From: Aporrectodea caliginosa
Taxonomy: Eukaryota > Annelida > Clitellata > Crassiclitellata > Lumbricidae
Assembly: GCA_020284085.1 (NCBI GenBank)
Contig: JACEVL010000938.1
Location: 926,269 to 990,268 of the forward strand
Direction: 5' to 3'
Length of the DNA: 64,000 bases
Shown: one piece after another, positions 1-64,000 of the stretch
How positions within the stretch are numbered: the stretch's first letter is position 1
How the letters are laid out: the number at the start of each line of letters is the position of its first letter
Program-made: the position numbers and the translations under genes
The notes under the pieces: generated by a model
Database searches by the model: none
What the model saw: the letters and a program-made list of their open reading frames with translations, nothing else
Told to the model about the DNA's origin: nothing

Positions 1-475
1 AGTCGTAAATAGAAGTTGGGTCATTTTTGTCATTAAAGGCCATTCTCGATGAAATGGAAAGCGGGAGGTAGTTTGTCATGTTTACGTCAAATACGGCATT
101 AACATTAGAATAATTTAGCAACCTTACGGGATTACCGTATATCGCATCGGCCACGCTAGGTATTTGTCATGTTTACAATTTCTTTAAATAGCTCGGCCGC
201 TTTCTAGAAACTGTTTTCGGGAAATCGGGCTTTTGTCTGTTTTCAGCGTTTTCGGGGATTCGGGTTTCGGGGATTCGGGCTGACCCCGACGTAAGGGGGA
301 CTTGTCGACTTTTCCAGCGTCCTGAGTTGGCAAAGAAAAAGTAATTGGAAAAGTAGGTTCTTAAACTTAGCGAACCTCACAAGGACCAAGTGACCTGGTC
401 TGCGATATGCGACGTGGAAATCAGGCTTTTTAGAATTTACTTTCTCTGTTTTAGGAACCCCATTGTTGTGTCAGT
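1..475. other. No recognisable gene (upstream of MAD2L1 exons)
   Basis: I found no coding exon here. The missing first exon(s) of the MAD2L1-like gene, about 23 codons, were looked for in this stretch and not found. They probably lie upstream of the window. Confidence 0.5.
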
Positions 476-885
476 GTATTGTATTGTATTGTATTGTATT
501 TGAACACTTGTTATAGTGCCCCTACCAGATTGCCTATTCAGAGGCGCTCCCGACTACTGCGCGGACGCTGAATCGGAGTTTCACGCCCGAAGCGCATGAG
601 CAATTGCGAGTGAAGGACTTGCCCAGGGTCCCTACGCGGCAGCTTTGAGGTGGATTCGAACCCGCAACCCTCCAGCTGCAAGGCACCGAACTTACCCCTA
701 CACCACCGCGCCCCAGTTGTATTGTGTTGTGTTGTATTGTATTGTACTCCATATTTATATTGCGACCGAGCCACCCGCAGTAAAGATCCGAGAAATTAAT
801 CTCTGATAAACCGACCGACCGGGAATCGAACCCGGGCCGCTGGCGTGGCGAGCGGGCTACCAACCCACTCGGCCACTCAGGATCT
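476..885 (-). repeat. Composite SINE with two tRNA-like heads
   Basis: Read on the minus strand, the element opens with a tRNA-like unit (A-box-like GTGGCCGAGTGGGTTGG, B-box GGGTTCGATTCCC). A second unit follows with another B-box (GGTTCGAATCC), then a GGGAGCGCCTCTGA tail region, and it ends in ATACA repeats. The same order occurs on + at 28702-29115, so this is a dispersed family rather than a tRNA gene. It lies upstream of the first visible MAD2L1 exon, probably within that intron. Confidence 0.85.
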
Positions 886-1050
886 CTAAGTGTATACTGC
901 ATCGACGTATATTGGTAGAACATAATAAATTTGTGAAAGCAGTTTTGCGAAGGTTTGATTTGCATATACATATTATGTCTAAGGTTTCAGCGAGATTTAG
1001 TTTAGTCATTTCTGATAAGTTGACAGTTCATTTTAATACTTTATTTACAG

Positions 1051-4000
1051 TTTATGGAATCAACAGCATTCTTTATCAGCGTGGAATTTATCCTCCAGAA
1101 ACATTTACTCGAGTTCAGAAATATGGCCTCACAATGTTGGTGACAGCTGATTCAGCATTAAAGACATACTTGAGCAACATTCTGTCTGATGTCAAAGGTA
1201 GCTAAAAAATTTCTTTGAAAATGTGAGAGTACAACAGTTGGTCAGGAAAGTTAATATTTTAGACCCCAGATTAATAAATAGCCTACACTCTGAACAGTAG
1301 ATGGCTTCTTTTGAGAGTTGTTTACATATTGATACTGATGTGGCACCACTCTGCTTCTGACCTGATAACACAAGACCATGATTAAACAAGAATGCTTGTT
1401 AACTTCTGGCCAAATATAGGCAGATAAATGACCACTACAGCTCATTATTTGGATGTTACATTATCAGCCACCTGTGAGGGACTGCTGGGCAGTGGCATGG
1501 TGGTATGCTGCAGATGCTAGCACCTGTCATCATTCCACACCACTGATGGAACTTGGTCAACGGTGGATAGGAATATGCTTGAACTCCAGTTGCTTGCATA
1601 AGCCTGCCACTTGTTAGGCTTCTATTTATATGTACATTGTTTTTCTTCCTGAGGTATTTTCTGTTCTTAATTTCATTTAACATCACTTAGGCTAGCAGCG
1701 TTGTGCGAGATACTTGAAAGACACGATATGAAATATCTAGATAACTGACTAACCTGGCATAAGGAAGAAAGTATCCAATTTGACTACTGAGAGGTGTTCT
1801 ACTCTACGTATGATCTGTTGTTTAGTATGTTTTTGATGATTATGATAAATATTTGTTTATATTTTATGTTTGTATTTTTCATAACACTTCATTTGATATA
1901 TTTGTAGATTGGCTGTTTAAGATGACTGTGCAGAAGTTGGTAATTGTTGTGAAAAGTCTGGACAATGGTGAGGTACTTGAGAGGTGGCAGTTCAATGTGG
2001 AATGCGACAAAAGTGTCACTGAAAATAGGTCTGTCTACATTCCTTTTATTGTCCATCTGAGTATGATGCTGAGATTTAACTATAATTTGTGTTAAGGTGG
2101 TATAATAATAATAAGACGATATGGTCGAGTCATACCAAACATTTTGGTAGAAAAAATAGTTGTTTGTGTTTATGAAACTTTGTTATTTTCAGGTGAATAT
2201 GATCATGTTTAAGCCAAAATAAAAGTGTATTCATTCATTTGGAAAATTTGTATAATGCCCCTCAAGAAGCATACTCAGAGGGACTCCCACTCCAAACACA
2301 GCAATATAAACCAGACTTAAGTAGCTTGTGAAACAAAGGCATATTACTCGTAGGCAGCAGTCATGTCTCCAAAGGGAGTCTGTTCCAAAGGGAGAGGCCA
2401 ACATCTGAGAAGCGCACGACGCTGCCTAGTTTAGTATGTTGGGCACCAGAAGCTCACCACCAGAAGAACAGCTCGATGGCTTGCCAGATCAGAGACAGGG
2501 CAGTAAAACTTCCGTAGATAAGTCGGGGCAAAGCCAAGAAGTCACCGCCAGACCAGCGCAACTATTCGATAGCTGATGCATTGTAAGATAGGTAGCCAGT
2601 GCAAAGTATCATGGATATAGTCCAAGACAGGATTGTATTTGGGGATGCTGATCATTTTTTGTTGTGAAATGTGACAGTTTTTAATTTAATGTGATGCTTC
2701 ATTTTCCATTTACAGTATCTATTTCATGTGTTGACATAAAGCCAGCTACTGTTCAGATGCTGTGCTATGCCATTGACACTTGGTTCCAATTAACTTCATG
2801 TAATCACTGTATAAACTGTGTAACAATTTTAGCAATAATTCTGTAATGACTTGTTGCATAATTTCCTTGTTGTCATCAGGCCAAAAAAAATAATGGTGTG
2901 TTTCCGGTAACAGAGTTAAAAAAAACTGGGTAGGTAGGTAGGTAGGAAAATAATTTTATTTTGTTGAAATAATTTTATGCAGTGATTTCCGAAAATTAAG
3001 CCACTGCCCATTTATGCACAGCGGTACATGCTGTACCAAAGTATGTATTTTCTATGCAGTATTAAAAATGCCTATTTGCAGAATGTACCTACAAACTGCT
3101 GTAGAACACAATCTTATTTATTTCATTTTTGTTGACATCGTTTTTCTTGCAAGGTGAAATGGAAGGGGCAGGGGTTGCTAACTGTTGCTAAGGAAGGTGT
3201 TGCTAAAGGGGCCAAGTCTGACTTTGAAACTGGTTGCTAATGAGGCTGACACAGAGTCTGCTTGCTTCAAAGTTTGGTTGTTAAGAAGACTGGTTACTAT
3301 GAAAGTAGAATGCTACGGAGGTTGTTTAGGCTGATTGCTAAGGAGGCTTTACTTTTATAATGGCACGTACGATAAAAGGTATTTCTGATACAATGAATAT
3401 GGCGGTCAGATTTGTGAAATAACCCTGTCAAAATTACCGTGAGAAAAACCACCACTTTAGGTCTATTACCTTCCTCTCCCAAACTCCACACTTTAGCCCT
3501 TTTATTGCTGTAATTTACGGGACCATTATTTCCATTGAAAGACCGTTAGTTTCCGAACGTCTCTGCTTTAGTGAATGCACCTATAATGTCGCGATTCTGC
3601 ATCTCCGGCATGCAAAGGCTTGATGTATGTGAAGTAAAAAAAAATTTTTTTTTGAAATTTTCCGTAAAATTTTTAAAAAAAAGTGAGTCGGTCGCGTTAC
3701 CGGAAACACACCATTATTTTGTTTTGGCCTCGGTAACATTTTGAGGCAAAGGCAAGCACTGTTATCTCTTTTCTTCAGTATCTATGATTTCGAGCAACAT
3801 GCCATCTGGTTCTCATTCAGCCCTCCATTTTTTGCGGTCAGTGAGTCAATGGAAGCTGGGAGATTAAAAAGATGCTCTGTTCCTGATGTGCCACTGCACT
3901 TGTCAGTGGCACTCAGCTGCTTGGTCTTTCCAACCATTTTCCTTTACTTTTCATTCTCTATAACTAAGATTTGTATATTTGTTTTAGTGCCCCGAAAAAG

Positions 4001-5839
4001 AAAGATGAGAACGAAATCCAGAATGAAATTCGTGGAGTCGTTCGACAGATAACGGCTTCTGTCACATTCCTTCCTCTTATCGAATGTCCGTGTAAGTAAA
4101 TCATTTAGACATATGGCCGATAGTAGCAGTGTTTTCTGTATAAGCATTTTACTCTTTCCAAATGTTGTGGGGTTGCTTTTACCTAATAGTGCAAACTTGT
4201 GTTCTTTCAATTTCACTGGCCAATTAAAACTGTACCGGTAACCTTTCAGAAACTTTCCTGCATAAAAGTAAACTTTTGTAATAGAGGCTTCTGCTTTCTT
4301 TAAATATTGCTCACAGAGCTCTTGTTTACTTCTTTTGTTTCACTTTGTGCAGTCTTCTTGAATATGTGAGCTTTCTCACCTGGAGCAAATAATTAATTTG
4401 TCTTGCCTTCAACCATCTTTGATCGAGGATTGGCTGCACCACAGACAATTTTGTTCCGTGCACTTCTGTTTCTTGTCTCTTTCAAGAATTAGATGAATGA
4501 TAATCCAGTCCATGACTTTGTTTTCAATCCTGCCTTGTCAGGCTTTCTTTTAGTTCTTGATCCAGGAACTGCGCCTTGGATAATCTCCTCCATGCAATCT
4601 TGACTATTCTGCTGTACATGCCCAAAAAATATGAAAACTTCCTTTCTGTGATTAATCCGAGTAGACTCCTTTCTACTCGTACAGTCCCAACACCCACTTG
4701 TTTGTCTTTCTTGCAGTCTGATACCCTGAGAATCTGCCGCAGACTTTAAGTACTTCATTTTAAAATGCATCGATTCTAGCTTCCTCTCACAGCCATACAT
4801 TGCCACTGGCAACATGAGAACAAATAATACCAAGCACTTAACATCCATATTGAAAATGGGTCTTAAAGGGCCATCCGATTAGTATGTACACATGGAGGGG
4901 TTTACCCAAATACAAACTATGAGGGGTCTACTGATTATAATGCATGTATTGTATGCATAGAAAACGGGAGGGGAACCTTGGTAATTAATTTGTCTATTAT
5001 TGGCCTTTTTCAAATGAGTCACTTAACAGTGTAAATCAAGTTAACTAAAACTGAAATGTCAATTAACTGTTAACTGAAATAGAAACGAAAAGGCCAAGAA
5101 ACTCAAACTAAATAGAAACTGGAATGACCAAAACTTTAATAGAAACTGAAATTAACAACTTAAATTAGTAGTGAAATGTTTTAAATTGCCAATTTAAATG
5201 GTAAGTTTATTTAGATCAATGCGTAATTTTTCATCAACATAAAAATTCCTCAGCTCCAGCAGTTCCATCATCTGAACCTCCTAAAAATGAAACTCAAACT
5301 GTTCCATTAAAACGATTCAAATCTTTATTCAGAAAGCATCCAGACTTTGATTTAAAGCAACATTTCTTTCAACCTGTGACATCAGTCTCATAGTCAACCT
5401 CATAGGTGATGATTAGGTCAAGATAACTGTAAAGTGTTTTGGGTAAGATGTCCTTGCATTCCATGGATAATTTACTAGTGTGTCATCACGTTTAGAATCA
5501 CCGGCATAAAAGTTCCTGCATATTTAAATTGGAATTCCTTCTCATATGCCAGATATTCCTTTATGTGGAAAAATTCAGGTACTAAATTGATAATAGTTTT
5601 AGTTTACACTCTTAAGATGGTGTCTATCACCAACAAGGAAAGCTGACAAAGGCTGCTTGTATTTTCCAGGTTCGTTTGATATCCTTGTGTATGCGGACAA
5701 AGACCTCGCCATCCCTGATACGTGGAATGAAACTGGTCCAGCACTTATAGCAAATTCACAGGAAGTCCGTCTACGTTCATTCTCCACTTCTGTACACAAA
5801 GTCGACACCATGGTTGCATACAAGAATGTCACAGACTAA
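1051..5839 (+). CDS. MAD2L1: MAD2L1-like spindle assembly checkpoint protein, 5' part missing
   Basis: This is a HORMA-domain checkpoint protein. In the known family it binds MAD1 and CDC20 and inhibits the anaphase-promoting complex at unattached kinetochores. Four exons are visible: 1051-1197, 1908-2028, 3988-4091 and 5670-5839. All have AG/GT borders and compatible phases, giving 179 codons plus a TAA stop. Diagnostic stretches are GINSILYQRGIYP, ETFTRVQKYGL, GEVLERWQFNVECDK, RQITASVTFLPL and the C-terminal safety-belt region EEVRLRSF-like SQEVRLRSFSTSVHKV. Human MAD2 has 205 residues; this part begins near residue 24. An AATAAA follows the stop at about 5850. The start codon and first exon(s) lie outside the window. 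The paralogue REV7/MAD2L2 is excluded by the closer match to MAD2L1. Confidence 0.95.
2225..2640 (-). mobile_element. LINE 3'-end remnant
   Basis: The left edge carries short TGAATG-type repeats (minus sense) next to a degenerate GGGAGTCCCTCTGAGT...GGGGCATTATA tail. It resembles the 3' ends of the LINE fragments at 42330-42420 and 47440-47515. The rest has no open frame. It lies in the MAD2L1 intron after exon 1908-2028. Confidence 0.5.
2878..3730. mobile_element. MITE with ~33-bp terminal inverted repeats
   Basis: The ends are inverted copies of each other: AGGCCAAAA followed by TAATGGTGTGTTTCCGGTAAC on the left, and its complement on the right. The interior has a (GTAG)n run and no coding potential. 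The target-site duplication could not be defined, so the superfamily is open. It sits in a MAD2L1 intron. Confidence 0.7.
4390..4860 (-). mobile_element. LINE ORF2 C-terminal remnant
   Basis: The minus-strand reading frame has the typical tail of endonuclease/reverse-transcriptase LINEs: a YGCE motif, then FFGHVQQN, then EEIIQGAVPGSRTKRKPDKAG and SWTGLS. It is 5'-truncated, lacks the RT core and lies in a MAD2L1 intron against the gene's orientation. The clade is not assigned. Confidence 0.65.
4880..5035. repeat. Dispersed repeat fragment, also at 22835-23880
   Basis: The stretch from ACATGGAGGGGTTTACCCAA to the GTCTATTATTGGCC segment recurs at 22860-22965 and 23822-23870. There it is interrupted by the hAT MITE 22966-23813. 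No coding potential was seen. Confidence 0.6.
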
Positions 5840-6981
5840 ACATTGCTTGAAAATAAAATGAAGCTAAACCCTGCACCACCAATTTTATGTTAAAAGAACT
5901 GTTCTGATGTCTATCCCCAGTGAACAGACTGGGGTTTAAAAGTGTTGACTAACAATTCACAATAGTTATCAAGTTTCGTCACATTACCAGTTTTGTAGTT
6001 GTTCCTTGTCACTCATTTTAAACTGTTGCAGCTGTACAGGTTAACATTTTCAAGTTTCCTAGGTTACCAAGTACACCATCTTTAAATCAGTTAAATGGTC
6101 ACAGATTTGTGTGCCCGGTACTTCATAGATATTGTAGATTACATTAAAAGCTGGGTCAGTGTATACATGTACAGCTTAAATTCCACATTGCTTCCATAGT
6201 TGTTGCTAGAACAATTTGTTTTTGCAGTGATTTATTTATATTAGCTCACAGTCCCAATGTTGGCCTCTTTTGTACTAGCATCCATATAATTTTATGATCC
6301 GCTTGGTTTGTGAGCAACACTTCACAGAGTTGGATGTTGTGCCAGAGGCCGTTTGGAATTTCTGTTATGATCATTATGGAACCTCTGGTACCTTTTAACA
6401 GTCTGGCTACAAGAACTGAATCAAAATGTTTCATTGTTGAGTGTCTGCTTCAGTGGAATTCATTAATTCTCTACTCTCAGATAAGCCCTACTACAATAGG
6501 CACGATCTGTAGCACGGGTATCGAGTTACTCAACACTATTTAGTTTTAAAATGTGAGACTCGACTTTTCAAACCAACGTTTATATTACTGCCAGCCTGAC
6601 CCTGTTGGTCTTGATCTGGAAGCAATTTTACCCCATCTGCCTAACGATTTTGTTTTCAGAAAGGGTCTGTGAATAAGCTGGTTTCTGTGACTGTTTTTTT
6701 GGGTGCTGTAGAAATGTCAAGATTACAATTACCATTCGTATTAGATAAGCATCTGCATAAAATAACCTACTTTTGACCCCTCCCCTTGACCACCTTTGGC
6801 ATTTCCCTCCCATTTCCTTTTGTAAGCATCTGCACTCGGAGTGCTGAGGCTGACACACCTGTTGATCTTCACCATACAGCAAAGGGACTTTAACTAAATC
6901 CAAGTATGCAGTATGTAATATTAGGAACCACATTTTAACGTAGGTCTGAATTCCCAGAATTGGGCACAACTGCCCCTCTCC
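5840..6981. other. Intergenic sequence 3' of MAD2L1
   Basis: I see the MAD2L1 3' untranslated region at the start and no further gene or recognisable repeat. Confidence 0.4.
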
Positions 6982-6989
6982 ATACCCAG

Positions 6990-8126
6990 TAGGGAATGTA
7001 ATCCCGGAGCATTTTATCCCGGGATTACGGGATTAGAAATGAATCAATCCCGGGATTGACGTTTGCAAGGAAAAATTCGTCTTCACTGTAGAATAAATAG
7101 AGCCTATAGGCCACTATATTTAATGTTATAACGCAGTTGTGCATTAAAGACAATGATTTTTAGAACATTGTGGCTTTGTATTGTTAACTTATTACTTAAA
7201 ATGAAAAGTTCAATGTCCATGTATTGTTGAGAGTTATTTACGATAAAATGATCGCAAGAAACATAAAAGTGTCAATAGTAGAATGTCCTAGCCTTGAGCT
7301 TATCTTATAGCATAGAACACCTACCGCCGAAAATGCACGTTCCGCCTCAACTAACGTTTCTTATTCATGAAATCTATTAAATATATTTAACTAAATTAGT
7401 TTTTAAACGCTGTTCTATATGACTGTCATAGTCTTAGTCGTAGTATAGTAGTAGGTCAAATAACAGTAGCCTAGGCTATCATGCAATACGCCTTGTCTAC
7501 TTCGACCGCGAATTGAGCTCGAGCAATGATCATTAGGTAGCCTAGTGACACTTGGCAGCAGCAGGGATGGGTTGATTACTTAATAGTTGATAGTGATACC
7601 ACGGCCCGAAAGGAGGTCGAGAATACCAGATGACCACGGTCAGTGCGACCGACCGCAACGAACCCAGGCAGTAGCAGGCTAGCCTAGCAGCAGCATGGCA
7701 GTAGGGTTCACCGCTGCAGTATAGGGGTGTGTTCGTTGCCTTGCAATCCATTCAAGCCGTCCGCGTAGGGACCTTGAGCAAGTCCTTCGCGCACAATTGC
7801 TCTGCAATATAATTGCTTCTGCGCCGTCGAGGCGTGTGGCACTTCTGAACTTCGTAAGAAGGGCGATATCAAAGATCAGTTGTATTGTATTGTATTGTAA
7901 GGCAACAAATTGCCAACAATTAAGGGTAGGGCCTACGTCTGCACTCTGTAGTCTTACTAGGGCCTCTGGTAATTATCTGTCGTATTAGCGTCTATCGCCC
8001 AAGGAAGTATTAGTCTGTGCATCATGTAATTTTAATTTAAAAAATCCGATTTTTGTAATCCCGGAAATACGGGATTCCATTTTGCCAATCCCGGGATTTG
8101 AAAAGGTTCCGGAATTACATTCCCTA
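6990..8126. mobile_element. Non-autonomous hAT element with 8-bp TSD
   Basis: The ends are TAGGGAATGTAATCCCGGA on the left and the complement of TAGGGAATGTAATTCCGGA on the right. Both flanks carry the direct repeat ATACCCAG (6982-6989 and 8127-8134). An 8-bp TSD with a TAGGG terminus is diagnostic of the hAT superfamily. Subterminal ATCCCGGGATT motifs recur at both ends. There is no transposase. A SINE is nested at about 7690-7900. Confidence 0.92.
7690..7900 (+). repeat. SINE fragment nested in a hAT element
   Basis: This is a diverged second-head copy of the composite SINE: TAGGGACCTTGAGCAAGTCC, a degenerate TTGCTC..GCGCCG segment, and an ATTGTATTGTATTGTA tail. It inserted into the hAT element 6990-8126 and is therefore younger than that insertion. 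Confidence 0.7.
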
Positions 8127-8744
8127 ATACCCAGGTGTGGGAGATTCCATTCCTCGCCTCAACAGACGTTCCTAACAACCCCAGTCGAAATTTCCTGTAT
8201 GGATAAGTTTTGTGGCACAAGCCTAGTGATTAGCAAGATGGACTTCATTCAAAGGTCAACTCTGTGCAGTAACAAGTTTTCTTTACTGCTGGTATGAGAG
8301 TCTACGGCTGAGGTAGTAAGAAAGTGAAAAGTATTTTAGTAGTAAATCTGTCCACATCTTCTCACTCCTTAGATAAGAAAGTCACATACTTTCATGCTTA
8401 ATGCTGCCCAAAGGCTTTGCTATAGGAAAAAGCTTAAGTTGTGGTAATGGTATAGCAAATATCAAGGGAACAAATCAAATTCATCAATTTGTGATGTTCA
8501 GTCAACTTAATAGGACTGTTTATATGCATTTCTTTTAATGGCTCAAATTGAAAATTATAGTTTTAAGGCCAAATTGATGCTGTCATAGCTGTAACTTGTT
8601 TAACTACTCCATCACATACATGTACTGTCATAGTTATACATGTTTTTGTACATGTAGTTTAATGCACAGCATCAATTCACTAGGTCATACTTCAGCCAGT
8701 CGTCCTTTCATTCACTTAGCAATTTACTATAGCACTAATGCCAT

Positions 8745-8884
8745 CAGGGATGGGCAGTAATTGAAATTGTGCAATTTTTTACTTTGTAATTCAATTACTT
8801 TCCCATGTATTTTCAAATTACATGTCATGTCCCAAAGTAATTTGTAATTCAATTACATTTTTCAAAGTAATTTGCCCATCCCTG
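8745..8884. mobile_element. 140-bp hAT-type MITE
   Basis: The terminal inverted repeats are CAGGGATGGGCA-type. The flanks are AATGCCAT and AATACCAT, an 8-bp target duplication with one substitution. The interior is AT-rich with internal AAGTAATTTGTAATT repeats. Confidence 0.85.
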
Positions 8885-9805
8885 AATACCATTAAGGTGG
8901 AATTATATAGTGGATTACATTACATAGAAATCATATTTGGCCAAATACACGTTAATGGTTTAAATCATCACATGGCCTCCAAATTCAGCTTGGCTACAGA
9001 ATGAAATTTTTGAATTGTGCATGCCTTTATGCAACAATCCACAAATTTTACAATATCAGCACACATTTTCTCATGCACTTGCTTTCCCTTCCATTGAATA
9101 AATTTCCTCCAGAAAGACCCACTTGAGCCATCAACATTACTGCAAGTATATGTATCTCCTACTTGCCAAGACTGCATGCAGATTTTTAACACTGGGACAC
9201 TTTGGTCTAACAACTGTGGACAAAGGGATGGAGGTATATGCTCTACATTATGGACATGTGCTACAGATCTATTTTAGCATGGCACATGCATATACATCTG
9301 TAGCTATGAACACTACACCGTCATTAACTGACAATTGTGAACATTAATTTCATTATTGTTGTACTTACTATGTATTCAACATGCACGTTTTTTCAGAACA
9401 CAGCTGGCATAGACACTGCCTCCTCTCCATTATAACTTTTATTAAACAACCTGTATATGTACTCTCGCATTACAAATACATGTACCATCATACTGTACGT
9501 TCACTTTTACTTACAGTTGCATTAAGTAAAAATCTTAACAGATCAAGAGAAGACACACAAACAAGTTCTTTTTATGACCAGAACAACCTTGTTATTGATA
9601 CCAAACTTGCTGGTACTCGGAGGATCAGATCATTAAATTATTTGTTCAAAAACTGACTGCAGTTAACAATTGCACAACAAACATGCAGTTTTGAAAGTAA
9701 ATAGTGTAGAAAGTTTCAACAATGCACTCTAAGTTATGATTTAAGGGTGTATCTGCAAATTTTTTTAACAAATGTTCTATTTCATTTATAATTTCATCAT
9801 CCAAT

Positions 9806-9905
9806 CATTGCCATCCGCCAGTGGTTATAGATAGCACATGCAGAAGACATGGTACATGTTCTGTTGGCACCCATTCATCTTTATTTCTGGACCGCTGGAA
9901 TGAAC
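9806..9905. repeat. ~100-bp conserved block, copy 1
   Basis: It is highly similar to 15968-16068 (shared core ACATGTTCTGTTGGCACCC, then TCTGGACCGCTGGAATGAAC), but the flanks do not match. On the minus strand both copies have an H-box-like AGATGA/AGATTA and potential hairpins. Neither has an ACA box at the right place, so no RNA class is assigned. Confidence 0.6.
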
Positions 9906-10263
9906 CTTTGGTCCTGTAGCAATGGTCAATTTGTGTTTCTGGAACCTACTTCACATCTTTAAAGCTGGCCTACTTTTAGCAAACATCACGTCAATATTAG
10001 GCACACAGAAGAATTTTATGTCCAAGATATTGCAGTCAGTTCCAAGAAACAGTTGCTTGTGCACTTAAACTATGGTTTGTTGTGATTGCTTGACAACATG
10101 CCTGTGCTGCAAGGTACTAAACTGTACCACCAATTCCGTCACATGGTGACTCCCCATGATTAGTAGCATAAAATGCCATGCCTTAATCGGTGAATAGAAT
10201 GTCCCAAAGGTATAACTTAAATACTATCCATTTAAGAGAAAAAGTTTCTGCTTGACTATATTG

Positions 10264-13200
10264 TAGGGTGGAGTGAAAAAGTTTCTTTCCGAATTTGAAA
10301 TTCCGTTAGCGATCAAAAGTTGCGTATGGTATCACAGAATTGCTACAAAAAATTTGAAATTTTTATGTTGACGTCTTCTGCCCTCTACCGGACGATTTTA
10401 GGACGCCATATTGATTTTCAGTACTGTCAGGCAATTTAGCCTGCAATATTTCATGTTTACGTCAACCAAAGTGATAGAATTCCATCATCGTGACGTGACC
10501 TAAACTATTATGTATTCTTAGTAGTATTCGTAGTATTCTTTAAATACATTCTGATAGAATTTCATTTCCTTAGCAAACTGTAGAAGCAAAATGGCTGAGA
10601 GTCGCTTAAGACTTAAGAGAAAAGTGAGCATCTGTCCAATATTTGGAGTTGCAAAGCGAATGAAACTAGATGTCTTACCAACTATTCGAGATCTTCTTGA
10701 GGACTACCAATGGGTAAGGCGTGATTTACGTAAACACCCAGTTAAAGAGCCCGAAGCATTCGAAATTGTCAGTGTTCTAGTAACAAAAGTGAAAGAAATT
10801 TGGACACGGGCCTCTGTCCCGACTGTTACGATAGATCGAATCACTAAACTTGTGCGAATCCATCATGATCAGTATCTAAAGTTAATCCGATACCCCGCAT
10901 GTAAAAGAAGTGCCAACTACGAGCAGAAGGTCGCAAAATTCAGAGAACATGCAATAAATACGTTGTTTGACATTGCCAGTTGCAAGTGCTCAGATCCAGC
11001 CGCATGTAGATGTCCAAAAGAAGGAAAGATTCCGGTGGAAGAAAGACAATTTCTAAAAGACCAAAGAACTGTAAGGACAATGATGATAGGGTCAATCGAC
11101 CGGCCGAAAACAGAAAAACTTATGCTTAGAGCACAACGAAAGAAGGACGAAGCGATGCGACTTACATCAAGCGGTGCTTCAACATCAAGGTCGGTTGATG
11201 AGCTTGATGAACATTATTCATCTGACAAAAACCTTGAAGGTGACGAAACCGATAATGGATCTTCAGCAGGCAAGGAAGAAATGGAAGACAAAAAAATCGC
11301 CAAAACTCAACACTCACAACAAAGACGACGACTGACGAACACGGCACAAGCGTCAGAGAGATATGGAATATCTGACAGAGCAGCAGCAGACATTGCTTCG
11401 AGCCTACTTACAGATTTCGGAATAGTAACAACTGGCGATAAATCTGAGGTTATTGACCGTTCCAAACTCCGAAGAGAAAGAAAAAGACTGCGTGAAGATT
11501 TGCTTCAGGAATCCGCAAGCCATTCTTCGGATCTTCGCGGTCTATACTTCGACGGCAGAAAAGACAAGACTCTACTGCAGGAAAATATTGGAGGTAAGTT
11601 ACATCGCAGGACTGTTATTGAAGAACACATAGTATTGATTGAAGAACCCGACTCGAACTATTTGGGACATATTGCTCCAGTGCGTGGCAGTGCTGAGTGT
11701 ATAAAGCAGGCCATACTGGATTTCTTCGAAGAAAGAAAGATAAGCATGGAATTATTGGCTGTCATGGGATGCGATGGAACGGCTGTCAACACAGGACATA
11801 AGGGTGGTATTATCAGATTGTTAGAAGTACATCTTAAGCGTCCACTCCACTGGTTCATATGCCTATTACATACCAACGAGCTACCGTTACGTCACCTCTT
11901 CGAGCAACTTGATGGCAGTACTACCGGACCACGAAGCTTTTCAGGCGAACTTGGAACACAAGTTCAACGATGTGAGAACATGCCAATGGTTAAATTCCAG
12001 CAAATTGAATGCGATTTACAAGTGCTACCTGACTCTGTTCTGCAGGATCTCAGTACAGACCAGAGATACTTGTACGACATGTCTCAAGCTGTATCTAGTG
12101 GTATATGCGATGAGGCACTGTTGCATCGAAGTCCTGGAAAACTAGTAATGTCTCGTTGGTTGACTTTGGCTAACAGAATACTACGCCTATACGTTGCCAC
12201 GAAAGAGCCAAGCAACTGTCTCTCGACAATTACTGAGTTCGTTTTGAAAGTTTACGCCCCTGTTTGGTTTGCAGTAAAGTCCAAACCCTCCTGCAAAGAT
12301 GGTGCGAAGCATCTGTGGATGCTTGCTAACAAATCACGATACTTGCCTGATTATTTAAAGTCAATAGTTGATCCAGTTATTCAGAGAAACGCCTTCTTTG
12401 CTCATCCTGAAAATGTACTTCTTTCAATATCACGGATGAGAGGAAATCAATTCGAGAATTAGGAATCAGAAGAATAATGAAGGCGCGATCGAGTAAGAAG
12501 CCTCAGAGAGGAATTCGCATATTTCACCCCCAAGTTTGAACTTTCATGCAGCCGACTATACAGAATTAATTGACTGGCAGTCATGTGAAGTGACAGAGCC
12601 ACCTCTAACGAAGGACATAAATGATGACGACCTGGAACAGTTGATCCACAATGCCGACGACTCCGCGATTGATTTACTTCGCTTTCCAAAGTTTCCATGC
12701 CATACTCAAGAGGTCTGTCAAGACAGTTACAGAGTCATCATTGCTGGTTGTTGGACAGCATGCAAGAGATGGATTAGTTCGCGCAAGACTTGAAGCTAGA
12801 AAGATAATGCCAACATATGAAACAAAGCGTGATTTCAATACTAAATAATTACATACAGAACTCCACTAATAGCCAATTCCAGGATATGGACGCCATTTTG
12901 TCCGCCATTTTGGTTTTCGTGCAGTGCTACCTGAATGACATTGGCTTCATCATATTTGTTGACCTCGAAAATGTTGACTCAGACCCTGAAATCATGATTC
13001 CATTGCATACATGACTTCATCAATTGCCATTTTAAGATTCTGGCCGCCATTTTGTCCGCCATTTTGATTTTTTGAAGTGCTACATATATGTCTTTGATTC
13101 CATTGCATTCCTTGAACCCTATAATCTTAATTTAGAGCCTAAAACCGTGTTTCTGTCACATAAAATGCTTTACTTTTAGTCATCTGAAGTAATTGGCAGC

Positions 13201-13359
13201 CATTTTGTCCTTAAATCGTCCGGTAGAGGGCAGAAGACGTCAACATAAAAATTTCAAAATTTTTGTAGCATTTCTTTGATACCATACACAACTTTTGATC
13301 ACTAACGGATTTTGAAATTCGAGAAAAAATTGTTTTTCACTCGGATTCACTCCACCCTA
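10264..13359 (+). mobile_element. 3.1-kb hAT transposon with 8-bp TSD and ~145-bp TIRs
   Basis: The left TIR (10264-10404) and right TIR (13207-13359) are imperfect inverted copies starting TAGGGTGGAGTGA. Both include GTTGACGTCTTCTGCCCTC and the ACCGGACGATTT segment. The flanks carry the perfect 8-bp repeat CTATATTG (10256-10263 and 13360-13367), the hAT hallmark. Subterminal GCCATTTTG motifs, often paired, occur at about 12893, 13042 and 13200 on the right and as a single variant near 10405 on the left. These are plausible transposase binding sites. The element carries one transposase gene. Confidence 0.95.
10591..12848 (+). pseudogene. hAT-like transposase, frameshifted in its C-terminal part
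   Basis: An ATG at 10591 opens a 623-codon frame. Similarity then continues through frame changes near 12430, 12530 and 12700 to a TAA at 12846-12848. Landmarks include a Cys-rich segment CKCSDPAACRCP (about residue 132), MGCDGTAVNTG with a candidate catalytic Asp, HWFICLLHTNELPLRHL, STDQRYLYDM, and a late APVWFAVK..HLWMLANKSRYLP region ending IQRNAFFAHPENVLLSI. I recall similar proteins, annotated only as uncharacterised, from arthropods and cnidarians. The flanking TIRs and 8-bp duplication assign it to hAT, although the protein lacks an obvious BED finger. The frame changes could be decay or assembly error. Confidence 0.8.
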
Positions 13360-13643
13360 CTATATTGCTCTAAAGCAAGTGCTCTTAAGGTGTTTTGTGA
13401 TGCATCCAGCAGTTGACTTGACCATAGGACTTTCAAAATATGGAGTACCTGAGAAAATCTGCAAATAACAAATTGGACAAACACTATATTATTATTATTT
13501 TACAGTACTAGTTCTGCTTAACCAATTGCTGAGGGCATAAACATGCTCAACCTGATTAAATCTGTGTACCAGAACGTATAACTATAATGTTACTTTAAGA
13601 AAACATAATTCACAATGCAAGACAACAACAATGCTTGCATTTG

Positions 13644-13731
13644 CTTTGTGAAAGTGTTCAGAGTACGAATACTGTTGAGTTGGTCATGTAAGAATACCAC
13701 TCCATTGTTTCATCATAATACTTTCACAAAG
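13644..13731 (-). ncRNA. Box C/D snoRNA, family alpha (28S guide), copy 2
   Basis: Box C ATGATGA (13716-13710) and box D CTGA (13661-13658) are closed by an 11-12 bp terminal stem (CTTTGTGAAAG with its complement). The guide just upstream of D is AGTATTCGTACT. It pairs with the conserved 28S segment AGTACGAATAC, recalled from memory, and places a C at the fifth position. It is a paralogue of 18284-18366 and is probably processed from an intron of the minus-strand host transcript. Confidence 0.85.
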
Positions 13732-13830
13732 ACATCAAACTCTACAATGTGATTTATTGTTAATTTATTAATCTATCGGTCTCAACAAAGACATCTACTA
13801 CTATTTAGTTTTTGTTTGTCAGCAGTTAAA

Positions 13831-13905
13831 AATGGACATCAGTTCAAGTTATATCACCAACTCATCAGTGAGAGAGTTCAGTCTCATCACAGGAGCCCAT
13901 TAAAA
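13831..13905 (-). ncRNA. Box C/D snoRNA, family gamma (28S guide)
   Basis: Box C GTGATGA lies at 13890-13884, D' CTGA at 13868-13865 (overlapping a C' TGATGA) and D CTGA at 13842-13839. A short AATGG/CCATT stem closes it. The guide GAACTCTCTCA upstream of D' pairs with the 28S AGAGAGAGTTCA segment in the same register as the copy at 14613-14685. The terminal stem is weaker than in the other copies. Confidence 0.7.
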
Positions 13906-14213
13906 TTTCTATACAATCAATGTCAAAAACAGCATCAAATAATACATTTGTGATCAATTTTAATCAGTTGTGTTCTCCTACATAATTAACAAATTCAGTT
14001 TACAGAATTTCAACCAGAGCTCAACCCAAGGGTCTTAGACATGCATAATCAAAGCGCAAATTTCTGTAATGCTGTTTTGAAAAAACTTTGGAGGCCTACT
14101 GAATTGGCAAAAATAAGACCTTGATCAGTCAATAGAAGAGTCCTCAACATCTGGCAAAAAGAGTTAATGTCTAATGTTACAAGCTTGTATAAGTTAATAA
14201 TGTCATAACTTAC

Positions 14214-14339
14214 ATTTGTCTGGCCATAGCCACTGCTATTCTCAGTAGTCAGAAAATAACCTTGATTTGGCCACATTAATTTTCCACGTGTTTCAAAATG
14301 TCACATCATAAGAAAAACATGACATTTAATGGTATGTGG
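14214..14339 (-). ncRNA. Box H/ACA snoRNA, copy 1
   Basis: This is the paralogue of 15079-15204, also 126 nt. The order on the minus strand is: 5' hairpin with upper stem AAATGTCA/TGACATTT, H box AAATTA, 3' hairpin closed by TGGCCA/TGGCCA with an apical TATTTTC/GAGAATA stem, and ACA (14219-14217) three nucleotides from the inferred 3' end. The lower 5' stem has two mismatches here, so this copy may be weaker. Confidence 0.65.
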
Positions 14340-14612
14340 TTTAGACTTTAATAAATGTTACTATGTACACATGTTGTATTTTACCTGTAAACCTGACTAG
14401 CAGTCATTAACAAAATGCTTCAACTTTCACCAATAACAACTCGGTTGTTCACCAATGCAACTCAGAACCATCTATAAAACAGATAAAAAGAAATTTAGGT
14501 CACCGATTAATTCATGTGTATACTCTTAACAATTTGTATAAGAACAATTCTTACTTTTTGACAAGCATCTTTAATATTTTTTAACTTATTTTATCTGCAT
14601 GGTAAAATATAA

Positions 14613-14685
14613 GAGCTTCGTCAGAGTACTGTAATGTCATCAAAACATCAGAGAGAGAGTTCAAAAACTGTCATCACAGAAGCTC
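14613..14685 (-). ncRNA. Box C/D snoRNA, family gamma (28S guide), tandem unit 1
   Basis: Box C is GTGATGA (14677-14671), D' CTGA (14651-14648), C' TGATGA (14643-14638) and D CTGA (14624-14621). The terminal stem GAGCTTC/GAAGCTC extends outward through GTAAAA/TTTTAC. The guide upstream of D', TTTGAACTCTCTCT, is complementary to 28S AGAGAGAGTTCAA, the stretch where (from memory) human SNORD26 and SNORD81 act. The predicted methylated base is the third A of that run. Confidence 0.9.
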
Positions 14686-14737
14686 AGTTTTACTGCATTG
14701 CAGCATAAAAATGCACTACACTGAATTAAACCAGTAC

Positions 14738-14790
14738 ATCAACTCATTAGTAAGAGAGTTCAGTCTCATCACAGGAGCCCATTAAAATTT
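14738..14790 (-). pseudogene. Truncated box C/D snoRNA, family gamma
   Basis: Box C GTGATGA (14772-14766) and the GAACTCTCT guide are kept. D' has changed to CTAA and the distal D box with its stem is missing, because the tandem-duplication junction cuts through it. It is probably non-functional. Confidence 0.7.
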
Positions 14791-15078
14791 ACATACAGTC
14801 AGCATCAAATAATACATTTATGATCAATTTTAGTCAGTTGTGTTCTACATAATTAACAAATTCAGTTTACAGACTTTCAACTAGAGTTCAAACCAAGGGC
14901 CTTAGACAAGCATAATCAAAGCACAAAATTATGTAACACCTCTTCGAAAAAACTTTGGAGAGGCCCTCTGAATTGGCAATATAAGACATTGATCAGTCAA
15001 TAGTCATTATAACAGTCCTCAACATCTGGCAAAATAGAGTTCATGTCTAATATTATGAGCTTGCACATTTAATGTCAT

Positions 15079-15204
15079 AACTGTCTGGCCATAGCCACTG
15101 CTATTCTCAGTAGTCAGAAAATAACCTTGATTTGGCCACATTCATTTTCCACATATTTCAAAATGTCACATCACAAGAAAGACAAGACATTTAATGGTAT
15201 GTGG
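15079..15204 (-). ncRNA. Box H/ACA snoRNA, copy 2
   Basis: The 5' hairpin has a perfect lower stem CCACATA/TATGTGG, an internal loop (CCATT / TGAAA) and an upper stem AAATGTC/GACATTT. The H box AAATGA (15147-15142) follows directly. The 3' hairpin is closed by TGGCCA/TGGCCA with an apical stem around TATTTTCTGACTACTGAGAATA. The ACA box (15084-15082) lies three nucleotides from the 3' end. This hairpin-hinge-hairpin-tail order is the H/ACA class, which guides pseudouridylation. The target was not determined. Confidence 0.8.
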
Positions 15205-15493
15205 TTTGGACTTTAATAAATTTTACTTAATACATATTATGTACTTTACCTATAAACATGACTACAGCACAGTCATCAAAAAAGTTTGCAACTTTCACAA
15301 ATAACATCTCAGTTGTTCACCATTGCAACTCAGAACCATCTATAAAACAGATAAAAATAAATTTAGGTCATCGATCAATGCATGTGTATTCTCTTAACAA
15401 TTTGTATAAGAACAATTCTTACTTTTTGGCAATTGTCTACATTTTCATCTTAAATATTTTTAATTTAATTGATCTGTATGGTAAAATATAAGA

Positions 15494-15562
15494 GCTTCAT
15501 CAGAGTACTGTAATGTCATCAAAACATCAGAGAGAGAGTTCAAAAACTGTCATCACAGAAGC
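15494..15562 (-). ncRNA. Box C/D snoRNA, family gamma (28S guide), tandem unit 2
   Basis: It is near-identical to 14613-14685: C GTGATGA (15556-15550), D CTGA (15503-15500), stem GCTTC/GAAGC, the same internal D'/C' pair and the same TTTGAACTCTCTCT guide to 28S. Confidence 0.9.
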
Positions 15563-15967
15563 CCAGTTTTACCGCATTGCAGCATAAAAATGCACTACAC
15601 TGAATTAAACCAGTACTGCAAAAGAGTAGTTTATATCCAACTCAATTTGTTAGTATTAATTTTACAATAAATGTGGTTACACCACACAATGGAAAACTTG
15701 TGACAGCTTAGTTGCAACAAGCACACGGAACATGTGATAGGCAGACAGTACAACTACAAGAGATGGTCATGGAATATTACCAATCTGTAATTCTTTTATA
15801 AATCTCGTTTGTAACAAATTTATAATATTTAAGAAGATTGCTCTACTAACACCAACACAATAAGTTTCATGATTTGCAAGTTCGCTGATCAAATACTAGG
15901 ACAAATACTATGCTTTATCTGCTTACAATATTTCTTATTCTAGCAGGATAAAATAATCACTAACATA

Positions 15968-16068
15968 ATGCCATCCGGCAGTGGTTGTCGAGAGCCCACG
16001 CAAAGACATGGTGCATGTTCTGTTGGCACCCAATAATCTTTACTTCTGGACCGCTGGAATGAACAAAG
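15968..16068. repeat. ~100-bp conserved block, copy 2
   Basis: This is the paralogue of 9806-9905, in the same orientation. It lies among the snoRNAs between a gamma and a beta copy. That position and its RNA-like hairpins (minus strand TGCCA..TGGCA, ACATG..CATGT) make a structured RNA possible, but it has no diagnostic box set. Confidence 0.6.
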
Positions 16069-16162
16069 GCTAGACTAAAAACCAGGAATTTAAATACACG
16101 ACTGGCTAGCTTTTAAATTGTTTGCCATTTTTAATCTGCAATAAAATGCACAACTAACACCA

Positions 16163-16232
16163 TTTTGACTCAGATTTTAGTTTGTCTACAAGCATTTCAG
16201 ACAGGGATAACTATAAATCATCATAGTCAAAC
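16163..16232 (-). ncRNA. Box C/D snoRNA, family beta (28S guide), copy 3
   Basis: Box C ATGATGA (16224-16218) and D CTGA (16173-16170) are closed by a TTTGACT/AGTCAAA stem. The internal D' CTGA (16200-16197) is preceded by AGTTATCCCTGT, the complement of 28S ACAGGGATAACT in the peptidyl-transferase region. The fifth base upstream of D' pairs with a G of the GGG run. Confidence 0.88.
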
Positions 16233-16394
16233 AAATTTTCAATATCTTATACATATTACGAAAATGAAACCTAATAAAATTCTAACACAGCTACAAAGTA
16301 CACAATTATTACAGAATGGAAATACCCAAGGTCAATACTGCTGAACTGTTAAAATTTATTTAATCATAAAAGCAACATAAAATTGAATTAAAAG

Positions 16395-16870
16395 ATTTAA
16401 ATTTCAGTCAATTGTATTGTATCTATCAATTTATATAGCCTAGCGCCTCTCGCTGTGCACACCAATCAGAGGCGCTCCCAGTGTGAAAGACAGAGAAAAG
16501 AATGAGGTCTTGAGACAACAAAAAGAGGCACTTGGCCCACCAGTTAATAAACAGGAACGTGTCAAAGATGCAAAGCTGGTTCCATAGTGCAGGGACAATG
16601 AAGGCAAAGGCTCGTGTTTTAGCCATAGCAGTTTTCGCTCGTGGGACAAAGAAATCATGTTGGTTTAATGAGAGTAGTGGCCGAAGAGAAGTAGCCGAGG
16701 CCGGATAAGGTCACATAGATTTTGGGAGATCGGCCAGTATAAGATTAAAGAAAGTACCTTGAACTGAACCCGGGCAGTAAGAGGGAGCCAATAAAGGTGG
16801 TCAAACATGAAAGCAGAGATGTAGGATGAGCGAGGAAGTCGGGCTATTAGTCTGGCCGCAGCATTTAGCT
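16395..16870 (-). mobile_element. L2/CR1-type LINE 3' fragment
   Basis: The minus strand encodes NAAARLIARLPRSSYIS, then DHLYWLPLTARVQFK, and, after a frame change, KTRAFAFIVPALWNQL. This is the usual order at the C-terminus of L2/CR1 reverse transcriptases. It ends with GGCGCCTCTGATTGGTGTGC, GAGAGGCGCTA and an ATACAAT tail. It is 5'-truncated and inserted among the snoRNAs. Confidence 0.85.
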
Positions 16871-16927
16871 GTTCACCTACATGATTAACAACTTAGGCAC
16901 AATTGTGCCTAACTGACATTTTGTTTC

Positions 16928-16988
16928 TGGCTCAGAATTTTGATTTCCTCAGAATATCAGACAGGGATAACAATAATCATCACTGCCA
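16928..16988 (-). ncRNA. Box C/D snoRNA, family beta (28S guide), copy 2
   Basis: Box C is GTGATGA (16983-16977), D CTGA (16935-16932), stem TGGC/GCCA and D' CTGA (16960-16957). The guide GTTATCCCTGT is the same as in 16163-16232 and 17948-18008. Sequence outside boxes and guide has diverged, which points to selection on the guide. Confidence 0.85.
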
Positions 16989-17372
16989 AAAACAAAAGCC
17001 AAAAATATACAAATAGATCTTTTAAATTAATTCTGCATATAGACAATGAACTTTTACATCTTTCTAATTTAATATCTGATAGCTACAATTAAAGAAAACT
17101 AAAGGTTCACAATCAAAATTCCAAGTCTTCGTAATTAATCATACATTTGTAATAAGGTATAAAATAAATGTAACAAATTAACTCGTCAGTAAGCTTTTAC
17201 TACGTCAAGCAATTCCCAGTTCAGAAAATGCTGATGAACTAGATTCGAATAGCAGCTAAACTGCAAATTATCAAATGACAGCTTGACCCTTTTATACTGA
17301 GTGTGTACTAAAATGTATGGGAAATTAAGTTTAATACAGGTTTTTGAAAACATAATTTTAACGAAAATGCAG

Positions 17373-17444
17373 TAACACCATCAGAAAGTAAGATTCTTCC
17401 TTATAACATCAGAAAGAGAGAGTTCTTTATCATCATTGGTGTTA
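17373..17444 (-). ncRNA. Box C/D snoRNA, family gamma (28S guide), diverged copy
   Basis: Box C ATGATGA (17436-17430), D' CTGA (17412-17409) and D CTGA (17384-17381) are closed by a perfect 8-bp stem TAACACCA/TGGTGTTA. The guide GAACTCTCTCTTT upstream of D' contains the complement of 28S GAGAGAGTTC, shifted by two bases relative to the other gamma copies. It lies outside the 880-bp tandem duplication. Confidence 0.85.
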
Positions 17445-17947
17445 TCTACCTTAAAGGTTGTACTGTGTGCACTATAAGAACATTATACTGACAGCATTGA
17501 GAAGCCCACGGACAGGTCTGACAATTAGGCCACGCTGGCTAGCCTCCTCAGAATCTGCCTCATAATGCACATTGCTTGATTTAAGTCGCAACTGTGTCAA
17601 CTTGATTTTTCTTCTAATAAACAAATATGTGATGATGATGATATATCAATTCATGAAGTCAGTTAGCAGTAATTAGCACACATCATATTATACCAAAAGG
17701 AGATAAACTTTTAGTTCAGAGTATTACATTTCCAATCACACAACTGATATATGATTTCAAACTGAATCTGGGAACCAATCATGAAGTTAACAAAGTATGG
17801 CCAATTCAAACACACTAATAATTTTACTAAGTTCACTTTCAAATGTTCACTTCAACAAAATGTATTAAATCTCTACAAAAGTCTACATGTGTACAGTAAC
17901 AAGCAAAAAAATTAAAATACACTGCTAAAAATGAGTATTTGTGTTTC

Positions 17948-18008
17948 TGACTCAGGATTACAATATCCTCAAAATATCAGACAGGGATAACTAAGTTCAT
18001 CATTGTCA
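17948..18008 (-). ncRNA. Box C/D snoRNA, family beta (28S guide), copy 1
   Basis: Box C is ATGATGA (18003-17997), D CTGA (17955-17952), stem TGAC/GTCA and D' CTGA (17980-17977). The conserved guide AGTTATCCCTGT targets 28S ACAGGGATAACT. Confidence 0.86.
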
Positions 18009-18283
18009 TTTTCACAATCACAGCATTAAAAATCTTCAAATGAAAATGTTTAAACGTAGCTTTTTATAGTTTTAAAAGTAGTTTTCTTAATCAATGTATC
18101 TTTAAGCAATTATGTTCACACTTCATACCACATTTCACCACTAATACAAAGTCAAACAATAAGAATATTTCATCATATACCTTCAAAATCTGCCAGTTGT
18201 TACTTTTAAATAGTAAAAAATGTCCACACAATTGAATTGGCCATTAAGCCAAATAGCTAACTGAATTAAAACAAGAAATAAAA

Positions 18284-18366
18284 GCATGTGAAGTCAGACA
18301 GTACGAATACTAGAGTTGGTCATCATTTTATACCACTCTTTAAGGTATCATCACTCTTCCACATGC
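18284..18366 (-). ncRNA. Box C/D snoRNA, family alpha (28S guide), copy 1
   Basis: Box C is GTGATGA (18354-18348), C' ATGATGA (near 18320-18326) and D CTGA (18297-18294). The long stem GCATGTGAAG/CTTCCACATGC has one bulge. The guide GTATTCGTACTG before D is complementary to 28S CAGTACGAATAC but sits two bases further from D than in 13644-13731. This is the promoter-proximal member of the series on the minus strand. Confidence 0.88.
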
Positions 18367-19224
18367 ACCACGACAGCTAACCAACAATTCCTCAGTTTGA
18401 GGAAACACAATACATAAAATGATCAAGTGTAATAGAGCAGTGCTAACCCCAAGAGGCAACCCAGATACAAAATGTGTGACTAGCATTATTAACCTCAACA
18501 TGCAAGAGCGGCAATAAGTTGTAAGGAAACTAACTGTTTCACAATGCAGTGTTCAACTAGCAAGTTCTGAACCAGTCAGTTAATCATGGTTCATATGCAA
18601 AAGATCAGCAAAAAATATTCCTGCATTACTTTTCAAAGCTGTGGGCTCACAGGTTGAAGGTTTATGATAGACGGGTACGACTGTATTCCAGAAAGTTTAG
18701 AAATAGAAAGTCTACCTGAAAGGCAAAACGAAATGTACTTGTGCAACATAATTAATCTTGCCTATTTGAAACGACAAGCTATTCATAATGATGCTACAAG
18801 TCATTTTTCTGCCTGGGATTTACTACACGCATTACCACAACAACGGCAATGCATGCGAAGAAACCAGGGTAGTACAGTCTGATTTAAACTACAACTATAA
18901 AAGAGCAATACAGCCATAGAATAACTAGTAAATCACGCCTCGGCTCCAGAGATCGGAATACTCTAGTCATTCCACTCTGATCCAACGAGGGCTTTGTATT
19001 TGATCCCACGAGGACGAAAGATATAGGCTACACGTGCAAAATAATGTCTTTGTAAGAACCACATTGCACGAAAAGCATGTTAGAATCATACTTGACGCTA
19101 ATCCAACGGTAAAGATGCTAGATTTAACCACACGATCTTTCATACCTGGCATTCAACAGCCGTGATTTTTCACATTTTTCTCAAATTCCTATCACCCCAT
19201 CGATGCATCACCCAACCCCAACTT

Positions 19225-19290
19225 CGCTGTGAAAGAACGATTTAGGTTCACTCAGCAAGGAACCGGAAGTAGTCGCGCTTCTCACGTGAC
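19225..19290 (-). promoter_or_regulatory. Candidate 5'TOP promoter of the snoRNA host gene
   Basis: On the minus strand an ETS-like ACTTCCGGTT (19270-19261) and an E-box CACGTG (19288-19283) lie upstream of a pyrimidine start CTTTC (19235-19231). Such TOP starts are usual for snoRNA host and ribosomal-protein genes. Transcription into the snoRNA series is inferred. Exons of the host RNA could not be resolved. Confidence 0.45.
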
Positions 19291-19544
19291 TGAATAGACG
19301 CGTAATGCTTAATTATTATAGCGCATATTCTGAGTGAATATGACGTTAGTAAGTAAGTAACCGTCAGTAAAGCGTGACAAACACCCACACTTTACAACGA
19401 CGCACACAGTAGTGAACTAGAAGCATAATGGTAGTAGGAAAAACCGATACAATATTATTAACAGCTTCAAAGAGTAAAATTAATATGCAATTATAGCTCG
19501 GAACTAACAGCATAAATATTTTCATAAGCCAAAGATTGGAATTA

Positions 19545-20170
19545 AGTAAAGTAAGTAAGTAAGTGTGTTCTTTATTAAACGCTGGCAAACTACGGCGCTG
19601 TACATAGCGAAAGTTATCAAATAGTAGCGAAAAAGTTAGTAAATAGTAAACTAAAAAACACTATATGGCTTAACTGTACAACATCCTAGCCAGAAAACCA
19701 CGCCTGGTGATGGAATCAAATCTAGAAAGAACACGGTTATGTGAGCGTGGGCGCAAATCGTGACCAGTATATAGGACAGGGGGTAGTAGGTAATGAAAAA
19801 TATGTCCGGGATTATTTAAGATATTTCTAAAAGGTCATGGTCGGCTTTTTACAGAGTTCCTCAAAAGTGGGGAAAGATTTTGGTAGGAAGCCAAAGCGTA
19901 CCAGCTTGCGGACCACAGCACTTAGATAGTCACGTTCCTGTTTGCTGGCAAAGCCCCACCACACTTGGGAACAATAAAGCATTACATTCATTAAATGTAA
20001 GCTATTCGATATTCTATAGCGATCGTATGGCCTCGACCCTGCTAATTTTTCAGCGAATAGATCTGGCGAGATCCGTTGGCATTAATATGTCAGCAGCGTC
20101 ACCAATGAACGCCTGTAAGTTGCTATGCATGAAGCAATCGCGAACGGCCACGTTCGATCTGAAGCCCATG
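19545..20170 (-). mobile_element. LINE C-terminal fragment with TTAC-repeat tail
   Basis: The minus frame reads FPTFEELCKKADHDL, then NNPGHIFHYLLPP, then LRPRSHNRVL and a closing GFLARMLY, a common LINE ORF2 ending. The 3' part has AATAAAG and a (TTAC)n tail at 19545-19565. Scattered frame changes show it is dead. Confidence 0.8.
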
Positions 20171-20207
20171 AAAATGTAGGGTGAACGAAAAACTACAGTA
20201 ACACTGA

Positions 20208-20640
20208 AAAGTGTTATTGAAAAGAGTTATTGAAAAGGGTTATTGAAGAGGGTTACTGAAAAGAGTTATTGAAAAGAGTTATTGAAACGAGTTATTGAAA
20301 ACAGTTATTGAAAGAGTTAGTTATTGATTGAAAGAGTTATTGAGAAGAGTTATTGAAAAGTGTTATTGAAAAGAGTACTTGAAAAGGGTTATTGAAAAGA
20401 GTTATTGAGAAGAGTTATTGAAACGAGGTTATTGAAAACAGTTATTGAAAGAGTTAGTTATTGAAAAGAGTTATTGAAAAAGGTTATTGAAAAGAGTTAT
20501 TGAAAGAGTTATTGAAAGAGTTATTGAAAAGGGTTATTGAAGTGTGTTATTGAAAAGAATGATTGAAAAAAGTCATAGAAAAGAGTTATTGAAATGAGTT
20601 ATTGAAAAGAGCAATTGAAGTGAGTTATTGAACAGGGNTA
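20208..20640. repeat. 13-bp minisatellite (GTTATTGAAAAGA)n
   Basis: About 30 imperfect units run through the stretch. The only ambiguous base of the window (n, 20638) is at its right edge, so copy number and edge may be mis-assembled. It separates the LINE fragment from the LTR leader. Confidence 0.9.
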
Positions 20641-20922
20641 TTTCAACTAAGTAATTAATCAAAAGCCTTGCGCTTTATAAAATTCTCAAATCCTACCTAA
20701 GATCTGTATGCAACCTCTTAGTTACAATATATAATCTATGTCTATGACGTAACGTTGTGACGTAACGTTAAATGTTCAATGGCTTATTGCACCGTTTCAA
20801 ATGTTAAGTGTGCGTGCCGTTAAAATTCAAATAAATCGTCTCTAATTTTTACAGAAAACACAAATCTACAACGCTAGTGCAAGTTAACTAATAGTTTACT
20901 TGAGTTAGCAAAGTCTCTCAAA

Positions 20923-20940
20923 ATCCCGGACGAGCCCCCA
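20923..20940 (-). other. tRNA-Pro type primer-binding site
   Basis: The minus strand reads TGGGGGCTCGTCCGGGAT, the 18-nt complement of the tRNA-Pro 3' end. It lies three bases after the LTR. Confidence 0.85.
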
Positions 20941-20943
20941 TAA

Positions 20944-21994
20944 TGTAGCCCTAATGTGTGGATTAGTAGCCTTTTTGCTGCGTCCGTAATGGCAGAGTAG
21001 AACATTACATTACTTCAAATAAGGTTATAGGAAACACTAAGCATCTTTTGTAGAAAAGTCTTGTATTGTGTTAATTAGAAAGACAATCAATTGACATACA
21101 ATTCAAATAAATACCTATCTACCTATGAGTGGCATTATTTATTAAATAATATAATTATGTTTTATGAGCTTATCTGATCCTTCAGATAACTTCAGTCTCG
21201 CTTCGATGACATCGCAGTAGAGTCCGTAGAAACTGTTTCAATGTAGGAGTAGGTTTCGTCGAAGATATGTATTTCAACGGAGGTGAATCTTCTTCTGAAG
21301 AGTCGCGGCGAAGACATGTAATCGTAACGATGCTTCGTCTTCCAATCAGTTCTTCCAACGTCGAAGTAGTGGTTGAAAAGGATCGTCACAACAACAGACA
21401 AACCGGAATTAGATAAATCCGTATCGCTTGCTTTAAAGTTGCTGTACGAAGACTAATCAATCCTTCGTAAACATCCGCAGTTCAAATCATCCACACGCAG
21501 AAACGACGACAACTCAACCGTTCTACGCTTCCAAGTAGACTTATCGAAAGGATCACTCGTTGGCCCTTTTATGCTCAACGGTTACTCCTAAATTCGATTA
21601 AAAGTCCGCCACAACGATGCTATCATCTATTAGCAAGATGCATAGTCATCTAGAACCTCGAAACTGACGATTCATTCACCGAAAACGTCCTTCCAATCGC
21701 AGGAACGTCTCTAATCGTCCAACTCGCTTGAACTCCAAATTTCAAGTCCTCTCTCAACGCATTTCTATTCGTTCCTTCATTACGTCGTCACGGTAACGCT
21801 TGGATCAATCGTATTACGTCATGGAGCCGTTAACGCTGTTTTAACGGTTCGCTAGGCAGTTAATTACGTATTAATGAAAGCCACTCATGAATTAACTAAT
21901 GCCACCCGTAATTGACTATCTTATCTTAACCTTAGAAATTAATTAATTAATTAAGTAAACTAACAATAGATTTGATAAGTTATATTTCGCTACA
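20944..21994 (-). mobile_element. LTR of a retrotransposon (5' LTR, truncated element)
   Basis: On the minus strand the 1051-bp unit starts TGTAGC and ends GCTACA, the TG...CA form. A primer-binding site (20940-20923) and a short leader down to about 20640 follow. A CATAAAAGG box lies near 21570, and AATAAA motifs lie near 21125-21140. The gag-pol body and 3' LTR are absent, replaced by the minisatellite and a LINE. Ty3/Gypsy is likely but unproven without pol. Confidence 0.82.
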
Positions 21995-22499
21995 AAGACC
22001 AGACTAAAAGATCACTGGCATGGTCTAAATTCCAGTAAGACCAGTGCATAGACAAGGATCATTGGCATGGTATAAAACCCAGGGGGTCAGTCTAAAGAAG
22101 GAACAAAGACTTCAGAATTGTGGATTACCTAACTAACAACACTGTCAAAGAGAGACAACCCTCAGAAATCATTTTGTCATGTTAACAATTTTGAAAACAG
22201 AACATGTCAGAAAGTTATACCGGTAGTTTAAATATTCTCTGAAAGCTGCCTTTGAGTTAACTGAAACAGGTAAGAAAAGAACTTAATAAACATTGTCCTC
22301 CACGAATGCATTTGACTCAAAAGAAATAACCATTCAAAAACTTGGCTCTAGCTATACTTCAATCAAGAAATTCATTTGACCATACACTGTTATTGACTGG
22401 GCCTCTAAGGCCACAAAGTGACACAGGGACCTAATCTATAACTGCAGAAAAGAACTTGGGCCTCTATTACAGTATTACAGCATAATAGCATACTCTGTA

Positions 22500-22770
22500 T
22501 CAAGTGGTACAATCTGTAATTGCTATCAGACAGTACGAAATTTGGTACTGTATATATGCAATCAAGCAATACTGTTCAGTACTTGGATATCATACAGTCA
22601 TTTTGGTACTTGGTAATCAAGCAGTTCAGTCAGGTGCTCAGTTTGTACAGTACAGTTTGCTAGTTAGGTTATCAAACAGTGCAGTTTGGTACTTGGTTAT
22701 CAAGCAGTACAGTTTGATATTCAGTTATCAAGCAGTAGTATGGCACTCAGATATCAAAAAGCAGTGCTGG
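22500..22770. repeat. Degenerate TATCAAGCAGTACAGT-type repeats
   Basis: The words ATCAAGCAGT, CAGTACAGTTTG and GGTACTTGGT recur at irregular 25-60 bp spacing. The overlapping open frames are repeat artefacts. Confidence 0.6.
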
Positions 22771-22965
22771 TTGGAATATGGTACTGGAATAAGCTGGGAA
22801 GTACTAGACAACTCCTCCGACATATTGGCCACATGTGGCCCATCCATTTAGTATGTAGTACTATGTACGCAACTACGCATGGATGGGTTAACCCAAATGC
22901 GTATGCGGGTTGTTGTTACTGATAGGCCTAATGTACGTACGCATAGGAAACGAGGGGGTGAAACC

Positions 22966-23813
22966 CAGTGTTATTTTAGTTCAGAAAATCATTTTTATTC
23001 TAGTTTTTATTTAGTTCGGTATCAATCATTTCAGTTTAGTTCTAGTTTTAGTTTTATTTCTGATAATCATTTTAGTTTTAGTTTAGTTATTATTCATCAA
23101 ATCTTTTTCGTTATCGTTTTAGTTCGTTCACGAAATTAACACTGCTGGCCTTCAGCATCGTTGGACAGCAAGTGTGGTGAACAAGAGGCAGCTAGAAGGG
23201 AGGGGGTTAATTAAAGAGGAACTGAGCCATAAAATGAGTTGAAGTCCGAAGAGCCACCTTCCCCAGTGGTGTCTGCCAATAGGGGTTGGGATAAAGATCT
23301 CCCACGGCTGCCAGGAAATGGGGTGGGAGTTTACACATGTTATGATGTTTTGAATATAAACTGGGGGGTGTTGATTTCCGATAATATAATGGCCTGCAAT
23401 ATAATTCTCAGTGACTAGATCTGGGTCTCATATATAAGTCGGCCAGAGTGGGGGTTTGTTCCCATTTTCCAATTCCCAGTGGGATGTTTAGACGCCACTG
23501 CCGGGACTGCCCTTCCCCCTCTGGCTTCTTTATGGCATAGAGCCAAGTGGGGTAGGGTGACAGTAATTTAAACATGCGCGCCGTTAAACAGCGTCGCCGC
23601 TGAAATTTCAACCACAGTGGATTCTTGTATTTTCTATAGTTTTAGTTCAAGATTTCAATATCGTTCTCGTTTTTATTTCGTTCCACGTCAATTCTTTCTC
23701 GTTTTTATTTAGTTTCAGTTCACAATTTCTTTCTAGTTCTCGTTTTCGTTTTCGTGAACGATTATCTAATCTTTTTCGTTCTCGTTTTCGTTTCGTTCAC
23801 GAAATTAACACTG
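22966..23813. mobile_element. hAT MITE with 8-bp TSD
   Basis: Ends are CAGTGTTA and TAACACTG, flanked by GTGAAACC at 22958-22965 and 23814-23821. The subterminal TTCGTTCACGAAATTAACACTG segment appears twice (about 23120-23143 and 23790-23813), suggesting nested or tandem copies. It inserted into a repeat seen uninterrupted at 4880-5035. Confidence 0.88.
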
Positions 23814-23879
23814 GTGAAACCTCTATAACAATTTGTCTATTATTGGCCTTGTTCAAATGATCCATTGAACAAGCTATCA

Positions 23880-25590
23880 GACATGTACTGCCAGGTGAAG
23901 TAGACGGTGGGAAAGGTGTAACTTGCATGCCACGGACAACGGCGGTGGACCATCTTTTTATTTAACACGTTAATATTATTAATCCTGGATTGTTTCCGTG
24001 CGGATTAATATAAACCGTGTTACAGATTGTACCACATCAAAGGTACCTACTATGCAGGTGGGGTGTAAAAAAGTACAAGTGCATACAGGGAGGGAGGGGA
24101 TAATTTTTCTGGATTTCTGTTTACATACTAAATGGATGGCCTCTGTTGACCAACAATTCCTAAAAACTAACTCAATTTGAAATCTACCTCTTGAACTGCC
24201 TTGGCCAGATCGTACAAATCTACCAGAATCTAAAATATGCCAAAATCTAAATACCGGTACATGCTGTCGTCTTTCATATAGAGCAACGTAAGTAAACCTT
24301 TTCATAGCACTACTTTAATCGGAAAACAGTTTTCAGTGCGTTAAGATTCAACTATGGACATTTCATTCAGACACCGGTAAGTCAGTAGGCCTACAAACCC
24401 TCTTAAAGTTGATTTCAATTGATCACCATATGGCATATACACAGTGCACTAATCACAATGGTGACAGTAAACGTTGGTCTAGCACACACGATACACCCCA
24501 AGTATACATCATGCATACACTCCCATGCTCTCAAACACATACATGGTTGTCAGTGCTAAACATGTATATATATGACCATGAAAGCTTTCATTATGGTGCC
24601 TTCAGAACTTTACAAAGACGAACATGGCTGCCAAAAAGATCTAAAAACAAAACATACACCACCTCCTACCGGCCAAAAGGAAGCAGCAATGAATATTGTA
24701 GCCAAGTCAGGAGGATACTCTTCAAATGCAGTACATCCAATATGTCTGTTGTAGCCTCCGCACAATCACCAATGCACAAAATCAGCAAGTAGGATTTGTC
24801 AACAAACGATAAGCTATTTTTGTTGTTTAATGGATTCAACCATTAGTCTGAGATTTTGACTAAATGCGTCATCTATTATAGTTGAAGCAAACTTGATTGA
24901 ACAATGGCAAATCAGCCAACAAAGTGGAAAGTCATAGCTATTTCAGTATTTATTAAGCACTATCTAAAGACAAAGCATCAGTTAAAGACAATGAGCAACT
25001 ATGTGTCAAGGATCAGGTCAAGGTTCTGACACAGTAACAAACTCAAGGGATGTTCAAGCCCACACTCTGTGCTGCAAGATAAGCACTCTAACCAATCAGT
25101 TACAATGTCACATGGTCTATGACCTCAAAGGATTGTCTTTGATCTCAAAGGATTGTCGAAGTGAGTTGGCCTCATACTAACCAACTGGCCTAGCATCTCA
25201 CAGTTGGTCAGAGGGTAAAACCTTGACTTAAGGAGAAGAGTTAGGGAAGATAAAGGAAGGAACATGTAAGTTGGTAATTTAAATCATAATGTATCTCCGA
25301 AAAATGATGGAAAAGGACACTTTGGAAGTATGAACCTGCCTATAAGGAAGAGAACCAAAGAAGCTATCTCCAATCATCAATATGCCGTACACTTACTAAC
25401 AAGATCCAACATGTCATTTATAATTTGCCACCTACACGTATAGTGACAGTCTTCAGAAGTCTTGCTATTGAGTTGTAGATTCCTCCTAATCTCATGACTT
25501 TTAAAGCGCCATCATCATAATGCACAAGGCCAATAAAGAATATACAATCTACGGTCGCTCCAAATGAATCCATAGTCAAAACAGCAATCT
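23880..25590. other. No recognisable gene
   Basis: Open frames of up to 127 codons (24409-24792) lack family motifs and convincing splice context. I found no feature I could support here. Confidence 0.35.
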
Positions 25591-25591
25591 T

Positions 25592-25675
25592 CTGTGTATT
25601 GTATTGTATTTATATCTATCAATTTATATATCACCTCTCACAGTGCACACCAATCAGAGGCACTGTGAAATCACA
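25592..25675 (-). repeat. LINE/SINE 3' tail fragment
   Basis: The minus strand shows the GTGCCTCTGATTGGTGTGCA tail, GAGAGGTGATATAAATTGATA and an ATACAAT end, as at 16410-16480 and 32433-32497. It is part of the tail family shared by LINEs and SINEs here. Confidence 0.7.
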
Positions 25676-26099
25676 GAATCTTCTGTGGAAGCCCAGCCTA
25701 AATCTTTTTGGTCATTTCTCAAACACAACATCCATGTAACAGAGGGCAGCCTTTCCTTAGGCCATTCTTTAATTAAAGCAGACATACCTATAATAATAAT
25801 AATCATGTTTGTTTCCAGCAAGGTATGACAACAAATACAAATGAAGAAACTCAAAACTAATCAGGTCAGATCCTTTTAACGCCTTAGATAACACTCAACA
25901 TCAAACAGGAACAAAATTCCGACATTCTCCTGTTGACCAATCCAACAGCAGCCAGACCACTACAAACAGTCAACCATCAGGTTAATCCATTTACAATGAA
26001 GACAGCACTAAGTAATCCTTTAATCCAGATAGTCTTAAGGTTTCTTCATTTTTAAACTATTTCAGTCACTTGACAACCAAAAGGGTCATTTTAAAAATG

Positions 26100-29000
26100 T
26101 CAACTGTAATATGCTGGGATCTGATTGATCTGGGATTCCTGAATTTCGCGCACGACGCGAATACGATTCAGCATCTTGGTCAGAGCCTCTGCCCCGAGCG
26201 TTGTTGTTGAATACCAGACGGGGCTGTCAGGAACGCACGAAGGCTCTGGTATCAGGTAGAACATATCGTTCCTATGTTTTATCGACTCTGGGCTAAAATG
26301 GAGGAAAACAATCAAATGTATTTTGTTGGTAAAGTAAAGACGAATATTCATAAAATAAGGTTCAAAAGTAAAACATTTTCAAGGGTAGGTTTTTACAGGT
26401 TTGTTAGAAACATAATTGCTCGTGCTCTGTAGCAATTCATAAGCATAGTTTCAAGGTCAAATGATCAATTGTAATGTAAGTGAATATTTATACACTGCTC
26501 CTTCAAGATACCTACTCAGAAGCGCTCTCTGCGCTAGACAAAATGATGTTAAATGTCATTATGAATGAATACATTACATCACTTAGCAAAACAATGCAGT
26601 AAGCTGAAAGAGTCACCAGTGGCGAGCCCCACACACACACACACATTCCCGTCGACAGGAACCAACCACAGTGAGGATTCCCGTCGACAGTTGGCCCAGG
26701 AGGCAGAAGCATCAATGGCTTTTGATGTTCATATGGGTAAGACAGAGATACGACAACTGCAATATTAGCAACTGATGAAATTTCTGTTTTTTATGACGTC
26801 AAACAACTTTCAAGCTAGTGCAGAGAGTGCCACTGATTACTGAACTGGTGTTTCTTTTAATTTTCTTAATAAATAAATAAACCATAACAGAATGACAAAA
26901 CTGCGAGCACCATGAAATAAATTGACAATACACTTACCATTTTGACAGATAGAATTCATAGAGTTTGACAGGGCAGCGCAGAGGATTTTCTGGATTTTCC
27001 AGCTGCTCATATGGCATCGTCTCCAAGCTTTTACGTCTCTGAGCTTCGGCAGCTGAAGAAAAGATCAATTTCACTCTAATTAGTAATATTCCTCTCTAAT
27101 TGCAATTTTTCATTCCTAAGGGATCAGTTAATTATTTAATATAATTGATTAACGACAGACGTACTTGGGTGACCCTGTTAGCGGAACCATATGTTCCTTT
27201 GGGATTGCCTATTGAAACCCTGCATACAACTGTTTAAATAACATGCGTGCATTATTATCATGGTAGTAATAAAAATATTGATTGATTGATTGAGTTGCAT
27301 CTTGGGTACAAAACAATCTAAAATATTGAAAGCGCTGCGTAAACTGAGCTCATTATAATAAGTTTCAATAGCTTCATCTGGGGTGAAGACAATGAAGACT
27401 TCGTGACAATGAAGACTTACCGTTGGTCGTAGGCGTTACCACTGGTCCAGTTGCATTGTAGCGCAGGTACACGGTACGAGCCGCTCTGCCGTCGGATGTC
27501 ATCGTGTTCTTCTTCCACTGCTTCATGATATTCGAGAAGGACAGACTGAGGTGACCCTCTGTTGTGTTCAGCATGAAGTGCTTTGTGTTGAAGTAGACGA
27601 GGGTGTTTAAGAGGATGTGCGGGGAGTGAACACCCAACTGACGTGACTCCCACAGGTGCTCCTCCGTCACGCGACAAACAATCTGACCTGCAAAGTAACA
27701 TACACATTAATCACGGCACTTCATATAGCTCCTTTTAAGTACCTCACAAAGGCACAACATGCATATGACTATTTAACTGATCTAAATAAGTATTTTAGGA
27801 CAATGAAAACGTGCACTGAATAGAGTCAAATGCAATAGTATGTTCATGCAACATAAGACCGTTTCATGGGGAAGATCCAACGCATGCAACTTAACGCCGC
27901 AAAAGACTAACATAACAACTTATTAAAAACTCTCTTGAGTCACAATTAAGGCTTATGCAAAGCCATGTGGCAGAAACTCTTATTTGCTATTTTATTTATT
28001 AAATTCTACAAAAATATTCCTGTTCTAAAATATTCGATGTGGAAAACGTATGTCGACAAAGTCGACATCAACGACTCTGGAAGCCAGAAGTGAGCATTAC
28101 AGTATAAAATCCATCATAACCTTTTGTACAAAAGCATTTCATAAACTTAGGTACGGTACAGTGAAGTCTAATTTTGGTGTTTAAAATTCTGAGTAACACA
28201 AAGTAGTAAAGACTGTAAACACAATTTAAAATTTGTATAGCATTTGGTAAGATAAACTCTTCCAAAGCCACTCTTGACTTAACACATCCGAAATGCTCTC
28301 TATATAGTGCTGAAAAACAAGATAAAACAACTGCATGTTTACATGAAAACACACTAATACAAATCAGACATACGATGTTGTTGAAAAACAGGTAAGCAGC
28401 ATACCATGGGCATTTAGTCGAACTTCAAATCCGGCCAGAAGTTCGTTCAGACTTTCGGAAAATTTACTGTAGTAAACGTCGTGGAAGAGGCTGTCTATGC
28501 GATTGTTCTCGTATAAATAATGCTGAATACCTTTTAACAAACAGTAAAAAACATCAAAGCATTAAAAACCAAGATGTCTTTCTACCAAACCATTCAGATC
28601 TTATACTCAGACTGAATGTTGAATCAAAGTAGATGCCTTTATCTGTTAGTAACTCCAGAAGGACTTTGGCAAACAGACATTTCCATAAAGATAAAGACAT
28701 CAGGATCCTGAGTGGCCGAGTGGGTTGGTAGCCTGCTTGTGACGCCGGCGCCCCGGGTTCGCTTTCCGGTCAGGTCGGTTTATCAGAGATTAAATTCTCG
28801 GATCTTTACTGCAGGTGGCTCGGTCGCATTATAAACGTGGAGTAAAATACAACACACAATACAACACATCACAATACAACTGGTGCGCGGTGGTTTAGGG
28901 GTATGTTCGGTGCCTTGCAGCTGGAGGGTTGCGGGTTCGAATCCACCTCAAAGTCGCCGAATAGGGACCTGGGCAAGTCCTTCACTGCAATTGCTCATGC

Positions 29001-32000
29001 GCTTCGGCGTGAAACTCCGATTCAGCGTCCATAAGAGTAGTCGGGAGCGCCTCTGAATGGGAAATCTGGTAGGGCGCTATAACAAGTGTTCAAATACAAT
29101 ACAATACAATACAATCAGATATTAAAAGATAAAGTATACAGGTTAAGCATAAATATTTTATAAATCTCTCAGGAACCTGGAATTTCTCTGATTTCCTCTC
29201 TGATACAAATAGATGACTGAAAGGGCATCCTGAGCCAAAATAACATCAATGTCCTGAAAGAGTTGAACTATGAAAAGTTACTCAAGCATAAAACAGCAAC
29301 AGAAAACCAGTACCTAAAAAAACCACTTTTGGCATTACACTTTTCGATCCTTCATCAGTGTGGGAAGTGAAATGAGAAATATTCAATAATCAATCTTCAG
29401 ATAGAGTTTGTCAAATTATTAATCATTTCAAATCTATATAATCCAAAAAGAACTTATACGAAACCAATCAACTAGTGTAATTATTCTGCCTCAACTTTCT
29501 TGGTACATGTTACTGTATGGTAATTTTCATCAGGGAACTGCTGTACATAATCATTACACTAGAACTTTGTTAAACTACCGCTCTGATATTGTACATAATA
29601 CAATTAAATTGTTCTCGATAAAATGTTCTGGCCCTTCGATATGGAATAATCTCCCAAATGAAATTATTCTTAATAAAATGTTCAGGTGTTTCAAAAATTC
29701 TCTTTTAACAGCACTGCAAAATTTACTGACCGAGGCAGAGATAGAAGATGCTGTCCGGAGCGTACTCCTCTCCCGACGGCTTCCGCACTTCACGAATGAA
29801 CAGACTCAAGCAGTGGTTGAGCTCTTCCGCACTGCACTGCAAGATCTCGACCTTGAAGGGCTTGAAGCGACCTTGGGCTCCCACGGACGTCTCCATCTGG
29901 GCATTTCTCTGCGTCACCCAGTGCCACCAGGCGTTTAATCCATACGAATACTTCAGCTTCATGCTCGAGTCGTTGACTGGGACTCGACGAAGCGTCGCCT
30001 TCACTGGCTCCAGTTCTACAAACGTCCTCTTTGATGGCCTGGCGCTTTCGTCCAATGCATATCGCTTCTTAACTCCTGCTAAGCTATCTACAGCGTCCAA
30101 GGTATTTGCATCGAGTTCCATCGATTCACCTACAAACGTGTCATTATCAACGTACGCTGTATGTATGGAGCATTTATGATGTGCATTTAAAGATACAAGC
30201 CTATTTAACTACGGGCCAACCCAGGCCCTCAATTCTAAGGTAAGCAAATGAGGGCCACTGGAAGTTGTGACATTAAAAAGGTGCCTTGCAAGCTGATGGC
30301 TTGCTTCCATTGTTCGGCATGCCCTGATTGGTCCCTGCTGTTCCCTCTGTCATCCGCTCCTTTCCTCTCCTCCTCTCTCGCTTTACCTATCGGCCTTGAA
30401 AACATCTCCCCAAACAGCCCTCACATCATTTGCCAGACAGTGCTGGGCCATGAAAGCACTTGCCAAAGAGTTCTGTACACTTGACATATAACACTGGACT
30501 AGTGATGTAGCTTTTCCGGAAAAGTATTTTATGGAAAATTTTCCGCAGAACCGGAAAAATACATTTAACTCATAATGTCAGATTTTCAGTATGAGACAAC
30601 ATTAACAAATTTCTGGGTTTTTAAAGTTCCTTTTATTTACAGTATTTCTGTCAATGTGGGCAACATTCACCTTAAAAAATTAAAATAAACATTAAAGACT
30701 GTTCATTAGCAGTTCAGGCTACAGTAGTCTAGTTTGATATGTTGTTAGTGTTATAAACTATCAGTATATACTGTCTGACAATTTGACATTTTGTCAGCTG
30801 CTCAGTTATTAGTCAGCTTTGCCCTAGTCCATACACCGCTCACTGAAGGCAACAGCTCATAGATGAACAATTGTATTATTGAACTAAAACACATTCTTTT
30901 GAGAGAAAAAATTTAATCATTTGGAATTTTTTCGATGATATATGGGATCTCGGATTTAGGATAATATGTGTAAATTAGAATATTTGACTGCCTTGTTCTT
31001 CTTAAGTATTAATGTATGTTTATTACCATGTCTGTACACCAAAATGCGGAGAGCAATTGGTCAATTAAAGAATATTCTTATCTTATCTTTTTGCTACTTC
31101 CATGAAAAGCAGATTTGAAAATTAGTGTCAGACTGCAATGGCAATGCCAATAACATTATATATATTTCAAGACATAAAATAATAGTATAATAGGGCTCAT
31201 AAGAATTAATCTGTTGCAGTATTAAAATTGTGTCTGTAGTACTACTACATCAAGTGCTGTTTTTGTCTCATATTTTCATAACTAAAAAATATTTAGGAGA
31301 CTAAATCATAAAAAATAGTTTATCTAAATTAATTAAAGTGAAGTTTAATTCCAATTAATTCTTAAATGTTTGTCGTTGTTGAGTCTTGTGAACACACTGA
31401 ATAGTAAGCACTAACGGTGCCATCTATTGAATAAACATAATAATATTATGGGTAATGGGTTAGATATAATCTATTTGGAGCCTATAATATGGGACATAAT
31501 GATGAACTGTATAGCTTAATCATGATCTTTAATGTGATTGATATGCTTGAGTTTTTGTGCACCAAAGTGCGGTATGCAATTGGTTTCAATAAAGAATATT
31601 TTTCTGAGTCTTCTATATCAGTTATAACTACATAAGACAGTATAGAGTGAGTGATGTTTAAACATTATTATGCATTTAAATTGTTATTTAGTAATATTAT
31701 ATTGATGGAAAAATATCGGAAAATTTTCCGGAAAAAACACTGGAAATTTTCCGAAATTTTCCGGAAAAATATGAAATTTTCCGGACAATTTTTCCGCCTC
31801 ACAACACTACACTGGACAATGAAAGCAATCACCGAACCCATTCTTACTTTGTTCACCGAACACCTCACCTCAGCTGGACCACATGGTAAGAGGCACAAAA
31901 ACATAACATGCGTACAAGCCGTACATACGTCTCGAGGTGCCTATTACTATAAAGATTGTTACATACCAGCTGTACCATCCAAGACACTCTCATCCGAAGG

Positions 32001-35000
32001 ATCATCCGGGATCTGTGTCGCTATATGCATTGCCATCTCTACCACTTCGAGAGGAAGCTGCTGCACAAGGTTTGACATTTGGGTGGCCTCCTCACTGGCC
32101 GCTTCTTGCTTCACCACAGCTGAACACACAAAGATGAAAATGCTACAGCTTAAAAGAACAGAAGTCCATTAACCCTTTAACGACGAGCGTAATGTAACGG
32201 AACATTTATATAGCGCCCCTTCAAGATATCTACTCATAGGCACTCTTGGCACTATCCTATTATGATGTTAACTGTTCTTATGAACGAATATATTATATCA
32301 GTTAACCAAACAATGCACAGTAAGCTGAGAGTCACCAATGGCAGGCCCAGGCACACATGTGGAACCAAACAATGGATTCCCATCGACAGCTCAACATGGC
32401 ATGGATGTTCACAGTGAGGTATGTATGTAAGTAGCGCCTCTGATTGGTGTGCACTGCGAGAGGCGCTATACAAATTGATAGATACAATACAATACAATGT
32501 GTGAGGTATGTACGTACATATGTGTGTATGTTTAAAGGATTAAGCTGGTCCCAGGAGGCAGACAAGAGCATCACCTACTAGCAGTTTCATTTTCTTAGCC
32601 TAGGCATGACGACGGGTGGCCAGTCCTCTGCTTGCCGTCTGTTCTGGCCACAGTCAGCACATTCACTTTATCACTAAGTTTACTAGAGATTGCCATTGAA
32701 CTGAAATCTTTTCTGACAAATAGAATAACAGTTGAGTGCTGGTACTACCTTTGCTCTCATCAACCCCTGCCTCAGCCTCTTGACTGCCTTCTGCCGCGGC
32801 ATCGGCAACTTTCAACATGTTGTCTTCGTCAGGTGGTAATGACTCCCGAATGCTCTATGAAATCAAACAGATTGCACATCAGTCTTCACATTATACACAT
32901 AATTACAACTCCATGTAATAAGTGAAACAGAAATAAATGCACTTGTGAAATTGGCAAGTTGTTTGGCAGCTGGACTGCAACCTTCAATCCGAAACCACAT
33001 CTCTACAGACCGCTGACAGAATGAGCCATCACGTAGCTCTACTTCGTTGAGTTATAAGTAGTGTTGTGAGGTGGAAAAATTGTCCGGAAAATTTCATATT
33101 TTTCCGGAAAATTTCGGAAAATTTCCAGTGTTTTTTTCCGGAAAATTTTCCAATATTTTTCCACCAATATAATATTACTAAAATAACAATTTAAATGCAT
33201 AATTATGTTTAAACATCACTCACTCTATACTGTCTTATGTAGTTTTAACTGATATAGAAGAAGAAATATTCTTTATGGAAAGAAATTGCATACCGCACTT
33301 TGGTGTACAAAAACTCAAGCATATCAATAACATTAAAGATGATTAAGCTATACACTTCGTCATTATGTCCCACATTAAGGGCCCAAATAGATTATTTATC
33401 TAACCCATTACCCATTACGTTTATTCCATAGATGACACTGTTAGTGCTTACTGTTCAGTGTGTTCACAAGTCTAAACAACGACAATACATTTAAGAATTA
33501 ATTGGAATTAAACTTCACTGTTAATTTAGAGAAAATATTTTTATGATTTAGTCTCCTTAATATTTTTTACTTATGAAAATATGAGACAAAAACAGCAATT
33601 GATGCAGTAGTGCTACAGACACAATTTTAATACTGCAACAGATTAATTCTTATGAGCCCAATTATACTATTATTTTAATAATATAATGTTATTGGCATTG
33701 CCATTGCAGTCTGACACTAATCTATTTATTAAGTAGTAAAAAGGATAAGATAAGATAAGAATATTCTTTTATTGACCAATTGCTATCCACATTTTGTTGT
33801 ACAGACTTGGTAATAAACATACATTGATCCTTTTAAGAAGATCAAGACGTCAAATATTCTAAACTACACATATTATCCTATTTAAATCCAAGATCCCATA
33901 TAATCATCCCAATGATGAAAGTTTCTTATTTTAGTGTAATTGTTTGTCTCTGAGCTGTTGCTTTCAGTCAGCGGTGTATGGACTAAGGGCAAAGCTGACT
34001 AATAGCTGAGCTGCTGACAAAATGTCAAATTGCCAGACAGTATATACTGATAGTTTATAACACTAACAACATATCGAACTAGGCTACTCTAGCCTGAACT
34101 AGAACTGCTAATGAAGTCTTTAATGTTTATTTTAATTTTTTTAAGGTGAACGTTGCCCACATTGACAGAAATACTGTAAATAAAAGGAACTTTAAAGAAA
34201 TGAAATTTTCTAGTGTCGTCTCATACTGAAAATCTGACATTATGAGTTAAATGAATTTTTCCGGTTCTGCGGACATTTTCCGGAAAATTTCCGGAAAATT
34301 TTCCGCAAAATATTTTTCCGGAAAAGCTACATCACTAGTTATAAGTCAGCAGCCTATCGATTTGGACACCAGCACAAATTATTTAGAAATAAACGTTCAT
34401 GACACACCCATAGAAGAAACAACAAAATAACAACATTTAATTAGGGTAATATTAAGAAACCTTAGCAGTGTTAAATAATAACTTTATTTTTGAATGCCTA
34501 AATAAAACTGAAAACTGAACAAGACCTTCAGCTGTTTCAGTATGTTGCTGATGGAATTCTTTGTTATTGGCATAAGCGCTGGAATGGGAACAGGCACTGG
34601 AAGTGGAACAGGAACAGGCACCGGCCTAGTTCCCATGGATACAGGTGCCGGAACAAACATTGGAACAGGAACTGGGATCGGGATCTTCACAATGTCACCT
34701 TCATCTTTCTCTGTAAACAACAGTAAGGAAAACATATAATTAACACCATTTTACTATTAATGTCATTTGATCCAGCCAAGATGAAGATAATTCTCATGAG
34801 AGATGTATGTAGTTTCAGTAACTTGCACTTTATAAATCTCATCATATTAACCCTCTTTCCATGGTGGATGGGTCGAACTTTGATACAGGTTGCCATGGTA
34901 GCAGGCTGCATCTTACCTCCCATCAATATCAACCTCAGCTGCCAAACCAACAGAGTTGGCAGCAGACAAAAAATGCTTGATGTACAGCACAATCGCACAA

Positions 35001-38000
35001 AGCTACCACTTTATCCTGCTGGCATTTGAGACTCTCAGCTCAATTAACAGTGGTGGTCTACTTTTCGTCACAGAGTTTGAATGCCATCCCTCATAGAACC
35101 AGTGACACAAGAGAAATCAGTACCCTTTACAGTATATTGCTGCTACAAAAGCAACGCCACTGCCTTCCAGGGCCCATGCTTGGATTACCAGTTCTTGATG
35201 AGTTCTAGCCATCCTACAATCATTTCTTTCTCTGGAGAAGTTCTTTTTAACTCCTGGGAGATTATACATATGCTTGGTAAACACAGTAAAAGTTCAGTGC
35301 ATAAACATGCATGCCCTTCCCTCCTCTCTACGTGTTACCATTCTTTCTGGGTCTCTTCCTACAGCCGTCTCCCTCCTCAAAACCTTCTTCTTCCCTAGGG
35401 GTTCTTTTAACTGGAGAGATTATATGCATGTTTGATAAACATAATAAAAGTTTTGTGTATAAACATGCATGTAGGGATATAATTTGGTAGCTCTACCTGT
35501 CTGTGTGTCTTTGGTGAGACGAATAGGGTTGCATGACGTTGCCTTCGTCATCATGATCGGCTTACACATCAAGGACTTGTTCTGCATTTCTTTTGGTGCC
35601 TGTAGTACAGTTCCAGAAGGAAGTGTTCTCTAAAAGATAAAAGAAAACCAAATCAAGATGATAAACTGATATTTCAAACCTTTTAAGACTCAATCACTGA
35701 TATCATTTCGAACTTGGGTTATAGTAGCAATAGTAATCAGTGCCACTTTACCATGAAATTAGAAACTTTTGTACGCTACCTTTGCTGGAGCACTTCCTGC
35801 TAAAACACGAACTGGTGCTTTGCTGCCCATGGACACCTTGGCCACCTGTGGTGTTGAAAATCGTTTATCATCCGCAGGCCCCAGTTTTCGAGCTCCTACC
35901 ACAGTAACCATATGCTTAATTTGCAGAGTTATCCATAAAAATGGCTGTTAATTTGAAACATCCCAGCATTTGAACAGTATGACAATACATGCCCACATAT
36001 CTCTCAGACACTAACAGTTTGAACCGCCAATCATTCCATGTCAAAAATAATGAACCCAAAAATGTATATAGCCGCTTTTGCTCCTTAAATGATCTGTGCA
36101 TTGTACACATTATTCAGTTTGAATAAACGAAAATACAATACAATACAATACAATACATTAGTAAGAAAGACGAAAAACATATTTTTATAAGAACGTTTAA
36201 ACATGCTGTAAAATGTACAGCAGTCAGCATAAAATACCAAATCTCAGTAGTTATTCAGTAATAATGTAAGGTGCTGCGGTCAGAAGAAATGTCCAGTTCT
36301 CAGTGGTCAATAGAAATGTCCAGTTCTCAGTGGTCAATAGAAATGTCCAGTTCTCAGTGGTCAATAGAAATGTCCAGTTCTCAGTGGTCAATAGAAATGT
36401 CCAGTTCTCAGTGGTCAATAGAAATGTCCAGTTCTCAGTGGTCAATAGAAATGTCCAGTTCTCAGTGGTCAATAGAAATGTCCAGTTCTCAGTGGTCAAT
36501 AGAAATGTCCAGTTCTCAGTGGTCAATAGAAATGTCCAGTTCTCAGTGGTCAATAGAAATGTCCAGTTCTCAGTGGTCAAGGAGAAATGTCCAGTTCTCA
36601 GTAGAAATGTCAGGTTAGTAAAATGTCCAATTATTATTATTGTCACTAATTAAATTTGAAATGAATGCACGGTCACACTGATATGTAAATTTGATGCGCA
36701 GATGTCAGACGCCAGAAGAAGATGCAGTCAGATATCGAAGTGCTCGACAGCCAAGGAGAAATGTCAGTGAGTTTTGAGCCACTTTTTGAAGGAAGTTAAT
36801 TTGAGCAACAAAGAGAGAGTGGCAGTCGATTCCATTCCTTGGAGGCAGAGGCATGGAATGCACGCGATCCCATAACTGTTCTGCGTCGCGGTTCAGCTAA
36901 CAGACCCGTACTTGATGATCGCATGCAACGAGGATGGATGTAAGCAGTTAGTAGTGATTGAGGTAGGTTGTCAGTTAGTAGTGATTGAGGTAGGTTGTCA
37001 AATGAGGCTTGGGAGGATTGAAAATTGCCTCACCAACAAGGGAGCACGTACATTACATCAGATGGGTATCTAATCGTTTAGATTAATCGATTAGCTTATC
37101 AATTAGACAAACAGCTAATTCTAAACGATTACCTACAAGATTCTGCTAAATCTAATCGATTAGCAATTTAACTAATTGTGTGCATCTCTGACATCAATGA
37201 CAGAAGAAAACAACTTTGAATTCGTGAAATAGTTGAATGAAACACTAAATAGCCATAAATTTTGAAAAAGAACGCAGCAAATACCTTTCTGTGCAGACTT
37301 TGCATAAATACCGAGCGACATGGAGCTGTTGCTCTCGTTGTCATCGTCTCGCTCCTCATCTTCCTCATCATCAAAGTCTAACTCATCCTCCATCTCATCC
37401 TCAGAGGATGAAGACGACCTTCCACCTGCAGTAAGTAAGTATATTCTTAATTAAGTAAGAACGAATTACTAATTGCACTTTGGCGTACAGACATCTTATA
37501 AAAACAGTTAAAAAGACATAGAATCCTGACAATAAACGTTTTTCATAAGTAAGTTAGTTAGTAAACACAGTTAAAATATCCCTTAATAAGCTATAATGAC
37601 AAAAAATATATTTTCAATAGACAACCGTAAGTTAGTTAGTTAGTAAGTAACTAAGAATATCCCATAATAGACAACCGCAGATTGGTGTACAATCAATGAG
37701 AAATCCTCATCAAGTCAGGCAAATCATATACCAAGGCCTTATATATACAGACAACCAATTTCATTATAACTATATGACTGGAAATCATTTTGAGAGTACC
37801 TCCATCACAAAGCCTTTGCTTATCTACACAATAAACTGATATTAATTGATATCAACACGTTCTTTGCTGTTGACTGGTACTCCAAGTGCCAATTTCTGCT
37901 GTCTCAAAACCACTTTATTTTCTCTGGGTCATTCGCACTCAAGCGCCTCTGATTGGCGTGCACTGCAAGAGATGCTATATAAATTTAGATACAATACAGT

Positions 38001-40599
38001 ACAATACAAAAAGGTTGACCCAGCCTTCCACTCCATAGAGGGCAACTGTAAAATGAGCAATAGGACAGATGGGCGCCTTGCAGGTTGCCATACAGTTAAA
38101 TTAGACTCCTGTTAAACTTGTTATCATCTGTTACTACAATACATCATGTAATCTTACTGTGTAATAGTCAGATTGAATTAATAAACAAATATTATTATTA
38201 TCGTAAATGTCTTTAATAGCTGAAGGTTAGTCACATAGCAAGCAATGCCCAGATACCTAGAAAAGTCAATTCCAGACCATATCCGTTACCTGTTGGCAAT
38301 AATCCCCACTCTGCCAGCTTCATCGACATATTGCTGTGTCTTTTGGAACGTCTCGTCGACGGAGTTTCGTCTTCGTCCAGGTGTTTGGCAGCCTGCTTCT
38401 TTGTCAATTTTGGCATCGCCTTTGTCTTCATAATGCCGCCCTTCTTGACACCCTTCAATGCCTTTTCTGAGCCCGATGCCGTGGCCTTGACTCTTGGCGC
38501 ACCAGAGCCCGAAGGGGTAACTTTCGTGTTGGCACCGTTGATCTGGCCTGAGCCCGACGAGTCTTTGGAGACCTGAATTGGGATGACAATGACTTGACTG
38601 GAAGCCGGTCGGATCTTGACCGGTCCAGAACTCTGCATCTGAGGAGACTTCAGTCGGTCCTTGAGTGGGGGTCGTCCAACTCCTCGCTACAAAATGCATT
38701 CCAGAATCTAACAAGGAGTCATGGGCAATGACTTTCCCCAACCTTTAACCACACTTTTTTATTGACAAAAAGGGACCTAGTTTCCAATAGAACAAAACAG
38801 CTTTGACAAATTCAATATGTTACAATGAGATGTTGGATCAAATGGAGAGTCCGAATAGGGCTAACTCCCTGTTAAACAAGGGTCATCCTAAAATAAGAAC
38901 CGGACTGTATTGTCCTAAGAAAGTGATCAGAATACTACTGAAAGTCTGATATCTGGATATCATAGGAGATGAGAGAAAGTCTCTAAAGAACAAAAACTTA
39001 ACTAGTTAACTAATGTGCACACGAGATAAACTTAGATAACCTGAGAAAAGACATAAGTATGTAATTGATTTTAAAATTTAAAGAAACAGTGCACAAGGCC
39101 TTGTAGCATTACAGCTGCAGCAATAGAACCATGAACACTAAATGTCACTAATAAATAAAATACTAGGATATCTAATAAAAATGAAAATAATAATGTAGCC
39201 TGGCTATATCATAAAATTTTAATTATGATCTTGACTGAACACCAGTGTGATGGTTTTCTCAGCAACCTGGTGGTCAGGTTTGTCATAGTGCGTGTTCTAT
39301 TTCTAGATCGCTTGTGTTACACCCAAGAGATCCTTCAACCCAGGGAAGCAGTAAAAATCTGTTATTTTTTTATCTTTTCATAGTAAAAATCAATAAAAGT
39401 TAATCTTTGAAGCCCGAAACAGATATAAAACAGACCTTAATAATATTTGGAGCCAGGATGTTCGCTGTAGTCCTTTGCCCCGTAGAGACCGTAACCGATG
39501 GACGAATCTGCTTTGGTGAATTCCCGGCCAAAGCATTAGACTTGAGTGGCAGCGTAATCGTCTGAACCGGAAACGACGACATCTGTTCCTGGCTGATGAA
39601 TCTAACAGGCAGCGTAGTACTGGTACTGGCGCCTGTGGTCGTCTTACCCTGGGGGCTCATTGGCAGGATGAACACCTTCTGCACGCCCCCTGACGTCTCG
39701 ATCTTTATCCGGTCACCATCAAGGTGAGAAACAGGAGAAGGCTTCACCGTGATGATTGGTTTCGAGTCCTTCGACGACGATGGAATCGGAACTGAAGTGA
39801 CGTGGATTGCCTTAGTGATGCTCTCGATCACTCTCGGCTTCTCTTTCTCCGGAATAGCTGGAGATGGCACCACCTTCGGCTCTTCGACCACCAGCTTTAC
39901 CTCGCTGCTGACTGGATTATCCGGTTGTGGTTCTTCCAGTACAGCAGTCGATTCTGCTTTGGTAAGTTCTGCCTCGGGAACTAGGTTCTCGCTTTCTTGT
40001 ACCTCCATCTTTGTTGCTTCACCAAGATCTCCAGCCTCTAGGCCAGTCTCCGCTTCGAGCGGGTCTTGACCGGCATTGCCCAAGTCGGAACTAAAGTCGG
40101 TTTCAGACGTCAGTTCAGCTGGATTGGCAGCAACAGGCTCGACGCTATTCAGGAAGTCGACCTCAGCCGGCACCTCGGTCGGCATTTCCGGAAGCTGCAT
40201 TGCCTCTGCGCTCGTCATTCCCACTCCGCTGACCATTTGGTCGTTGAGGACATTCTGCATGATGGATATCTGTCCTTCCATTCCTGACTGGTCAAGGACA
40301 AACTGCGGCTGAGCAGAGGTCGCCATGTCGTCGCTGACGAGCACATACCGCACGCCACCGTCCGACGTCATCATGTAATGTTCTCCCGTTCCCTGGAGCA
40401 CGTCTTCGCCGTCTGCTCCCTGGATCATCATGTACTGTCCCTCGGCCGAATGCTCGTCGCCGTACATGTAGGTGACCATCGGCTCTTGGCCCTCGCCTTC
40501 GGCGGTCGTGTAGTACGTGTTTCCACTGACGTATAACACCTGGGGCTGTTGTTGCTCACCAGATTCAGAGGGATTTAGCTGAAGATCACTCTCCTCCAT
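26100..40599 (-). CDS. ZMYM/QRICH1-family protein with Crypton-derived C-terminal domain
   Basis: Thirteen coding exons join in phase to 1164 codons plus TGA: 40599-39436, 38686-38290, 37425-37285, 35895-35780, 35629-35497, 34710-34526, 32854-32749, 32119-31967, 30129-29731, 28530-28405, 27687-27421, 27052-26938, 26292-26100. The ATG has a good context (GACATGG). Residues 1-388 are Glu/Gln/Ser-rich and 521-568 very acidic. About 607-650 holds [15 protein letters not shown], resembling the last ZMYM Cys-containing segment. About 660-698 is a PVPVPVP tract typical of ZMYM proteins. About 855-1155 is the DUF3504 domain ([59 protein letters not shown]). In this family the domain is a domesticated Crypton tyrosine recombinase and the proteins act in nuclear chromatin complexes. 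No full MYM zinc-finger array was found. ZMYM2/3/4 and QRICH1 remain possible orthologues. Confidence 0.92.
26475..26770 (-). repeat. LINE 3'-end relative in a ZMYM intron
   Basis: It is similar to 32200-32590: a TATAC..GCTCCTTCAAGATACCTACTC tail, GAATGAATAC, AAACAATGCAGTAAGCTGA, a CA microsatellite and a twice-occurring ATTCCCGTCGACAG. It has no coding potential. Confidence 0.6.
28702..29115 (+). repeat. Composite SINE with two tRNA-like heads (best copy)
   Basis: Head 1 (from GATCCTGAGTGGCCGAGTGG to CGGTTTATCAGAGATTAA) is followed by an ACAATACAACAC linker. Head 2 has B box GGTTCGAATCC, then GGGCAAGTCCTTCACTGC. The 3' part is GGGAGCGCCTCTGA..GGGCGCTATAACAAGTG with (ATACA)n. It lies in a ZMYM-gene intron. 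The 3' part resembles the LINE tails of this window, which suggests trans-mobilisation by that LINE. Confidence 0.9.
29440..29725 (+). mobile_element. LINE C-terminal fragment next to a ZMYM splice donor
   Basis: The + frame encodes [14 protein letters not shown], then [15 protein letters not shown] and FKNSLLTAL, the usual LINE ORF2 C-terminal pattern. It is antisense to the host gene and ends only a few bases from the donor at 29730. The open frame runs on into the antisense of the exon by chance. Confidence 0.75.
30500..31809 (+). mobile_element. Non-autonomous hAT element, copy 1, 8-bp TSD
   Basis: Termini are TAGTGATGTAGC and the complement of TAGTGTTGTGAGG. The TSD is CACTGGAC (30492-30499, 31810-31817). 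TTTTCCGGAAAATTTTCC motifs are clustered at both ends. Inside lie two relics of another retroelement tail (GTACACCAAAATGCGG..AATAAAGAATATT-like). It sits in the intron between exons 31967-32119 and 29731-30129. Confidence 0.93.
32200..32500 (-). repeat. LINE/SINE tail cluster
   Basis: On the minus strand a GGGGCGCTATATAAATG-like tail lies at about 32202-32240, related to 26475-26770. At 32433-32497 a + strand GCGCCTCTGATTGGTGTGC..GAGAGGCGCTATA tail with ATACAAT repeats follows. There is no coding potential. Confidence 0.6.
33059..34337 (-). mobile_element. Non-autonomous hAT element, copy 2 (inverted), 8-bp TSD
   Basis: It is the same family as 30500-31809 in opposite orientation, with TSD GTTATAAG (33051-33058, 34338-34345). 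The same CCGGAAAATTT end clusters and the same two internal retroelement tails are present, so those insertions predate spread of this element. It lies in the intron between exons 34526-34710 and 32749-32854. Confidence 0.93.
36285..36608. repeat. 27-bp minisatellite, ~12 units
   Basis: Near-perfect units of AGAAATGTCCAGTTCTCAGT plus GGTCAAT. Because 27 is a multiple of three, several frames stay open on both strands. They are not genes. It is intronic in the ZMYM gene. Confidence 0.95.
37846..38190 (+). repeat. LINE 3' end followed by a SINE tail fragment
   Basis: 37846-38010 repeats the minus-strand LINE end of 16410-16560 (frame words [15 protein letters not shown]) and ends ATACAGTACAATACAA. 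38040-38190 then matches the 3' part of the SINE at 61440 and 44290 (GGGCGCCTTGCAGG..GCCATACAGTTAAA). Both are intronic. Confidence 0.7.
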
Positions 40600-40689
40600 G
40601 TCTTCTTATGGTTCTTGTGTGGAATCTACAGAAGATATATACAGAATATATATCTAACAATTTTTCACACCGTATATCTGGAATACTCT

Positions 40690-40852
40690 TCCGCCATCTG
40701 TGCGTGCCACTAATGCTGCATGTAGCTAGATGGTTTTCTCTCGACTCTTAAAGACGCACTTTTTCAGCTGTTTGATGGCCACGTGTTGAGCGCTTCTGTG
40801 AGACTCTTAAGTGGTGCTATATAAATGACTTGTTACATTACATTACATTAGC
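40690..40852 (+). repeat. LINE 3' end with ACATT tail
   Basis: A short 3' end with AGACTCTTAAGTGGTGCTAT, a TATAAATGACTTGTTACATT end and ACATT repeats. It lies just upstream of the ZMYM-gene start and may contribute to its promoter region. Confidence 0.55.
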
Positions 40853-41289
40853 CACATTATGTCTTTTTGAACATTATGTACTACCAGGGATCTGTTAGAA
40901 CCGGAACGCACTAGAACGGTGTTCCAGTTCATTTTTTGATGACTGCAATGCTGTATCGGTTACTTCTTTGATTAACATGGCTCCTGAAGGCCGCATTCTG
41001 GTTCTTTCTGAAGCCTACGTTCCGGTTCTTTTTGTCTAGGACGGGATCACTGTGTATTACAACAAAAACTTGCTGAGGTACAACATTGCTTTTGGGAGCC
41101 ATAACAATCTTGAGCCATCTTATAATGAGGTCATGTTATTAACAGTTCAAGTTCTGTATGTGAATTCTTTTCTGTAGCAGAATCCTGCGAGTTCCAAGTA
41201 CTGTGCACATATCAAAATGCAGAATTTTTCAGGTGCATGGGGAACATCTGGATCTTAAAGATGATTGAAATAAGAAGACCCTTAATGTT

Positions 41290-42420
41290 TGGAAACTTTG
41301 AATGGCATGATAGCAGGCAAGATCGTGCCAGGGCGCTTCAAGTCCCAATCTATACCCCTCTGCCCCAAGGAGCTGAAAGTGATTAGTTGGCCGGCCAAGG
41401 CACACACAGACCCAAGTAGTGGAGGACGATCTATATCGCTGCTTTATCTTCTTTATACTGCTGATGTCTGCTCCTTGTTGACGTCTCAGGGGCTTCTACA
41501 CCAACTATTTGCCGATGATGTGCAAGCCTACATCCACACCCATTCAGCCGATGCGGTGGCTACTGTGAGTCAGATGTGTCTGACTATGGAATTCTCTCTT
41601 CTTGGATGGCCTCCAATGGCTACTCTTAAATCCCTCTAAAAGACAGCTCATTTGGCTGGGTAGCTGTAGACAACTGCAGGGTATCGACTTTCCTCAACTT
41701 ACCCTGCTCTTTCCTCACATAACCTTTTCCCTCACAGTTCGTGATCTGGGACTTTCTCTTGACTCCGAGCTTACTTTGTCTCAACATGTGAACTCAATTG
41801 CACGGAGTTGTTATTATCAGCTTCGTCAGCTTCGAGTGGTCTCTCGCTCTCTCTCTCATGATGCAGTTGTGGTCCTTGTTCATGCCTTTGTTACTAGTCG
41901 AATTGACCACTGTTCCTCACTACTTGCTGGCCTTCCCTTGGTGTTTTGGGGCGACCAGATCGAGTTCTACGCCGGCTGCTCGGCTTATTGGACGGCTTCC
42001 TAAGTACTCTCCTGTCTCTGCATACATGCGTGATGTGTTGCATTGGCTGCCTGTGTCTCAGCGGATCTCATATGCATTGCTGCTCTGGTTTCTCGTTGTG
42101 TTCTTGGAAAACCCATCTTACTTGCGTGATCTTTGCCGCCCAGTGTCTGATGTTCCAAAACTTCGCTTTGCGACGAGGGGTGAGTTCCTTGTTCCACGGA
42201 CTCACTTGGCTATAAGGCAGCGCCGTGCTTTCTCGGTTGTTGGCCCTTCCATCTGGAATGACCTACCACTTAAGCTCCGTTTTTACTTGTTAGCCATCTG
42301 ACAGGGTTCTACAAGTCCCTCAAGTCTTTTTCTTTAGTCGTGGCTGGGCTGGGAACGCTCCTGAGTAGTTTCTTGAAGGGGCGCTATATAAAATGCTCTG
42401 AATGAATGAATGAATGAATG
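41290..42420 (+). mobile_element. L2/CR1-type LINE, 5'-truncated and frameshifted
   Basis: The reverse-transcriptase core is partly readable: LLHQLFADDVQAY carries the catalytic (F)ADD box. It is followed, after frame changes, by a conserved C-terminal order: PAARLIGRLP, LHWLPVSQRI, PKLRFATRGEFLVPRTHLAI and RRAFSVVGPSIWNDLP. The 3' end reads GGGAACGCTCCTGAGTAG..GGGGCGCTATATAAAATG and then (TGAA)n repeats. The endonuclease domain is missing. Confidence 0.88.
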
Positions 42421-42424
42421 AATA

Positions 42425-44285
42425 TCGACTGAACTTCAGGCTACACACAGCTTGGAGACAAACTCAAGACTGAGATGACTGGCAAAAAGAACTGTGGAAA
42501 TGGCAAAGCTCTGGAGAGGGGATAACCACTGATCAAGATGATGATCAGGTCAATTCAGTTTGTGATCCATGTGCCAACCTGTGATAAATCAGAATATGTG
42601 CTATGAAGAACATGTGGATACAAGTTGCAATTTGTTTTCCACACAATGAATAAGTTTGTACAAAACAACCAATTTCATTGCAAGAACATCTGTTAAAACT
42701 TTCTTTTGGGCATGTCAAACTATATTTCTTAATAATTATTTGTGAGAAATGATAGTATTTTTAAAAGGTCCATTGTTACTCTCGTACGTATTTCTCATTG
42801 GACAAGTTTTGGTGAGTCTGCAGCAATCTATTTTCTCTCACAATAGCTATATTTTTAAAATAGCCAGACTTACCAGACAAAAAATCATATCTTACCAACT
42901 ATGGCAGAGACGTTAGATTTAACTGTGAAGAGACTCTTGACCAAGTCCTCGCTCCTACTATGTCTGAGGTTTTATCATTTGATAGAGATGACAAAAAAGA
43001 GATCTTACATCTTCCAATAACAACACATGTCATTGGATGTAAAATATCTAAATTAACAGTATAAGACAACAACACTATAAAGGTAAAGTTCTAATTATAT
43101 TTCACACCAGAAAATGCATTTTAATATTTCAGCACTGCTGAACTTTTTGTATCAATTCAGTAAAACAATATTTATTTGGAATTTAACTTTTGGCATTTCT
43201 CTCATCACCGATTACTAACACAATATATGTTTAAAATAAAAATTCAAAATAAACAACACTAAAACAGGATTCTTACTAAATTGATTTAAGCAATCAACTA
43301 TCACAATATTAGGACAACTTGATTAGCTCGACTGGGCATCAGAAACGCTCAGTGCAACACTAAATGATCACTAAGGTTCATGTTTCAAATGACTGCGAAG
43401 AAGTAAACAGGTCTGCATGCAGGTACTCGCCAGTTACTAACGCACATAGGACAAAATAGTTTGCAAACCATTCAATTTATTTTTAAAAGTCTCTGCATAA
43501 GTGAAGCATACTGACGGTATAGCAACGAATAAGGACATCCGCGTACCACAGGATACTTACTTACTTAAGTCAAACGTTGAAGTGACCACAATGGAAATCG
43601 CACTGATTCTTACCAGTAGAAAAATGAACAAAATCCGTCAGATACGTCGATGATAAATCCGCCGGTAGGAGACCTTCTCAAAAATTTACAGTTACAGTTT
43701 TTCGAATGAATGCACTACAATTAAAAAAATAGTTATTCATAAAATTCAAATGAATCTCAACACAACAAATACCGCCATTTTGAAAATAGACCACGCTCAG
43801 CCTCACTTTCAATTAAAGATTAAATTTTGTCTCTTGCATTTTTATAACGCTTTGATTGATGGCGATTTAGATGGAAACGGACGAGATTTCCTAAATATAG
43901 GGACGACCGCTTTCATGTAGGTCTGCATTTATTATTATTTTCTATTTACCTTGAAGCCTCAGATTTAAACAGTTCAGATGACCTGTAACAGTGTAACATC
44001 TACCAAAAATGCAACGTCATTGAGGCACACCACTGAGACGACATTTTCTGTTCTGCAGAAATTTCTCACAAAATTTTATATATATTTCTCGCAAAACAAG
44101 AGGATACTACGTACTTCTTAAGTCCAGAAAAGGGGAATCATTTTTCCTTTGGACAGAGTCGACAGACATGTGATTTCACAGTGATCAACAGTTTCCTCTT
44201 ATTGTTCCTCAAGCTCTGATAATACGAACTCACTGAACTGCCGTCTGTTCAGCGCCCTAGCTGGCTCCAATTTTTTTTATAATAA
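42425..44285. other. No recognisable gene
   Basis: A 55-codon open stretch near 42895-43060 has a protein-like composition but no start, family motif or clear splice sites. Otherwise the region is AT-rich and featureless to me. Confidence 0.35.
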
Positions 44286-44289
44286 TCTT

Positions 44290-44545
44290 CGTTTATTTCA
44301 AACTGACACACTGCAGTATGATTACAATTCAGAGTATGAACGGATGATCACAATTAAATCATTACAGCAGTCGAATTTAACTTTTTGGCAGCCATGCAAG
44401 GCGCCATCACGTCCTACTGCTAATTTTACCAACGCCATCTGGCGAATGAAAGCATGAGTCGATCTTTGTGAGGAGGCTATCGGGAAACGAACCCGCGTCC
44501 GTGCGTGCTGATCTAATCTGCTCATCGTGCCAGAACGTTACTACT
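44290..44545 (-). repeat. tRNA-derived SINE, second family
   Basis: On the minus strand a B-box-like GGGTTCGTTTCCC is followed by TTCATTCGCCAGATGGCG, GGCGCCTTGCATGGCTGCC and a TTGTAATCATACTGCAGTG tail before GTTTGAAATAAACG. It is the unexpanded relative of the element at 61440-62560. Confidence 0.85.
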
Positions 44546-44604
44546 ACCTTAAAGCCCTCCCAATCTATAATATTCTGCATGATATTCTGCATCCATCACA
44601 TGTT

Positions 44605-45030
44605 TCGAAGAGTCCAAAATTCTTTGGCCACAGTAATCGTAATCGTAAATTTCAAGTGTGTAAATCCCCTACTCTAAAAGTCTAAATCCTGCCAGCATTC
44701 TACGGGGATTAAATGGGATCTATTTGGGCTTCATAAACCATGTTCCCATAATTATGTGCACAGAGGGTCCTAATTAAATAAAGATCCATGTGGCTAAGTG
44801 TGACGTCACACATGGCTGACCCCCTCCCCCCTGTCACAAACTGTCACACTTTCTTAAACCCCCCTCCGCTGAGCGTGACCTTTATGGACTGCCCCTCACA
44901 TTCGAAGAGTCCAAAATTCTTTGGCCAGAGTAATCGTAATCGTGAATTTCATTTGGTGTCTAAATCTCTACTCTAAATCCTGCCAGCATTCTATGGGCAT
45001 TAAATGGGACTTATTTGTGCTTCATAAACG
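44605..45030. repeat. Local duplication, ~295 bp apart
   Basis: 44605-44743 and 44900-45030 share AAGAGTCCAAAATTCTTTGG and CCTGCCAGCATTCTA..GGG.ATTAAATGGGA with moderate divergence. No gene was seen. Confidence 0.8.
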
Positions 45031-45157
45031 GGTCCCATGTGTGCACAGGAGGTCCTAAATGAGCTCTATTTCTACGTGTGCTGGCAGCCTGGCAAGAAAG
45101 CTAAGCACTGAGCTTAGTCAAAACAAAATTGAATAAGTACGTATAGCCTACTAGCCT

Positions 45158-45205
45158 AGGTAGGGTCAAAATCGGTTCCAGGTCGATTCGATTTTGACCC
45201 TACCT
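45158..45205. repeat. Perfect 17-bp inverted repeat, 14-bp spacer
   Basis: AGGTAGGGTCAAAATCG is followed by its exact complement. The function is unknown. It lies about 0.4 kb upstream of the cytochrome b5 start. Confidence 0.9.
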
Positions 45206-45389
45206 GACTATCGATATGATAAAGTAAAGGGTTCAACAATCGTAAATCTCATGTCACCGCTGTCCTTTTCATATTTACTATGTCATTTTACTCGGCATCT
45301 GTGTTTTTTTGCACGTAGCAGAATAAAATGCATGGCCATTGTCCGATTTTTAATTGACCATTGAGAGGTCATAATCTGTGTCTAAATGT

Positions 45390-45535
45390 ATTGGTCTATT
45401 GGCTGGATGTAAAGGTCAGAATCTATGTCGAAGATAATTATTGGCTGACCTGATTAAATTCAACGCTCATTATTGGCTGACCTTATTAAATTCGACGCTC
45501 ATTGGTTGTTGCTAGACAACGAGAGCTGTGATTGG
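45390..45535 (+). promoter_or_regulatory. CCAAT-box cluster and X-box-like motif upstream of cytochrome b5
   Basis: Inverted CCAAT (ATTGG) occurs at 45390, 45398, 45440, 45472, 45501 and 45531. Two copies sit in a ~32-bp direct repeat (TTGGCTGACCT.ATTAAATT). GTTGCTAGACAAC (45508-45520) resembles an RFX X-box. The ATG follows at 45614. NF-Y/RFX control is inferred from motifs only. Confidence 0.6.
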
Positions 45536-45613
45536 ATAAATGCATTTCTGATCAATTTCATTTGGAACTGCTATCGCTTGGAAGTTGGTCTTAGGATTAT
45601 CTTTAGGTAAAAA

Positions 45614-48600
45614 ATGTCGCTCAGAGAAATTGATTTGGAAGAACTGAAACGGCACAAAGATATTCGGTCTCCGTGGATTGCAATCCACGATGAAGTCTTC
45701 GACATCACGCAGTTTATAGACGAGGTTTGCATGTACTAGATTTATTAGATTTAACCAGTTTAAAGCCTAATGACATCTTGGAAATCACGTTCGTGCACGA
45801 GATTTGTGGCCGCAGAAGGGGTGGGTTAAGATGAAAAAAAATGGAAATAGGTACAAATTAATGTTAATTTTAATAGGTACCAGGGTTCAATAATTTTCAG
45901 CCAGAAGCTGAAGTTTTTACGTAGCAGCACCCAGGTTTTTGAAGTAATTCTCGAGAAACGTCCAATATGGCTACCACAGATCGCATGGGAAATAGAGCGC
46001 ATGGGAAATAGAGCGCTGGACGCCACCGGAAGAACTGTCACAAGTAAATAGAGCTATCCGTAACAGAAAATGAAAAAGTACAGTGTCAAAGTTTTTTGAA
46101 TGTATTTTTTGGTTTTGATTATTAAGATTGGTTACCTTTGTGCTTGGGAATGTTTGAGAAAAAGTTCTCACGAATTTCTGCAGATATGTTGGAAGCAAAT
46201 CCAGATTTGTGCCAAATATCTTTGTAATTTTTGTTTGTAACACATCCACAATGGCATGTTGTCCATATTTAGCATGTGAACCATAATGCTGGTCTAGAGC
46301 AGCAGAATGCATGAAATTCATCCCATTAAGTTCTCCAATATATTGGAATAACCACTCCATCGATTGGATATGATACAAGTTTCCAGATGGATGTGTTGTA
46401 AGATTATATCTTCCAGAGTTGCAGTAATCCAATCGGCTACCATCTTTCAAGGCCGCGATAAACCCACGAGCCATGCTAGTTGTGGGTACCACTTGCAGCT
46501 TATTAACTTGTTTACTTTATTATGATAGTTGTTCTGTTAGCATTCAGTGCTTTATTTTCTGTTGCAATCTGGGATAGTCTTGTGGTTAGTTATTTAGGTG
46601 ACAGCACGGGTTGTTTTGCAAGAAATACCCTTTTCGGTACTTCGTGTGATGTAAGGCAAGCATTTGTTTAGCGCATTTATACTTCATATACTTACTTACT
46701 TACTAATGCATTAACTTTATACCATGATTCTTTACCAAATATCATGAAACTCATGAGACGAGGAAATTTTGTTTGTGAACTAGAGATACCCAGGTAGTTT
46801 AATTAATTGTGCAAAGATTGCTGGTAATTGAGGCAGGAGTGTTATCAAAGTTGGCCAGCAATATTTCAGACTTTGCAAGGGAGTTTAGCCCCAATGCTAG
46901 CCATGTAAGGCATCACTACACCAATTAAAGAACAAGAGGTGTGAAAATTATGGTAAAATATGGCCCAGGTATCCACTCAGTATTCTAAGTGCGTGCCAGG
47001 GTACCCTTAACTCCATATAAGATCATAGAAAACTGCACAGAGCCGTAACCAATGACTACTGCGTCAATCTGCATAAAATAATTATTATGCATGCTTGGCC
47101 AGGTGTTGGTACATGATTTATGGCCCAAGTACCAAGCTTTGTGGGACTCCAGGCCTCTGGTTGCAGTACAGAAGACCAGGTTGATTTACCAGACACAAGT
47201 GTTCCTTTTCAAGTTCTCAGTTAAAGCAGAACTACATATAGAGCTCTGGTATTTGTTTGGTATTGAAGTGTTGTATGCCTGATTAGCTGAGATAGATTAC
47301 TGGGTGATAAATGAGGGATGTCTGATCTGGGTTATATGTATTTATATATATTCGTTTTTAGAACAGACTGACAAACCGCAGCGAGTTATTATATAAATAG
47401 AAAGGCAGACAGGTTGAAACTGAGAGATAACAGCCGTGGTTGGGCCGGGAGCGCCTCTGAGTAGATATCTTGAAGGGGCGCTATATCAAGTTTTATTGAT
47501 TGATTGATTGATAACATTATTCTGCTCATCTTATCCGTTCTTCTATGGGACTTCATCATATTTAAAGTCAAGACATGTATTAATAATATATTGACAAATG
47601 TTTTAATGTATTTATATCTCTATTTCCTTAGCATCCTGGGGGAGTAGAAGTACTAAAAGAACAAGCAGGTATGTTTAGAAAATAATTATTACTAGAATTT
47701 GTTTATTAAAACAAGATTTTTGAATGGGATTTTGTGGAGTTCTCATCCAGGCTTGACATTAACCCTTTAACGACAAGCTGCATATGGTTTCCCATACACT
47801 TTAGTACACGTTCGTCGTTAAAGGGTGAATTTCTTATCGTTCATCCCTCATAGATCTTCAGAAGAAATTCTTTGCTTGATCCTTTGGTAGATTTGAACCA
47901 CAGTTTGCCTTCTTGATTGAGTTGATTGCCAAACACATTCTTTTTACCGCTTCTGCCCAACACACGCTGATTCGATGTAGACCAACTTCAAATCGAGATG
48001 CAAATTTGCTAACGATTCAAAATGGTGTCCCAATTTGCAGTCATTATTTGCTTACAGTTCTCACTATGGTGCCCTAGCTAGCATTAATGAACTCAATACA
48101 ATTAAACTGACATCAAACAAAGATTAATGTGTATAAAAAGGAAAATATTGTAGTTATTCAGGGTTAGGAATCTCCTCTGAGTGGTTGGTGAATTTAAAGT
48201 TGTTACTTAGTTATATTTTCATTTGACTTTTGAACCACTGTTTGATTCCAAATTTTGTGTTTCCTCTATAAGATGTTTTTGCTGATAAAGCTAGATGCTC
48301 CTCAGAGGAGGTTCCCTTTTGAGGAGCTACATAAATTAAATTTAATTTTGCGACGATTATGATTGTATGTGGTGCGGTTTGCATGCTGTGCATTTTATGA
48401 TTGTATGCAAGCATTCTTTTGAGTTGGTTTTTGGTCTGTTTTGCTTTCATTAGTTACTGATAGGTTTTAAAAGCCTAATTTTTCATGAATTTTGCTTACC
48501 AGGTGGCTATGCAACACATGCATTTGAAGATGTTGGTCACTCGAAAGATGCAAGAGAAATGATGAAGAAATATCTAATAGGAACTCTGGCAGAGGTTGTC

Positions 48601-51135
48601 AACACTATTCCATATAAAAAAAATTACATACATAATGGATTGCGGTTAATATGAATGCTAAGTTGTTTATATTTATATATGTTTTGTTGAGAACTAATCA
48701 ATTTTCAGTATGCTTACACAATACACTATGGAAAAAGAAACCTATATTGGAGAATCAATTCTATGTTTTATACCATTGCGATGTGTAAAGGTGCATGAAG
48801 TTCAGAACCCCTTTGTAAACTTTTGAACCTGCCAGTGCCACTTGCTGGCTCAGATCATCCTGTAGAGGCTTGTATTTTTCCAAGTGTTTGGACTTCTACC
48901 TGGCAGTCTTTTGACTCCACCGCTGAAGAACATTAAATGCATCGTGAATGTAAATCACTGAGAACTAAACAGGACTACTTATAGTAGTCCTACTTTCTAG
49001 GACTACTGTGCTGGTTAATGTCAGGTATCAAAAGGAACTTTGAACTGGGATGCCCATGGATTTCCCTAACCGGGTCATCACTTACAAAGTCCATATCTGA
49101 GATTTCCTGTAGGAAATTCCCATAAGATGTTATTTCAAACTACTTTACTTGGCACTTGTTCGTAACTAAATCCCAACAAAAAAGTCTCGATCCCTTCACG
49201 ACCTTTAACCTTTGAACGATCAAGCATGTCATTGTTACAGTTATAATGAAACCTTCACAAAGCGTCTGTCCAAAAGGTGTTTATGCATAATACGTTTTCG
49301 GTCTTTGGCGCCACTTTGTAGGCGCGTCACCGGCCTTTTGTCGGAGCAATTTATGTGACGCCAGTAAAATGTTAGAATATTCCAAAGACAAAATGATAGA
49401 ATTTATTTAATTTACCCTGAAAAAAGTAGAGCTACTGTTGTAATAATCAGATTATTACTGTTATTTCTAGGGTTCGAGGGAGAAGAACAAACCAGGACGT
49501 CGTGTGAGTATGTCGTTCTACACAAAGCCTAGAATTTTTGTGTTGACTGTCTGACAAAAGCTTACCTTAACTATTTATCAGTTGTGGTTTTATGTAAACT
49601 CCAAGTTTTGCGACACTGCCTTGTGATGTAGTACCCGAATGGTTTGAGCGCTTGCCTTGTGACCAAGTCGGTTACTGAGTAGGGACCTAGAGCAAATTCT
49701 TTGTTCACAATCGCTCAGCATCGACTTATGCTTTGTCTTTAGATATGGTGCATAATGAGTAATTAATTAATTAATTACATAAATACTGATTATGATAATG
49801 TCTGGTTCACTAATGCTGCCCTTGTCGGACAGTTAGTTGATTTGCCTGCTTTCATGAGCAGTCAGTCATTTATTAATACAGTTGCTTAGCATGATCAATA
49901 ATTTGAATATAGTGCTTTTGTTTCTTTAACATGAGGAATAAATTTGGACAGTTGTCGCTCCCAAAAGCAATGTGTAAATTGTCAATGTTGACAGCTGCAC
50001 AGACTTTGATTGTGGCTTTTGGCATTCAAAAGCCAATATTGCCAATAATGACGTCAAATAAACTAGTACTGGAGTTTTCTAAGCCAATATTGAAGTTAAC
50101 GTAAACCGAACAGTTTGTTCTGAAATAGGAATCTGTAAGTTCATATTTGCAATTGATGATGCAACTTTCCATAGCCACAGCTAGTCTTTAACAATGTAAT
50201 GACGAGGGTGTACTAACAGCAACTGGGAAAACAATGCAGCTCTTCGTTAAGGTGTTAAGTGAAATGTATTCAGTGAATGCTTATCTTAAATTCCATAAAC
50301 AAAGTATTTGTGAGAGATGGTCGAGAAATTTTAACATTAACCAGAAAATGATTTTATGCTTATTTATGTGTATCTTAAACGTTTTAAATGTCAACTTGTG
50401 TGGTTAATTTCGTTTTGTGAATTCATATAAATTTATTCTAATGTTCTATTTTCAGGGAGTACCATACTCAACAACTGAAGAAAGGTATTTAAACTTGATG
50501 ATATATAGAATTGAATTTGAAACTAGACTTAAATGAAAATAAACACCAATCAGAAATGTGTATACATGTAGATCAGATCTATAAAGATTTTTGTGACTCC
50601 GCATTGAAATACTGCTTGTGAGTTGTACGATTCCCTTTGTATACTCCGACACCCGTCCGCCCAGCAGCTTATGTGAAGTTCTCTGTATGAATTTAAGTTC
50701 ATATTTCATTTTGAAAAACTGCTAATTTTCCCACACTTTGCTGTGGATGGCACTCTGTCTTCAACTCTGCAACTTCAAATTGCCCTTGTAAAATTCTTGA
50801 AAGGCACATAAAGTGATTGTATACATATACAATCAGAATGAATGCAGTACATATGTACAGTGACTGCAATAACTGCTTTGGGAGAAAAAAACTTGCCTCT
50901 TGCCCCTCTACCCACACTTAGCCACCTTTTCCCCCTTTGGCTCCTCCTGTTGATCCCTCTTACATCCCTCTGGCCCCTCCCTATTGCCCCACTTGTTGCT
51001 TGGTCCCCCTGTGATCAAGAGAATTTTCTGTGTTGTAGTTCGACTGCGACCTGGGTTATTCCTGTTGGTGTTGCTGTCTTGATCATCGGAGCGCTTGCTG
51101 TGTATCTGAATTCAGGCCGTATACCATTTTTGTGA
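45614..51135 (+). CDS. CYB5: Cytochrome b5, tail-anchored
   Basis: This is a small haem protein that passes electrons to desaturases, P450s and related enzymes at the ER or outer mitochondrial membrane. Six exons join in phase: 45614-45724, 47632-47668, 48503-48594, 49471-49503, 50456-50484 and 51039-51135, giving 132 residues (mammalian forms have about 134). The haem-binding signature HPGG follows DITQFIDE at the exon 1/2 junction and supplies the first axial His. The second is in [10 protein letters not shown] (exon 3). After a short linker the C-terminus is one hydrophobic segment ([19 protein letters not shown]) and a short luminal tail SGRIPFL, the tail-anchor form. The type A versus type B (mitochondrial) identity is not decided. 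The upstream region has CCAAT boxes. Confidence 0.95.
45971..46492 (-). other. 173-codon open frame in cytochrome b5 intron 1, unrecognised
   Basis: The frame is antisense to the gene. Its first ~115 codons have a protein-like composition ([39 protein letters not shown]); the end looks non-coding. No family was recognised. It may be a transposon or retrocopy remnant. Confidence 0.3.
46500..47430. other. Intronic sequence without recognised features
   Basis: This is part of cytochrome b5 intron 1. I saw no exon, RNA or repeat that I could support. Confidence 0.4.
47440..47515 (+). repeat. LINE 3' tail
   Basis: GGGAGCGCCTCTGAGTAGAT, then CTTGAAGGGGCGCTATAT and (TTGA)n. It is the cleanest copy of the 3' tail shared with the LINE at 41290-42420 and, in part, with the composite SINE. 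Intronic. Confidence 0.75.
49630..49750 (+). repeat. Diverged composite-SINE fragment
   Basis: GTACCCGAATGGTTTGAGCG, CTTGCCTTGTG and TAGGGACCTAGAGCAAATTC, then TCACAATCGCTCAGC follow the head-2 order of the SINE at 28702. It lies in the cytochrome b5 intron after exon 4. Confidence 0.5.
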
Positions 51136-52079
51136 TCAATGCGAGGGAATGTACTGTCGTGAATCTGACCATCAAGACTTCTTTTGCATTCCGTTCATAT
51201 ATCGGCCAATGTTTTAGTCCAGTTTCTAATCGTGTTAACTCCTAACAAGTATCTATCCATTATGATGTGTTACAATTGAGGTCTTGTATTCCGTGAATGG
51301 CACTTCTGGAATCAATTAAATTGGAGCCATAGGAGATTTGCTGCTGGATTCGGCAGGAGGGACAAAGATGTTCTAAGAGATGCTCTCATTCCTGCTTAAA
51401 AGTAGGCTGTTGAAATTAATTTCTGTTTTGAAGATTGGGAAATTTCATAAAATTTGTGAGTGTCGTAGAATTTGGCGTTTTCTTTGATTAATAAACGACT
51501 ACATACATGTATGTGTATTTTGATCTGCTCAAGGAGCAGGATCTTTGACCTGACTACAGTACATGTGATCAAGGGAAATTCAGCGGGGCCCTGTGGGAGG
51601 TAAGAGAAGGCAGAATAAAATACTTCTCAAATTCCTTGAAGGACATGAAGGTCCCAGAAAACTAGAAAATCTAAGAGGTCACGAAACCCAAAGACACTGA
51701 GCTAAGCTAGGTCATCAAAAATTTCTGGTGATTAAAAACAAGGCAGGGTTATAGCTAAAGTTGGAAGATAAAGCCAGGAGCATAGCCAGGAAACAATTTA
51801 TGGGGTGGTGGTTATTTTTTGGTGGGTCGGGTGTTTTGATTCGACATGGTCGTAGACTCGTAGTTTTCTACAGTTTTAGTTTTTTATAACAGTGCTCAAT
51901 GCATATTTCTAGCGGGGGGGTTTCAACCCGTTAAGCAACCCCTAATTATGCCCATGGATAAAACTGTTTCAGTGTAGCATATACTCCAAAGCCATACTTC
52001 ACACAGACTTATTTACTGTGTTTACGGTTGCATCTACGCGATTTCCCTTTGTTGGGCGTGGCAGTATCGAAGTAGTAAA
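51136..52079. other. 3' flank of cytochrome b5
   Basis: The 3' untranslated region comes first (AATAAA near 51490). After that I saw no gene or clear repeat. Confidence 0.4.
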
Positions 52080-52513
52080 GGGGTCGTCCATTAATTATGT
52101 CAACAAAATAGGGGGGGGGTTTGGAAAAGTTTGACAGTTGTTGACAAGGGGAGGGGGTTGGGAAAAGTTTGACGTCAACAAATTTTTTCCAATGAATCAA
52201 CACAGACCCTTCAAAATGGTAGCGAAAACATTAAATAATGCTAAAAATGTATAAAGTGCTTAATGTTTAATACTACTAAAAAGGTGGTAATAGACTAAAC
52301 TCATATATTTTTTAATTTGAGATTGCATTTTTAGTGTAAATTTTTTTTTAAAAGTTATTCTACATGTATTGAGCCATTGTGTTTCTTTTTTTTAGGGGGG
52401 GCTTTCTGGGATTGTTGACATAATTTTTAGGGGGTCCGTCAATGTTTGACAGTTGTTGACAAGGGGGGTCAAAAACTGCCTAAAATTTGTTGACATAATT
52501 AATGGATGACCCC
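52080..52513. mobile_element. 434-bp MITE
   Basis: Ends are inverted repeats of about 28 bp: GGGGTC(G/A)TCCATTAATTATG followed by TCAACAAA. Subterminal AAGTTTGAC(AG) and TTGTTGACAAGGGG motifs occur on both sides. The target duplication is unclear, so the superfamily is open. Confidence 0.85.
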
Positions 52514-52754
52514 AAACCCACAAATCGGTTAGCCCTGTTGGATCAACAGGGTAACCTAAAATAGGCCTTAAAACTCCGTTGAAGTGAGGACGTCCACAAA
52601 GGGAATGGCCACGGACCTATTATAGGTTCATAAGTTGGGAAATGGTTAGGAGTCTAATGCTAAATGCAGACAAAGGGGAAGGAGGGATCAAAGTGGGTCA
52701 ATTATGGGAATATCGTATGGGGATTGGTAGGCTGAGAATGACTTCAAATTCATG

Positions 52755-52996
52755 GTCCTAATGTCGACCTCTCTGATCTCTGCTATATTCTCAGTGTGCG
52801 TTAGTCTGATGTCAACGCAGAGGTCGGAGTTCAAATCCTGACTAGGGATGCTTCAAGAATTCGGAGCTTGCACCGCTTGTGAAAATGGGCTACAGAATGA
52901 GTGCACTGACCATACACTGTCAGTGAGACGATTAGCCGATAGTCCTGACTTGCCACCAACCCTAATATGCCGAGGATAATAAATCTCATCTCATCA
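52755..52996 (+). repeat. tRNA-derived SINE, third family
   Basis: A B-box GAGTTCAAATCCTGAC follows a tRNA-like 5' part (GTCGACCTCTCTGATC..AACGCAGAGGTC). The 3' end is AATAAATCTCATCTCATC. It has not been seen elsewhere in the window. Confidence 0.65.
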
Positions 52997-53112
52997 TATA
53001 TTGATCCCAAATCAAGAATGATAGGCTACATATTACAAGCATAGTAGAATTAAGTAAGTATATATTATCCTCTATTGAAAACCAACATTACTGCTAACCG
53101 CATTTTGGTGTA

Positions 53113-53296
53113 CCCTACATAGTTCATCAAATTAGATAAAAATGAATTTAAGTAGCATGCGTGTGACAAATGTTTTACAAGATAGAGTATGCCTTGGGTA
53201 TGATCCCTACATAGTTCATCAAATTAGATAAAAATGAATTTAAGTAGCATGCGTGTGACAAATGTTTTACAAGATAGAGTATGCCTTGGGTATGAT
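53113..53296. repeat. Identical 92-bp tandem duplication
   Basis: Two adjacent copies starting CCCTACATAGTTCATC are identical as far as I can read, so the event is recent or an assembly artefact. Confidence 0.9.
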
Positions 53297-53892
53297 TTTA
53301 ATGTGGGGTTTGCGGCGTCGCGAGTAGGCCTATGCAACAGTTTCACAGGAAGCAATAGTTGATGTAATAGGCCCTACACGTGCAGGGTAGCTGATGATGG
53401 TTGAAAGGAGGTTAAAGTCTGCTTTCGGGCAAAGTTACTCGAAACTGTGATAGGATTCCGGTAGGTATCTAGACCGGACCAGTCGCCGTAGGGCGTAGGC
53501 CTATAGTATCATCAGTGTCGTAACGAAGGGGGCAGAGGGGGTTGGGCGCAGCACAAGGGGCGCAAAATTAGCTTTCAGTGGTACACAGTCTGTACTATGA
53601 CAAGAACGATTAAAAGTCAACAAAGAAAATTAAAAAGGGGCGCAGTCATCAACTCTTGCCCCTGGGCGCTGAAACCCTTCGTTAAGCCATTGAGTATCAT
53701 GGAGACGCGTGCGTCCCTCTCACCCCCACGAAGCCCCACCACGCCGGAGGTCGGAGCCGCATAGAGCACCCGCGACATTGTGGTTGCATTTGCTAGGCCT
53801 ACACACTCAGACATTGGTCCACTAACCTACATGCTGTGAGAACGCGGAGGGCATACATCGACTGCCTATTTATAGCCTAGCTTAATGATTAT

Positions 53893-54034
53893 GAGATCCT
53901 GAGTGGCCGAGTGGGTTGGTAGCCCGCTCGTCACGCCGGCGCCCCGGGTTCGCTTCCCGGTCGGGTCGGTTTATCAGAGATTAATTTCTCGGATCTTTAC
54001 TGCGGGTGGCTCGGTCGCAATTTAAACGTGGAGT
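53893..54034 (+). repeat. Composite SINE, head 1 only
   Basis: It runs from GATCCTGAGTGGCCGAGTGG, through CCCGGGTTCGCTTCCCGG and CGGTTTATCAGAGATTAA, to GGTGGCTCGGTCGCA..AAACGTGGAGTA, then stops before head 2. It shows that head 1 can occur alone. Confidence 0.85.
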
Positions 54035-54739
54035 ACGAGGTTGCTTTCTGCCTCCGACACTAATCATCTTCGATATGAAAAAGTGTCGTTAAGCCGAAAC
54101 AATTTATTTTTTATTATGTTGTGTATATGCGCGTCGAAGCTGACTTGTTCTGTCATCGTGACACCTCAGATCTTCATTTGCCTTACCCCGGTGTGGCCCG
54201 GTATAGGCCTAACCCAGCCCTTTCTTTCATTGTCCGCCGAACTATCATTTCCCAGCTGGATCTTATAATGATTCAGCTTTAAATTTCAAGAATCAGCACA
54301 CGCAGTTCAGGATACAAAGGGCATACACAAAAATGAACAGAAGTCCCGCTTAACTAGGGTCACTTTACTCACTTAATTCTAAGGAGTCTAGGCTATGAGA
54401 TGGCAACTTGACATAGCTATAGCCTATAGGCCTACAGCGAATGCAGTGGCGGTAGGCTACTACAGCCTACAGGAGGGCAAGCGACGGCAAATGCCCTGGT
54501 AAAAAGCCTTTGTCCTGGTCGCTGCCCTGCCACAAGGCAGCCATGCAGGCAGTGCGTTTTTTAAACGATGAAATTCTTGCTCCTTTGCGTGCAGTTACAA
54601 AGCCAACATGGATCATGTAGGCCTAAAGCTGGAGTTACGACAGTTGAAGAGAATGTTTGAACGCAAACAATGAAACGGGACAATGCCAGTATTTGAAGAT
54701 GATTAACTAATTGCATTCACTCGTTTCATTGAACAATTT

Positions 54740-54990
54740 GATGAAGCTCTCTATGAAGAGAAACTGAACAGGCTAGCTTTAATTTGCATCCACTATTCCA
54801 GTTACCCCTGCTCAATCAGAGCGCTCATTCAGTTGCAGCAAGCTAATACACACTTGAGAACTACAATGCTCGATGATAGATTGCCAAATGTACGTAGCAG
54901 GTTTGTCGACTCGTCCAGTCGTCCTGCCGTAGCCCGTTCACTAGATTTAGACAAAGTTGTTGACAAATTTGTATGTTTTGTAACTTAGCA
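54740..54990 (+). mobile_element. Transposase C-terminal remnant (hAT-like), copy 1
   Basis: The frame reads YEEKLNRLALICIHYS, then, further on, ARSLDLDKVVDKF. This resembles the hAT dimerisation end (LNxLALxxIH...D.VVD.FA). Copy 2 at 60155-60365 shares the 3' half. It lies just left of the pogo element. Confidence 0.5.
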
Positions 54991-55669
54991 GGCGTCACTT
55001 GGGATATGGGAATAGGGTAAGCGGGGGCAAGTTGACAGGGTTAAAGGTTTTTGGCCCCTGTTCATCTTCAAAATTGCCAGCAAGATTGGTTTTTTTCCCA
55101 CAACGTATTGATTGATAATACCTACATTCTAGCAAAAAATCATTCACAAAAATATATTTTAAGTTTGCCAAAAATGAACTTTAAAAATTTCCAAAAGTCA
55201 ACCAACTTGCCCCTGTGCTGGGGCAAGTTGGTTGCCTGCTTGGGGCAAGTTGGTTGACCATACATACATGCAATTTTTTAGTTTCATTAGTGGAAAGTTG
55301 GTGAACTGTGGTTGTTTCAGTTTTAAAACATTCAGAATCAATAAAGATGTAAGAAAAAACTTATATTAGTATATTAGCACAATACAAACATTGCAGTGTC
55401 CTTGGTTCTTCGAAGACGCAACAAAAGCCGCAAACCACAGTTGTGTTAGTTAAGAAATCCAGTCTTATAAATATAATGAATTGTAGGCCTATTAATAAAA
55501 TGGCAATGTCTATAAACTTGCAGTGTAGGCCTATCCAGTCTGAATAAAGATGATGAATTTCATTAATAAAATGGCAAAAAATTTAACAATGCTCGCCTCA
55601 AAGAAAGCTGTCTATAAAATTGGTGTCTGTAGGCCTAAAATTGTAGTGTCCACTGTTCTTATTTTAGAG

Positions 55670-58441
55670 TCAACAAAAGTCACAAACAAAGCCCCCACGT
55701 CCTTCATAGGCCGAACATGCTTCGTGCCACCAGGTTTGGCACTGGCCACATCTCACCCACTCTTCGGCCCCACCCACTTCGCCGCAAGCTGGACATGTTT
55801 CGTTAGCGGCATCGCTGATTTTTGATTTTTGGGGATCTGTCCTCTTCTTCGGTTTCATCTTTAAAGGTTGCTTTCTGTTTGTTGGCTTATCACCTCGCAC
55901 TTGTTTATTTTTCTGCTTTGACTTTTCTGCAGCAGATTTTTTCACCTTTTCCATAGGCCTCTTCTCCTGAACAGTTAGTTTCAGTTTCTTTCGTGCATCC
56001 TTTTTCTCTTGGATTGAATCCTTGGCCATTTTTTTTGCAACGAGCTCATTCTTGTAGGGTGATGCCGTAATGATTTGTGCCCGGACAGCTGTTCTTTTCC
56101 GAGAAGTTGCTGATCTTGCGGCAGTTGGATATGGTCGAATAAGTTGAGGTGAAACATATGTACGATGACTAGCACTTGAAGGAGTACCGACTAGTGCCAA
56201 GGGTTCATTGGTTCCATCTTTCTTTGGTCTATTGTCAGTTTCATTTGAAGGTGTTGCTTCTTCATTTCTGCTTGCTGGTGGTACTTCAATGGTTCCACTC
56301 AACACTTGCACAGTTCTGCTCAATGATTGTGCATCGATGGGTCCAGACGTTGACGGAACCGGTGTAGAACCAATGACTGAAAAACCATCATCAAAACATG
56401 AGACTGAGGAAGTGCCATCAGCATGAGGAACTGAAGAAGGCCTACCTCCAACGACTGGAACCACCAAGGCTGATTCAACCGCAGATCGCGCCAGGATCAC
56501 ATCGTCAACAATCGAAGCATAAAATGAAGAGGCGTCACTCACAACTGAAACCACGGACTCTGTTTTGTCAATTGGAATATTGGGTAGAATTGAGGAACTA
56601 CCTTCCGCAGATCGAGCCAAGATCACATCGTCAACAATCGAAGCATAAACTGAGGAGGCGTCACTCACAACTGAAACCACGGACTCTGTTTTGTCAATTG
56701 GAATATTGGGTAGAATTGAGGAACTACCTTCCGCAGATCGGATCACATCGTCAACAATCGAAGCATAAACTGAGGAGGCGTCACTCACAACTGAAACCAC
56801 GGACTCTGTTTTGTCAATTGGAATATTGGGTAGAATTGAGGAACTACCTTCCGCAGATCGGATCACATCGTCAACAATCGAAGCATAAACTGAGGAGGCG
56901 TCACTCACAACTGAAACCACGGACTCTGTTTTGTCAATTGGAATATTGGGTAGAATTGAGGAACTACCTTCCGCAGATCGGATCACATCGTCAACAATCG
57001 AAGCATAAACTGAGGAGGCGTCACTCACAACTGAAACCACGGACTCTGTTTTGTCAATTGGAATATTGGGTAGAATTGAGGAACTACCTTCCGCAGATCG
57101 GATCACATCGTCAACAATCGAAGCATAAACTGAGGAGGCGTCACTCACAACTGAAACCACGGACTCTGTTTTGACACTCGGAACAGTCAGACAACTTGTG
57201 TGATTTTCTGCACGCTCTGTTGTTATTGCAGCGCAGAAATCTGCATCTGTGAACACATCTCTGTTCAGTGGATATATACCAGAAGAACGAAAGCCGTTGA
57301 CTGCTGCTGCAACAGTCGCCGCCTTCTGGTATGGCTCACTAACTATGCTGGCCACATAGAATTCAGTAATGGCCATTCCTGGATGGCTAGTCATCCAAGC
57401 ATCACATGCCCTACTGTAATGTGTTTTCAGCGGCCCAAAGAAACTCACATCCAGCGGCTGCATCCTGTGAGTGGAGTGTGGAGGCAGACTAACCATGACA
57501 ATGCCAGAGTCTCTGCAGAAATCGATGGCAGACAGACTCACGTGGGAAGCATGATTGTCAACGATCATAAGAATTGGATCATCTTTACTTGGCCGTGAAT
57601 GCTTGGCCACATGTTGAAGATACTTTACAAAAACCTCTGCGGTCATCCACCCAGTCTTATGTGCGATGCCAATAGCTTCTGTTGGTGCCACGATCAGTAA
57701 CTCGTCTCTCATTCTCTTCCTGGGATAAATGAAAGCAGGAGGAATGTATGACCCAGATGCACTCATGGAGCACACGAGCGTTATATTTTTTCCTCGCTCA
57801 GCACTTGTGACTTTTGGCACCCTTTTAGCGCCTCTACCTGCAAGCACCTTTGGTAGTTTAGTTGGAACGGTTGGCAAGCCCGACTCATCACAGTTGTATA
57901 TTCGGCTAGGCGAGAACTTGTACTTCTGCATGACTTCGAACAAGACATCAAAAAACCGATTCACCTGGGGTCTGTTGAATCCCATCATTCTCCCGAGACT
58001 TGTCGCTTGTGGTGAACGGACACTTAAATTTGGATGACGCCGGAGAAATCCAGCTAACCAGTCAACGCCAGCCTTTTTCTGACGCTGGTCAAAATTATGC
58101 TGGATCTGGTTCTTCTCGGCCAATTCAAACGCAAAAGTGCAAAGTTGTTGACGGGTCATACCAAACCCCCTGGCACTCATTTCTATTGAATAATTACAAA
58201 GATCTTCTTCGAGTGTATTTGAGAAGACCTGGCGAAATCTCCCACCATGAACAGGATAGTGATCTGGGTTTTTCTTTTTCAGATAGCGACGTAGAGTAGC
58301 CTCAGGAATGTCATAGGCCTGACTAGCCTAACTTGCACGCTTGCTGCCCTCTTGAACTTCATTAATGGCTGCAATTAATGCACTCGATGACCAATTTCTG
58401 TCCTGTCCATGGTTGGTTTTTCTTTTGTAATTTCTGACCAT
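55670..58441 (-). pseudogene. pogo/Tigger-like transposase with PHD finger, one in-frame stop
   Basis: An ATG at 58441 opens an N-terminal Psq-type helix-turn-helix (MVRNYKRKTNHGQ, later IPEATLRRYLKKK). It is broken only by a TAG at codon 38 (58330-58328). From the internal ATG at 58180 the frame is open for 836 codons. Numbered from there, the DDE_1 domain has Asp98 (IYNCDESG), Asp208 (MIVDNHASH) and Asp244 (MQPLDVSFF), a DD35D spacing. Residues ~345-560 are six 40-42-residue repeats (TESVVSVVSDASSVYASIVD). The C-terminus is basic and ends in a C4HC3 PHD finger (CPACGEVGG..C..C..WWHEAC). The internal ATG could still give a protein lacking most of the DNA-binding domain. Confidence 0.9.
56525..57175 (-). 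repeat. In-frame 120-126-bp coding tandem repeat
   Basis: About six units lie within the pogo transposase. All are multiples of three, and two carry an extra two-codon insertion (Leu-Ala). Units are nearly identical, so the array is young. Confidence 0.93.
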
Positions 58442-59364
58442 TGTGTAACTTTTGGTGACCTGAAGAGATAACATAAAAAGTATTTTTAAACAATTAAATA
58501 TTACATCGTTTATTCAAGGAAAGAACCTGATTAGAGAACGTTTTAAAATCATGTCTTTACATTCATTCAATCATTTCAAGATTTTAAGTGTCCATTCAAG
58601 AAACCTTCTCAGAAGGTATTGGCCTGCTTAGGCCTATTGTAAGCCTATCCATATGGGCTTAGGCCTACGTCCTAGAATTAACAGTTTTCAACACAACACA
58701 TTTTAATGTAATAACGCCTAGTCACAACAAAAATTAATTCAGTGATCCATCGTTACAAAGTTTTAAATTATTTGTCCAATATAGACTTTTACATGTATGT
58801 CTCATAAATCAAGTCATGGAAGTCATGCAGTACGCACATGGCCCATCCACCAGGACAGAGTAGACCTAATGCTACCGACCTAATTTAGAATTCTGAAAGG
58901 CAGAAAACAAATTATTCTATTTGTGGGGCAAGTTGGTTGACCGGTGGGGCAAGTTGATTGTATCCGCCAACTTGCCCCCGCCATCTTGCCCCGACAGAGG
59001 CACTCACCAAAATCTGGGAGCTATGATTTGTACGGTGTGATTGGGAAACATAAAATACATCACTAACAACTGAAAATAAATCCTTAACAAAATAATATAA
59101 TTCTCAGTTTTTTGGCATTCATGGGTATTAAGATAAACGCTATTTTCTAAGAGCGAAATGTGTTAAGAGGTAGATAGGAAAAGTTACGTTTCAGAAAAAA
59201 ACGGCAATCGAAACATCTAATCACGTTGTCGCAATTTCCCAAAAGGAAGATCTTGGCTTCTTCTTTGTTTCTCATATTGTTAGACTGTTTCCCTGCAACG
59301 CGCAATGATTTTATAGCGCTACAATCATCTTGCCCCTCCCGTCAACTTGCCCCAAAACACCCTA

Positions 59365-60150
59365 TTGTTTATATTTAAGTGTTCCCTGTACAATAGGTGG
59401 TCGTTTATGATGATGTGAGCTAAATAGGATAAAACAATTTGGTGGTGTTTACAGATAATTTATTAACTGTGAAGCAATCATTTACATGTACGAGCTCTTG
59501 GTTCATCGGTTGGAATAATTTGTCACATGATTTATGAGAGGCAAAGACATTAGTGTCATCCGCAAATAATATAAAAAATGTAAAAGGCGTCAGACATTAG
59601 GGAGATCATTTATAAAGAGTAGAAAAAAAGTAAGGGGCCAAGGATTGAGCCTTGGGGTACTACGTATCTGACATGTCGTGTTGTAGATAGGGAGCCATCA
59701 CACATGCAGTAGGGTAAAGTACCACAAGACGCACCCTATGCCCAAGACGCACCCCAATATCATATCCAGACTGGCTGATACAGGAGAGCAGCAGCCTGGC
59801 AATATCTAAGCTTATAAAAAATACCTAGGGAATATTCATTGCGATCACTGGCAGTAGTTATGTTGTCCTGTATGTTTGATAATGACATCGTGGTATTGTA
59901 TCTGTGGGCATAATGGCCTGGTTGAGAAACTTTTGGAACGGGCATAGTATTGTTAATCGATATAATCATCATATAGGCGTACATTATACATGACCTTTCA
60001 AGTAATTTAGAGAAGTAGGCTATATATAGTGCAAGGTAGACTTCTAAATACATTAAACTTAATGTATTTAGAAGTCTATGAATAGGCCTAGGCCATATAA
60101 TTTGCAAAGTCTTCTTTATGACTTTAATTGCTTTAGTACTTTTACTACTT
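59365..60150. other. No recognisable gene
   Basis: AT-rich sequence. There is a small inverted repeat of the word CTTCTAAATACATTAA near 60038-60075. Nothing else was seen. Confidence 0.35.
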
Positions 60151-60154
60151 TAAT

Positions 60155-60365
60155 TGCATGCACTATTCCAGTTTCATCTGCTCAATCAGAGCGCTCATTC
60201 AGTTGCCTCAAGCTAATAAAAGACACACTTGAGAACCACTATGATCGATGATAGATTGCCAGATGTAGCAGTTCTGTCCGTGCATTCTGCCAGAGCCCGT
60301 TCATTGGATTTAGACAAAGTTGTGGACAAATTTGCAGCTGTGCATCCACATTTCCGCATATAGCT
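60155..60365 (+). mobile_element. Transposase C-terminal remnant (hAT-like), copy 2
   Basis: It matches 54780-54980 (TCAATCAGAGCGCTCATTCA, GATGATAGATTGCCA, GATTTAGACAAAGTTGT) and extends it to DKFAAVHPHFRI and a stop, which looks like the true C-terminus of a hAT-like transposase. Confidence 0.5.
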
Positions 60366-60529
60366 GACACTGACAGGTAGGCCTAACTCCTAGTTATTGT
60401 CACTTGTCTCATTGTAGGCCTATTTCAAATGACACGAGTTACTTGAGCATTGCATAAACACTTGTAGGCCCTACTGTATTGTATTCAAACATTTATAAAG
60501 CGCCCCCGCCGAGTAGAGTGAACAATACC

Positions 60530-61435
60530 TGACTCAGTGGCTCTATCTGTTTAACTTTTGCCCTTGAAAACTGGTGTGCATGCTACCTATCTGACCCTCT
60601 GGCCACGGGCTTTGTCTCAATGGGGCAAGCCGCCAGATAACAATAACAGTGAAGGGGTGGCCGTTTTATGTCGAGAACGTATAATATTATGGTGACCATA
60701 TAAGCTCGCCATAAATCGCCCTCTGTGCTGGTTAGTTACCGGTATATGACTGCTCTGGCTATATGCCCTGGTTGCAAAATGTCTAGCGCCGCCTCTGAAC
60801 AAATGGCCCTTAGGTCGTGAACACTTGCACTCTATACCACTTGATCTTATGGGGACTGCACGTGCGTACGCGTGTGTTTTGATTCTCGTAAACTGTTTGT
60901 CATCTAGACTAGGCATATCTTCCCATGTTGTACGGTCATCGGTTTTTTCCGATGCGACATGCTGCACGTGGGACTGGTCTAAATAACAACTGCAACAATT
61001 GAAGTTCAATGGAAAGATCTATATAAGTTGGTCGTCATCTCACTGTTCGGTCTTTGTCTAGACTTCCACGCCCTACAGGGACAGAGGTTCTTTTATTATT
61101 CAGAAATTCTTCGTCGGTCGCAGTTGAGCACGTGTCGTCATAATATTGATGCGGTCTGCAGTCCATTGAAAGGTATTCCGTTTACATATGCATAATTTAT
61201 TTAGCGCATTCATAATTAATTGAACACGTGGCGTCCTCTGGCGGAGAGCCGCCAATGCGTTTGAAAGTTTTAATTTTTTATTCAAAATTTATTTAGCGCA
61301 TTTAAATTTATTATTTAGCGCAATTGTTTCATATTTACGTGCGTTTAAGCATACTATAATAATAGGTGTAATTTCTTTATTATTGCACGTATTACACGCT
61401 CTAAGTCAGTAAATTTGGATGCGAAGCAGTAGACG
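60530..61435. other. No recognisable gene
   Basis: A 130-codon minus frame (60617-61009) has no motifs. I saw no supported feature. Confidence 0.35.
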
Positions 61436-61439
61436 CGAA

Positions 61440-62560
61440 CAACCTATCCAATGGCCTCGTAGAGTAATGGTAACACCACTGGCGTGAAGAGAATAACATC
61501 AAGTAGGAAGCGCGATCGATTCCCGCTACCCTCCCAAAGGTCCACTCAGCCTTTCATTCGCCAGATGGCGTAGGTAAAAAATCAGTAGTAGGACGTGGTG
61601 GGCGCCTTGCATGGCTGCCATAGAGTTAAACTCGACTCCTGTAATAACTTGTGATCATCCGTTTATACTATGACTTGTAATCATACTGCGGTCTCACATT
61701 ATGACTTGTAATCATACTGCGGTGTCATACTATGACTTGTAATCATACTGCGGTGTCATACTATGACTTGTAATCATACTGCGGTGTCATACTATGACTT
61801 GTAATCAAACTGCGGTGTCATACTATGACTTGTAATCATACTGCGGTGTCATACTATGACTTGTAATCAAACTGCGGTGTCATACTATGACTTGTAATCA
61901 TACTGCGGTGTCATACTATGACTTGTAATCATACTGCGGTGTCATACTATGACTTGTAATCATACTGCGGTGTCATACTATGACTTGTAATCATACTGCG
62001 GTGTCATACTATGACTTGTAATCAAACTGCGGTGTCATACTATGACTTGTAATCATACTGCGGTGTCATACTATGACTTGTAATCAAACTGCGGTGTCAT
62101 ACTATGACTTGTAATCATACTGCGGTGTCATACTATGACTTGTAATCATACTGCGGTGTCATACTATGACTTGTAATCATACTGCGGTGTCATACTATGA
62201 CTTGTAATCAAACTGCGGTGTCATACTATGACTTGTAATCATACTGCGGTGTCATACTATGACTTGTAATCATACTGCGGTGTCATACTATGACTTGTAA
62301 TCAAACTGCGGTGTCATACTATGACTTGTAATCATACTGCGGTGTCATACTATGACTTGTAATCATACTGCGGTGTCATACTATGACTTGTAATCATACT
62401 GCGGTGTCATACTATGACTTGTAATCAAACTGCGGTGTCATACTATGACTTGTAATCAAACTGCGGTGTCATACTATGACTTGTAATCATACTGCGGTGT
62501 CATACTATGACTTGTAATCATACTGCGTACTTGTCAGTTTGAAATAAGAAAGAAGAATAT
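61440..62560 (+). repeat. SINE (second family) with its tail expanded to a minisatellite
   Basis: The 5' part is a tRNA-like head (ATGGCCTCGTAGAGTAATGG, CGATTCCCGCTACCC) and body (TTCATTCGCCAGATGGCG, GGCGCCTTGCATGGCTGCC). From about 61661 to 62527 a 31-bp unit (TGTCATACTATGACTTGTAA plus TCATACTGCGG) is repeated about 28 times. Seven or eight units have AAACTG in place of ATACTG. The SINE end GTCAGTTTGAAATAAG follows the array, so the array lies inside the element. Confidence 0.92.
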
Positions 62561-62654
62561 TATTATGTCGTTAGATGAAAAGGTGCGAACCCGCAGGTGT
62601 TAGGCTACAGATCCATAGAACGCGCCATCAATTATAGGCCTACCAGCGTTGTTT

Positions 62655-62833
62655 ACCACATCATCGATCACACTGTCGTCGCCTTCGTCATCGTAGTTGT
62701 CGTCATCATCGTCGTCGTCATCATCGATTTCGTAGTATTCATCATCTGACCACCACCATCAACATCATTGTCGTCATCATCACCATCAGCATCATCATCA
62801 TTATCATAATCATCATCATCATCGTCGTCGTTG

Positions 62834-62924
<91 letters not shown>

Positions 62925-63065
62925 AATCATCATCGTCGTCGTTGTCATCATCATCATCATCATCATCATCCATCATCGTGATCATCATCATCGTCATTCA
63001 TCATTGTCATCATCATCATCGACATCGTCGTCATCGTCATCAGTGTCGTCTTTCTCATCGTCATA
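62655..63065. repeat. ATC/GTC trinucleotide microsatellite
   Basis: Long imperfect (ATC)n with GTC interruptions. The poly-Asp and poly-Met frames on the other strand are artefacts. Confidence 0.95.
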
Positions 63066-63069
63066 GAAT

Positions 63070-64000
63070 CAACGTCTGTGTCGAATGCTTAGGCCTACAG
63101 GTGTGTAAAATGCACGTTCCTAATCAACATCAGATCCTGTATGATCTGTACCAGCGGCGCCGCTAGGATTTTAATTGTGTACGCACAATCAGCATGCGAC
63201 GATACGTAGGCCGGGGCCCCGGAGACGAAAGTATGTGGGGGTACGAAGAACGAGGGTCCGAACTTTTTTGAATTTCCACACTGTAATGGTAGTCGTGTTT
63301 GATTATGACTGCAGACAATGCTAGCAAACTAGACATTTATCGAAATTAATATTAAAACTAGAAAATACGTTCAATCTCCAAGAATCCTATAAGCCTTAAG
63401 GTATAAACATATTGCTGACCAGACACAATTGGCAGAAATTGTTAACAAATGGTACACAAACCAAGCAAGAAGGATTCAACTATCGAATCGTGAAGCCATG
63501 TGGTAATGACGTAGTTTTACTAAATGTTCAAGGAACAAAACATTTTGAAATTTGATATTTTGAAATTTGAAAGATAACACTCGAGAAAAGCCATTTAGGC
63601 GTGCAAATATAATATTTGTACAAATGTCATATTAACAGTATAATTATTATACTCATTATAATATGATAGTATTATATATTATAATAATTATAATAGTAGG
63701 CCCTAAATAATATCATTAGGCTATAACAAACAATGTAGATGGCGTGAGACTGTTAGTTTACCTAATATTGAAACTAATACCTAAGTTATTATGAGTTTGT
63801 AACTTAATAATATTTCACTTTTTTCATTTTCAATTTTTCGTTTCTTAGCCTTTCAGCGCTGTACGCAATTGCGTAAGTGCGTACGTCTGGCGGCGCCCAT
63901 GACTTAAGGTGCTTGGAGATGTCGTCAGACGAAGCTGATAGACTGGAAGTGGACAGAGACGAATGGAAAAGGTACTTTGCCTGGGTTATTTACGTGAGCT
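63070..64000. other. No recognisable gene
   Basis: Two GTACGCA-containing segments (63150-63190 and 63850-63900) resemble each other in inverted sense and could be element ends. A short frame at 63918-63975 ends at a possible donor but is too short to call. Confidence 0.3.

Follow-up and report, generated by a model that had tools for sequence, protein, structure and literature searches.

A minus-strand array of twelve intact snoRNAs, mostly repeated large-rRNA guides, in Aporrectodea caliginosa

What kind of gene carries snoRNAs many times over on one strand, and what has become of the copies? The question is raised by a 64,000-nucleotide stretch of Aporrectodea caliginosa DNA (the window), in which the minus strand from about 19235 to 13640 is one gene-like array of twelve intact snoRNAs, mostly repeated guides for the large rRNA. 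Table 1 lists the nine intact box C/D RNAs, the two decayed C/D copies and the three H/ACA RNAs of this strand, together with the candidate exons. A preliminary description of the locus had counted nine intact C/D RNAs on one strand, a number that a scan for boxes and stems bears out for the minus strand, and two H/ACA RNAs, where the number is three (HA1, HA2 and the tandem copy HA2'). Some 2 kb of the locus, searched against the 1.1-Gb assembly, gave a single match, and none of the titles listed by literature searches describes this locus.

Table 1. Features of the locus in promoter-to-end order (a, alpha family; g1-g3, beta family, snoR38 type; b1-b5, gamma family, SNORD26 and SNORD81 types; slash, splice boundary)
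Feature	Position	Strand	Description
Candidate exon 1	19146..19235	-	predicted; CTTTC start (weak TOP-like), ends CAG/GTATGA, 5' splice score 8.7
H/ACA HA1	18731..18869	-	hinge AGAAAA, tail ACATTT; top of 9 scan hits
Candidate exon 2	18651..18715	-	predicted; 3' splice site 11.0; CCT/GTGAGC 7.0
C/D a1	18284..18363	-	SNORD41/snR51-like; 9-bp stem; D guide 12 bp to 28S; predicted Um4306-type
C/D g1	17945..18011	-	snoR38/snR38 type; 4-bp stem; D' guide 14 bp (2 G-U); predicted Gm4392-type
C/D b1	17373..17444	-	SNORD26-like; 8-bp stem; D' guide 13 bp (1 G-U); predicted Am398-type
C/D g2	16920..16995	-	snoR38 type; 12-bp stem; D' guide 11 bp
C/D g3	16164..16231	-	snoR38 type; 6-bp stem; D' guide 13 bp (1 G-U)
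a3x	15739..15790	-	decayed third alpha copy; no C box; CTGC replaces D box
C/D b2	15493..15563	-	SNORD81-type target (A400-type); 17 bp with 3 G-U; 7-bp stem
Candidate exon K	15250..15339	-	predicted; TTTATAG/ATGG ... TAG/GTAAAG
H/ACA HA2	15079..15204	-	hinge AAATGA, tail ACAGTT; second of 9 scan hits
b3x	14750..14777	-	broken SNORD81-type copy; D box and stem absent; D' CTAA; cut at duplication junction near 14737
C/D b4	14614..14684	-	duplicate of b2
Candidate exon K'	14385..14471	-	predicted; duplicate of exon K
H/ACA HA2'	14213..14342 (approx.)	-	duplicate of HA2; outer stem of hairpin 1 weaker
C/D b5	13831..13901	-	SNORD81-like (GAACTCTCTCACTGA); A400-type target; 11 bp; offset 7-bp stem
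C/D a2	13645..13731	-	alpha family; 12-bp stem; guide 11 bp; guide and D box 2 nt closer
Tandem duplication	13855..15616	-	units 14737-15616 and 13855-14737, ~880 bp; blastn and repeat families

Box C/D and H/ACA RNAs

The anatomy of the snoRNAs was established by scans for their boxes, stems and hairpins. An exact C box and CTGA closed by a terminal stem of 5 bp or more occurred eight times on the minus strand of the locus and never on its plus strand; the other 57.9 kb of the window held one match (plus 0, minus 1). The same exact-box scan on 500 dinucleotide shuffles of the locus gave a mean of 0.12 and a maximum of 2, and eight matches against 0.12 per shuffle rule out chance C/D boxes. 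The ninth C/D RNA, g1 (18003-17952 in the scan), has a terminal stem of just 4 bp; the other eight reach at least 5 bp. All nine copies have a C box (RUGAUGA), a D box (CUGA) and a terminal stem, and the stem arms vary between copies with their pairing retained. When one mismatch was allowed, the scan separated the locus poorly from the rest of the window: 14 overlapping rows on the minus strand and 2 on the plus strand of the locus, 15 and 7 elsewhere. The decayed copy a3x, missed in the preliminary description, was found via repeat families D12/D13 and alignment and retains 8 bp (1 G-U) of 28S pairing.

When the whole window was scanned on both strands for paired hairpins, nine H/ACA hits came back, and the best two of the nine, HA1 and HA2, have the order hairpin-ANANNA-hairpin-ACANNN. 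HA1 folds with a z score of -4.06 (1 of 200 shuffles as stable) and HA2 with -5.56 (0 of 200). HA2', with a z score of -4.90, was not returned by the scan, probably because the filter requires 5 bp in the outer stem and this copy has 4. The third hit (22677-22836, plus strand) was close in score (-37.1 vs -39.6) and overlaps a tandem-repeat array. Three further hairpins (17571-17461, 19065-18930 and 14975-14870) were rejected, their folds being at most slightly more stable than those of shuffles (z -1.54, +0.95 and -1.38).

Pockets were compared with 8 loci under ten definitions, and HA1 hairpin 1 alone was kept. Its pocket has an 18S-like match with a score of 34 in locus L008, which 0 of 300 shuffled pockets reached (best 32), at a site that we take to be the human psi814/815 region. 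HA1 hairpin 2 and the HA2 hairpins gave no trusted pocket hit under the ten definitions in the 8 loci. Because the HA1 pocket fits 18S, the earlier claim that the locus is specialised in 28S modification is too strong.

Guide kinds and predicted 28S positions

The grouping first proposed holds: alpha has two copies, beta three, and gamma four with a broken fifth. The guides, judged by their sequences, appear to be of known kinds, alpha resembling SNORD41/snR51, beta being of the snoR38/snR38 type and gamma mixing SNORD26 and SNORD81 types. Of 13 Rfam rows at E<=0.1 in the whole window, 12 lie in the locus on the minus strand. This check against family models, suggested with the preliminary description and run as Rfam, gave a divided result: two of the nine C/D RNAs pass the gathering threshold, both as snoR38, and seven are below it or have no match. 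For snoR38 (RF00213; gathering 45), g3 (55.2) and g2 (46.2) are above and g1 (43.6) is below. Copy a1 scored 38.3 bits with SNORD41 (RF00588; gathering 41) and is filed as SNORD41-like only; a2 had no Rfam row at E<=10. Against SNORD26 (gathering 44), b1 (37.3), b2 (33.3) and b4 (33.3) all fall below, as does b5 with SNORD81 (32.6 bits; gathering 50), and the gamma copies were filed as SNORD26-like or SNORD81-like by guide and D' position. An undescribed kind of guide is not supported, since the guides match the four models, though mostly below gathering, and three new guide families are ruled out by these matches together with the five sites predicted below.

Targets were predicted by the D+5 rule (D'+5 for D' guides). 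In all nine C/D RNAs, 28S pairing of 11-17 bp ends just upstream of D or D', as compared, with no null run, to three chosen 28S segments: the Rfam consensus for snR38, a provisional segment drawn in part from a primer for SNORD26/81 and a provisional one for SNORD41. This agrees with the first claim of 28S-directed guides. The rule gives five 28S positions rather than three. There are two SNORD41-like, three snR38-type, one SNORD26-like and three SNORD81-like RNAs; within gamma, the A398-type position has one copy and the A400-type three. With the guide and D box of a2 2 nt closer, its predicted target is a C, as against the classical U.

Pairing between the snR38-type guide and the conserved LSU core, at the D'+5 position, extends over 11-14 bp in the Rfam consensus and in fetched loci. 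In the latter g2 matches 8 of 8 and g1 and g3 at least 7 loci each, an agreement that is not independent of the guides because the loci were retrieved by a word containing the snR38 target core. For boxes other than the main one, matches are confined to single loci among those fetched. A published primer for insect 28S contains the target word of the SNORD26/81 type. A search of the assembly, in which some stretches read N, did not find the 28S of the species itself.

We tentatively propose, as a somewhat doubtful reading, that duplication inside one host gene has given rise to new rRNA marks, and that a2 may now methylate a C (human C4308-type) two bases from the classical U; we know of no methylation at the human C4308-type position. 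As part of this proposal, the two-base shift of a2 would mirror the old two-base split of SNORD26 and SNORD81 that is present in the same gene. Two-base shifts are a simple prediction, open to RiboMeth-seq.

Copy number and the host gene

A single tandem duplication of about 880 bp accounts for some of the copies. That the repeated copies are neutral by-products of duplication, one per target being enough, is slightly less likely than not; such a reading is compatible with a host gene and disputes dosage alone. It fits the visible duplication, whose units share 85.6% identity over 909 aligned columns (blastn), and the two decayed copies. On the other hand, the snoRNA parts have changed less than their surroundings: with the 26 b3x/b5 columns excluded from both sides, the b2/b4 and HA2 parts agree in 189 of 197 columns and the sequence outside them in 545 of 616 (p = 0.0014 pooled; about 0.02 for each part taken singly). 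Moreover, the diverged copies g1-g3 all retain boxes and guide. These two observations suggest that more than one copy has been kept, without proving dosage. Repeated dosage of the guides, as first proposed, is possible, and the tandem duplication alone would leave the same picture. It had also been stated that only boxes, guide and stem pairing persist within a family; this is not true throughout, as the alpha copies share an internal segment and two gamma copies, b2 and b4, show no difference over the 57 nt between their boxes, owing to the tandem duplication.

As to what carries the snoRNAs, the best reading is a non-coding, spliced host of the UHG/GAS5 kind with a predicted start and predicted exons. 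We consider it likely that the locus is a host gene for multiple snoRNAs with probably non-coding exons, that its spliced introns would give rise to nine C/D and three H/ACA RNAs, and that its 28S guides were duplicated within the gene. We infer its promoter, exons, splicing and processing from candidate signals. Transcription would begin near 19235, or a little further up, and run towards 13640; splicing would free the introns, which would be trimmed to the twelve RNAs, and the C/D RNAs would direct fibrillarin to conserved 28S positions. The copies would have multiplied by duplication within the gene, the ~880-bp event being visible and others older and much diverged, and would have met different fates, some retaining their target, some shifted by 2 nt and two decayed.

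The sequence ACTTCCGG lies just upstream of candidate exon 1 (19270-19263). The proposed start CTTTC (19235-19231) is ambiguous, for its letters can equally be scored as part of a 3' splice site (TTCTTTCACAG/CG, 7.7, exon from 19226), and the true start may be further up. All splice scores come from provisional weights with no shuffled control, and many other sites were listed. HA1 ends only 15 nt ahead of the 3' splice site of candidate exon 2, a point against the host reading.

Candidate exons 1, K and K' are interrupted by stops in every frame, and the eight longest minus-strand frames have no Pfam match at E<=0.1; both results favour the non-coding host of the preliminary description and argue against introns of a protein-coding gene with unrecognised short exons, a reading that we regard as improbable. 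Candidate exon 2, open in one frame, is at odds with the non-coding claim and speaks for a coding host, as do splice sites that are predictions only and the tendency of animal snoRNAs to be intronic, in hosts that are either coding or long non-coding (PMC13228274). Exons K and K' (90 and 87 nt) show a net difference of 3 nt, which would suit a coding host, but their alignment has separate gaps of 1 and 4 nt, which would not. A dead relic of unexpressed snoRNA pseudogenes, to which two broken copies and several Rfam scores below gathering might point, is very improbable, since 9 of 11 C/D copies still have both boxes, the guide and the stem, and the exact snR38-type guide-plus-D' 15-mer is confined to the locus genome-wide (3 of 3), in a search where about two chance hits were expected, the reversed control gave 2, and diverged copies elsewhere would escape.

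Comparison with known snoRNA hosts

The array is a good example of an already known kind of locus, an ordinary kind of gene. It offers a clear view of how an rRNA guide set evolves, with retained, two-base-moved and decayed copies side by side in one gene. SNORD81 sits in GAS5 and SNORD26 in SNHG1, and the Drosophila Uhg hosts are non-coding. Like the vertebrate non-coding hosts GAS5 and SNHG1/UHG, the locus appears to combine several intronic snoRNAs in a single gene that seems to be non-coding; unlike them, it unites SNORD26-, SNORD81- and SNORD41-like copies with others of the snR38 type and with three H/ACA RNAs. The counterpart of their TOP start would be the weak TOP-like CTTTC, equally possible as a 3' splice tract. 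SNHG1 hosts seven snoRNAs (PMC7073466).

In Drosophila Uhg1-Uhg8, snoRNAs are likewise clustered in introns, and similar isoforms need not guide the same site, according to a preprint (PMC13228274); the likeness is one of arrangement. The Neurospora work lists snR51/U41 and snR38 relatives in snoRNA gene clusters (PMC2780460), which are fungal. In sponges (PMC3412847), snoRNAs were copied into neighbouring introns of the same ribosomal protein gene; copying within one host would be common to both cases, and the sponge hosts differ in encoding ribosomal proteins.

Small nucleolar RNAs of the locus

The locus was read as the minus strand of 13400-19500; the Rfam scan and the repeat search covered the window. 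Two Rfam features reached the gathering threshold in the 64 kb, and both were snoR38 copies inside the locus. Below gathering, the locus contained a third snoR38 (43.6 bits), SNORD41 (38.3), SNORD26 (37.3, 33.3 and 33.3) and SNORD81 (32.6), and 12 of the 13 whole-window rows at E<=0.1 fell on its minus strand. The second SNORD41/snR51-like copy, a2 (13731-13645), had no Rfam row at E<=10. A strict scan, which demanded a perfect C box, a CTGA 40-100 nt after it and a terminal stem spanning 5 bp or more, found eight box C/D RNAs on the locus minus strand, none on its plus strand and one in the other 57.9 kb, while 500 dinucleotide shuffles gave a mean of 0.12 and a maximum of 2. Together with g1, a snoR38/snR38-type RNA with a 4-bp stem (18003-17952), these make up the nine box C/D RNAs on one strand that had been described. 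With one mismatch allowed, the scan was unspecific: the locus had 14 rows on its minus strand, overlapping one another, and 2 on its plus strand, and the remainder of the window had 15 and 7.

None of ten snoRNAs had a blastn match in the remainder of the window at E<=0.01, and the 2-kb piece 13640-15640 had a single match in the 1.1-Gb genome. All three genome occurrences of a snR38-type 15-mer lie in the locus (the reversed control gave two, compatible with chance). Genome searches with snoR38 (62 of 277,286 candidates scored) and SNORD41 (63 of 230,287) returned two matches and one below the cut-off, respectively, all in the locus.

Both window strands were scanned for two-hairpin structures, which gave nine H/ACA candidates, the two best being HA1 (18869-18731, -42.4) and HA2 (15204-15079, -39.6) on the locus minus strand; the third (22677-22836, plus, -37.1) overlaps a tandem-repeat array. 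HA1 (z -4.06; 1 of 200 shuffles equally stable) and HA2 (z -5.56; 0 of 200) fold more stably than their shuffles. HA2' (~14342-14213), a tandem copy of HA2 absent from the scan output, had a fold z of -4.90 against shuffles, so that the count of H/ACA RNAs becomes three, not two as proposed before.

Duplicated and decayed copies

A tandem duplication (14737-15616 and 13855-14737; 85.6% over 909 columns) carries the SNORD26/SNORD81-like b2 and b3x with HA2 in one unit, and b4 and b5 with HA2' in the other. The snoRNA parts (b2/b4 and HA2) were identical in 189 of 197 columns versus 545 of 616 elsewhere in the duplication (p = 0.0014 pooled; p about 0.02 for each element), with non-homologous ends trimmed and b3x/b5 (25 of 26 identical) left out.

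The preliminary description listed one broken copy, which is present, and a second accompanies it (see table). Copy alignments showed strong divergence beyond boxes, guide and stem among the g copies and between a1 and a2. The claim that copies are alike only in these elements does not hold throughout: in the alpha family all copies, the decayed one included, share the internal segment TGGTA..ATGACCA.CTC (18338-18313, 13702-13677 and 15785-15760, minus). The complement of part of this segment in a1 and a2, ATACCACT, occurs in the LSU of one of eight rRNA loci (L004), which makes an extra 28S contact conceivable; the segment could be this or an internal hairpin.

Decayed copies and candidate exons of the locus
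Feature	Coordinates	Strand	Remarks
b3x, broken copy	14777-14750	minus	D' CTAA, D box missing
a3x, broken copy not reported earlier	15790-15739	minus	C box missing; D box replaced by CTGC
Candidate first exon	19235-19146	minus	passable splice sites, predicted
Candidate second exon	18715-18651	minus	passable splice sites, predicted
Candidate exons K / K', duplicated pair	15339-15250 / 14471-14385	minus	passable splice sites, predicted

Predicted rRNA targets

The 28S sources were eight eukaryotic rRNA contigs inside bacterial MAGs, Rfam consensus lines and an insect 28S-D2 primer (PMC10099737). The rest of the metazoan 28S segments was supplied as background sequence, and target positions were predicted by the D+5 rule (counted from the D/D' box) in three chosen segments, with no null. 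Since the eight loci were picked by a word containing the snR38-type target, its presence in them is expected; it is also visible independently in the Rfam consensus. The guides of g1-g3 pair over 11-14 bp at ACAG[G]GAUAAC, with a single common predicted target G. The predicted target of a1 is the U of CAGUACG, and that of a2 the C two bases beyond; at GAGAGAG, b1 is predicted to address the first A, whereas the copies b2, b4 and b5 are aimed at the A two bases after it by the same rule. We take SNORD26 and SNORD81 to correspond to A398 and A400. A table of PMC11542601 pairs Um4306 with Um2729 and Gm4392 with Gm2815, in columns taken as human and yeast, and PMC2780460 lists snR51 together with U41, as well as snR38.

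The metazoan SNORD41 and SNORD26/81 targets were mostly missing from the fetched protist LSUs, and these assignments therefore rest on the primer and the background sequence. In these LSUs b1 had one 11-bp match (L003); there was none for a2, nor for the main D' of either b2 or b4. The 28S was not found in the assembly, in which some stretches read N, with a core word at 0 or <=3 mismatches or one 5' word. Of the points open to a test, the predicted two-base shift of a2 is of greatest interest.

The pocket of hairpin 1 in HA1 paired with the L008 18S at 6+7 core positions (6+11 with flanking letters) around ACTTTTACT[TT]GAGGAAATT, which corresponds to the psi814/815 region of human 18S. Its score of 34 was reached by 0 of 300 shuffled pockets (best 32), with ten pocket definitions tried; the corresponding sites of L003 and L004 did not pass. 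The match, seen in the 18S of L008, is moderate counter-evidence to a locus aimed at 28S only.

Candidate host gene and relation to known systems

The candidate exons were chosen among many scored splice sites, with scoring that had no control. Candidate exons 1, K and K' contain stops in every frame, and exon 2 does not; the alignment of K with K' has gaps of 1 and 4 nt (net 3 nt). The start is ambiguous: the CTTTC proposed for it as a TOP motif is scored as a 3' splice site too, and a 5' site lies upstream at 19286. Repeats at 15969-16064 and 16411-16562 inside the snoRNA gene, with window copies at 9809-9905, 37855-37998, 32433-32493 and 25603-25664, are probably mobile elements in candidate host introns.

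Elsewhere on the minus strand, an 885-aa open frame (55670-58327) with DDE_1 and Tc5-type HTH domains and an internal 120-bp repeat (5.6 copies) is presumably a pogo/Tigger-like transposase with an internal repeat array. A 401-aa frame of the same strand (39400-40605), which lacks a Pfam match and shares 74-87% identity with five relatives and 46-47% with two more, is probably a conserved gene exon. The minus-strand frame at 29723-30208 with a QRICH1 domain (E 7e-26) perhaps derives from a mobile element, and a weak mascRNA-menRNA match at 812-875, minus strand (29.6 bits versus gathering 42.5), is perhaps a tRNA-derived repeat.

Multi-snoRNA non-coding host genes are already known (PMC7073466, PMC13228274), copying of snoRNAs within a single host has been reported for sponges, nematodes and platypus (PMC3412847), and Drosophila snoRNA isoforms may direct different sites (PMC13228274). 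On these grounds we count the locus among a known kind.
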